Made by a program: the position numbers and the translations under genes | Source: a virus | DNA length: 40,628 nucleotides | Virus record (IMG/VR): IMGVR_UViG_3300007540_000032 | Coordinates: 1-40,628 of that record | Direction: 5' to 3' (one strand) | The notes under the pieces: generated by a model | Seen by the model: only the letters and a program-made list of their open reading frames with translations | Told to the model about the DNA's origin: nothing | The model's database searches: none | In this document: one piece after another, positions 1 to 40,628 of the stretch | Numbering within the stretch: position 1 is the first letter of the stretch | Layout of the letters: the number at the start of each line of letters is the position of its first letter

Positions 1-2
1 CA

Positions 3-1340
3 CCTAGTGCAAAGGTAACACCTACAAGCACTAAGGCAGTCTTAAAGACTAACTATATATCATTGTTTGACTATTCGAGCCAAGAAGCTCCGGAGACTCA
101 CGATGAAATCGCTACCATTTATGGTAAGCAATCTGTATCGGGTATGCTTTACATGTTAGGTGCAGAAGCAGGCTTCGCATCTGATAAAGTAATATGGACA
201 GAAGAAGGACGTTTACATACAGTTTACACTGATGTAACTCGTTCCGGAGCTGTTTTCACTAAAGCAGGACACGTATTTAGATTAAACGAAACAGTACACA
301 TCTCTGATGCAACTGTTAAACGTAGAGGTATCATTACAGCAATCGACGATGCTGCAGGAACATTTACAGTAGCTCCTTACAAATCTGCAGGATTCACTGC
401 ATTAGGAACAACTGCATTAACTGTATTCGTTGATGGTTCTGAATACCACAAAGGTACAAACGGAGCTCAAGGTTCATTAGAAACTGACTTCACAATCTTA
501 GACAACAAGCCTATCATCTTGAAAGATAAGTATGAAGTTAACGGTTCTGATGCAACTCAAATCGGATGGGTAAAAACTTCTAACGGTGGGTACTTATGGT
601 ACTTAGAGTCTGAAAAAGACACACGTAGACGTTGGGAAGATAGATTAGAGACTTCTTTAATCTTAGGAGAAAAAGCCGAAAATGGTTCAGCAGCTCAAAT
701 TGCAGGATATGACGGTACAGAAGGTTTCTTTGAAGCAGTAAGAACTAGAGGTAACTCTTACGCAGGTATTATGTCAGCTCTTGCTGATGTTGACACTGTT
801 GTAAAACGTTTCGATGCTCAAGGGAAAATTCAAGATTACATGTTCTATTGTGACCGTGACCAATCATTAGCAATTGATAACCTTTTAGGGACATTGAATG
901 CAGGTTACTCCGGAGGTATCTCTTACGGTATGTTCGATAACGATAAGGATATGGCTGTAAACTTAGGTTTCAAAGGTTTCACAAGAGGTTCATACAACTT
1001 CTTCAAAACTGATTGGAAATTACTTAATGACCCTACTCTTTTAGGAGCAGTAGCTGCAGCAGCAGGTAAAATCCGTGGAGCTTTAATTCCTGTTGGAACT
1101 AAAGAAGTTTACGAAGGTGAGTACAACGGTAAAGGTGGAGGTGAGAAAATCACTGTACCATTCTTACAACAAAAGTATCGTGTAGCCGGTGCTGAAAACA
1201 GAAAATACAAAACTTGGGTAACAGGTACTGTTGGAGGTGTTTACACAGATGACGAGGATGTAATGAAAGTTCATCACTTATCAGAAAGAATGCTTTGTAC
1301 TACAGGAGCAAACAACTTCATGATTTTCGAAGGGGCATAG
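3..1340 (+). CDS. Major capsid protein, crAss-like (5' end cut by window)
   Basis: This is the HK97-fold shell protein candidate of a crAss-like phage. The frame is open from base 3, so the gene begins before the window; the first in-window start-like codon (TTG at 63) lies inside a conserved stretch and is not the true start. Recognisable segments are TNYISLFDYSS near the left edge, YGKQSVSG and WTEEGRLHT shortly after, and the C-terminal LSERMLCTTGANNFMIFEG. From memory these match the crAss-like capsid family, whose members are about 490 residues, so some 45-50 residues should be missing upstream. The reading frame ends with tandem TAG TAG. A strong terminator follows directly, as expected for a very highly expressed structural gene. 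Family assignment comes from remembered motifs, not from a search. Confidence 0.85.
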   Translation, partial: PSAKVTPTSTKAVLKTNYISLFDYSSQEAPETHDEIATIYGKQSVSGMLYMLGAEAGFASDKVIWTEEGRLHTVYTDVTRSGAVFTKAGHVFRLNETVHISDATVKRRGIITAIDDAAGTFTVAPYKSAGFTALGTTALTVFVDGSEYHKGTNGAQGSLETDFTILDNKPIILKDKYEVNGSDATQIGWVKTSNGGYLWYLESEKDTRRRWEDRLETSLILGEKAENGSAAQIAGYDGTEGFFEAVRTRGNSYAGIMSALADVDTVVKRFDAQGKIQDYMFYCDRDQSLAIDNLLGTLNAGYSGGISYGMFDNDKDMAVNLGFKGFTRGSYNFFKTDWKLLNDPTLLGAVAAAAGKIRGALIPVGTKEVYEGEYNGKGGGEKITVPFLQQKYRVAGAENRKYKTWVTGTVGGVYTDDEDVMKVHHLSERMLCTTGANNFMIFEGA

Positions 1341-1356
1341 TAGTAATATAATTACC

Positions 1357-1395
1357 AAAAAGGGATGGGTTTCAAATCCTATCCCTTTTTATTTT
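1357..1395 (+). terminator. Rho-independent terminator after capsid gene
   Basis: AAAAAGGGATGGG (1357-1369) pairs over 13 positions with CCTATCCCTTTTT (1378-1390) around an 8-base loop, and is followed by a T-rich run. Genes downstream on the same strand then need read-through or the new promoter at 2353. Confidence 0.85.
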
Positions 1396-1426
1396 TAATA
1401 ACAATTTTAATTTAATATAGAATATA

Positions 1427-2263
1427 ATGGCAACAAAAGAAGCAGCAGTTAAACCTGCACAAAAGAAAGAGGCTAAAGTTACATCACCTCAAAAAAAGTA
1501 TGTAGCAAAAGAGTACCGTTTAGCTGATGACCGTTCCGGTTTATCTCACATAGTTAAAATAGGGAGAGAAAGAAACCTTTTGGTTTTTGATGAAGAGAAA
1601 GGTTTTAGTAGACCTATCAGACACTGCCCGAGTGAGAAATCAATATTTATAGATGAACAGTCAGAACACGCTCTAATAGAGCCTATCATCTTTATGTATG
1701 GATATTTACTTGTACCTAGAGAAGCACAACTAACACAGCAGTTCCTTGATGCAAGTCCGGAGAATGTTGCAAATGGTGGAACATGGTATGAAGAAGTAAA
1801 TGATGAGAAAGAGGCAGAACAAGATTTAGTAATTGATGACCTTAAAATTGACCTATACAATGCAGTTCGTGAAAAAATTGCAGAAGAGGATGGTATATAC
1901 GAACTAGAGGCTGTAGTAGCTGTTCTAGAGAATAATGTACAGGAAGTTTCAACTATGTCAGAGTCATCATTAAAAAGAAGAATATACCAAGAGATAGAGA
2001 ACAACCCTCTATATTTTGCAGATGATAACTTCAAAGTAACAATCTTCGAAGACGATTATATCAATAGAAAATACTTTGTACTACGTGCAATTAAGGAAGC
2101 TATTATAATGAAATCTCCTAACAATAAGTCAATACTTTGGGTTAGAGATAAAAAGACTATAGCAACTGCACCTAGGGGATTAGAGTTAGTAGAATACTTT
2201 GCTGACTTCCTAGGAACAGAGGATGGCATGTTAGTTGGTGAGGAGATTAAGAGACGAAGCTAG
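1427..2263 (+). CDS. Capsid-adjacent structural protein, unknown
   Basis: I do not recognise a family with certainty. The 278-residue product begins with a Lys/Ala-rich tail (residues 1-30, basic, probably disordered). A mixed segment follows, and the middle is strongly acidic (about residues 120-165, many Asp/Glu). There is no signal peptide or membrane segment. It lies between the capsid gene and the tail-ring genes, a place where crAss-like genomes carry capsid-associated or connector proteins, so a virion role is inferred from position only. ATG at 1427 is preceded by an A/T-rich leader without a Shine-Dalgarno motif, as usual in Bacteroidota. It sits behind the capsid terminator without a visible promoter, so it is probably expressed at lower level by read-through. 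Confidence 0.75.
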   Translation: MATKEAAVKPAQKKEAKVTSPQKKYVAKEYRLADDRSGLSHIVKIGRERNLLVFDEEKGFSRPIRHCPSEKSIFIDEQSEHALIEPIIFMYGYLLVPREAQLTQQFLDASPENVANGGTWYEEVNDEKEAEQDLVIDDLKIDLYNAVREKIAEEDGIYELEAVVAVLENNVQEVSTMSESSLKRRIYQEIENNPLYFADDNFKVTIFEDDYINRKYFVLRAIKEAIIMKSPNNKSILWVRDKKTIATAPRGLELVEYFADFLGTEDGMLVGEEIKRRS

Positions 2264-2305
2264 TATATCTTATTGACCATGTGTCAAAAAAAAAAAGAAA
2301 CGAAG

Positions 2306-2333
2306 ACCCTGCAATTGATATTGTGGGGTTTTT
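2306..2333 (+). terminator. Rho-independent terminator
   Basis: ACCCTGCAAT (2306-2315) pairs over 10 positions, with two G-T wobbles, with ATTGTGGGGT (2320-2329) around a TGAT loop. TTTTTG follows. It closes the unit ending with the 278-residue gene, directly before a new promoter. Confidence 0.8.
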
Positions 2334-2360
2334 GTTGCTTCCTATTTTTTAGTATCTTTG
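2331..2360 (+). promoter_or_regulatory. Bacteroidota-type promoter (TTTG / TATCTTTG)
   Basis: TATCTTTG at 2353-2360 matches the Bacteroidota -7 element TAnnTTTG. A TTTG at 2331-2334 sits 18 bases upstream as a -33 candidate. The start codon of the next gene is about 20 bases downstream, giving a short leader. The core AGTATCTTTG recurs upstream of the genes at 9809 (plus) and 23819 and 24295 (minus). Confidence 0.75.
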
Positions 2361-2380
2361 TAACACTAAAAACATAAAAT

Positions 2381-3076
2381 ATGATTGATACAATTTATAA
2401 AGTACTATTGACTATAATGAATAAAGAAAACCAAGGATATATTTCACCCGAGGAATTTAATCTATTAGCTATCAATGTACAAAATGAAATCTTTAGGGGT
2501 TACTTTAATGACAGTAACTCAGCACAAAACAAACAAAACAGGGGTTTAACCAATAGGGGTTATGGAAATCAATCAGCTCAATCTAAAGCTGATATAAGCA
2601 GGTTTGCTACAGATGATGACTTAACAGTTACAGCAGGTATAGCAACTCTACCCACTAATCTATATGAAATAGAAGACAGGGGAGTATCTACAAATGGTGG
2701 TGTACTTATAGAAGTGGTGGATAGAAATGATATTGTCACACTGCTTAGAACAGAAGCAGCACCCACGGTCTTGTATCCTATATTTGAATACAGAGGAAAT
2801 GATACAATAAAAGTTTACCCTACCACTATCACGAACATAAATGTTAGATATATAAGAAAACCATTAGACCCAAAATGGACTTATACAATTGTATCTAACA
2901 AAGAATTATATGACCCAAGTAACGGGTCTTTCCAAGATTTTGAACTAGATTACTCAGAGTTCTCAAATATAGTATTAAGGATGCTTTCATTCTTTGGTAT
3001 TAATTTAAGAGAGGCAGAAGTAGTGCAAGTAGCAGAAGGGTTAAAGGATAAAATGAACTTAAAAGATAGCCAATAA
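2381..3076 (+). CDS. crAss-like tail/connector structural protein
   Basis: A 231-residue virion protein. An N-terminal helical part (residues 1-45) is followed by a Gln/Asn-rich low-complexity stretch (about 47-70). A beta-rich middle comes next, with YIRKPLDPKWTY near residue 160 and FELDYSEFSNIVLRMLSFFG near residue 190. I recall these two blocks as hallmarks of a short-tail or tail-hub family conserved right behind the capsid gene in crAss-like phages; the exact position in the particle is inference. It has its own terminator-promoter pair upstream, so it opens a separately controlled structural unit. Its TAA overlaps the next ATG by one base (TAATG), which points to translational coupling. 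Confidence 0.75.
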   Translation: MIDTIYKVLLTIMNKENQGYISPEEFNLLAINVQNEIFRGYFNDSNSAQNKQNRGLTNRGYGNQSAQSKADISRFATDDDLTVTAGIATLPTNLYEIEDRGVSTNGGVLIEVVDRNDIVTLLRTEAAPTVLYPIFEYRGNDTIKVYPTTITNINVRYIRKPLDPKWTYTIVSNKELYDPSNGSFQDFELDYSEFSNIVLRMLSFFGINLREAEVVQVAEGLKDKMNLKDSQ

Positions 3077-3954
3077 TGCCAACACCGATAAACACAAGTG
3101 CAGACTACTATGGAGATAGTACCTTATTTGGTAACTACCAATATGTAACACTAGAAGACATAGTAAACAATTATATAATGTCATCACAGGATGATGATTT
3201 CACAGCAAATGCAAACAGAAGAGTAGTTCTATTTCAAGCTAGAAGAGCATTTAGAGAATTATACTTTGACTCTATGCAAGAGATTAAAGGTATAAAACTA
3301 GATTTAAGCCCTACTCTTACTGTTACACTACCTCCGGATTTTGTTAACTTTGTTAGAATATCTTGGGTAGATGGGCTTGGTAAATTACATGAGCTATCTG
3401 TAAACAATAAGCTTGATATAGCTAGGGAGTATTTACAGGATGCTTCTTATCAAATATTGTTTGATGGAGGCGGTTGTGCTCTAGAGGCTAATAACATAGG
3501 TCTAGACATACCCGACGAAGTTGCTGATATAATAGCTGACGGTGCACAAGGTTTTGAGTTTAGTACTGATAATTCATTTGTACCAAATAAAAATTTCTCA
3601 GAAGATTTCTCTAGTGGTGGGTATGTGCTAGATAGACAAAGAGGTTTAATTATCTTTGGCTCTGAGACCTTTGGTAAATCCGTGGTATTAGAATACCTAT
3701 CTGATGGACTTTACACAGGATGTGAAGGTAGGACAGAAGCTGAGCTTAAGATACATAAATTTGCAGAGGATGCTGTATACAATTGGATATATTGGAAGCT
3801 TATAGAGAGACGTAGGAACGTACCTGCTAATGCTAAACAGTTTGCTAGAAAAGAGTGGTTCAATAGCAGAAGACTTTGTAAGAGAAGAATGCAAACCATT
3901 AGACCTTCTGAATTAAGAAAAGTATTCAAAGGTGCTAACAGATGGATTAAATAA
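3076..3954 (+). CDS. crAss-like ring/head-tail adaptor protein
   Basis: A 292-residue protein with GNYQYVTLEDIVNNYI at residues 19-34, a helical repeat-like region (RRVVLFQARRAFRELYFD), and a C-terminus rich in Arg/Lys (about residues 230-292). From memory this resembles the crAss-like family often annotated as P22 gp4-like tail stabilisation, now understood as a ring or adaptor protein below the portal. No enzyme motif is visible. The gene is coupled to the previous one by a one-base overlap. The basic C-terminus could contact DNA or the portal; that is inference. Confidence 0.75.
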   Translation: MPTPINTSADYYGDSTLFGNYQYVTLEDIVNNYIMSSQDDDFTANANRRVVLFQARRAFRELYFDSMQEIKGIKLDLSPTLTVTLPPDFVNFVRISWVDGLGKLHELSVNNKLDIAREYLQDASYQILFDGGGCALEANNIGLDIPDEVADIIADGAQGFEFSTDNSFVPNKNFSEDFSSGGYVLDRQRGLIIFGSETFGKSVVLEYLSDGLYTGCEGRTEAELKIHKFAEDAVYNWIYWKLIERRRNVPANAKQFARKEWFNSRRLCKRRMQTIRPSELRKVFKGANRWIK

Positions 3955-3957
3955 AGG

Positions 3958-3979
3958 GGTCTAAGTTTAGAAATAGACC
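3958..3979 (+). other. Small intergenic hairpin
   Basis: GGTCTA (3958-3963) pairs with TAGACC (3974-3979) around a 10-base loop. No T-run follows (the next bases are AAAAAC), so it is not a classical terminator. It could stabilise mRNA ends or set expression of the GroES-like gene that starts 38 bases later. Confidence 0.35.
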
Positions 3980-4017
3980 AAAAACTAAAATAAGAGTTAA
4001 ATTAAATATAGAAAACT

Positions 4018-4260
4018 ATGAAAATGTTAAACAGCAACGTATGTTGCAAGAATTTGGATGAGGTAGTACAAAAGGTTGGTAATGTTATCATACCTAGTAA
4101 AAACAAAGCTTATAAACAACTTGAGGTTATATCCTCGGGTGATGATAAAGTTATTGTAGGTCAAACTATCTATGTACCAATAACTGCAGGATACGAGATA
4201 GAAATAGATAGAGAAAAATTCACGGTTGTGAATGCTAGAGAAATTATACTAATATTATAA
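4018..4260 (+). CDS. GroES-like co-chaperonin
   Basis: The 80-residue product lines up by eye with the GroES fold from its second strand onward. A flexible stretch (residues about 14-21) runs into GNVIIP (21-26), which corresponds to the mobile-loop motif GGIVLP that docks into GroEL. LEVISSG (35-41) matches the usual GEVVAVG segment, KVIVGQTIYVP (44-54) matches KVGDKVL, and FTVVNAREIILIL (68-80) matches the conserved C-terminal IVREDDIL strand. It is shorter than GroES (about 95 residues) and T4 gp31 (111), with a reduced N-terminal strand and no room for a roof hairpin. It lies in the virion operon just before the largest tail gene, while a phage GroEL is at 33599-35173. This is pattern recognition only; the fold call is likely but not proved. 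Confidence 0.7.
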   Translation: MKMLNSNVCCKNLDEVVQKVGNVIIPSKNKAYKQLEVISSGDDKVIVGQTIYVPITAGYEIEIDREKFTVVNAREIILIL

Positions 4261-4264
4261 GAAT

Positions 4265-7200
4265 ATGAAGTTACAGAACACATTTGTTCAAAGTAAGCTT
4301 AACCAAGATATTGATGAGAGATTACTACCTAAAGGACAGTATCCGGATGCATTAAACATTAGAGTAGCTAATTCAGAAGGTTCTGATGTTGGGGCTATAG
4401 AGAATGTTAAAGGTAATGAACAATTAACATCCCTAGGTCTTACTAATGCCGATACAATAGGTGCTTTTGCCGATGGCTCTAGCCAAAAGATTTATTGGTT
4501 TATAACATCTGACACTAAGGATTTAGTTGTTGAATACGATGTACCAAATGCTCAAACAAATATTTTATTAGAGTCTTCTAATCCCAATGGAGTATTAGCC
4601 TTTAATAAGAACTACCTTGTAACAGGTGTAGTTAAGATTGTAAATGGTGACTCTGATAGGGACTTACTTATTTGGACTGATGACTTAAACCCACCTAGGG
4701 TTGTAAATATTGAAAGAGCTAAAGGATATACTGCCGATGGCTTTTCTGAGTTGGATATAGCTCTAATAAAGAGACCACCTAGGAGTGCACCTTCGTGTAC
4801 GCTTACATATTCTCCAATAACAACAGAGAATAACTTAGAGAATAAATTCTTAACCTTCGCCTATAGATACAAATACTTAGATGGGGGTTACAGTGCTATA
4901 TCATCTTTTTCTAATTACCAATTCTCTCCTTCTGATTTTGAGTTAGATTATCAAACAATGGAGAATAATGGCATGGCTAATGCTTTCAACGCTGTTAAGA
5001 TTGATTTCAACACAGGTGATGAAAGGGTTACAGATATACAATTAGTATATAAAGAGTCTAATTCAAATACTCTTTATATTATTGAGTCCTTCAATAAAAC
5101 TAATGAGGTATGGGGTAATGATGAGACCCAATCATTTACATTTACAAATAGTAAAGTACTAGCAGCTCTTCCGGAAGATGAGCTTTTCAGAACATATGAC
5201 AACGTACCACGAAAAGCAAAAGCATTAGAGCTTATAGGTTCTAGGATTGCTTTTGGTAATTACGTTGAGCAGTACGACTTAAAGAATATATATGGTGAGG
5301 ATATTAATGTAGACTTCTCACTATCACTTACTCAGTTAGATTTAAACGGTGAAAATTTAGGTGTAACTATAGGGAATAGCGTTATAACAAATGACCTTAT
5401 CACTATAGATTTTACAGGTATTACACTAGCTGCAGGAAATAGACTTACATTTACTTTTGATTTAGGTAACGCAGCTTACGATGGCTTATATGGAGATACA
5501 TTTGATTTCATACTAAACCAAAATTTTGTAGATGCTACATCTTTAGCAAGTAACGCTGATTTTATATACTTTATAGAAACATTAATATCAGCAGCTTTTG
5601 AAGCAGGTTATACTATTACCCCCCCTACAGGTGGTGTAGTAACAAGTGCTGTAAATGGTTTTACTATTACAGGCTCTACAGCCACTTCAATTAGTATACT
5701 AGCACCTAACATCGTGTACACAGTAGATGCTGTAGATGAGACAGCTAGCTTCCAATGGGACACAAGTACACAAGTATTTTACAGAGAGGTTGCTGTAGCA
5801 TCATCATTAAAAACAAACAGGAGTTATGAGGTAGGTATAATCTATATGGATGCCGATGGCAGAAAAACTTTTGTACAAACTGACGAAGATAATACAATAT
5901 ATGTAGACCAAGAGTTTTCTACATTTCAAAATAAAATTGTAACAAATATAAATCACTTAGCACCCGAGTGGGCTGATAGGTATAAACTTGTAGTTAAGCA
6001 GAATAAAGGTGCTTACCAAACAATATACACCAACCTGTTTTATGAGGATGGATTATTTAGATGGATTAAACTAGAGGGTGCTAATATAGGCAAGGTAGTA
6101 CAAGGTGATACACTTATAGTTAAATCTGACTTAGGTGGTGCTTTAGCTGATGTTACCAAATTAAGGGTATTAGAGATTAAAGAACAACAATCAGACTTCT
6201 TAGGAGACGTTGCTGACCCCGACAATATTATTGAGGAGGAAGGTTTATATATGAGGGTTAAGCCTGTAGGTATTGATATGAGCTTTGATGAGTCAACTAT
6301 TAGAACTTATGAAGCAGGCTCTCACTTAAGATATACAGGTAGAACTCGTACATCACCTATATTTGGTGACGACAGTACAGGTGCATTTGTGCCATACCCT
6401 CTTAATGCAGGTTCTAGGGTTCGTATATATGTACAATTCAAAGCTAGAGGCTCTATCTCTTACACAGCAGAATATGACAAAAGCTTTAAAGTAAGTGGAA
6501 GCTACGCTTCTGTACAATCATGGTTTGAAACTGAGGTTATTGATTTAGGCTCTTTTGGTAGAGATTTCACTAGAGGGGTAACAACAGGCTCATTCCCTAA
6601 CTTCCTTGTAGGAGATGGTGAATATGGATATGGATATGGGTTCTGTGACTCAAATGGTGTACCTGTTGCAAATGGTTCAGACTTGGGTGAGAAATTTTTT
6701 GCATGGTCTCATAGAGATGGTACAGCTTCAAGGAAAATTACAACAACGATTAAAATTGAGATTCTAGCTTCTGATGGTACAATAATACTTGAAACTGAGC
6801 CGGAAGATAAAGGTACAGAATTATATTACGAAACATCACAAACATTTGATGTAATAGGTGGATACCACCAAGGTAACTTATTAAACCAATCTGCAGTGAA
6901 CCCTTCTGCTATAGTGGAGATGGATTTCTTCAACTGCTACGTTATGGGTAATGGAGCTGAGTCGTATAGGTTTAAAGATGCTAGGTATGTAGGCTCTGAC
7001 AGCGATGGTCAACAACTTTTGGCTAACTACTTAAACATAGACTTAAGACCTTCAACAACCTCAACAGAAAAATATAGAGAGGTTAGAAGATTTTCAGATA
7101 TTACTTACAGTGAGCCTTATAACGAGAACTCAAATGTAAATGGTATAGGCGTGTTTAATCTATCCAAAGCAAATTATAAAGAGGATTTAGATAAAAAATA

Positions 7201-9016
7201 TGGTACAATTCAAAAATTATTCTTTAGGGATACAAACCTTTTGGTGCTCCAAGAGGATAAAGTGGGTTATGTACTATTTGGTAAAGATATATTATACAAT
7301 GCTGACGGTTCTTCGAATGTATCTTCTGTAGAGGATGTCTTAGGAGATTTCAGAGCATATACAGGTGAGTATGGTATTAGTAGAAATCCGGAGAGCTTTG
7401 CATTTGATGCAAACAATGTTTATTTCATGGACTCTAAAAGAGGGTGTGTTTGTAGACTAGGAGCTGACGGAATTACTGAAATATCTATGGCAGGTATGAG
7501 ACAGTTCTTTAAGGATGATTTTAAGAATGCTATAGACCAAAAGAAATTAGGTTCGTATGACCCTTACTTAGACCAATATGTTGCTCACTCAAGTGTGGAC
7601 TTATTGCTAAAGCCTTTCTCAATAGATTGCTCAGATGTATTCTATAGAGGAGATACTAGTGGTGTATATGAAATAACAATAGATTATGGTATACTAGTGG
7701 GGAATGCAGGTTTTAGTTATGTAACTAATGGAGTTCCTGTTAACTTTACTTTAGAGTACGATGGTGTAGTAACTGATTATGGTTACTTCGGAGACCCTTC
7801 TTATGATTCAGTATTAATAGGTTTAGGATTACCTGCCACTACTGATGTAGGTACAGGCTCTATAGTATTTTCTAAAAATAAAAATATACCTAGAGATGCT
7901 GTACTAACAGTTACAGCCCCTATAGTAGGAACTAACTTCCAAATATCGGGTAATTGTGTCGTAGAGAATGAATTAACGGTTATCAATGTTATATTGAACA
8001 ACCCCGAGGATGAAGGTACTTCTATTAAGAGTAGATATAAATGGAGTACAGACACTTACTCATCACCTTTCACAACATATGATACAGTATTTGATGTAGA
8101 TGAGGTAGAGCTATTCAACACTGTAGTAGGTAATGAGGGCTCTATAAAAGTTCCTATAACAGGTAGTTCAGTTAGAGTAGAGTCTTACCAAGGTGTAGCA
8201 CAAAACTTAGTTTGGAATGGTGAGGAAAATAAGATAGGATATTTAATATCTAACACTTTATATACAGATGCAGATATTGAAGCCTTAGAGGCTGCTGCTA
8301 CGTTCCCTGCCTTTACGGAGGTTACAAATGGAGATGACGTAACTAGATATATAGAATTTGATTATGATAGACTCTCAAATGAGCAGTATTTATACATTAT
8401 ATGGGATTACAGAGATGTGGTACTAGGAATAAACGCCAATACTAAGATAAATATATACTTTGATTCTTCGGGGTCAATGAACTCTACTATTGCACCCCTT
8501 GAAACTATGAGGGATACATTACTTAGAGATGCATTATTACCTTTATATGGTGGTGATGTAGCAGCTTATGATGCAAACGTTACTGTCATATCACAGGCAA
8601 ATGAGAGAACTATAGACATGATGAATATAAATGGTACTACTCCTACAGGAAATGTTATATCATTAATATTCCAAGATGAGGCTAACCCTGTATACCAAGG
8701 TGTATCATTTGCAGATACTGATGCACTTACAGCACAGTATATAACTGACATAGCTGATTTCAGAGCTAGGCTAGCAGGATTTGCAGCTAACTACTTGAGA
8801 GTTGTTGTGTTCCAAGTTGATGAGTCGGGTGGAGCATTTGATTTCCAAAACTTTATAAAAGCTGTAGAACTTGGTACAGGTAACTATGCAGGAGCGAGTG
8901 GTTTATCAGATAGAACAGAGATAGCATACAAATATAACATAACAGACGGTGGTACAGCGAATTACTACTTAACACAGATATTATTAGCACTAACAGAATT
9001 AGGATATGAGCTCTAG
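4265..9016 (+). CDS. Giant tail-stub ('muzzle'/stabilisation) protein with C-terminal VWA-like domain
   Basis: This 1583-residue protein starts with the block I recall from crAss-like tail stabilisation/muzzle proteins: NQDIDERLLPKGQYPDALNI (residues 14-33), then GAIENVKGNEQLTSLG. Long beta-rich regions follow. Around residue 1030-1085 are the segments GEYGISRNPESFAFD and VYFMDSKRGCV, typical of the beta-propeller-like part. The last ~190 residues differ: INIYFDSSGSMNST places a DxSxS metal-site motif at D1400-S1404 after a hydrophobic strand, followed by NGTTPTGN and VVVFQVDESGG, which together resemble a von Willebrand A domain. The stop codon lies inside the next gene (11-base overlap). 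The domain suggests metal-dependent adhesion to a receptor or another tail protein; that is inference. Confidence 0.8.
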   Translation: MKLQNTFVQSKLNQDIDERLLPKGQYPDALNIRVANSEGSDVGAIENVKGNEQLTSLGLTNADTIGAFADGSSQKIYWFITSDTKDLVVEYDVPNAQTNILLESSNPNGVLAFNKNYLVTGVVKIVNGDSDRDLLIWTDDLNPPRVVNIERAKGYTADGFSELDIALIKRPPRSAPSCTLTYSPITTENNLENKFLTFAYRYKYLDGGYSAISSFSNYQFSPSDFELDYQTMENNGMANAFNAVKIDFNTGDERVTDIQLVYKESNSNTLYIIESFNKTNEVWGNDETQSFTFTNSKVLAALPEDELFRTYDNVPRKAKALELIGSRIAFGNYVEQYDLKNIYGEDINVDFSLSLTQLDLNGENLGVTIGNSVITNDLITIDFTGITLAAGNRLTFTFDLGNAAYDGLYGDTFDFILNQNFVDATSLASNADFIYFIETLISAAFEAGYTITPPTGGVVTSAVNGFTITGSTATSISILAPNIVYTVDAVDETASFQWDTSTQVFYREVAVASSLKTNRSYEVGIIYMDADGRKTFVQTDEDNTIYVDQEFSTFQNKIVTNINHLAPEWADRYKLVVKQNKGAYQTIYTNLFYEDGLFRWIKLEGANIGKVVQGDTLIVKSDLGGALADVTKLRVLEIKEQQSDFLGDVADPDNIIEEEGLYMRVKPVGIDMSFDESTIRTYEAGSHLRYTGRTRTSPIFGDDSTGAFVPYPLNAGSRVRIYVQFKARGSISYTAEYDKSFKVSGSYASVQSWFETEVIDLGSFGRDFTRGVTTGSFPNFLVGDGEYGYGYGFCDSNGVPVANGSDLGEKFFAWSHRDGTASRKITTTIKIEILASDGTIILETEPEDKGTELYYETSQTFDVIGGYHQGNLLNQSAVNPSAIVEMDFFNCYVMGNGAESYRFKDARYVGSDSDGQQLLANYLNIDLRPSTTSTEKYREVRRFSDITYSEPYNENSNVNGIGVFNLSKANYKEDLDKKYGTIQKLFFRDTNLLVLQEDKVGYVLFGKDILYNADGSSNVSSVEDVLGDFRAYTGEYGISRNPESFAFDANNVYFMDSKRGCVCRLGADGITEISMAGMRQFFKDDFKNAIDQKKLGSYDPYLDQYVAHSSVDLLLKPFSIDCSDVFYRGDTSGVYEITIDYGILVGNAGFSYVTNGVPVNFTLEYDGVVTDYGYFGDPSYDSVLIGLGLPATTDVGTGSIVFSKNKNIPRDAVLTVTAPIVGTNFQISGNCVVENELTVINVILNNPEDEGTSIKSRYKWSTDTYSSPFTTYDTVFDVDEVELFNTVVGNEGSIKVPITGSSVRVESYQGVAQNLVWNGEENKIGYLISNTLYTDADIEALEAAATFPAFTEVTNGDDVTRYIEFDYDRLSNEQYLYIIWDYRDVVLGINANTKINIYFDSSGSMNSTIAPLETMRDTLLRDALLPLYGGDVAAYDANVTVISQANERTIDMMNINGTTPTGNVISLIFQDEANPVYQGVSFADTDALTAQYITDIADFRARLAGFAANYLRVVVFQVDESGGAFDFQNFIKAVELGTGNYAGASGLSDRTEIAYKYNITDGGTANYYLTQILLALTELGYEL

Positions 9017-9749
9017 AGTAAATAAAACATTGACATTTGATGAGAAAGTAAAGGGGTGGACATCGTTCCATTCCTTCTTTCCCGAATATATGGTAGGTAT
9101 GAACAATAAGTTTTTCACATTTAATAATGGAGAGCTTTATGAGCATCACTCAGATAATGTGGCTAGAAATAATTATTACGGTATGCAATATGATTCTACT
9201 ATTGACGTAATGGTTAATGACTCACCATCTGAGATAAAGGAACTACAGGCTGTAAGCTTGGAAGGTAATGCTTCTTGGGAAGCACTTATACAGGCTTACA
9301 TATCAAACTCAGACGATGTTATGTCTAGTTCAATAACTGCTGCAGAATTTGTAAAGAAGGAGGGTATATGGTATGCATATGCTAGAAGGAATGAGAGTGA
9401 TATAGCTTTTGATTCTAAAGCCACTTATGGTTTAGGGACTATCTCCGGATTAACAGCAACTACGTTTGAGTTAAATGGTGGAAGCACTTCATTATGTATT
9501 GGTGATACCATTGTTAGGGGTTCAGACTTAAATCAAATTGGTGTTATAACTGCTATTAGTGGTAGCACAATTACTTTGGATACTACTGCAGGACTAGTTA
9601 ATGCTGACTTTGTAGTAGGTATGAAAGATTCTAGAATAGAGGGTGGTAACTTAAGAGGCTACACAATGAGGGTAGGTCTCTCAAGCTCTGCTGTAGGTAA
9701 GGTAGAACTATTTGCTGTAAACCTAGAGGTCATGAAAAGTTTTAGTTAA
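9006..9749 (+). CDS. Tail protein, companion of the 1583-residue tail-stub protein
   Basis: A 247-residue protein with an N-terminal block FDEKVKGWTSFHSFFPEYMV (residues 11-30) and FFTFNNGELYEH soon after. In related phages I recall this kind of block at the C-terminal end of the muzzle/stabilisation protein itself. Here it is a separate gene overlapping the 1583-residue gene by 11 bases, which fits a gene split caused by the VWA-like addition. The middle (about 145-205) is Gly/Thr/Ser-rich with beta-strand periodicity (GLTATTFELNGG, ISGSTITLDTT), like an inserted beta domain. No enzyme motif is seen. The role is structural by context. Confidence 0.7.
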   Translation: MSSRVNKTLTFDEKVKGWTSFHSFFPEYMVGMNNKFFTFNNGELYEHHSDNVARNNYYGMQYDSTIDVMVNDSPSEIKELQAVSLEGNASWEALIQAYISNSDDVMSSSITAAEFVKKEGIWYAYARRNESDIAFDSKATYGLGTISGLTATTFELNGGSTSLCIGDTIVRGSDLNQIGVITAISGSTITLDTTAGLVNADFVVGMKDSRIEGGNLRGYTMRVGLSSSAVGKVELFAVNLEVMKSFS

Positions 9750-9778
9750 TTTTTTTTACATCGTATTGATTATTTAAG

Positions 9779-9786
9779 TATCTTTG
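9779..9786 (+). promoter_or_regulatory. Bacteroidota-type promoter -7 element
   Basis: TATCTTTG lies 23 bases before the ATG at 9809, in the same AGTATCTTTG context as the promoter at 2353. A T-run at 9750-9758 lies just upstream, but I see no convincing stem for a terminator. A -33 TTTG is not clear. It probably boosts the ejection-protein genes that follow. Confidence 0.65.
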
Positions 9787-9808
9787 CAATACTTAAATAC
9801 AATATAAT

Positions 9809-10231
9809 ATGAAATTTAATTGGAAACTAGAAGATAAGTCCGTGTGCTACAAAAGATTAAAAATGTGGTGGGACGAGCATGATGCATTTGGTAGTAATCA
9901 TATACCTTACAATTCAGTACCTAACAGGGTTTTCACAGTATCTGTTGATTTAGAAGATGGAGAAGTAGATTTATATAGCGTAGCTATTATAATTACAGAC
10001 ACCGATATATGTTGGGTAGGTTGGATAACATCTAACCCTTTTTGTAAGGAAACAAAATATAAAGTAGGGGCTCTAAAATACCTCTACAACATAATATCTA
10101 TAGTAATGAAATCACAAGGTTTTGAGTCTATAGTTTCACACGCAAAGCTAAGTGGCTTAATGAACGCATTAGAAAACAGTGGATTTGAATTAGTAGAACC
10201 ACAAACAAACTTTTATATAAAAAATTTATAA
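9809..10231 (+). CDS. GNAT-like acetyltransferase-fold protein
   Basis: A 140-residue protein with the strand and helix pattern of small phage GNAT-like proteins. VAIIITDTDICWVGWITSNP (residues 58-77) would form the central strands, KYKVGALKYLYNIISIVMKSQGF gives the long helix, and SGLMNALENSGFELVE (112-127) resembles the C-terminal motif. Proteins of this kind often lie beside phage tail genes, where a catalytic role is unproven. No acetyl-CoA binding loop of classic form can be named with confidence. It is the first gene after the promoter at 9779 and ends one base before the next ATG. Confidence 0.6.
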   Translation: MKFNWKLEDKSVCYKRLKMWWDEHDAFGSNHIPYNSVPNRVFTVSVDLEDGEVDLYSVAIIITDTDICWVGWITSNPFCKETKYKVGALKYLYNIISIVMKSQGFESIVSHAKLSGLMNALENSGFELVEPQTNFYIKNL

Positions 10232-10232
10232 T

Positions 10233-10784
10233 ATGGCATCAGCAATAGGAGGAGCAATCTCCGGATTTAGTACAATAAAGCAAGGTAAAAAAATGATGGC
10301 TGCAGGTCAAGCAGGTATTGATAACTTCAAGTGGCAAGACCTTTCTAACCCTTATAAGAATTTAACAGCTAGTACTGCAGGAGCAGAAATGAGAGCTGAT
10401 GAGGGTGCTAGAGCTGCAGCTACGTCAGTTAACGCATTACAAGCAGGTGGTAACAGAGCTTTAGTAGGTGGTGTTGGTAAAGTACAAGCACAGAATAATT
10501 TACTTAATAGAGATATAGCAGCTTCTCTAGATGAAAAGAATAAAGAGATACAGTTTGCAGCAGCAGGTCAAGATGTCAATAACCAAGCTATTACAGAGAA
10601 AAGACAAGGTGATGAGCTAGCAGGTTATGGTAACATGGTTAATGTTGGTATGGATATGAAACAGAATGGTATGGGACAATTGGTTGCAGCAGCAGGAGCT
10701 ATTGACAGTGCAGCTATGACAGCAGCTACAGGTGGATTTGGTGGAAGTGGTATGTTAGGAGCTATAGCACCGAAAACTTCATAA
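10233..10784 (+). CDS. Inner-virion/ejection protein, Ala/Gly-rich
   Basis: A 183-residue protein very rich in Ala, Gly, Met and Gln, opening with AIGGAISGFSTIKQGKKMMAAG and closing with a Gly/Met-rich tail (GGFGGSGMLGAIAP). This composition and the helical amphipathic middle (about 60-130) resemble T7 gp14-like inner core proteins that are ejected into the host envelope. Its place just before two large helical internal proteins supports that. No cleavable signal peptide is evident. The assignment rests on composition and order, not on a shared motif. Confidence 0.65.
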   Translation: MASAIGGAISGFSTIKQGKKMMAAGQAGIDNFKWQDLSNPYKNLTASTAGAEMRADEGARAAATSVNALQAGGNRALVGGVGKVQAQNNLLNRDIAASLDEKNKEIQFAAAGQDVNNQAITEKRQGDELAGYGNMVNVGMDMKQNGMGQLVAAAGAIDSAAMTAATGGFGGSGMLGAIAPKTS

Positions 10785-10805
10785 ATAATAAAATAATAAA
10801 TAGAT

Positions 10806-12338
10806 ATGGCTAAAGTAACAGCAGGGGCAGCGTATAAAGAACTTGAAAAAGTTGGTAACTATGTTTCCGATAATGTAAACGCAGCAGCAGACCGTTTAAC
10901 AAAACAGGGTATGCAGCAAAAACAACTTAATGCAGATGCTAAGGTAGCAGCAGATAAGAGGTTGGATGATGCATATGCAGATATTAACGTACCGGAATTA
11001 GTGAGCTCAGCTACAGGAAATCAAACAAGGGATGATGTAGCTAGGAAGCTTGCTAAGACAGCCACAAACCGTGCTGCAGAATATGCAGAGCTAGCTAGAG
11101 ATGCAGCAGCTAAGGGTGATTGGAAAGGTATGAATGATTATAAGGCTAGGATGAAGGTCATAGAAAGTGATTTTAAAAATACTGTAAATGATGAAGCAAT
11201 ACTAAAAGAAGTTTTTACAAGTTATCGAGAAAAATATCAAAATGGTGAAATAGATGATGACGATTGGTTAGATTTTGCTGAGTCAATGGAAAAATTTAAT
11301 TACGAAGTTATCTTGGATGATAATGACCAAAAAGTAATTAGAGCTATAGAATTAGATGATGAAGGCGAGCCTGTACTAGATGAAGATGGCAAACCAAATA
11401 TAATGGAGAAGAAGTGGGCTGAGGTTGTAAACCAAAGAGATAGACCATATGAAAGAGTTCAACTAGAAGACCAACAAGGTAAAAAAGGTCTTGTAGGTGA
11501 TATGCTTGCCACTATGGGTAAAAGAAAGTATGACGAGGTTACAGGTCAATATATTGAGACTACACAAACATGGGATGAGGAAGCTGAGGCACAGTTTATA
11601 GCTAAAGTAAAAGGATTACAAGCTAATGACAGAACTATGTACTCTTTACTTAAACAAGCATCCGGTGGTGAGATTAAAAAGAAAAAAGGATTTAGTGAGG
11701 ATGATAAGCAATTAGTTGAAGATTTTTTACGTCACCAAGTTAAAGGTGGTTATAACCAAGAACAAACTAAGAGGGGTAGAAGTAGAACTCCGAAGGAGAT
11801 GGCTGACGAAGCTGCTAAGAACAGAGCAGTTACTATGAGAGGTCAAGATATGGCACAAGATAGAGCAGATGATGATAATGCTATAGCCCTTAGAAAAATG
11901 GCTCTAGAAGAGTGGAAAGCAGCTAACCCTAATAAAACAGGTAAGATGACTAAGGAAGAAACTAAAAAGGCTGAGAATGAGGCTTTAGTAGTTAAATTCT
12001 ATGATGTGGCTAAAAGTATTGGTGACTTAGGTGCAGAAGCAAATGATACAGCAGTTCAAAAAGTATTAGATGAGAGTGGCTTAGGATTTGTAGCTACTAC
12101 AGATTGGCAGCTATGGTTTCAAGATAATGAGTTCGACATAGGTACAATTAAAGATATTAAAAATAAGGATACCTTTAAAATTGTAAAGGGTATGGCTAAG
12201 AAAGCAGGACTTGAAATGAAAGACACTGATGTTAGAGAGGCTATAAATAGTATTCAATCGGGTGATACTAAACTTACACCGGAGCAAGAAGCAGCTAAGG
12301 CACAAGAATTAATAGATAAGTATTCAACACAAAATTAA
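10806..12338 (+). CDS. Helical internal virion (ejection/cargo) protein
   Basis: A 510-residue, highly charged, mostly helical protein. The N-terminal third is Ala/Lys/Asp-rich with coiled-coil-like periodicity (residues about 1-135). An acidic hinge (IELDDEGEPVLDEDG near residue 182) follows, then basic segments around 290-340, and a Lys/Glu-rich helical C-terminus. No enzyme motif or membrane segment is seen. It lies between the Ala/Gly-rich protein and the giant 3149-residue protein, the place of the ejected cargo proteins of podovirus-like particles. The function is inferred from position and composition. Confidence 0.65.
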   Translation: MAKVTAGAAYKELEKVGNYVSDNVNAAADRLTKQGMQQKQLNADAKVAADKRLDDAYADINVPELVSSATGNQTRDDVARKLAKTATNRAAEYAELARDAAAKGDWKGMNDYKARMKVIESDFKNTVNDEAILKEVFTSYREKYQNGEIDDDDWLDFAESMEKFNYEVILDDNDQKVIRAIELDDEGEPVLDEDGKPNIMEKKWAEVVNQRDRPYERVQLEDQQGKKGLVGDMLATMGKRKYDEVTGQYIETTQTWDEEAEAQFIAKVKGLQANDRTMYSLLKQASGGEIKKKKGFSEDDKQLVEDFLRHQVKGGYNQEQTKRGRSRTPKEMADEAAKNRAVTMRGQDMAQDRADDDNAIALRKMALEEWKAANPNKTGKMTKEETKKAENEALVVKFYDVAKSIGDLGAEANDTAVQKVLDESGLGFVATTDWQLWFQDNEFDIGTIKDIKNKDTFKIVKGMAKKAGLEMKDTDVREAINSIQSGDTKLTPEQEAAKAQELIDKYSTQN

Positions 12339-12346
12339 ATATAAAT

Positions 12347-15300
12347 ATGAACGAACTACAAGAGATTGTCAAAAAGATGATTGCTGCAGGTGAGTCGGAA
12401 GAGAACATCGCAATAGTTATTAAGCAATATAATAACAAAGCAACACCCAAAGAAGCCGAAGTACCAAAGGGGGACGAAGCCGAAGTGGTAAGTGGGGTTT
12501 CGGATTCTACTTCGGCAGAAAGTATTTCTTCATCGGACTCCGAGACACAGAATAAATTTCCACAAATTGAGAGACAAGACCCTACCCAAGAAGAAATGGA
12601 TGGGGTAAATGCTTATGTAGATAAGTTAAATGCTCCTATAGAAATTGGAGAGGATGCAGCTAGAGCAATAACAGCTCCGGAATTGGCTAAAGAACAAAAA
12701 GAATTAGAGGCTATTATTGCCTCTCGTCCTATTGTAGCTGACAACTCAAAAGAGGAAGCAAGATTAAAAGAAATCAACGATGCATTTGATAGACTTGCTG
12801 AGCCTCCAAAATCAATTAGAAAAATAAGCAATGAACAAATTGCTGAACTAGATAAGAAGCAAGACGAACTAACTACAAAAGCTGTTCGACTAGCTAAGGG
12901 TACTGATTTCTCTGTTGAAGAGATTTTAACTAATGATGGTACTTATCAAGACATTATAAAACAAAAGAATAAACTACACGACCAAAAACGTCTAGAGGAC
13001 GAAGTGATTAACAGGGTTGTTGAAGATACTAACTCAAACCAAGATGGATTTTTTGGTAAGGTTGGTAGAATGTTTGGTGGTGGTGACGAAGAGGTTACTC
13101 AAACAGCTAAGCTTTCAGATGCTATAGAAGAAGAGATACTACTATCACTAAAAGGAGATAATAGACAAAAAGAGAAGATAGCTAAAGGTTACGCAACACT
13201 AGATGAAAAAGAAACACTTATAGCAAATGCTAAGGTTAAAGTAATCACTGCTGAGAAGGAGTCTATTATAAACAAAGCAAAAGCTGCTAGAGCAGAAATT
13301 GAAGACCCTGCAGAACTAGAGAGAACATTACTAAACCTACAAACTAATTATGATGCTTTGTTAGGTCAAGTAGGTTTCGATAAAGCTAAAGGAATATTAA
13401 ATAACGCATTTGAGAAGACTGACAAGAGCCAAGCATTTGATGAAATACTATCTGATGATGGATTCTTCGGTACTACAGCAGATATGATTACAACGCTTGG
13501 AGAAGGTGTTACTCAGATAGCTTTAAAGGGTACTGTAGGCTTTACAGCAGATATTATGTCTTCTATTGGTGACTTAGGCTTCGATAGAGACGAATACAGC
13601 GTGTTTGATGCATTTTCTGATACGGTTGGACAGATAACAAACTATAACTATTTACCTACCTCTAAAGCAGCTAATACGAGGTTGTTTGATGATGCAGGAA
13701 ATTTAAACCTTACAGGAAAGACTATTTCTAAATCTTTCGCTGAGACTATACCATTTACATTAGCAATTATAAACGATGCTAGAAGAGGTAAGATAACAAA
13801 TCTTGAAGTAGGTTTAGGTAAGCTAGTTAGTGGTACTAGAAGTGCAAAGATGACTCAAAGCTTAAGGCTTATTGATTCAGCATTTAGACACACATTTTCA
13901 GATAACATAGTACAGGCAGAGGATTTAGGTCTTACAGGTAATGATGGTAAAATATACGCTACAACAATGTCTTCTGTTGAAGGTTTCGCTGAGATGGTTA
14001 TGCCGGATACAAGATTCTTTTCAACTACAGTAGGAGATAATTTAAAGAGAGCTTTTGTAAGAGACTTAAAATCTGCAGCTAGTAAAAAAGCTAGAGTACA
14101 GGTTGCTAAAAACTTCATGGGTAATGTAATCGGGGAACTTGGTGAGGAAGAGATTGTTCTTGCTGCACAAGACTTGATGGGCTATGCTATGGTTGTAGGT
14201 CACGAGAACTCAGAATTTTGGGATATTGCAAACCAAAAACAATTAGCAGCAGCTACAATAATTATGTCTACTCCTTTAAGTGGTTTAAACCTTAGAAGAG
14301 ATTACAAGGGTAACATAATGGATTTCTACAGTAAGGTGTCTGAGAATATTAACGGTATTACAGAGGACTTAAGAACAGAACTTGAGCTACCTCATCACAC
14401 TACAGAAACTAAGCAACAAATAACTAACGCTATATCTTGGGCTAATAACTTGAACAAAGCTATTACACTAGCTCCGGAGGGAGTTACAGGAAAGCAAGTT
14501 GACTTATTAATGGAGAAAGAAGCATTGGTACAAGAGAAGAAAAATCTTGACCCTGCTTTCCACGCACCTATAAATGAAAAAATTAAAGCATTAGAGGCTA
14601 AGATTGAGCCTATGAATGCTAAGACCAAAGAGGTTACAGCAGCAGCCGAAAAGAAACAAAAAGAAGAAGATGCAAAACGAAAAGAACGAGAGCAAGCAGC
14701 ACGAGCAAAAAGAGCTGCAGCAAAGGATGTCGGGACTAGAAAAACTAGTGAGACAACAGAAACCAAAAGTGTTGAGCAGCAGGGCGTTCAAGCCGAGGGT
14801 AAGAAAGAAGTAGGTAAACCTTACACAGCAGAAGAAGTACAAGAGACTACAGATGCTAAAGCTTTCGTAGTAGCTCAACAAACAGCTATGGCTAACAGAA
14901 AGGAAGACTCTAAACAAGTTGAAATCCTAGATGAAAAAACAGCTCAAAAAATTGTTGACGATGGTGGTAAATTATTCGTAACATCTGATGGTAAATCCGG
15001 AGGATACGTTAAGAAAGATGGTTACATGGGAGGTCTATTCAAAGACCCTACAGCTAACCGTTCACAAGCTGCAAAAGTATTACAAGAAGCTAGAGTAAAA
15101 GCAGGTGGTAAATTTTTCGATGCATTCGGTATCAATACTGAAACAGAAAAAGGTACTACCCTAGAGGACATCTATATCAAGAACGGATTCAGACCTGTTG
15201 CTAGATTATCTTTTGATGCAAACCAAGCACCTAAAGGATGGGAACAAACTAATCTTAAAGAGAGACCGGATAACGTATTCTTCGTCTATGACCCTGCTTA

Positions 15301-18300
15301 CAAAGCTAAGATAGGTGAAGGTCAGAGAATGGAAAACTATGACGATGCATACAAGTTAGCTGAAAGTTTCAAAAAAGGAAATCAGAATACAGCATTCTTT
15401 ACAGGTAAAGCTGCAGAAGCTTCTAGTAAAGTTCCTTATAAGCCTGTACTAAAGGTTGTGGATAAAAACTCTCCTGTAGCGAAAGCTTATGACATTTATT
15501 CAGCAGGTGGTAACTTCACAGGTCATATATCTAAGATGATTGCAGGTTTCGCTGAGAAACAAATAAAAGTTGCTGAGGCTATTGTAAAAGGTAAATTCAA
15601 AAGCTTCCTTGACATTGGTGCATCTGAGGGTGGATTAGTTAAGACTGTTGCATCACTAGGTGTAGACAAAGCTGTTGGTATTGACCCTAATACTCAAATG
15701 ATTGCTAACTTCAACTCTACTCCTGCAGTAAAAGGAGCTGAGCTTAGACAAGAGGCATTCCTTGCTTCATGGACTGAGGGTGATGGCACTAAAATCAACG
15801 AGTTTAAACCAAAAGAAAAATTTGAAGTGGTTAACGAAGATTTCGCTTTCCAATTCATGAACAACGATAGAAAAGCTCAAGTAGAAGCTGTTAAAGGTAT
15901 GATGACTGACGATGGTGTATTTATTACATCTGAGAAGTTTCATACAGCAAACAGTGAAGCTAATGAGCAAAAGAAATATGACCACCAAAAGAAGTACTTC
16001 AACGAAAGTGAACTAACTGAGGATAAGCAAACCATTATTAGTGGTATGGCTTCTGACATGGTTGGTGATACTGAGTACTTCCAAACTCTTAAAGATAATT
16101 TTGCTTTTGTAGAGGAATTTTGGAATGCAGGTGACTTCAAAGGATACCTAGCATCTGACTCTCAAGCTAAGCTTAATGAGATGAAGAAAAATATTGGTGA
16201 CCTATCTAGTGAGTTCACAGATAAAGAGTCTCAAACATCTAATGAAAATTTAGCTAAGGTAGAAGCTGAGGCTGAACAATTAAACAATGAGTTAGAGGAC
16301 TTTTTAGGTGAGGCAAACCCTAACCTACAATTAGACTCTAAAAAAGAAATAACATCCGAAGAGAAGAAGCAAGAGTTAGTAGCTGAGGCTACTGCTATGA
16401 TGGAAGCTGTAGAAGGTGATGGATTTACTGAGGAAGCCTTTACTGCTGAAAATGAACCAAAAGTTGAGGTAACACCTATCACAGTTAAAGAGAATAGTAA
16501 ATTAGCTAGTTCTCTTAAGAAGATGGGTCTTAAGGATTTAGTAGGTAAGAAAGTAAACCTAGTAATGGCTGACCAATTAAAGGTTGGTACTGTAGATATT
16601 AACGGTAAAAAGCTTAGAAGAATGGGTGGACACTTCTTTCCTCTTATAAAAGAGTTGAGAGGTAAAGTTGCTTGGGCTTCTATTAATGAGACTGCAGCAA
16701 TTAAAATTGTTCGTGGTGCTATTAAATCTGACTACACAGTGGTATATAACATGTATCCAAATGCTGTAGATTCAAATTTAGCTATACTTGAAACAATGAT
16801 TGAGTCTGTAGCTGCTCTTCCAAAAGCTGTTAATAAGCAAGTATTCGAAGAGTTTAAAACAATGCTACAAACAGGTGTATATGGTGAAGGTGGTAGAGAT
16901 ACTGAGAAGGTACGTAAATTTGCTGCAGAAGCTAAAAACTTTGGTGATATAGTTGCAGGTATTGGTACACTAGGTGTTGATACAAAAGCTGCTATCCTTA
17001 AGAAGGCTTTACCTTCTAAGAGGGTTAAAGCTTCAACTAAGCTAGGTAGAATATTACAGGATAATAAAATTGATATAGAGGATTTAAGAGCTCTAAACGT
17101 AGAACAGTTTGCTGCAGAATTGCCTGCAGGTGCTATGACTATGGTATTAGAGGTTCACGATAAAAATGGTAACAAAGTTACTTCTGAGACTGAGAGGGAA
17201 GCATTAATGACTCCGGCTCAACAAAAAGCAGAAGGATTACCAACACATCAAAACTACGATATTTACGTTAGAGGTAAAGCTGTAGCCATGCTAGAGGAAA
17301 CTGTTCCATTTTGGAATATGTATAAATCTGCTATGAGCACAATTAACGCTAAGGTAACAGGATTACTTAAACATGGTAAAGGAGAAAAAGCTAGAGCTTT
17401 CACAGCTAAAGAGGCTTATTCAAATGCTATGAGAAGTGCTGATTCTACAGCATCTCAATCTAAAGGATTATCTGAACCGGATGTAAGTATGTACGAGAAG
17501 TTTATCTCTTTATTAGGAAGAGCTTTCCCTTCTGTACAAGTTATTACAGACACAGCCGAGTTTAACACATTAATGGAAAACTTAACTGCTAAAGCTTTAA
17601 CCACTAAAAGTGGTAAAGTTTACGGAGCTGTTTACCAAGGTAAGCTATACTTAAATTCGGGTCTAGCTAACTTTAATACTCCTATTCACGAGTACGGTCA
17701 CGTTTGGATTAACACTGTTAAAGAAACTAACAAATCTCTTTATAACAAAGGTATGTCCCTAGTCAAAGGTTCAGAATATGAGGCTTCAATATTAGAGAGT
17801 AAAGAGTATACCAAGGTTACTAAACAAATGTTAAAAGAAGGAGCTACACAGGAAGAGGTAGACAATTATATACAAGAGGAAGCTCTAGCAACTGCTATTG
17901 GAGATAAAGGTGAAGCATTCGTAAAAGCTGCACAAAATAAAAACTTCACCAATTGGTTAAATCAGCTATTCTCATTCGTTAAAAAACTAACAGGTATCTC
18001 TAAGTATAGTGCTAAGCAATTACAGGATATTACTTTAGGTGAGTTTACTCAAGCTGTGGCTGTAGATATTATGTCCGGTAACGAGGTATTTAAGAAAGGA
18101 CAGGTTCAAACTTTGAATGATGCCCTTCAATTATCTATGGGTACAGGCAAATCCTTACAAGAGATTGTAGAGTTTGCAAGAGAAAAAGGATATGAGGATG
18201 CAGTTATTAAAGCTGCACTAGCTAAGCAAGGTTTCACAAGAGTTCAAGCTGAGACTGCACTAGCCACTATCATTCCTAAAGCAGTTGCAAAAGGAGCTGC

Positions 18301-21300
18301 TGAGGTAGTTAGAACAAATAAACAAAGCAACCTTAAAGCTGATGTGGATGCTGTAGGTATTGCACATGTTAAGAGCACTAAGTGGTATAGAGGTTTAACA
18401 ACCAACCAAAAGGATGCACTTAACAAGAAAGGTATCTCAGAGATATTAGGTGGTATGGAAGCTTCATTAAGAAAAGGCTCACAACCTAATAAAGAAGGTA
18501 AAGCTTTTAGAAATACAGTAAAAGAGGTTACAGGTCAAACAGACCAATCTAGAACTATTGTATCAACTGAGGCTAAGCTTCTTAAAGATAAATTCAAAGC
18601 TATGGAGCGTGGTGCTAAGATTGGTGCTGCAGAGATAAAGAAATTGAAAGCTGAGTTTATTAAAGAGATTTCTGCTAAGCTTAAGGAAATAGTTAATAAC
18701 AAATCTATGTCACTAGCTGAGGCTCGTAGAATATTATCTGCAGTTAACCAGCTTACATTTAGTAACTACGATAGAGTTGCACCATTGGTTGACAAGGTTA
18801 TTGACACTATAGAAAATAAAGGTATCAGAAGACAAATAAAACAGACTAAGACTAGATTAAGAAAGTCTTCAAGGTCTGAGAGAAATCCTGTTAACATGAG
18901 AGAGCTTGCAAAACAAGCTGTTAAAGTTAATGAGGCTCACCTTACTTATGCTCAAAGAGTAATATACAATGATATACTATCTGAAATAGCTAACGGATTC
19001 AAAGCTTCTTCAAATAAGAACTACAGAATGCCGAATGAAGAGGATATGATTAAGTCATTAGAGGCTCTTAACAAAGCTGCAGATACAGCTAGGTTACAGA
19101 AGTTAGCTGAGACAATGGGTATTGATGGCTCAAACCTTACTGTTGATGAGCTTGTAGCTTTATTAGAGTCTGAAAATGTAGACGAAGCTATTGATGAGAT
19201 GAAAGCTGAGAAACAAAAGGCAGCTAGAAAAGCTCTTGAGAAACAAGCTGAGTATGCTAGAATGGCGTTAGAGATAGTTGATGAGGCAGATATGTCAGAG
19301 CAGGAGAGAAAAGACGTTAGAACGCTTCAAAACGCTGATTTAACTTTATTGTCTTCTACAGACCTTAGAGATTTAATTAAGATTGTGGATAACATCGCTG
19401 AGAATAATAGCTTTGCATCATCCGGAAGTCTAATCTCTAAAGTAAGAGCTTACACAGCTTCAAATGAAGCAGTAGGAGTTTTCAATAAGGATGAGTTAAG
19501 CATGGTTAGAAAGACTATAATCACAGACTTAAAATCATTAGCTCTTATCTTTAAGAAGGTATTCATGAACACTAAGAAATCGGCTGTATTTAATAAGCTG
19601 TCGGGTCTTGGTAAATTGGGTATGGCTTACACTAGTCACAAGAAAGCTATGAATGCTTTAGCTAAAGAGTACGATAAAATGTTCGCACAGTTAAGTAAAA
19701 AGAATAAAGGTTTAGCTAAGCCGGAGAACACAATGCTCAGAGGTTTAGTTGGACAATTAATTCAAGGTACAACTGCTGAGGATTTTGATATAAACAAATC
19801 TAGAATAGAAGACCACATAGCACAGTCTAAAAAAGCTCAAGCTAAAAGTACTAGACTAGGTGTTGACGTTTTAGAAAAACAATATGAGAAACTAAAAAAT
19901 CTAAAATCTCAAGATGAGGTTATAAAATATACTAAAGGACTAAACGATGGTAATTGGGAGATAGTTGATTTTTGGTTAAATCACTTTGACTCACAAAAGG
20001 ATGCATTAAAATATAACACTGAGACTATACACGGTAAATCATTTGAAGAGGTTGTGGGTAACTACTTACCAATAAAAATGAAAGCTGATGGTAAAGTTGT
20101 TGAGGATATAGATAACCAACCATTCTTTGATAGAAATGGATTAGCTGCATCTAGTGCATCACCAACTACAATTAAGAGAACTAAGACTAAGAAGCTTCCT
20201 GCAGGTCGTGTATTAGATTTAGATTTTGATTCAGTGATGTTTAATAAAGCTTCTGCAGTATCTATTGACATAGAAACCTCAGCAGCTTATAAAGATGTAT
20301 ACAACTTCTTTAGAAGCCCTAACATGGAAAAAATGTTTGGTAATGAAACTATTGGAGTATTTAATAAGAAGTTAGCTGAGATGAGAAAGGTTCAATTAGG
20401 AATTTCTAGTATGAACTTAAATGAAGATGAGGTAACTAAAAATATAACTAAGATTGAAAGAGTTTGGAAATCTGTAGCTACAACTATTGGATTAGGTTCT
20501 ATCACTCAGTACCCTAAGCAGTATATCTCTGTAGCATTTAACGTTATGGCTCACTTAGGTGGACAAAGCGACTTAATGTTCAAAGCTATGTTTACTGATA
20601 AGACTAAAATTCCATTATTAGATATGGTTTCTATATCGTTAAGAGGGGAAACTCAAGCAGGTACAATCACAGGTGGTAATAGAATTTCAGAAGCTGAAAA
20701 GAAAGCTACTAAAGCTATTGCAGGGCAGGTTGCTCAGTTTACAGGTGAGGCTGCAAGTAAAGTTAGGGAGGCACTATTCTTCTCATTAAGAAAGGGTGAT
20801 GTTAACGTGGCTAAATCTTCTTGGATTGCTTTCTACCAAAAGTATTTACAGGATGCAGGAGAGACTGATATTGACATGACTACAGAGCATTTAAGAAAGG
20901 ACGAGAAGTTAAGACAAGAGGCAATCTCTTATGCTGAGCTTAAGGTAGAGGAAACACAAATTTCTTCTGATGAGTCTAGAGGCTCTGAGTTCTACCAATC
21001 TAAATCTGTTGATAGGTCTATTTTGAGAAGTATATTCTTACCTTACCAATCGTTCAACATCAACTCAAAAATGAGAATGATGAATGACTTAGGAATATTA
21101 AGTAGCAAGAGAGCTAGTAAAGAAGATAAACGAGAAGCTGCTGCATCTTTAACAGGTACAACTGCTGAGGTTATTACGTTCCACTCAATGAAGTATTACG
21201 TATTAGCTCAAGTGTTTGCTTTAGGTAAATCAGCTTTAGAGGATATGTTCGGATTGGAGCCACCGGAAGAGGATGAAGATGCTAAACAAGCTTTTGTATT

Positions 21301-21796
21301 CAAACAATGGTACTCAGCTTTAGCTAAAGATTTAAACCCCCTATCAATTGGTTCATTTACTGAGGATATTAGTATTGAGGTATTAAACCTTATTCAATAC
21401 CTTGCTGAGGCAGAGGGTGACGAAGCTTATATGGATTTCATTAAGCGTAAGAGAGATGACGGAGGACAAATGTTCTACAGATATAAAGATAAAGAAGAAA
21501 GAGGTCAAGCGTTTGGTGCTAGCTTATTAGGTGGTGGGGGTCTATACCAAATTCCATATACGCAAGCTGCAGAGATGCTTGACAATTTCGAACTAATTAA
21601 TACTCAAACTAGAAGAGATGATTATGGTAATTTATTTGAGTATGATTTTGATTCTAGTCAACAACAGTTCTTAAAATTATCATTTGCTGCAGAGTTTATC
21701 TCCTTATTTGGATTAGGTGAAGCAGACTCTAGGAGAGTTATGAGAAAGATTAGAAGAGATATAACAAAGAATACTAAAAAACAAAAAATTAATTAA
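12347..21796 (+). CDS. Giant multidomain internal virion protein (polyvalent-type)
   Basis: This single 3149-residue reading frame is 9.45 kb long. Visible parts: a Glu/Lys-rich low-complexity start (1-110); helical regions; a charged Lys/Arg/Glu coil at about 755-800; a domain at about 835-980 with YIKNGFRPVARLSFD and APKGW, which looks like the small domains of phage 'polyvalent' proteins; a Rossmann-like methyltransferase segment with FLDIGASEGG (D1089) and VNEDFAFQFM (near 1160); a zincin-like motif HEYGH at 1781-1785 with EEALAT at 1844-1849 as possible third ligand; long coils (2080-2330); and a conserved-looking C-terminus with FLPYQSFNI near 2890. It follows the ejection-protein genes, so it is probably packaged and delivered with the DNA. 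Activities are suggested by motifs only. It overlaps the next gene by one base. Confidence 0.75.
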   Translation: MNELQEIVKKMIAAGESEENIAIVIKQYNNKATPKEAEVPKGDEAEVVSGVSDSTSAESISSSDSETQNKFPQIERQDPTQEEMDGVNAYVDKLNAPIEIGEDAARAITAPELAKEQKELEAIIASRPIVADNSKEEARLKEINDAFDRLAEPPKSIRKISNEQIAELDKKQDELTTKAVRLAKGTDFSVEEILTNDGTYQDIIKQKNKLHDQKRLEDEVINRVVEDTNSNQDGFFGKVGRMFGGGDEEVTQTAKLSDAIEEEILLSLKGDNRQKEKIAKGYATLDEKETLIANAKVKVITAEKESIINKAKAARAEIEDPAELERTLLNLQTNYDALLGQVGFDKAKGILNNAFEKTDKSQAFDEILSDDGFFGTTADMITTLGEGVTQIALKGTVGFTADIMSSIGDLGFDRDEYSVFDAFSDTVGQITNYNYLPTSKAANTRLFDDAGNLNLTGKTISKSFAETIPFTLAIINDARRGKITNLEVGLGKLVSGTRSAKMTQSLRLIDSAFRHTFSDNIVQAEDLGLTGNDGKIYATTMSSVEGFAEMVMPDTRFFSTTVGDNLKRAFVRDLKSAASKKARVQVAKNFMGNVIGELGEEEIVLAAQDLMGYAMVVGHENSEFWDIANQKQLAAATIIMSTPLSGLNLRRDYKGNIMDFYSKVSENINGITEDLRTELELPHHTTETKQQITNAISWANNLNKAITLAPEGVTGKQVDLLMEKEALVQEKKNLDPAFHAPINEKIKALEAKIEPMNAKTKEVTAAAEKKQKEEDAKRKEREQAARAKRAAAKDVGTRKTSETTETKSVEQQGVQAEGKKEVGKPYTAEEVQETTDAKAFVVAQQTAMANRKEDSKQVEILDEKTAQKIVDDGGKLFVTSDGKSGGYVKKDGYMGGLFKDPTANRSQAAKVLQEARVKAGGKFFDAFGINTETEKGTTLEDIYIKNGFRPVARLSFDANQAPKGWEQTNLKERPDNVFFVYDPAYKAKIGEGQRMENYDDAYKLAESFKKGNQNTAFFTGKAAEASSKVPYKPVLKVVDKNSPVAKAYDIYSAGGNFTGHISKMIAGFAEKQIKVAEAIVKGKFKSFLDIGASEGGLVKTVASLGVDKAVGIDPNTQMIANFNSTPAVKGAELRQEAFLASWTEGDGTKINEFKPKEKFEVVNEDFAFQFMNNDRKAQVEAVKGMMTDDGVFITSEKFHTANSEANEQKKYDHQKKYFNESELTEDKQTIISGMASDMVGDTEYFQTLKDNFAFVEEFWNAGDFKGYLASDSQAKLNEMKKNIGDLSSEFTDKESQTSNENLAKVEAEAEQLNNELEDFLGEANPNLQLDSKKEITSEEKKQELVAEATAMMEAVEGDGFTEEAFTAENEPKVEVTPITVKENSKLASSLKKMGLKDLVGKKVNLVMADQLKVGTVDINGKKLRRMGGHFFPLIKELRGKVAWASINETAAIKIVRGAIKSDYTVVYNMYPNAVDSNLAILETMIESVAALPKAVNKQVFEEFKTMLQTGVYGEGGRDTEKVRKFAAEAKNFGDIVAGIGTLGVDTKAAILKKALPSKRVKASTKLGRILQDNKIDIEDLRALNVEQFAAELPAGAMTMVLEVHDKNGNKVTSETEREALMTPAQQKAEGLPTHQNYDIYVRGKAVAMLEETVPFWNMYKSAMSTINAKVTGLLKHGKGEKARAFTAKEAYSNAMRSADSTASQSKGLSEPDVSMYEKFISLLGRAFPSVQVITDTAEFNTLMENLTAKALTTKSGKVYGAVYQGKLYLNSGLANFNTPIHEYGHVWINTVKETNKSLYNKGMSLVKGSEYEASILESKEYTKVTKQMLKEGATQEEVDNYIQEEALATAIGDKGEAFVKAAQNKNFTNWLNQLFSFVKKLTGISKYSAKQLQDITLGEFTQAVAVDIMSGNEVFKKGQVQTLNDALQLSMGTGKSLQEIVEFAREKGYEDAVIKAALAKQGFTRVQAETALATIIPKAVAKGAAEVVRTNKQSNLKADVDAVGIAHVKSTKWYRGLTTNQKDALNKKGISEILGGMEASLRKGSQPNKEGKAFRNTVKEVTGQTDQSRTIVSTEAKLLKDKFKAMERGAKIGAAEIKKLKAEFIKEISAKLKEIVNNKSMSLAEARRILSAVNQLTFSNYDRVAPLVDKVIDTIENKGIRRQIKQTKTRLRKSSRSERNPVNMRELAKQAVKVNEAHLTYAQRVIYNDILSEIANGFKASSNKNYRMPNEEDMIKSLEALNKAADTARLQKLAETMGIDGSNLTVDELVALLESENVDEAIDEMKAEKQKAARKALEKQAEYARMALEIVDEADMSEQERKDVRTLQNADLTLLSSTDLRDLIKIVDNIAENNSFASSGSLISKVRAYTASNEAVGVFNKDELSMVRKTIITDLKSLALIFKKVFMNTKKSAVFNKLSGLGKLGMAYTSHKKAMNALAKEYDKMFAQLSKKNKGLAKPENTMLRGLVGQLIQGTTAEDFDINKSRIEDHIAQSKKAQAKSTRLGVDVLEKQYEKLKNLKSQDEVIKYTKGLNDGNWEIVDFWLNHFDSQKDALKYNTETIHGKSFEEVVGNYLPIKMKADGKVVEDIDNQPFFDRNGLAASSASPTTIKRTKTKKLPAGRVLDLDFDSVMFNKASAVSIDIETSAAYKDVYNFFRSPNMEKMFGNETIGVFNKKLAEMRKVQLGISSMNLNEDEVTKNITKIERVWKSVATTIGLGSITQYPKQYISVAFNVMAHLGGQSDLMFKAMFTDKTKIPLLDMVSISLRGETQAGTITGGNRISEAEKKATKAIAGQVAQFTGEAASKVREALFFSLRKGDVNVAKSSWIAFYQKYLQDAGETDIDMTTEHLRKDEKLRQEAISYAELKVEETQISSDESRGSEFYQSKSVDRSILRSIFLPYQSFNINSKMRMMNDLGILSSKRASKEDKREAAASLTGTTAEVITFHSMKYYVLAQVFALGKSALEDMFGLEPPEEDEDAKQAFVFKQWYSALAKDLNPLSIGSFTEDISIEVLNLIQYLAEAEGDEAYMDFIKRKRDDGGQMFYRYKDKEERGQAFGASLLGGGGLYQIPYTQAAEMLDNFELINTQTRRDDYGNLFEYDFDSSQQQFLKLSFAAEFISLFGLGEADSRRVMRKIRRDITKNTKKQKIN

Positions 21797-22482
21797 TGAT
21801 TCCAACAAATAAACAAAAGAGAGCAGCCCACCTTAGATGGTGGGTTGCTATATTTCCGGTAGGTGCTGTAGCTGTAATAAGCTCACCCTTTATAGCTCCT
21901 GTAGCTTGGTTAGTAGAAAAAGTGCTACCAAATAATAATCCCTTATGGTGGTGGTTAGATGATGAGATACACGACCCTAAAATGAATGAGGATTGGTTAG
22001 AGTTTAAACAACGTAAAGATTGGTGGGCTTGGATAGATTGGCACTGCTTTAGAAATTCAATGTGGAACTTAAAAGCTTCATTAACACCGGAGAGTTCTAT
22101 TGACTTCTGTAAAACTAATGATGAGGTGGTAGTGGAATTGATTAAATATGATGTAGTTAGAAATGGTCAACCCGTACCAATAGATACACCATGCTTAGAA
22201 ATGCCTGTGGTTCGTTGGATTGATAAACACGGTAACGATGGTTGGAATACTACATCCGGAATAAAAGTAAATGAAGAGAAGACAGCTTGGGGAGAGTTAC
22301 ACTATTGGTACACAGCCAACAGTCAACTAAACTTTAGGGAAGGTTTTGTTAGAGAGAAGACAGGATATATAATCCATGGTAAGTTTCCATTCTTCGGTAA
22401 GAAGACCTACTACCACAGGGTAGCTAAAGGAGCTAACGAAAAGCGTTATGTCTACACAAATAAGAAACAGATTAAACCTTAA
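21796..22482 (+). CDS. Small membrane-anchored phage protein, Trp-rich
   Basis: A 228-residue protein with a basic N-terminus followed by one hydrophobic segment (WWVAIFPVGAVAVISSPFIA, residues 15-34) that should anchor it in the inner membrane. A strikingly Trp-rich region follows (WWWLDDEIH, DWWAWIDWHCF, residues 52-85). The rest is a beta-rich soluble domain ending in a basic tail. I recall similar proteins near tail or lysis genes in many phages, annotated only as domains of unknown function. ATG overlaps the preceding TAA (TAATG). It is the last gene before the convergent terminator. An envelope role at ejection or lysis is possible but not shown. Confidence 0.7.
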   Translation: MIPTNKQKRAAHLRWWVAIFPVGAVAVISSPFIAPVAWLVEKVLPNNNPLWWWLDDEIHDPKMNEDWLEFKQRKDWWAWIDWHCFRNSMWNLKASLTPESSIDFCKTNDEVVVELIKYDVVRNGQPVPIDTPCLEMPVVRWIDKHGNDGWNTTSGIKVNEEKTAWGELHYWYTANSQLNFREGFVREKTGYIIHGKFPFFGKKTYYHRVAKGANEKRYVYTNKKQIKP

Positions 22483-22487
22483 ACAAG

Positions 22488-22522
22488 AAAACCCCCAACC
22501 ATATCGGAAGGGGGTTTATTTT
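22488..22522. terminator. Bidirectional terminator between converging units
   Basis: AACCCCC arms (22489-22496) pair with GGGGGTTT (22510-22517) over 8 positions with a 13-base loop. A-rich sequence precedes it and ATTTTTG follows, so it can stop the rightward virion transcript and the leftward tRNA transcript. Confidence 0.8.
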
Positions 22523-22524
22523 TG

Positions 22525-22596
22525 TGGTCACAGTAGGGATTGAACCTACGACCTATCCCTTATGAGGGGAGTGCTCTACCTCTGAGCTATGTTGTA
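22525..22596 (-). tRNA. tRNA with CAU anticodon (Met/Ile2 type), damaged acceptor stem
   Basis: The D arm (GCTC/GAGC), anticodon loop CTCATAA and T arm (GTAGG/CCTAC with TTCAATC) are normal. The acceptor 3' strand TGTGACC meets 5' strand TACAACA and only the inner three of seven pairs form. The outer bases of the 5' strand belong to the 3' end of the neighbouring tRNA (overlap 22595-22596). It may be non-functional, edited after transcription, or the result of a deletion fusion. Confidence 0.65.
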
Positions 22597-22678
22597 GCGA
22601 GAGTGGGACTCGAACCCACGGGGTCTTTCGACATGGGGATATGAACCCCACAAGCTTCCATCTACTGACTACCTCGCT
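22595..22678 (-). tRNA. tRNA-like, CAU anticodon with extended variable arm
   Basis: The acceptor arms AGCGAGG/TCTCGCT pair at all seven positions (one G-U). The anticodon stem TGGGG/CCCCA holds the loop TTCATAT (anticodon CAU). The variable region is about 14 bases with a GTC-GAAA-GAC hairpin, i.e. class II architecture. T arm GTGGG/CCCAC with TTCGAGT is normal. Three G:C pairs at 29-31/39-41 recall initiator tRNAs. The D stem is poor. Met and Ile tRNAs are normally class I, so the amino acid identity is unclear. Confidence 0.7.
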
Positions 22679-22688
22679 ATATATTATG

Positions 22689-22696
22689 CAAATATA
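22689..22696 (-). promoter_or_regulatory. Promoter -7 element for the leftmost tRNAs
   Basis: On the minus strand TATATTTG followed by CATAATATA lies about 10 bases before the 5' end of the CAU tRNA at 22678, so transcription could start almost at the mature 5' end. A clear -33 TTTG was not found. Confidence 0.6.
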
Positions 22697-22744
22697 AGCA
22701 AAATTATTTACATAATGTTACATTAACTAACATTTAACTTTTAG

Positions 22745-22831
22745 AGCAGCAGGTGAGATTCGAACTCACGGTGTGACATTATCTGACTAGCTTGGAAGGC
22801 TAGTACAATCGACCAACTATGCGACTGCTGC
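22745..22831 (-). tRNA. tRNA-Gly(UCC)-like with long variable arm
   Basis: The acceptor GCAGCAG/CTGCTGC pairs at all seven positions and U is the discriminator. G1:C72, C2:G71 and U73 are the bacterial GlyRS identity set. Anticodon stem CTAGC/GCTAG with loop CTTCCAA gives UCC. T arm GTGAG/CTCAC with TTCGAAT is normal. The variable region is 17 bases, whereas tRNA-Gly normally has 4-5, so this is a class II body with a Gly anticodon and Gly acceptor. Confidence 0.75.
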
Positions 22832-22837
22832 AATTTG

Positions 22838-22910
22838 TAGAAACAATAGGATTTGAACCTATGACCCTCTCGGTATCAGCGAGGTGCTCTACCAACTGAG
22901 CTATGCTTCT
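22838..22910 (-). tRNA. tRNA-Ile(GAU)
   Basis: A canonical class I cloverleaf: acceptor AGAAGCA/TGTTTCT (one G-U), D arm GCTC/GAGC with AGTTGGTA, anticodon loop CTGATAC (GAU), 5-base variable loop, T arm ATAGG/CCTAT with TTCAAAT, A73. The outermost anticodon-stem pair is C-A. Confidence 0.85.
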
Positions 22911-22916
22911 ATTTAG

Positions 22917-22990
22917 TACTCCCTCTTGGACTCGAACCAAGGGCATTCCCCTTAAAAAGGGGGAGCTCTAACCAACTGAGCTAAGGAAGC
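22917..22990 (-). tRNA. tRNA-Lys(UUU)
   Basis: A canonical class I cloverleaf: acceptor GCTTCCT/AGGGAGT with G-U at two positions, D arm GCTC/GAGC with AGTTGGTTA, anticodon loop TTTTTAA (UUU), T arm CTTGG/CCAAG with TTCGAGT, A73. UUU suits the Lys AAA-rich genes of this phage. Confidence 0.88.
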
Positions 22991-22995
22991 AATTG

Positions 22996-23068
22996 TGGAG
23001 AAGAAGGGAATTGAACCCTCGAGGCTTGCAGTGCAAGTGCAAGTGTCTAGCCAACACGACACATCCCC
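22996..23068 (-). tRNA. tRNA-Ala(UGC), atypical D arm
   Basis: Acceptor GGGGATG/CTTCTCC contains the G3:U70 wobble and A73 that identify tRNA-Ala. The anticodon stem TTGCA/TGCAA with loop CTTGCAC gives UGC. T arm GAGGG/CCCTT with TTCAATT is acceptable. The best D stem TGTC/GACA leaves almost no linker after the acceptor stem, and position 6-67 is a T-T mismatch. A terminator-like hairpin ends four bases before its 5' end. Confidence 0.7.
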
Positions 23069-23071
23069 ATT

Positions 23072-23103
23072 AAAAAAGCCCTAACAAATAAATGCTAGGG
23101 CTT
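23072..23103 (-). terminator. Minus-strand terminator directly before tRNA-Ala
   Basis: On the minus strand AAGCCCTA pairs with TAGGGCTT (8 pairs, plus coordinates 23096-23103 and 23076-23083) and is followed by a T-run. It ends the transcript of the small membrane protein gene. The tRNA 5' end is only a few bases further on, so tRNA synthesis from this side needs read-through. Confidence 0.8.
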
Positions 23104-23220
23104 CGGATACGTTAAAATTACCTACAATCTAACATAGCATGGAAAGCCCTAGGAAGTTTCTCCCCACGGTCTTATCAATCGCTATTGTAATAATTGTGTT
23201 CATTGAATGTTTAATCTTTT

Positions 23221-23349
23221 TTACTTGTTAATTTTGTCGTCAATCTTGTCAACGATGCCTGCTACTTTTTTTGCTAGGCTTGGATTGTTTCTTAATACTA
23301 AGAAGAAGCCTACTGCTCCTACTACTACTCCTGCTATAAATGAAATCAT
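23221..23349 (-). CDS. 42-residue single-span membrane protein
   Basis: A short frame with ATG at 23349 encodes a product starting MISFIAGVVVGAVGFFLVLR, an almost complete transmembrane helix with an Arg stop. An amphipathic Lys/Asp-rich tail follows (VAGIVDKIDDKINK). The frame has a promoter of the right type 25 bases upstream and a terminator downstream, which argues that it is real. Holin-like, antiholin-like or membrane-stress roles are all possible; I recognise no family. About 120 bases lie between its stop and the terminator, holding only a doubtful 24-codon frame. Confidence 0.65.
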   Translation of the reverse strand: MISFIAGVVVGAVGFFLVLRNNPSLAKKVAGIVDKIDDKINK

Positions 23350-23373
23350 ACTTATACTTTTTTAAGTTAGGTG

Positions 23374-23405
23374 CAAATATACAAAAAAATTTTTAATACC
23401 ACAAA
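23374..23405 (-). promoter_or_regulatory. Promoter for the 42-residue membrane protein
   Basis: On the minus strand TTTG (plus 23402-23405), a 20-base spacer and TATATTTG (plus 23374-23381) give the best full match to the Bacteroidota -33/-7 promoter in the window. It overlaps the end of the 137-residue gene. Confidence 0.75.
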
Positions 23406-23819
23406 TTAATCAGTACCTTTTATTTTTGCATTAGCTACACGATAGTTTCTTTCATCTCTTTTCTTAGCTTTATGTGCTTGAAGTTTCTTATCATAAGCAA
23501 TTTTCTTCTCAGCCCTTTTACGGTCTACAGGATTGGTAGTTCTTGTGTAAGTACCATCATGAGATTTATAACCGGACATTTTACCACCCTTATTTTTAAT
23601 GGTAGTGCCTTTATACTTTACCGAAGGTCTGTACTCGCTGTCTTTATTGCCTGTTTTAGCATCTTTTACAGATTTACTAGAAACCTCATACTTGCTACCA
23701 CTTTTTGTTTTAGCTATGTGTGTTTTAGCTTTCTTTTTGTCGGTGTTAGCTGTACTAGCTAATTTTGTTCTTGGGTCAGACAGCTTTACAGGGTCTGATT
23801 TACTTTTTCGTTTTGCCAT
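23406..23819 (-). CDS. Lysine-rich basic protein, unknown
   Basis: A 137-residue protein dominated by Lys, Arg, Ser, Thr and Asp with almost no hydrophobic core, e.g. DKKKAKTHIAKTKSGSKYEV and a C-terminal AEKKIAYDKKLQAHKAKKRD. No signal peptide, no Cys and no enzyme motif are seen. The composition suggests a disordered nucleic-acid-binding protein; DNA condensation, RNA binding or a virion-internal role are all open. It has its own AGTATCTTTG promoter 26 bases upstream and is followed by another promoter, so it is an independent one-gene unit rather than an operon member. Confidence 0.7.
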   Translation of the reverse strand: MAKRKSKSDPVKLSDPRTKLASTANTDKKKAKTHIAKTKSGSKYEVSSKSVKDAKTGNKDSEYRPSVKYKGTTIKNKGGKMSGYKSHDGTYTRTTNPVDRKRAEKKIAYDKKLQAHKAKKRDERNYRVANAKIKGTD

Positions 23820-23821
23820 GT

Positions 23822-24295
23822 TTATTGTTTTTTAGATTCAATTACAAAGATACTAAAATTATCCTTACCCTTAAAAAGCTCATCTAATTGACTCTCCCAA
23901 AAGTCTATATCTTCATAGGGTCTAAAATTTATAGGTGCTATAGGACTCATCAACCCTGTTCCACTGTGACCAATATTGAAAATTGAATGTGTTAGCTCAT
24001 GAAAAACCACTAACTTCAACACTGCTTTATCTAAAGAACAGTAAGAGCTCATAGCCACTATATAACCATCCTTTGTGGCTATCCCTAATGTTGGGTAGTT
24101 AAGGAGATTAGTTAATACAATCATCTGCATGTTATTTATATGTGGAGTAACATCTATACACCTCTCTGCAGCCTCTGCTATATATTCTTCCACTATTGGC
24201 TTGAGTATTGGGTCAATGTGCACATAGGAAGTTTTTTGACCAAAAAAATCCCCTGTAAATAATACAAGGGATATTAACACTAATAATTTTTTCAT
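23822..24295 (-). CDS. Secreted HExxH metallopeptidase-like protein
   Basis: A 157-residue protein. MKKLLVLISLVLFTGDFFGQ (1-20) is a signal peptide with a probable cut after FFG, a common Bacteroidota pattern. HELTHSIFNIGH at 99-110 gives HExxH with a further GH seven residues on, and GLMSP (114-118) resembles a Met-turn. This arrangement is close to, but one residue longer than, the metzincin signature HExxHxxGxxH. The product should act in the periplasm or outside, for example on envelope proteins or peptidoglycan cross-links during lysis or superinfection control; the substrate is unknown. It is preceded by its own promoter and is followed at once by the promoter of the Lys-rich gene. Confidence 0.75.
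   Translation of the reverse strand: MKKLLVLISLVLFTGDFFGQKTSYVHIDPILKPIVEEYIAEAAERCIDVTPHINNMQMIVLTNLLNYPTLGIATKDGYIVAMSSYCSLDKAVLKLVVFHELTHSIFNIGHSGTGLMSPIAPINFRPYEDIDFWESQLDELFKGKDNFSIFVIESKKQ
23845..23852 (-). promoter_or_regulatory. Promoter -7 element for the Lys-rich gene
   Basis: On the minus strand TATCTTTG, in the context TTAGTATCTTTGTAA, lies 26 bases before the ATG at 23819 and inside the 3' end of the upstream gene. It is the same core as at 2353. Confidence 0.75.
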
Positions 24296-24310
24296 ATCTA
24301 CCTGTTTTTA

Positions 24311-24318
24311 CAAAGATA
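24311..24318 (-). promoter_or_regulatory. Promoter -7 element for the secreted protein gene
   Basis: On the minus strand TATCTTTG, within TTTTTAGTATCTTTGT, lies 16 bases before the ATG at 24295. It directly abuts the stop codon of the kinase/phosphatase gene. Confidence 0.75.
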
Positions 24319-25245
24319 CTAAAAATTGTTATACGCCACGTTAAAGACTTTAAGACCTAAAGCTCGTGCTCGTCTAACTACTTGTAGCCTGTCATCAAAC
24401 ATTCCTACAATATAATTATCCTCAGCAATCTTTCTCCACATCTCCTCCTTCACAACCCAATCCGGTCTTTGGTCACCTTTAGGTCTGATGTATATTTCAT
24501 CATAAAAAATACCATTATCAGATAACCACTTCTTAGTCTCATCTATACAAACAGCATCTCTGCCTGTACATATTATAACTTTAGTGCTAGTCATCTCTTC
24601 ATAGTAGGGTGTCAAAGCTTGTGATATAACCTTAGTAGGATAATCTATTACATCCTCCCCAACCTTGTGCCAATCATAAGGACTTCTAGTAGCCCTGTCC
24701 ATATGAGACAATGTTCCATCAATGTCAAATATTACACAATTAGTGTTATCGGGATTTTGACTAAGCTGAACCGGAGTAAAATCTATAGGATTTTTAGCCA
24801 ACTCTACCATTAAACTAGTAAATCTGTTATATTGCTTCTCAATTACGTGCTCTCCAACGCTTCTGCTTCTCATAGAGTCTCTATTTAAGGCATCTGCCTT
24901 GCTGATTTCAAATATCAAAACCTCAGCGTGTACGTTCCAATACTTAAATCTCTCTAAGTACTTGTATGTCAAGTGTGTAGCATCCGCTATTACTGTCTTA
25001 CCAAAATTAAGACCTTCATTGATTAAAGTGTCTTCGTACCTAGTAACCTTCTTTTCAAGACCTGCTACATCATTTCTTAAGTAGTAATCTTCTATACCTG
25101 ACTCGGTAAAGCCAAACATAAGCTCTCTGATTTTATCCCTATTGACTATAGTATACTTTGAAGGGTCTTCCAACCACTTCTTGTGAGCCCAAGTACTTTT
25201 ACCCGAGCCGCTGATTCCAATTGTTATTATTAAATTTCCTTTCAT
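24319..25245 (-). CDS. pseT: Polynucleotide 5'-kinase / 3'-phosphatase (T4 Pnk type)
   Basis: The 308-residue enzyme has the two-domain order of T4 Pnk (301 residues). The N-terminal kinase has the P-loop GISGSGKS (10-17) and the TIVNRDKIR segment near 32-40. The C-terminal HAD-type phosphatase has FDIDGTLS with D174 and D176 (equivalent to T4 D165 and D167), then IICTGRD and FDDRLQVV. In T4 this enzyme turns the 2',3'-cyclic phosphate and 5'-OH ends left by anticodon nucleases into ends that RNA ligase can join. The RNA ligase gene is 16 bases upstream in the same operon and tRNA genes lie on both sides, so tRNA repair is the natural role. Confidence 0.92.
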   Translation of the reverse strand: MKGNLIITIGISGSGKSTWAHKKWLEDPSKYTIVNRDKIRELMFGFTESGIEDYYLRNDVAGLEKKVTRYEDTLINEGLNFGKTVIADATHLTYKYLERFKYWNVHAEVLIFEISKADALNRDSMRSRSVGEHVIEKQYNRFTSLMVELAKNPIDFTPVQLSQNPDNTNCVIFDIDGTLSHMDRATRSPYDWHKVGEDVIDYPTKVISQALTPYYEEMTSTKVIICTGRDAVCIDETKKWLSDNGIFYDEIYIRPKGDQRPDWVVKEEMWRKIAEDNYIVGMFDDRLQVVRRARALGLKVFNVAYNNF

Positions 25246-25261
25246 TACTTTATTAATTTTA

Positions 25262-26569
25262 TTAGTTCAAAGATTCTATATCAGCTTCACCATTATCTAG
25301 TTCTTGGCTTTCAAATTCTAAGAACCTAAAGCTCTTAAGCTTATATGACTTACATTCAAATAAATCTTCCACTCTCACAACTACACCTTCTTCCGGTACT
25401 TTGTTTGTACACATGAAGCAGTCTTTTTCGTTGTAAGCCTTCTCTAACCTCTCTATGAAATTTTTTCTCCAAGTCTCTAAGGTAGTGCTGTAATCAGTGT
25501 TGTACCAATCACCTGCTTTACCATAGAAGAATAAGTGAGAAGCTGCTAATCCAACTCTATCACAGAACTCTTTAATCTGAGGGTAGGTAAGCTCAGTAAC
25601 TAAACCATCTGGAGTGGTATTGGTGATTCTGTATACCTCTAGCTTGTGCCAAACATTACCTTGGCAACCATAATCAAAATGTTTTTGAATAGCTTTACCA
25701 TTTCTATCGTAACCTAACATTTCACCATATAGAGTCCAACCTTTAGGTATATGCTCACCAATATCATTTTTTATAGTCTCCCACAAGTCATAACCAAAGA
25801 AGTGGTCTTTAGATTTTGGGTCTTCTAGGTTAGCATTCTTAACCACCTTTCTAGAGCCATAGACTAAATCATACACTAGTTCTGATACACTTGCACCAAA
25901 AAATTTAGAAACCTTCTCTATAAGGCTTAATTTACGTTTTACTAAAACATTTCCGACCCACCAAGATGTACCGTGTGTTTTATATGTAATAGAAATTAAA
26001 TCTGTAGGCTCAATTTTGTGTATGTTCTTACGAAGATTTTCAGTATCAACATGTAGATGTACTTGACCTTCTACCAATCTTGAAAGCTTTGGCTTCTTAC
26101 CAACTCTAGCTTGTGCACCACCCTTAACAGGTACTTGGTACTTCTCAACTAGAAGTTGACCATTAATAGTGTCAAACTCTTTACCTACATAATCACCAAT
26201 ATAGCCATCCAACCTACCCCACTGCTCAACAAGTCTAGCAGGTACAATATATCCCATGGATTTCTCACCACGTAGTTTCATAGCCTTAACCCTGCAGTTA
26301 TCCTCAAAGAAACCTTTTTGGTAAGGGTCTGCATTCAATGTATTGTCTCTAAATGAGTTTGTTGACGAGAGTAAGTTTTGAGATATTTTACTCTCGATTG
26401 GAAAATAGACGTAAATGTCGCCCTCGTTGGCATCTAAACCTGTAATGACATTGTTGAAGTCAATTGAGACCATTTGTAGCCTGTCAGCGTTAGGATGCTT
26501 CTTAAGACCCTTTAACGATACCACCTTACATAAGTAGTTTGGATTTGCGTTTTTACTAATTTCTAACAT
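25262..26569 (-). CDS. RNA ligase, DRB0094/Rnl5-type
   Basis: A 435-residue ligase. The N-terminal OB-like domain (1-110) has KVVSLKGLKKHPNADRLQ, typical of the Deinococcus DRB0094-type RNA ligases. The nucleotidyltransferase core shows motif I K197-THG (YKTHGTS), YGEMLGYD as motif III region, EGVVVRVE as motif IV and YKLKSFRF as motif V, so the covalent adenylyl-lysine site is intact. It would seal 3'-OH/5'-phosphate RNA ends, nicks or breaks, after Pnk has healed them. It is the first gene of a two-gene unit with pnk, with a promoter just upstream. Which RNA it seals is inferred from the flanking tRNA genes. Confidence 0.88.
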   Translation of the reverse strand: MLEISKNANPNYLCKVVSLKGLKKHPNADRLQMVSIDFNNVITGLDANEGDIYVYFPIESKISQNLLSSTNSFRDNTLNADPYQKGFFEDNCRVKAMKLRGEKSMGYIVPARLVEQWGRLDGYIGDYVGKEFDTINGQLLVEKYQVPVKGGAQARVGKKPKLSRLVEGQVHLHVDTENLRKNIHKIEPTDLISITYKTHGTSWWVGNVLVKRKLSLIEKVSKFFGASVSELVYDLVYGSRKVVKNANLEDPKSKDHFFGYDLWETIKNDIGEHIPKGWTLYGEMLGYDRNGKAIQKHFDYGCQGNVWHKLEVYRITNTTPDGLVTELTYPQIKEFCDRVGLAASHLFFYGKAGDWYNTDYSTTLETWRKNFIERLEKAYNEKDCFMCTNKVPEEGVVVRVEDLFECKSYKLKSFRFLEFESQELDNGEADIESLN

Positions 26570-26598
26570 TTTATTTAAGTTTTATATTAAATTCTATG

Positions 26599-26606
26599 CA
26601 AAGATA
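26599..26606 (-). promoter_or_regulatory. Promoter -7 element for the RNA repair genes
   Basis: On the minus strand TATCTTTG followed by CATAGAAT lies 29 bases before the RNA ligase ATG at 26569 and about 40 bases after the last tRNA of the second array. The repair operon can thus be expressed independently of the tRNAs. Confidence 0.7.
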
Positions 26607-26645
26607 AGTAAAATAATTTACATGACAATAAAAAAAGTAAAAAAG

Positions 26646-26717
26646 TTTTCCTAGAGAGATTTGAACTCCCACTTCAAGGCTCGTAACCAAGTGTTCTATC
26701 CATTAAACTATAGGAAA
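26646..26717 (-). tRNA. tRNA-Arg(ACG)
   Basis: Acceptor TTTCCTA/TAGGAAA pairs at all seven positions, D stem GTTT/GAAC, loop TTACGAG gives ACG (A34 would be deaminated to inosine), T arm GGGAG/CTCTC with TTCAAAT, A73. The anticodon stem CTTGG/CCTTG has two T-T mismatches; pairing the flanking ACTT with AAGT around a 3-base bulge is an alternative. It may be weakened. Confidence 0.72.
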
Positions 26718-26726
26718 ATAATTACC

Positions 26727-26806
26727 CTAGGGTTTTACTGCAGGTAGCATACCTAGGGTGATAGTGAAGTATTTTTGTCACAAATTTAGCATATAATTGT
26801 GACAGT
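26727..26806. other. Two perfect hairpins in a tRNA-array gap
   Basis: ACCCTAGG and CCTAGGGT form an 8-pair arm around 20 bases (about 26723-26758), and TGTCACAA with TTGTGACA form another 8-pair arm around 13 bases (about 26777-26805). T- and A-runs are on the wrong sides for terminators. I see no reading frame or tRNA cloverleaf here; it may be a tRNA remnant, spacer RNA or processing signal. Confidence 0.4.
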
Positions 26807-26808
26807 AG

Positions 26809-26891
26809 TACCGAGTGTGGGCTTCGAACCCACAAGACACAAGGTCGGCAAGTTTTAAGCCTGCTGCGTTTACCAGTTTCACCAACTCGGC
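26809..26891 (-). tRNA. tRNA-Leu(UAA)
   Basis: A canonical class II tRNA: acceptor GCCGAGT/ACTCGGT (terminal G-U), anticodon stem GCAGG/CTTGC with loop CTTAAAA (UAA), a 14-base variable arm closed by GAC/GTC, T arm GTGGG/CCCAC with TTCGAAG, A73. It decodes UUA, the expected favoured Leu codon in an AT-rich phage. Confidence 0.88.
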
Positions 26892-26901
26892 ATTTAATCT
26901 G

Positions 26902-26982
26902 TAGCATCGGTGGGAATCGAACCCACAAAACTCTAGGGTTTAAGCCTAGGCACTCTACCATTCGCTTTTACGTCACGATGCT
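26902..26982 (-). tRNA. tRNA-like, UAA anticodon, class I variable loop, enlarged D region
   Basis: Acceptor AGCATCG/CGATGCT and anticodon stem CTAGG/CCTAG pair perfectly; loop CTTAAAC gives UAA. T arm GTGGG/CCCAC with TTCGATT is normal. The variable loop is only 6 bases although Leu tRNAs need a long arm. The stretch between acceptor and anticodon stems is 26 bases, about 6-7 more than usual, as if bases were inserted before a D arm GCG/TGC. Confidence 0.65.
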
Positions 26983-26997
26983 ATTTTGTAACATTAG

Positions 26998-27067
26998 TCT
27001 AAAAGGTAGGTAACGCTCCTACTTACTCCTACTTCCAAGGCAGGCATGTTACTATAATCGCTTCTAG
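26998..27067 (-). tRNA. tRNA-Pro(UGG)-like with degenerate D and T loops
   Basis: Acceptor CTAGAAG/CTTTTAG pairs at all seven positions (one G-U); C1:G72 and A73 are as in bacterial tRNA-Pro. Anticodon stem CCTGC/GTAGG with loop CTTGGAA gives UGG. The T stem GTAGG/CCTAC is perfect, but its loop AGCGTTA lacks the TTCRA consensus. The D region is short and lacks GG, so normal elbow contacts cannot form. Total length is 70 bases. Confidence 0.55.
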
Positions 27068-27071
27068 GTAT

Positions 27072-27099
27072 AAAAAAACCTCCTAATTGCTTAGGAGGT
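27072..27099 (-). terminator. Minus-strand terminator directly before tRNA-Pro-like gene
   Basis: ACCTCCTAA and TTAGGAGGT (27078-27086 and 27091-27099) form a perfect 9-pair stem with a 4-base loop. On the minus strand seven T follow. It ends four bases before the tRNA 5' end, the same arrangement as at 23072-23103. Confidence 0.88.
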
Positions 27100-27135
27100 C
27101 TTTATCTTTATTAATTTAAAACTAAAACATGAATA

Positions 27136-27222
27136 CTAATACCTAAAGTTTACGCATAAAGAGTACTCCCAATTTCCACTAGGTTGTTCCAAAAGCTCTA
27201 TATGTAAGCGTAATTTTCTCAT
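27136..27222 (-). CDS. 28-residue peptide, unknown
   Basis: A short frame reading MRKLRLHIELLEQPSGNWEY and eight more residues. It has a TATATTTG promoter element 18 bases before the ATG, an A-rich leader (AATAATAATAAAA) and a strong terminator 37 bases after the stop, i.e. a complete small transcription unit. No family recognised. The basic start and Trp/Tyr-containing end could also be a leader peptide for the tRNAs that follow. Confidence 0.5.
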   Translation of the reverse strand: MRKLRLHIELLEQPSGNWEYSLCVNFRY

Positions 27223-27239
27223 TTTTATTATTATCTATG

Positions 27240-27247
27240 CAAATATA
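27240..27247 (-). promoter_or_regulatory. Promoter -7 element for the 28-residue gene and second tRNA array
   Basis: On the minus strand TATATTTG followed by CATAGATAA lies 18 bases before the ATG at 27222. It is the last visible promoter upstream of the second tRNA array. Confidence 0.68.
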
Positions 27248-27269
27248 CGAATTAAATTAATACCCCTTT

Positions 27270-27461
27270 TTAAAATCTATTAATCCTTTCGGTAAGAATG
27301 TTCAAATAATTAATCATAGCCTTTAGCTGCAGTTTTAAAAGGTCTTGGTCATCTTGGTCTAGCTCATCAAAAGCCTCTGTTAAAATAAACTTACCCAACT
27401 TCTCCATCTTATCTTTGAGTTCTGTTCCCTCATCAATAACTCTTTGTTTGTAGTCTTCCAT
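27270..27461 (-). CDS. 63-residue helical protein, unknown
   Basis: A small, charged, fully helical product (MEDYKQRVIDEGTELKDKME...), with heptad-like spacing of Leu/Ile (DELDQDDQDLLKLQLKAMIN) suggesting a short coiled coil. Its start overlaps nothing, but the preceding 53-residue gene ends three bases away, so it is the tail end of the replication operon. Similar short helical proteins are frequent in phage operons; no function is assigned. Confidence 0.65.
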   Translation of the reverse strand: MEDYKQRVIDEGTELKDKMEKLGKFILTEAFDELDQDDQDLLKLQLKAMINYLNILTERINRF

Positions 27462-27463
27462 AA

Positions 27464-27625
27464 TTAAATTAGTTTTTTGTAGTGTACAATAAGCTTATGC
27501 ACCTTACTGTCGTAGTAGCTATCGAACTCTTTGTAGCCTTCGTCATCTTTTTGATACAGTGCATAGAAAACATTTCTAAGCTGCTTTGAGGGTGACACCT
27601 CTTTTATTTTTCTAGTCCTACTCAT
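27464..27625 (-). CDS. 53-residue protein, unknown
   Basis: This short frame starts with ATG at 27625, overlapping the end of the RecB-like nuclease gene by eight bases, and stops just before the 63-residue gene. The product begins MSRTRKIKEVSPSKQLRNVF and is basic with several Tyr (FDSYYDSKVHKL). The tight head-to-tail packing on both sides supports translation. No family recognised. Confidence 0.6.
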   Translation of the reverse strand: MSRTRKIKEVSPSKQLRNVFYALYQKDDEGYKEFDSYYDSKVHKLIVHYKKLI

Positions 27626-28319
27626 TTCCTTTAAGTTTTAAGTATGCTGAATAATAAGCAGAAATCTCTTCTGTTATCTCTTGAACCTGTTTTAATACCT
27701 CAACACATCTCTTTTTTGAGATTGGTCTATCTATTAGTTCAGCCTCTTTAGTTAAGGTAAGCTCCTCACCTGCAAAAGCATTCCCTGCTCTGCCAATAAG
27801 TACTACAGAACCTTTGTCGGGATACTTCCCAAACTCTTGTTCTAGAGCTGCTGCGTAGATGTCAACCTGTAGGTAATCATCAGCTTTATACTCCGGTGCT
27901 CTCTTCTCAATCTCACCCGTCTTGTAATCAACTAATTCCTTAACATACATAACAGGTTCTTCACCCCCCTTGTTACCAATCTCCGGAGCAGTGTTTGTAT
28001 CTATAAATCCTAATACATAGAACCCTTTCATCTTAAGCTTAATCTTCTTCTCAAACTCATCAAAGTGAGGTAGGGTCTGCAAAAACTTAGCTTCATCCTT
28101 ATCCCACGCTGAGTAATCATTGTTCTCATAAGCCTCACCAACCTTGTGACCAAAATCTCCGTACTTCTGTAGGGCTGCATTGTCATCCGGTTCACCAAAG
28201 AAGTACTTTCGCATGTACTCTCTTTTATTACGTTTCCATTTACTAATCTGCGAGTAGGAGATATAATAATTTCCGTCCTCGTCTTTTCTAGGTAATACTA
28301 ATTGCTTTACTTTACTCAT
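27618..28319 (-). CDS. RecB/Cas4-like PD-(D/E)XK exonuclease
   Basis: A 233-residue nuclease. The order of motifs is that of RecB-type proteins: YSQISKWKR (22-30) in the N-terminal helix, GHKVGEAYE with H58 and E62, LGFIDT with D107, VDYKTGE with D131 and K133 as the catalytic D-x-K, and QVDIY (Q151-Y155) as the QxxxY motif. No Cys cluster of the Cas4 type is visible. It would process DNA ends in replication or recombination, or degrade host DNA. Start and stop overlap both neighbours by a few bases, so it is translated as part of the replication operon. Confidence 0.85.
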   Translation of the reverse strand: MSKVKQLVLPRKDEDGNYYISYSQISKWKRNKREYMRKYFFGEPDDNAALQKYGDFGHKVGEAYENNDYSAWDKDEAKFLQTLPHFDEFEKKIKLKMKGFYVLGFIDTNTAPEIGNKGGEEPVMYVKELVDYKTGEIEKRAPEYKADDYLQVDIYAAALEQEFGKYPDKGSVVLIGRAGNAFAGEELTLTKEAELIDRPISKKRCVEVLKQVQEITEEISAYYSAYLKLKGNE

Positions 28320-29236
28320 TACTTTCCTGCTTTTAGGGCTCTTACATGAGCTTTGGTTATCTTAGTCTTCTTAGCTTTAGCTGTTGAGGTCATAGCATTT
28401 AAAACCTCAAGTGCTTTGTCTTGCTCATCTTCACTCATAGCATCTATTAAAGCTTTGAGCTCCTTCTTCTCTGCAGCACCGTACTTACCACCGTTAAATA
28501 GTTTGGTGATTAAATCATCTTCTACTACAGGAGCAGGCTCATCATTAGCAGCTTCTAGAGGCTCTTCTAATCTCATCTTCTTGAAGACATTTATTGTTGT
28601 GATAACATCCTTTCTACAGTAAGCTGAAATTCTATCCAAACCTTTACGACCCTCATTCCAATAAGTTTTAGCTACATCAGCTCCGGAAATATCATCCTTT
28701 GGTGAAGGTAGTCCAAAAGCTGTGGCTACATTAATTAAAGATGCTCTCTCAAAGCTTGAACTCTTCCACTCTAGTGCTAAGTCAATGTGGTCTATCTCCC
28801 ACGGTTTCAATCCGGATACATCCAACTTATCGTGTGGCTCTATACCATTGATAACCATACGCTTGTATACAAATGGTGTATCAAAACCATTGTTAACGAA
28901 CCCTACTAGGTTACACTTAATGTTACGCTCAACTAGTTTGTTGAACTCATTAAGCAGCTCTCCCTCACTATCATGGTCTAATGTTATCAAGTAAATCTTA
29001 CCTTTAACAATCTTACCAACCACAATGCTAACTATCTTGGCAAACTCCGGATGCAGCCCTGCACCTTTAGAGTAGGACTCAATAATCTCATCGTTACTGA
29101 GCTCCCCTTTCTTATTTACCTTATACGCCCAACTGTCAAACAGTGGTGTATCCAATTCTAACTGCTTCACTACAGATGCAGTCTCAATGTCGAAGAATAA
29201 TAAATTCTCCTCTTTTAACTTTTTTAATACTCTCAT
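28319..29236 (-). CDS. DEDD-family 3'-5' exonuclease
   Basis: A 305-residue protein with the RNase H-like exonuclease fold. Motif I is LFFDIETA with D16 and E18, motif II is NNGFDTPFVYKR near residue 115-125, and motif III is SAYCRKDVITT (YxxxD) near 205-212, giving a DEDDy catalytic set. The C-terminal ~80 residues are a charged helical tail ending in Lys-rich sequence (KAKKTKITKAHVRALKAGK), perhaps for DNA or partner binding. It is distinct from the exonuclease domain of the polymerase and from the 328-residue exonuclease next to it. Its TAA overlaps the next ATG by one base (TAATG). Confidence 0.8.
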   Translation of the reverse strand: MRVLKKLKEENLLFFDIETASVVKQLELDTPLFDSWAYKVNKKGELSNDEIIESYSKGAGLHPEFAKIVSIVVGKIVKGKIYLITLDHDSEGELLNEFNKLVERNIKCNLVGFVNNGFDTPFVYKRMVINGIEPHDKLDVSGLKPWEIDHIDLALEWKSSSFERASLINVATAFGLPSPKDDISGADVAKTYWNEGRKGLDRISAYCRKDVITTINVFKKMRLEEPLEAANDEPAPVVEDDLITKLFNGGKYGAAEKKELKALIDAMSEDEQDKALEVLNAMTSTAKAKKTKITKAHVRALKAGK

Positions 29237-29253
29237 ACTTTATTTATATTTAA

Positions 29254-29415
29254 TTAAACTATCTCTAATTGTACTGCCCAACCACTTTCTTGTAAAGCCC
29301 TTATGTTAAGTGAGTAATCCTTCGGGTCTATATCATAAGGCATGAACACAGTTTTAGTTTCTGTGTCCAAATACCTTATAGTACCATCAAAATCATATGT
29401 CCAACCTCTAGCCAT
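29254..29415 (-). CDS. 53-residue protein, unknown
   Basis: A short frame from ATG 29415, overlapping the stop of the 328-residue exonuclease gene by eight bases. It encodes MARGWTYDFDGTIRYLDTET followed by VFMPYDIDPKDYSL and an end GWAVQLEIV. The soluble, compact composition and tight packing argue that it is real. No family recognised; the segment FDGT is not a convincing HAD motif at this size. Confidence 0.6.
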   Translation of the reverse strand: MARGWTYDFDGTIRYLDTETKTVFMPYDIDPKDYSLNIRALQESGWAVQLEIV

Positions 29416-30394
29416 TGAAATTATCTATTATCTCCTGTAAGTAATTATTATACTCCCTATGAGAAATTTTGTATTGAACTCCGTCATCTTTACACTTCAT
29501 AATATATTGCATTGTTCCTGCAGCAGTAGTAGTAACCTTAAACAACTCTACATTCAATCCACCACAATGAGGACATCCATACTTCTCTCCACCTTCGTGT
29601 GTGCTCACATTAATTACGTGACCCATATACTTACGAAGCTTTAAGAATATCTCCTCTGTAGTAACAATGTCTCCTACATTATAAGCAACCATCTTAGCTA
29701 GATACTCCTCCTGCTCTTCCGGTGTACCATCCTCAATCATATCCCACATAACTATTCCTTCGTGAGACTGCTTTAAGGTAACACCCATAAATTTAGCTAG
29801 GTAATCCATAGAGTAGCTTAATAACCTAAACAACCTTTTCGACTGCTTGATAATATCAAATGATTTAACATAGACATTAACAAAGAGGTTATACTTCATA
29901 GCCTTAGCATTTATCCAACGGTCATCAAAGTTTTTATTGTTGTACCCAACAACCATGTCAGCTTCATTATAAACATCTAGGAATTTCTCCATCAGCTCTT
30001 TATCAGTATGGGTCTTCATATCCCAAATTAAATGGTGTACAGTCTCTTCTCCTAACCACCTCCAAGATATAGATATAATCTGAGGCTCTCCCCTAATCTG
30101 TTTGTAGTTTATGTAGGTCTTACCTGTCCAAAAAAGTTTTGCTGCAACCCTACTAGTTTCAATATCATATATCAAAATCTTTGTAGGATTTACAATATTA
30201 CTAGACATAAGCCCTAGCTCCATTTTATTAGCCCAATCTCTAATGGTTCTCTTTGATACATCAAAATGTTCAGATAATTTCTCTTGAATTTCGTCCCTAC
30301 TTAATGTCCTTTTAGAAGACCCATATTTATACTTTGGGTCATACATTTTTGCTATAAGGTGCTTATCATCTAATGTTAAATTCTTATACTTCAT
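29408..30394 (-). CDS. DEDDy exonuclease with N-terminal HTH and C-terminal zinc finger
   Basis: A 328-residue three-part protein. Residues 30-60 (LSRDEIQEKLSEHFDVSKRT) look like a helix-turn-helix. The core is a ribonuclease H-like exonuclease with ILIYDIETS (D77, E79), VVGYNNKNFDDRW (near 145) and AYNVGDIVTTEEIF (YxxxD, near 236-242). The C-terminus carries YGCPHCGGLN with a later Cys, a likely zinc ribbon. The combination suggests sequence- or structure-directed DNA trimming, or a DNA-bound proofreading helper. It lies between the resolvase and another exonuclease and is coupled to small genes on both sides by overlaps. Confidence 0.78.
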   Translation of the reverse strand: MKYKNLTLDDKHLIAKMYDPKYKYGSSKRTLSRDEIQEKLSEHFDVSKRTIRDWANKMELGLMSSNIVNPTKILIYDIETSRVAAKLFWTGKTYINYKQIRGEPQIISISWRWLGEETVHHLIWDMKTHTDKELMEKFLDVYNEADMVVGYNNKNFDDRWINAKAMKYNLFVNVYVKSFDIIKQSKRLFRLLSYSMDYLAKFMGVTLKQSHEGIVMWDMIEDGTPEEQEEYLAKMVAYNVGDIVTTEEIFLKLRKYMGHVINVSTHEGGEKYGCPHCGGLNVELFKVTTTAAGTMQYIMKCKDDGVQYKISHREYNNYLQEIIDNFNG

Positions 30395-30560
30395 TCTCTT
30401 TCAGATTTGATTTTAAATGTTTAAGTGATTCCGTCATATTGTCGATAGCATCTCCTGCCTCCTTGAACTCGTTGTCCATAAGTGCTTCATAGATTGTGTC
30501 CGTTTCATCGTGTAGATTGCTTGTAATCCTCGATATACTCTTGACCTTATTTTTGTCCAT
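30384..30560 (-). CDS. 58-residue helical protein, unknown
   Basis: A short frame from ATG 30560 encoding MDKNKVKSISRITSNLHDET and ending SNLKENEV. It overlaps the preceding resolvase gene by 14 bases and the following exonuclease gene by 11 bases. Such double overlap is hard to explain unless it is translated. The product is acidic and helical, with a repeated motif-like spacing of Ile/Leu/Met. No family recognised; an exonuclease partner is a guess from position. Confidence 0.62.
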   Translation of the reverse strand: MDKNKVKSISRITSNLHDETDTIYEALMDNEFKEAGDAIDNMTESLKHLKSNLKENEV

Positions 30561-31020
30561 ACCCTTTTGATTTTAAAATTTCTATTACTTTAATACAATC
30601 CTTTTTGTTTCTAGGTACAAATAACAGGACTTCTCTATCTAAACCTTTAATATACTTCTTAAATAACCTCCAAGTTCTAGAGAAGTCCGGCATTGCCCTA
30701 CCTTTAGTTTCTATTACCCATTCAAGCTCTTGGTCTGCAGGGTTGGTGAAGTCGGGTGTGTAGATTGAATCTTTATATGTCTTCTTACCTCTATCCTTAA
30801 AATCACCTTTACCATTTAGAAACCTCTCGTGAGACTCTCCTGTGTACTTAAACCCATCGTCAATAATAAATTTCTGCCCTTCATAGCTGTGGGCTATAAA
30901 CGCCCCTTTTAATAGCTCAGACATTTCCAACTCTAAACCGGATTGAAAAATATTACCTCTCTTCTTTACTTTTTTAGCATTTGTTTGACTATTGTAGCCC
31001 TTCTTTGTCTTCCTTGCCAT
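30547..31020 (-). CDS. T7 endonuclease I-like Holliday junction resolvase
   Basis: A 157-residue nuclease with the T7 gp3 motif set. FQSGLELEMSELL (25-37) carries the first acidic residue (E30 or E32), YTPDF has D90, and WVIETKG has E104 and K106, which makes the PD-(D/E)XK centre. A basic N-terminus (MARKTKKGYN...KKVKKRG) and a C-terminal helical basic stretch fit DNA binding. It would cut branched DNA during recombination and before packaging. The start lies inside the upstream 197-residue gene (32-base overlap). Confidence 0.85.
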   Translation of the reverse strand: MARKTKKGYNSQTNAKKVKKRGNIFQSGLELEMSELLKGAFIAHSYEGQKFIIDDGFKYTGESHERFLNGKGDFKDRGKKTYKDSIYTPDFTNPADQELEWVIETKGRAMPDFSRTWRLFKKYIKGLDREVLLFVPRNKKDCIKVIEILKSKGYGQK

Positions 31021-31582
31021 ATCTGTATTTTAAATAACCTTCGACTACCTTAACTCGTTCAAGGAGTCCATACTCTACACAAGTTTTCCAAACATCGTCA
31101 ACCTGTGGTTTTTCTAAAGTAGTTAACCAATCAAATAGTTGGTCTAAATCTAATGACTCTAGAAATTCTGTCTTAGCTTTTAAGAAGTCTTTCCAATCCT
31201 TCTCATCGTAGCCTGTAAATGTTTTAGGCTCTACATAAGGTTTAAACTCCGGTTGCTCATCGTCATCATCGTCATCTAAATCATCCGGATTAAAATTGAA
31301 CCCTTTAAAACCGTGGTAAGTATCATCCTGCTCGTCCTCCTCATCTTTATTATCAGTAATGATAGGTGTGTTATTCTTTAAACCCTCAGCTTTATCACTA
31401 GGTAAGTTTTCTTTATCTAGAAACCAATTGCCTGTAAGCCTTAACCAATCTAAATTAGACTCAAGAAGTCTTTTATAAGCATGCTCAAAATTTTCACCCT
31501 GTATGTACATATTGCTTAGAGACCTCATCAATTCTCCTGTCTTTAGGTTCAATGTGAACTTCTCTGTTTCCCATAATTTCAT
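30989..31582 (-). CDS. Acidic protein, unknown
   Basis: A 197-residue protein split by a very acidic linker (DEEDEQDD near 80-90 and DDLDDDDDDEQPEF near 100-113). The N-terminal part contains EHAYKRLLESNLDWLRLTGN; the C-terminal part is helical with SLDLDQLFDWLTTLEKPQVD. No catalytic motif is seen. The gene is directly downstream of the DNA polymerase (12 bases) and overlaps the resolvase, so a polymerase accessory role, such as a DNA mimic or a clamp-like partner, is conceivable but not supported by any specific motif. Confidence 0.7.
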   Translation of the reverse strand: MKLWETEKFTLNLKTGELMRSLSNMYIQGENFEHAYKRLLESNLDWLRLTGNWFLDKENLPSDKAEGLKNNTPIITDNKDEEDEQDDTYHGFKGFNFNPDDLDDDDDDEQPEFKPYVEPKTFTGYDEKDWKDFLKAKTEFLESLDLDQLFDWLTTLEKPQVDDVWKTCVEYGLLERVKVVEGYLKYRYGKEDKEGLQ

Positions 31583-31594
31583 ATATTATTGTTT

Positions 31595-33481
31595 TTAATG
31601 GATTTCTGCGTAGCTTCTACCAAACTGTACGTCAACATCTAAATCTCTATTTAGTTTTAACTGTTTGTTAGTGAGCTCTATAGCATCTTTTAGTAATTTT
31701 TCTGTTTCCTTTCTGAAACCTTTCTTTACTGTAAGTATTACCTCATCATGCATCTGACCTGTAAGTTGAGGTCTCTTCTGTCTGAAATTGTAAATCCACA
31801 TATCAAAACAAAATACTCCCGTACCTTGATTTAATGTTGAAAACCTATCCTTATCAGTTCTTAAAGAGTACCAAAATTTACTTACAGGATTAAATAGCCA
31901 CATGCTATCTAAACACCTCTTAGTTTTTTGGTCTTCTGCAACCTTATTAACAGCCCAATTACGAACCCAATACTTCTCTACTAGGTTCTTACCCTCCTGT
32001 ACGCTCATACCTTCAACACCTCTAGCTACTGTTGCACCACCTGCACCGTATACACAAGCATAGTTTGCTGTCTTGGCTGTAGACCTCTCACCCTTGTGGT
32101 TTTCTGTACCATCTTTATGTGCTTGAGCCTGCTCCTCTGTAAGTAAACCTGCTACAACAGCTAAATCTAAGTGAGGGTCGAAATCATCAGTTTGCATTTC
32201 CTTAACATATTCGGGGTCATATTCCCACATATAATGTTGTTTAGTCCTGTCTTCCAATGATGACATATCCGAGCCACATAATTCGTAACCCTCCGGTGCT
32301 ATCAATACTCCTCTAACCTCTTCTCCATATGGCTTGTCTACAGATGGCAAATTAACCACAACTCGGTGCTTAAACCTTAATGTGTTTGTAAGCCCCTGTA
32401 TCTCAGCCTTAATGTAACCACTCTCATCAGCATTCTTTAAAAACCCTTTCAGTATAGGTATCCTATGAGATAGAACTGATAAACCATCTAGTAGTTCTAA
32501 GGCAGGTTCTTTGTCAAACAATTTTTTAACAGAGTCACACAATACCTTTTCACCACCTATCTCTTTTCTAATCTGTTCAATCTTTCTAGTACTGCCATCA
32601 GACTCCCTCTTATAGGTGAACGTCTCCGGCTTCCAACCTAAGCTGAATAGCCAATCTTTAATTTGAGACGATGAATTTGGGTTAGGTTTTGAATAGCTTG
32701 CTACATATGTTATATCCTCTTTATGAGTCTCCGGAAATCCACAAGACTCTAAAAGTTCTATCCACTTGTAACCTGCTACTGATAATGAGCCATCCTTCTT
32801 TCTAAAGGTCTTAGGCATAGAAGTTGTCTTCCATTTCTCAACCTTTGGCATAGCTAATTTAAGAGCTTCAACCTTCTCACTCTTCTCAGCTTCTAGCTTT
32901 TCAATAGTAGCTTCACACCTAGGAATATCAAGCCTCCATCCGGATGCCTCTGCTGCTCTAGCACAATCCATCTTGAACATTAAGTACTTGACCAACCTGT
33001 TTATGTCTGATATACTATTATCGTAGAGGTTCTTTAAACTCTTCCACTGCTTATCTACAAGCATGCAGTTAATCTTAACATCCTCTTCACACCTGTGGGT
33101 ATACTCTTCAATAGTTTGGTCTTCCCAATTGTCAATTTTCGGTTTCTGAATACCAAACTCCTCACCCCAATACTCTAAACCATGCCTCATTCTATAAGGT
33201 TCTAAGTACCAAGATAATGCTAAAGTATCTATTAGCTCAGCTTTTATCTTAATATCTAATAACCTCTCAATGTGTGGTATATCCCAAAGAATAATATTGT
33301 GTCCTATAAGTATGTCACAGGAAGTAAAGAATGCTCGCATCTCGTCGTAGTCGGTAGTAGACTTTAGTCTCCACCTTCCTGCAGAAAATATAGCTGCTGA
33401 CATAACCCAAATCTTTGTAGGATTTAAGCTGTCACCCTCTATATCAAATACGCATATCTTTTTACCTTCTTGTTCTCTCAT
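31595..33481 (-). CDS. Family A DNA polymerase with 3'-5' exonuclease domain
   Basis: A 628-residue replicative polymerase of the T7/PolA family. The exonuclease starts at once with VFDIEGDS (D13, E15), then LIGHNIILWD (59-67) and CEEDVKIN (131-138). Polymerase motif A is GSDMSSLEDR with D405; motif B is RSTAKTANYACVYGAG with R466, K470, Y474 and Y478; motif C is QMHDEV with D579. Y474 stands where T7 has Y526 and E. coli Pol I has F762, a Tyr linked to weak discrimination against dideoxynucleotides. The central part (190-360) is long and differs from T7. It is preceded by a structured 94-base element after groEL. Confidence 0.93.
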   Translation of the reverse strand: MREQEGKKICVFDIEGDSLNPTKIWVMSAAIFSAGRWRLKSTTDYDEMRAFFTSCDILIGHNIILWDIPHIERLLDIKIKAELIDTLALSWYLEPYRMRHGLEYWGEEFGIQKPKIDNWEDQTIEEYTHRCEEDVKINCMLVDKQWKSLKNLYDNSISDINRLVKYLMFKMDCARAAEASGWRLDIPRCEATIEKLEAEKSEKVEALKLAMPKVEKWKTTSMPKTFRKKDGSLSVAGYKWIELLESCGFPETHKEDITYVASYSKPNPNSSSQIKDWLFSLGWKPETFTYKRESDGSTRKIEQIRKEIGGEKVLCDSVKKLFDKEPALELLDGLSVLSHRIPILKGFLKNADESGYIKAEIQGLTNTLRFKHRVVVNLPSVDKPYGEEVRGVLIAPEGYELCGSDMSSLEDRTKQHYMWEYDPEYVKEMQTDDFDPHLDLAVVAGLLTEEQAQAHKDGTENHKGERSTAKTANYACVYGAGGATVARGVEGMSVQEGKNLVEKYWVRNWAVNKVAEDQKTKRCLDSMWLFNPVSKFWYSLRTDKDRFSTLNQGTGVFCFDMWIYNFRQKRPQLTGQMHDEVILTVKKGFRKETEKLLKDAIELTNKQLKLNRDLDVDVQFGRSYAEIH

Positions 33482-33497
33482 TTAATTTAATTTAAAA

Positions 33498-33591
33498 ACC
33501 ACAGGCTTCGGGTCTTTCAAGGTTACTGCAATTACAAGAGGTTAACCTTTACCTATATCTTGTTTTTGAGGCAGATTCACTCACCTGTGGT
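33498..33591 (-). ncRNA. 94-base structured element between groEL and DNA polymerase
   Basis: On the minus strand ACCACAGG (plus 33584-33591) and CCTGTGGT (plus 33498-33505) pair over 8 positions and enclose about 78 bases that include the palindrome GGTTAACC. TTTTTAAA follows. It may be an extended terminator of groEL, a leader controlling the polymerase gene, or a small RNA. I could not fit a tRNA or a known riboswitch. Confidence 0.45.
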
Positions 33592-33598
33592 ATATTAT

Positions 33599-35173
33599 CT
33601 ACTCAGTATCCGAGTTCACTATCGTACATTCAGTCATTAAGACTAAAGCAGCTACAGATGCAGCATTTTCTAGTGCTACTCTTGTTACCTTCTTAGGGTC
33701 TATAATACCCTTATCTATCATTTCACAATATTGACCTGCTTTAACATCGTACCCGTAGCCTTTATCTAGCTTATCAATACTACCAATAACGAAGACTACA
33801 TCTTGACCTGCATTTGTAAGGATTACTTCTAATGGTTTTTTAATAGCTTGTATAACTATATTGTAACCTGCTTGAATATCCTTATTAGTTGAGAATACAG
33901 ACTCTAAGAGAGGTATGCAATTATACAATGCAATACCACCTCCGGCAATAATTCCCTCCTCTATAGCAGCTCTAGTAGCTCCTAGTGCATCATCTATACG
34001 GTCTTTCTTCTCCTTCATCTCAAGCTCTGAGTTTGCACCCACATATAACACTGCTACACCACCCGATATTAGAGCTAACCTAGATTTTGTTTCATCTACA
34101 TCAAACTTACTGTCTGCAGTCGCAATTTGCGACCTCAAGGTTTCTTTAAGGCTTTCTACAGCATCTTTGTCTCCATGACCCCCAATAAATGTTGTTGAGT
34201 CTTTGGTTAACATAACTTTGTCACATGAACCAAACATCTCCGATGTAAATTGGTCAAACGTTAAGCCTTTAGCTTCTGATACAGATGTACCACCTGTAAT
34301 GGTTGCTATGTCATCCAAGGTGTAGTTTCTTTTTTCACCTAGGAACGGTGCTTTAATAGCTGCACACTTCCATCCACCTCTTACTTTGTTTATAACTAAC
34401 GTTGCAATAGACTCTCCGGATATTTCACCACCTATAACAAGTAATGCCTTATTCTCCGGCACTGTCTGTAGAATAGGTAGTATATCATTAATGGTATCAA
34501 TTTTATTTGGTGTAATAAAAATCAATGGGTTCTCTAATGTAGCTGTTCCATCCTCTTCTGTAGCAAAACCTGCAGAGAGCATACCTCTATGTACCTTAAG
34601 ACCTTCTACAACATCCACGTAGGTGTCGAAAGTTGTTGACTCCTCTACTGTTATTGTTCCTTCTCTAGATACTTTTGATATAGCATTCTCAATAATCTCA
34701 CCAAGACTATCATCATTGTTTGCAGATAAAGCTGCCACTTGTTTAATCTGTTCTTTAGTTTCAATTGGTTTGGCTTGACCTTCCAACTCTTTAACTACTA
34801 AAGTTACAGCCCCATCAATACCCCTCTTCAAGTCAATGGGATTAGAGCCTGCTTCTAAGTGCTTAACACCCGACTTAATCATTGCTTGAGCTAACACAGT
34901 GGCTGTAGTTGTTCCATCACCTGTATCTTCTACAGTCTTAGCTGAAACACTCTTCATCATCTGTGCCCCCATATTCTTCTCGGGGAAGTTAGAGAATATC
35001 TCCTTAGCTACAGAATAACCATCCTTGGTTACATGTGGTGGTCTACCTACACGTTCTATTACCACGTTCCTACCCATAGCACCCATGGTAACAGATACTG
35101 CATCTGCTACCAAGTTTATACCTGCGATAAGTTCACCTCTTGAATCCTCTTTAAATTTTAGTCTCTTACTCAT
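33599..35173 (-). CDS. groEL: GroEL-type chaperonin (HSP60)
   Basis: A full-length 524-residue group I chaperonin. The ATPase residues are in place: PHVTKDGYSVAKEI (D near 51), DTGDGTTTATVLAQ (D near 86, GDGTT loop) and DDALGATRAAIEEG with the D398-equivalent, then AGGGIAL. Compared with E. coli GroEL (548) it is about 24 residues shorter and ends in IVNSDTE, without the Gly-Gly-Met tail that lines the cavity floor. It would fold phage proteins, probably capsid or tail parts, and could work with the GroES-like protein at 4018-4260. The gene is two bases downstream of the 158-residue gene and next to the ribonucleotide reductase. Confidence 0.95.
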   Translation of the reverse strand: MSKRLKFKEDSRGELIAGINLVADAVSVTMGAMGRNVVIERVGRPPHVTKDGYSVAKEIFSNFPEKNMGAQMMKSVSAKTVEDTGDGTTTATVLAQAMIKSGVKHLEAGSNPIDLKRGIDGAVTLVVKELEGQAKPIETKEQIKQVAALSANNDDSLGEIIENAISKVSREGTITVEESTTFDTYVDVVEGLKVHRGMLSAGFATEEDGTATLENPLIFITPNKIDTINDILPILQTVPENKALLVIGGEISGESIATLVINKVRGGWKCAAIKAPFLGEKRNYTLDDIATITGGTSVSEAKGLTFDQFTSEMFGSCDKVMLTKDSTTFIGGHGDKDAVESLKETLRSQIATADSKFDVDETKSRLALISGGVAVLYVGANSELEMKEKKDRIDDALGATRAAIEEGIIAGGGIALYNCIPLLESVFSTNKDIQAGYNIVIQAIKKPLEVILTNAGQDVVFVIGSIDKLDKGYGYDVKAGQYCEMIDKGIIDPKKVTRVALENAASVAALVLMTECTIVNSDTE

Positions 35174-35174
35174 T

Positions 35175-35651
35175 CTAATTGTTTTTAATTTGATTATGTA
35201 CTAAAGTTCTCCTCCTATTATACTTCCAACCTTCAAGCTCCATATAATCTCCTATGATTGGTTTTCTACTAGCTTCAATTGTTTGCTTCACCACGCCTGC
35301 TTTTGTAAAGCTTAGAGCACCTAATTTTGTTACAACTAGCCTAGTTCCCTTCTTATTGTTCTTAGGGTTCTTTGTGGCTTTTCTAATAGCTGCCTTTCTT
35401 TCCCTACGATTTTTAAAGAAGTTAGGGTAGCTACCATTAATAGGGTTTAACACGTTACCATCCTGATTCTCAATCTTCACATAAGGGATGTTTTTCATTG
35501 TAGGAAATTTTTCATCCTCTACATTCACCTCAATAGTTTCTTCCGGAGATACTACTTCCTCATCTATTACCTCCATTAAACTTATTGCATCATTAACTTC
35601 CTTCTCAGTAAGTTCTAGGTCTTGTTTTAATTCTTTTTTGTCTTCTTTCAT
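35175..35651 (-). CDS. Unknown protein upstream of groEL
   Basis: A 158-residue protein with an acidic N-terminal half (LKQDLELTEKEVND and EEVVSPEETIEVNVEDE, residues 8-50) and a basic C-terminal half (FKNRRERKAAIRKATKNPKN near 78-97, then NRRRTLVHN at the end). The polarity suggests a disordered nucleic-acid-binding or scaffold-like protein. No motif of GroES or of an enzyme is visible. It is translated just before groEL with one base between the genes, so the two are co-expressed. Confidence 0.65.
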   Translation of the reverse strand: MKEDKKELKQDLELTEKEVNDAISLMEVIDEEVVSPEETIEVNVEDEKFPTMKNIPYVKIENQDGNVLNPINGSYPNFFKNRRERKAAIRKATKNPKNNKKGTRLVVTKLGALSFTKAGVVKQTIEASRKPIIGDYMELEGWKYNRRRTLVHNQIKNN

Positions 35652-35673
35652 TTATATTAAATTTAAGTTAAAA

Positions 35674-37581
35674 TTATTTAATTGGACATCCACCTAGACC
35701 ACAAGCTCCAAGCTCTTCAATATCATCCTCGTTTATTTGGATAACGTCTATTGGTCTAGTTAATGCCTTAAGGTAGTTATACTGCTCCTCGGTAATATCC
35801 TCATAAGGTAGCTGCTTGAAACCCGAAGCACCCATTTTTAACAGAAAGCTTAAGGATTTAAAGTTATCCTTAAAGTTTTCCTCTAGGTACTTCTTGATTG
35901 CAGGTAACTCCTCTTTAGTGTAATATGCTGTAACAGATACAGAGTTGTCTGACCAATTTTTCTGCATATACTTAACCATCTCCAACTGTGTGAATACGTC
36001 AATATCCTCTGCAGTAATAGTTCCTTCCGGATAGCTACATGGAAATTCCACAACACATATTTTCTTATCTAGAGAGCCATCAAAATTCTCTTGAAACTCT
36101 ACATGGTATCCATGTGACTTACAAACTTCAATCAATGGTGAGTCAGATGCTATTCTAATTCTACGTATGTAGAACCTACCTGCTGTTGCAGGATGAACAC
36201 CTGCTGTAACCCCTGCCAATAATGATAGTGTACCACTTGGCTTTACCGTAGTAAGCTTAATAGACACAGGGAAACCATTATCCCTAGAGTAAGCTTCATC
36301 ATAACTTCTAAGATACTCATAACACGGACTTAACCAACTTAGCTGCTCCGGTGTTGACATCATTATACCTGTCATACCTATACCCATTCTCATGTTCTTA
36401 TGAACAATCTCTTCCGTAGTCTTTTGGTGACACTTAAGTGCTAATGAGTGCTTAGCTACCTTGTACAATGTTGTAACTACACTAACTAACTCATCATAGC
36501 TTTCTATGTTAGGTAAGTAAACCTCAGCTAAACAACATGTCTCCCTGTTTGCTAGACCCTGCTCTGCACAAGGATTATAACCTTCTACATCGGGGTCGGG
36601 ATAATTTACATCTCCTAATCTACCAATCGTTTTTGATAGAGGTATGTTAACTAGACCATAAGGCTCTCCCTGCTCGTATGTATCCCAAAACTCTTGTGGT
36701 AGTAGCTTTGCATCAGGACAGTCTACAGAGTTATTACTCATAGCCCTCCAATTTGGTACAGAGCCCAAATCCCATCTCTTAGCTTTCAAGTACTCAAGGT
36801 CATCATAATCACCTATAGCAATTTGTGCTGAACGTCTTATGTTCCCTGCTACAACAATGCTACCTATAATGTTCATGATGTCTAAGCAATCAATAGGTTT
36901 TAACTGCTTACCTCTTCTAGCATCTAATATACCACAGATTAATTCAATACCCTCTATAAGTATTGCAGCTCCGGAGGCTACACCACCAAAACCTTTTATT
37001 GGTTCACCATACCCACGTATTAACTGTGTGCTGTAAGTAAACCCCTCTCCGGAATAGAAGTAAGACTTTAGAACCTTACCTAATAGCTTTACCCAACCTT
37101 CTCTTGTGTCGGGTACAATAAAGTCTGCCTGCTTGTCATTGAACTTCTCAATCTTAATCTTCTTCCTCTGCAGCTTAGGTAGCTTGTATACATGCTCTCT
37201 TTTAACAGAGAAACCTACGCCCGAACCTAGCATAAGCATATCCATAGCCCATGTGAAAGGTGTGATTGGTTCATCTATTACTACAAATGCACAGTTTTGT
37301 AGAGAAGGTAAACCTAGTTGGTCTACTGTCTTCGTACCTAACTGCCACATAAATCGCCCTGCTACAGAGCCCTTCATTTCATGTCTCATCATACGATAAA
37401 ACTCTTTTTCAGCATCGTCCATCTCTAGCTTCAACTGTTTGGTAATTCCGTGCAGCTCGCGTTCCACTGTATCAGAAAAGGTTTCTTTAACCCCCTTGCC
37501 CATATCTCTCGAATAGGTTCTAGCATAGGTGATGTTACCAAGCTCACCCCACTTTACTTGTCTCTGTTCTGTCTTAATCAT
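35674..37581 (-). CDS. nrdJ: Class II (adenosylcobalamin-dependent) ribonucleoside-triphosphate reductase
   Basis: A 635-residue monomeric reductase of the Lactobacillus leichmannii type. The catalytic cysteines are all present: C97 (LQNCAFV), C338 in NPCAEQ and C349 (ETCCLAE) eleven residues later, as in the 408/419 pair of the reference enzyme. The C-terminal ACGLGGCPIK gives the swinging redox pair with the same CxxxxC spacing. TTVKPSGTLSLLAGVTAGVHPA is the conserved substrate-site segment. It makes dNTPs from rNTPs without oxygen and needs B12 from the host. It is about 100 residues shorter than the reference (739). The next gene upstream overlaps it by eight bases. Confidence 0.93.
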   Translation of the reverse strand: MIKTEQRQVKWGELGNITYARTYSRDMGKGVKETFSDTVERELHGITKQLKLEMDDAEKEFYRMMRHEMKGSVAGRFMWQLGTKTVDQLGLPSLQNCAFVVIDEPITPFTWAMDMLMLGSGVGFSVKREHVYKLPKLQRKKIKIEKFNDKQADFIVPDTREGWVKLLGKVLKSYFYSGEGFTYSTQLIRGYGEPIKGFGGVASGAAILIEGIELICGILDARRGKQLKPIDCLDIMNIIGSIVVAGNIRRSAQIAIGDYDDLEYLKAKRWDLGSVPNWRAMSNNSVDCPDAKLLPQEFWDTYEQGEPYGLVNIPLSKTIGRLGDVNYPDPDVEGYNPCAEQGLANRETCCLAEVYLPNIESYDELVSVVTTLYKVAKHSLALKCHQKTTEEIVHKNMRMGIGMTGIMMSTPEQLSWLSPCYEYLRSYDEAYSRDNGFPVSIKLTTVKPSGTLSLLAGVTAGVHPATAGRFYIRRIRIASDSPLIEVCKSHGYHVEFQENFDGSLDKKICVVEFPCSYPEGTITAEDIDVFTQLEMVKYMQKNWSDNSVSVTAYYTKEELPAIKKYLEENFKDNFKSLSFLLKMGASGFKQLPYEDITEEQYNYLKALTRPIDVIQINEDDIEELGACGLGGCPIK

Positions 37582-37933
37582 TTACTTGTTTTAGTTGTGT
37601 TACTTTAAGTTCTTCGTGCAGCATGCCCATTGCATTGAATAGTAGTGCACACAAATTAGTTACCTTGTCATCGTGTGTCGGAATACCTCTATGGTTACTC
37701 CAAACGTCAAAAAAATGCCTATACATTGACTTCATATAGACATCCTTGGGTATACCCCTCTGCCAATTATCAGAGTCTCGGAGACTTCCGTCCCTCAACG
37801 TCCTGTTCTTGTGCATGTACTCAGCATACCTCTTTAGTACTGTAGGTGAAAGGAAACCCTCATAGTCTAGCTTACCTCCATCAACATCTCTGTTTGCACC
37901 TGTTTCAAATGTTCTTACTACTTTTTCACTCAT
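37574..37933 (-). CDS. MazZ/DUF5664-type dATP/dGTP diphosphohydrolase-like protein
   Basis: A protein of 119 residues from ATG 37933. An in-frame TTG nine bases upstream lies inside the promoter element and is unlikely to be used. GANRDVDGGKLDYEGFLSP, then LKRYAEYMHKNR, SDNWQRGIPKDVYMKSMYRH and HDDKVTNLCALLFNAMG are the blocks I recall for the phage family DUF5664, now annotated dATP/dGTP diphosphohydrolase N-terminal and including MazZ of 2-aminoadenine phages. All-helical nucleotide-pool enzymes of this group hydrolyse (d)NTPs to monophosphates. It sits directly before the ribonucleotide reductase, in a nucleotide metabolism unit with its own promoter. No PurZ gene is in the window. Confidence 0.75.
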   Translation of the reverse strand: MSEKVVRTFETGANRDVDGGKLDYEGFLSPTVLKRYAEYMHKNRTLRDGSLRDSDNWQRGIPKDVYMKSMYRHFFDVWSNHRGIPTHDDKVTNLCALLFNAMGMLHEELKVTQLKQVND

Positions 37934-37939
37934 AGTTTG

Positions 37940-37947
37940 CAAATTTA
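37940..37947 (-). promoter_or_regulatory. Promoter -7 element for the nucleotide/groEL/replication operon
   Basis: On the minus strand TAAATTTG lies six bases before the ATG at 37933, so the transcript would be leaderless or nearly so. It can drive the genes for the MazZ-like protein, ribonucleotide reductase and GroEL. Confidence 0.65.
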
Positions 37948-37981
37948 CGATTAATTATCTGTTGTTACTGTTAATTGTTAG

Positions 37982-39916
37982 TTAAAATGGTGTCTTAAAT
38001 TCTACATCCACCTCAACTTTCTCTTCCGGAGCATCAAATGCTTCTGCAGGTGTAACTACTTTCATTTGAGCTCTAACACCCTGTCTACTTTTGATTGCTG
38101 CATACATAGGATTATTACCTTTACTATCCCAATATCCTAAGAAACCTCCACGCTCCTCATAAATAAGCTGTGAATAGTCATCCTTGTCATGTCTCTTACC
38201 ACCTGTCTCAACCTCCTTTACCTTCTCAACTATAAACTGCATAGTTCTTTTAACCTCATGGTCTGTGTGATTTACTACCCTGTGTACTACAAAGAAGTCA
38301 TCAACACGGTAAGGAAAATCTGCCCCTCCTTGGATACTATACTTAGAAGGTGGCATTAAATAGCCATACTCATCTATATTAGTCCTTGGTGAATTAGATG
38401 ATGGGTGAGCCATAATCTGTACAGCACAATAGCTTTCAGCAAATACACGAAGCTCAGACAATATTTCATTGTTGTGGCTATATGCATTACCTCCAACCTT
38501 AAAGAAATTATACGGGTCAATCAATAGGCAATTAATACCCTCAACTTCGTATAATCTTTTACCCATCTCTATGACATCCTTAATTGAATAGTGTCTCTTG
38601 TTAGAGATGATGTGAAATGCTTCTCTAGACTCCTGCAGGTACTTCTCAAAAAGTATTGGACTCTCTTTGAAGCTATCAATACTTCTGCCCGATAAAGTCT
38701 CAACTAAACGTCTCCTAGACATCGCTGTCCTATTCTCCGGCATTACCATACCCCACTTCCAATCGTGAAGTACGTGAGATGCTGCAGCCATGGATAGCAT
38801 GAATACTGACTTACCTACCCCATCATAACCTAGACCAATGTTTAAGGAATTAGGTTTGAACCTGTAGTACTCATCAATATCTACCCACCCTGTAGATAAC
38901 CCTTGACTAACCTCACCCTTACGAGCTTGGTCTAGGTAAGAGTTCTCTTCTACATCATCAGAAAGAAAAGATAGGCTCTTAAGCTGCTCTTCCCAATCTT
39001 CCTCATCTTCTTCATCCTTAGTTCTTGCATCACTCTCATCAGTGCCATGCCCTGCCTCATATAATTTAGCATACGCCACATCATACTTACCATCACATTC
39101 AAGCTCAGCAAATATTGCGTTGTTGTTGTATGGTCTCTCCTCATCAAAATTAGTTGAAGATGAGAATACATATAGGAACTTACCACCTTTGTGATACCCT
39201 GCTGATATACCATCAGTCTTATCGGGTCTAGTTAGGTTAATCCACTCTGAGTCCTCATTGAACACTATCCACCCATGCTTCATTAAAAGCTCTATACCTA
39301 TATCAATATCGTTATTGTATGTTGGAAACTTATCGAACTTCTTTCTGTCCTCTGACCTCATTCTTTTTGAGGCATCTTTGATAATTGTTTCATTCAACAT
39401 CTTAGCTGATATGAATAAGCTTAAACGCTCCTCCGGACTAATGATTGGTATCTTTGAAAATGAACCTTGTATTAAGGTATACCCCTCAGAGGGATAGCAC
39501 TTAATTAATCCACCTTCACCCCTAGTTTCAATAACTGCTAGACCGTCAGCATTCTTAGCTAGCTTTTTAGATGATGAAATATCCTCACATCTATAGACCA
39601 TATGGAAGCCACCGGATACAGTTCTTTGTACCACTAATTTTTTTAATAGCCTCACAGGAATTTTAGACTTGAAGATGTCCATTACTAGCTTAGGGTCTTT
39701 GGCATTCTTTAAATCAAAATCAATTGCCTCAAGACCTCCCGAAATAATACCTGTAGATACACCTATAGCATCATAGGGATAGTTCTCAATGTCTTCCTCA
39801 GTGATGCGTATTGTATTATGGTTCTCATTTAGTGGTCTCTTCTCTCCTTTAGCTATAGGTAGTGGATTCAATCCGTGAGACATGTATTCTCTAGCTACTT
39901 CCTTTCCGTTTGTCAT
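37982..39916 (-). CDS. Primase-polymerase / DnaB-like helicase fusion
   Basis: A 644-residue replication protein. The N-terminal archaeo-eukaryotic primase-like domain (about 1-170) shows GVSTGIISGGLEAIDFDLK with D66 and D68, SGGFHMVY with H104, and TRGEGGLIKCYPS. A helical linker with a very acidic run (TKDEEDEEDWEE near 299-310) leads to a RecA-fold SF4 helicase with Walker A GYDGVGKS (363-370), a Walker B-type strand CLLIDPYN, and VQIMAHPS. This is the common phage prim-pol plus replicative helicase layout. The C-terminal ~40 residues are acidic and may bind the polymerase. It is the first large gene of the leftward operon. Confidence 0.9.
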   Translation of the reverse strand: MTNGKEVAREYMSHGLNPLPIAKGEKRPLNENHNTIRITEEDIENYPYDAIGVSTGIISGGLEAIDFDLKNAKDPKLVMDIFKSKIPVRLLKKLVVQRTVSGGFHMVYRCEDISSSKKLAKNADGLAVIETRGEGGLIKCYPSEGYTLIQGSFSKIPIISPEERLSLFISAKMLNETIIKDASKRMRSEDRKKFDKFPTYNNDIDIGIELLMKHGWIVFNEDSEWINLTRPDKTDGISAGYHKGGKFLYVFSSSTNFDEERPYNNNAIFAELECDGKYDVAYAKLYEAGHGTDESDARTKDEEDEEDWEEQLKSLSFLSDDVEENSYLDQARKGEVSQGLSTGWVDIDEYYRFKPNSLNIGLGYDGVGKSVFMLSMAAASHVLHDWKWGMVMPENRTAMSRRRLVETLSGRSIDSFKESPILFEKYLQESREAFHIISNKRHYSIKDVIEMGKRLYEVEGINCLLIDPYNFFKVGGNAYSHNNEILSELRVFAESYCAVQIMAHPSSNSPRTNIDEYGYLMPPSKYSIQGGADFPYRVDDFFVVHRVVNHTDHEVKRTMQFIVEKVKEVETGGKRHDKDDYSQLIYEERGGFLGYWDSKGNNPMYAAIKSRQGVRAQMKVVTPAEAFDAPEEKVEVDVEFKTPF

Positions 39917-39925
39917 ATATTATAA

Positions 39926-40069
39926 TTAATTATTAATCTTAATTGTGTTATTACTAAATGGGCAATACTCAGTGCCTTGCCTAGGTTTTAACTCTTTATG
40001 TTCTCGGTTTATCTTTTCGCTTATAGCATCACGAATAAACTTGCATACATTTATATTATAACCCTCCAT
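39926..40069 (-). CDS. 47-residue protein, unknown
   Basis: A short frame from ATG 40069 encoding MEGYNINVCKFIRDAISEKI and ending FSNNTIKINN. It ends ten bases before the primase-helicase start and overlaps the 28-residue frame upstream by 19 bases. The sequence is balanced and could fold as a small helical protein. No family recognised; support is position and composition only. Confidence 0.45.
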   Translation of the reverse strand: MEGYNINVCKFIRDAISEKINREHKELKPRQGTEYCPFSNNTIKINN

Positions 40070-40137
40070 TTTTTAAGAGTGTTGTATTGAGTTTCTGAAA
40101 TTCTTAAAACCTTTATTTTAGTGTATTTTTTTTTCAT
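40051..40137 (-). CDS. 28-residue peptide, RHH-like start, unknown
   Basis: A short frame from ATG 40137, starting MKKKYTKIKVLRISETQYNT and ending LKKWRVII. The segment KVLRISETQYNTLKKW looks like the strand-helix of a ribbon-helix-helix protein, but the frame stops before a second helix, so it may be a truncated regulator, a leader peptide or chance. It overlaps the 47-residue frame. Confidence 0.35.
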   Translation of the reverse strand: MKKKYTKIKVLRISETQYNTLKKWRVII

Positions 40138-40180
40138 AACCGTGTTTTAAAAATTCATAGCCAACCCGTTGTATGCAATT

Positions 40181-40456
40181 TTATTGCCCTTTAAGTTTAC
40201 ATCTAACACATTGCTCATCACAACCTTCATCTCCAACCATTTCAGAATAATGTATTTTTGCAAGGCAATAAAACTGTTCGATATCGCTTTTACAACATTG
40301 GCTATAATTAATAGCTTTTTCAGTTGCTTGGTCAAAGGCAATAAGCAAGCTGTCAGATGCAGTTCTTAAAGCTAAATTATTTTTTACGGTATATTTGCTT
40401 ATCTCATAAGCAAACTCTTCTCTAGCTTGCTTTAAATACTTTTTAAATTCTGTCAT
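40181..40456 (-). CDS. 91-residue protein with C-terminal Cys cluster, unknown
   Basis: A helical product (MTEFKKYLKQAREEFAYEIS...) with two Cys-containing clusters: INYSQCCKSDIEQFYC near residues 49-64 and GDEGCDEQCVRCKLKGQ at the end (75-91), which could bind zinc. Other frames are open in the same stretch on both strands, but this one has the most protein-like composition and a plain ATG. It is followed by about 40 bases and then the short frames before the primase gene. No function is assigned. Confidence 0.55.
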   Translation of the reverse strand: MTEFKKYLKQAREEFAYEISKYTVKNNLALRTASDSLLIAFDQATEKAINYSQCCKSDIEQFYCLAKIHYSEMVGDEGCDEQCVRCKLKGQ

Positions 40457-40507
40457 TATTTCTGTGTTTTTGGTTTATTTGCTCGCTACTAATCATAGCC
40501 TTTAATG

Positions 40508-40628
40508 TTAGCCACAATTAATTGATTCAATGTAATTATCTACTTTATCTTCTGTGGTTCTAAATTTATAGTTATCTACATTATAACAGTGGTCAACGCA
40601 ATCAATTAACAGTTCACGTTGTTGGCTA
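40508..40628 (-). CDS. Unknown CDS cut by the right window edge
   Basis: The minus frame is open from the window edge (first whole codon at 40627) to TAA at 40508, giving 39 residues without a start: QQRELLIDCVDHCYNVDNYK and then an acidic helical end YIESINCG. The protein-like composition and the direction shared with the operon suggest the C-terminus of a real gene. No family can be named from this fragment. Confidence 0.5.
   Translation of the reverse strand, partial: SQQRELLIDCVDHCYNVDNYKFRTTEDKVDNYIESINCG

Follow-up and report, generated by a model that had tools for sequence, protein, structure and literature searches.

T4 gp31, a phage-encoded co-chaperonin, lacks roof loops and works together with the GroEL of the host (PMC6318259). 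In chloroplasts, functional lids combine single and tandem subunits, which together contribute seven domains (PMC5780408, PMC4242682). In Cellulophaga phage phi38:1, Flavobacterium phage elemoA and Maribacter phage Panino, groES is located no more than one gene away from groEL. In the DNA analysed here (the window, a 40.6-kb virus fragment that starts inside the capsid gene), by contrast, groES is found in the block of virion genes, on the other strand and about 29 kb away from groEL.

The capsid, ring and muzzle-type proteins of the window match those of phi38:1 (Pervagoviridae), elemo (Elemovirus) and Panino, i.e. phages of marine flavobacteria, and because the open reading frame (ORF) past the muzzle gene (9006–9749) matches the Crassvirus muzzle C-terminal domain, the window phage is, as judged by sequence, crAss-like in its virion genes. 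Directly 5' of groES, with a gap of 63 bp, lies the gene for a ring-type virion protein (3076–3954, plus strand; phrog_13977, virion structural protein, and family alignment), and directly 3', after 4 bp, that for a muzzle-type virion protein (4265–9016, plus strand; phrog_14478, virion structural protein). While groES is thus co-directional with the virion genes, groEL runs with the replication genes on the opposite strand. An ORF of 3149 aa (12347–21796) closes the virion block. The phage also has seven tRNA genes, which lie in two clusters of the window (22594–23068 and 26645–26891), and near these a gene for a polynucleotide kinase-phosphatase (AAA_33 and HAD_PNKP) adjoins an RNA-ligase-like gene (24319–26569), with which it possibly forms an RNA or tRNA repair pair.

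The short open reading frame and its predicted fold

The ORF at 4018–4260 (plus strand; exact coordinates verified), which runs from ATG to TAA, encodes a single-domain protein of 80 aa, in which an earlier note, made from the sequence alone, had seen a trimmed GroES-type co-chaperonin residing within the virion genes. Both the identification and the location hold. The Pfam profile PF00166 (Cpn10) matches with an E value of 7.4e-6 and 26.4 bits, i.e. above the Pfam cutoff of 21.1 bits, over positions 3–92 of 93; PHROG 3188, co-chaperonin GroES, matches at E 2.3e-6; and in a search of PDB chains with the single sequence the best four matches are GroES/Cpn10 proteins (top E 4e-4). Moreover, a hidden Markov model trained on GroEL-adjacent phage GroES proteins alone, with all members found at the ring–muzzle position (the slot) excluded, gives the ORF 34.7 bits, as compared with 10.1 bits for the best of 5000 shuffles. 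The only matches from tblastn against annotated phages were marginal ones to Klebsiella head-closure proteins (E>=0.1); this lead was dropped, as the profile and fold searches strongly favour GroES.

The AlphaFold2 (AF2) monomer model, with a mean pLDDT of 85.7 and a pTM of 0.73, is of the GroES type, and its low-confidence parts are confined to two ten-residue blocks that make up residues 11–30, i.e. the mobile loop. All 11 Foldseek matches to the PDB at E<=0.001 are GroES/Cpn10, with TM scores (by query length) of 0.67–0.79 for these best eleven; T4 gp31 is matched as well (E 0.015), and nearly all named viral structure matches carry the annotation co-chaperonin GroES or chaperonin Cpn10. 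Thus, the profile search and the fold prediction that the earlier note had proposed as checks both came out in favour of GroES. Membership of the Cpn10/GroES family is confirmed at the level of sequence and structural model, and the ORF encodes a phage GroES of the usual kind with only slight trimming: the family is known, and it is the location of the gene that is unusual.

GNVIIP and the other GroES-like motifs that had been pointed out are present in the translation. The mobile-loop segment (residues 15–30; 4060–4107, plus strand) aligns with the GroES mobile loop, falls within the low-confidence region of the model and is conserved in the slot family. Within it, alignment with the GroES loop places the putative GroEL-contacting motif G-N-V-I-I-P (residues 21–26; 4078–4095, plus strand) with its hydrophobic tripeptide; the G-N-V-I-I stretch is the counterpart of G-G-I-V-L in bacterial GroES, as also seen in the PDB alignment. 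Close slot members keep the tripeptide in contexts of the VII, IIV, VIV and IIP type, contig L120 keeps it as FII, and the more distant members L121 and L153 keep it in part (LYK, LYA). What has been trimmed is the roof hairpin over the dome, which is absent from the ORF in the alignment with GroES. The same trimming is common to other phage GroES proteins, e.g. that of elemo, which is similarly short in the roof region, and since gp31, an accepted co-chaperonin, has no roof hairpin either, the latter is not a defining GroES feature. In the sister contig L004, the slot GroES (10001–10303) carries a 20-residue insertion around EPRKWYKKLINKILGIEG at the place where a roof hairpin would be expected.

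Slot GroES proteins of 59–100% identity occur in ten IMG/VR contigs, one of which (L001) is identical to the window, and a GroES-like ORF occupies the same slot in three more distant contigs (L120, L121 and L153). With dN/dS values of about 0.07–0.23 for pairs at 68–84% nucleotide identity, slot groES is by these sequence measures under purifying selection and conserved in 13 other contigs. Most members have a gap of 4 bp downstream and of 21–63 bp upstream, with overlapping genes in L121 and L153. Taken singly, L004, L120 and L121 do not reach the Pfam cutoff for Cpn10. A short inverted repeat just 5' of the window groES might have formed a regulatory hairpin, but this idea was dropped, as L002 and L003 lack its 5' arm.

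The invariant position between the ring and muzzle genes might also be taken to mean that the protein is a part of the virion, i.e. a structural protein that uses a GroES-like barrel at the ring–muzzle tail junction, and a weak likeness to the head-closure protein Hc1 (phrog_161, E 0.022, below significance; weak tblastn matches) points the same way. We regard this as highly improbable: the Cpn10 match is better by about four orders of magnitude, the mobile-loop motif is retained, and, with the slot being empty in most relatives, the protein is not needed for building the tail. A further argument, the swap with the GroEL-adjacent GroES, comes from the comparison of gene order.

Gene order at groEL and at the ring–muzzle junction

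The proposed partner, a phage GroEL of 524 aa, is encoded on the minus strand at 33599–35173. The earlier description of this GroEL as complete, with intact ATPase residues, proved correct: the NCBIfam equivalog TIGR02348 matches with 589 bits (cutoff 582), the motifs TKDG, GDGTTT, DALGATRAA and GGGIAL are all intact, and alignment to solved GroELs indicates that the apical helices that correspond to the GroES-binding groove have remained hydrophobic. The protein ends with TIVNSDTE, without the glycine-methionine-rich C-terminal tail that is typical of bacterial GroEL. Adjoining groEL is the gene for a 158-aa protein (35175–35651, minus strand) homologous to phi38:1 gp006 (BLASTP E 1e-13, 36% identity over 77 aa). 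In phi38:1 this small gene separates groEL and groES, and its homologue in the window thus marks the position at which GroES is missing.

A single-domain GroES is encoded at most one gene away from GroEL in nine phages (phi38:1, elemoA, Panino, G094–G098 and G101), whose ring and muzzle genes adjoin each other. None is found beside GroEL in the window, G010 or G093, the three slot genomes in this comparison, of which the window and G010 (45.4 kb) are fragments; here, the only single-domain GroES found is that in the ring–muzzle slot. Conversely, in 34 other loci with a readable junction, no more than about 14 bp separate the ring gene from the muzzle gene. In the ring-protein tree, the slot carriers form one side of one branch (99/91); their nearest relatives, phi38:1 and L122, both have the adjacent arrangement. 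In the GroES tree the slot proteins form a single clade (99/95). Based on the ring-protein tree and the retained phi38:1-type small gene, groES beside groEL is probably the ancestral state, from which the slot position would have been derived once. Since the swap corresponds to about one evolutionary event, its exclusivity is suggestive rather than statistically independent evidence. In the literature searched, no description of a groES gene located between ring and muzzle genes was found.

Given this reciprocal swap between the GroEL locus and the ring–muzzle slot, the ORF most likely encodes, as far as comparative sequence data go, the partner of the phage GroEL at a new location and not a component of the virion. 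For the same reason, the earlier suggestion that the GroES-like subunit redirects host GroEL is disfavoured, as the swap favours pairing with the phage's own GroEL. Two contigs (L032 and L033; 22 and 41 kb) encode a GroEL that is 47% identical to that of the window and have no Cpn10 detectable within either contig; these phages may use another or very divergent lid.

The second, tandem co-chaperonin

The isolates and many contigs of the clade also encode a conserved tandem Cpn10 protein of 180–195 aa directly upstream of the terminase, which PHROG 13932 already labels as co-chaperonin GroES. As the window begins inside the capsid gene, the corresponding region lies beyond it, and the examples come from other contigs (L209:3319–3885; L208:1180–1746; L006:4978–5562); within the subgroup of the window, the sister contigs G010 and G004 have the gene. 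The best PDB matches of the AF2 model of the L209 protein (pLDDT 82.7) in Foldseek are two tandem co-chaperonin chains of Chlamydomonas 7ekq over the full length, of which chain R is named Cpn20, and the predicted fold is thus closest to that of chloroplast Cpn20. We found no description of a phage tandem GroES as such in the literature searched.

With two kinds of co-chaperonin, the partners could also be distributed differently, such that the slot protein is a gp31-type lid that caps host GroEL for the phage capsid protein, and the phage GroEL is served by another lid, e.g. the tandem protein. The ORF is indeed roofless like gp31, which partners host GroEL (PMC6318259), and a second co-chaperonin is available in the clade. 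Yet the slot gene is found in just those phages that have no GroES beside GroEL, and the tandem protein occurs also in phages that keep the adjacent gene and is therefore no replacement for it. Moreover, gp31-type systems are defined by a phage without its own GroEL, whereas here the same contig carries a complete one. This distribution of partners thus seems quite improbable.

A separate issue, which concerns the origin of the slot gene rather than its function and is compatible with its pairing with the phage GroEL, is whether it arose as a copy of the tandem C-terminal domain or of host GroES, with the adjacent gene being lost afterwards. We consider this rather unlikely, as the best GroES tree places slot GroES with the GroEL-adjacent GroES of Panino (91/79); with proteins too short to decide, however, a placement among the tandem C domains is not firmly rejected (p-AU 0.082), nor is one among the phi38:1-type genes (p-AU 0.26).

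By analogy to chloroplasts, a mixed lid of single-domain GroES and tandem protein is possible in these phages. More speculative, and on balance doubtful, is the further proposal of a mixed lid of seven domains, for which the relocation would have brought both genes into the virion operon, such that the supply of lid rather than of GroEL would set the time of closure of the capsid-folding chambers.

A working model and its known counterparts

Overall, we consider it likely that the single-domain roofless GroES caps the phage's own GroEL as a heptameric lid, and that its gene was displaced, or replaced, from the groEL side into the ring–muzzle junction. On the model of the homologous GroES and gp31, the lid would be assembled from seven copies and would bind the apical domains of the presumed partner GroEL (33599–35173) through the mobile loop and thereby form a dedicated phage folding chamber. 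In an ancestor of the subclade, the single-domain groES would have moved, or have been lost and replaced, and in its new position it is probably co-transcribed and translationally coupled with the virion genes. The likeliest client would be the abundant capsid protein (451 aa, 49 kDa), whose size suits a GroEL cavity, or else those ring or tail proteins that the cavity can accommodate; the muzzle protein, at 175 kDa, is too large to be enclosed. Late expression of groES would follow only if regulation of the gene blocks resembles that in other tailed phages, and a chamber that is switched on for virion proteins, as suggested in the earlier note, is likewise conjectural. No phi38:1 transcriptome that gives expression timing was found in the literature searched.

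The reciprocal swap thus represents a natural experiment, which indicates, at the sequence level, that a short protein easily missed by annotation is a working GroES, and which places a lid gene among virion genes. Together with the Cpn20-like tandem protein, it raises the questions of whether phages assemble mixed co-chaperonin lids and whether lid supply is a control point for the folding of capsid protein.

Compared with bacterial GroES/Cpn10 (PDB 8wuw, 1wnr, 1aon), the window protein shares the fold, the profile match and the hydrophobic tripeptide of the mobile loop, whereas the bacterial proteins have about 95 residues and a roof hairpin and are 18–28% identical to it in structural alignments. 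With T4 gp31 (PDB 1g31) it has in common the GroES fold, the phage origin and the missing roof loops, but gp31 is longer (12 kDa, with a 22-residue mobile loop) and has the GroEL of its host as partner, whereas the window phage encodes its own. The tandem protein resembles chloroplast Cpn20 (PDB 7ekq) in its two Cpn10 domains arranged head to tail and differs from it in being phage-encoded, at 180–195 aa, with a hetero-oligomer with a single-domain lid being hypothetical. Close counterparts of the window protein are phi38:1 gp007 and the GroES proteins of elemoA and Panino, which are of similar size (83–91 aa), belong to the same phage clade and protein family, likewise have a mobile loop and come from genomes that also encode GroEL.
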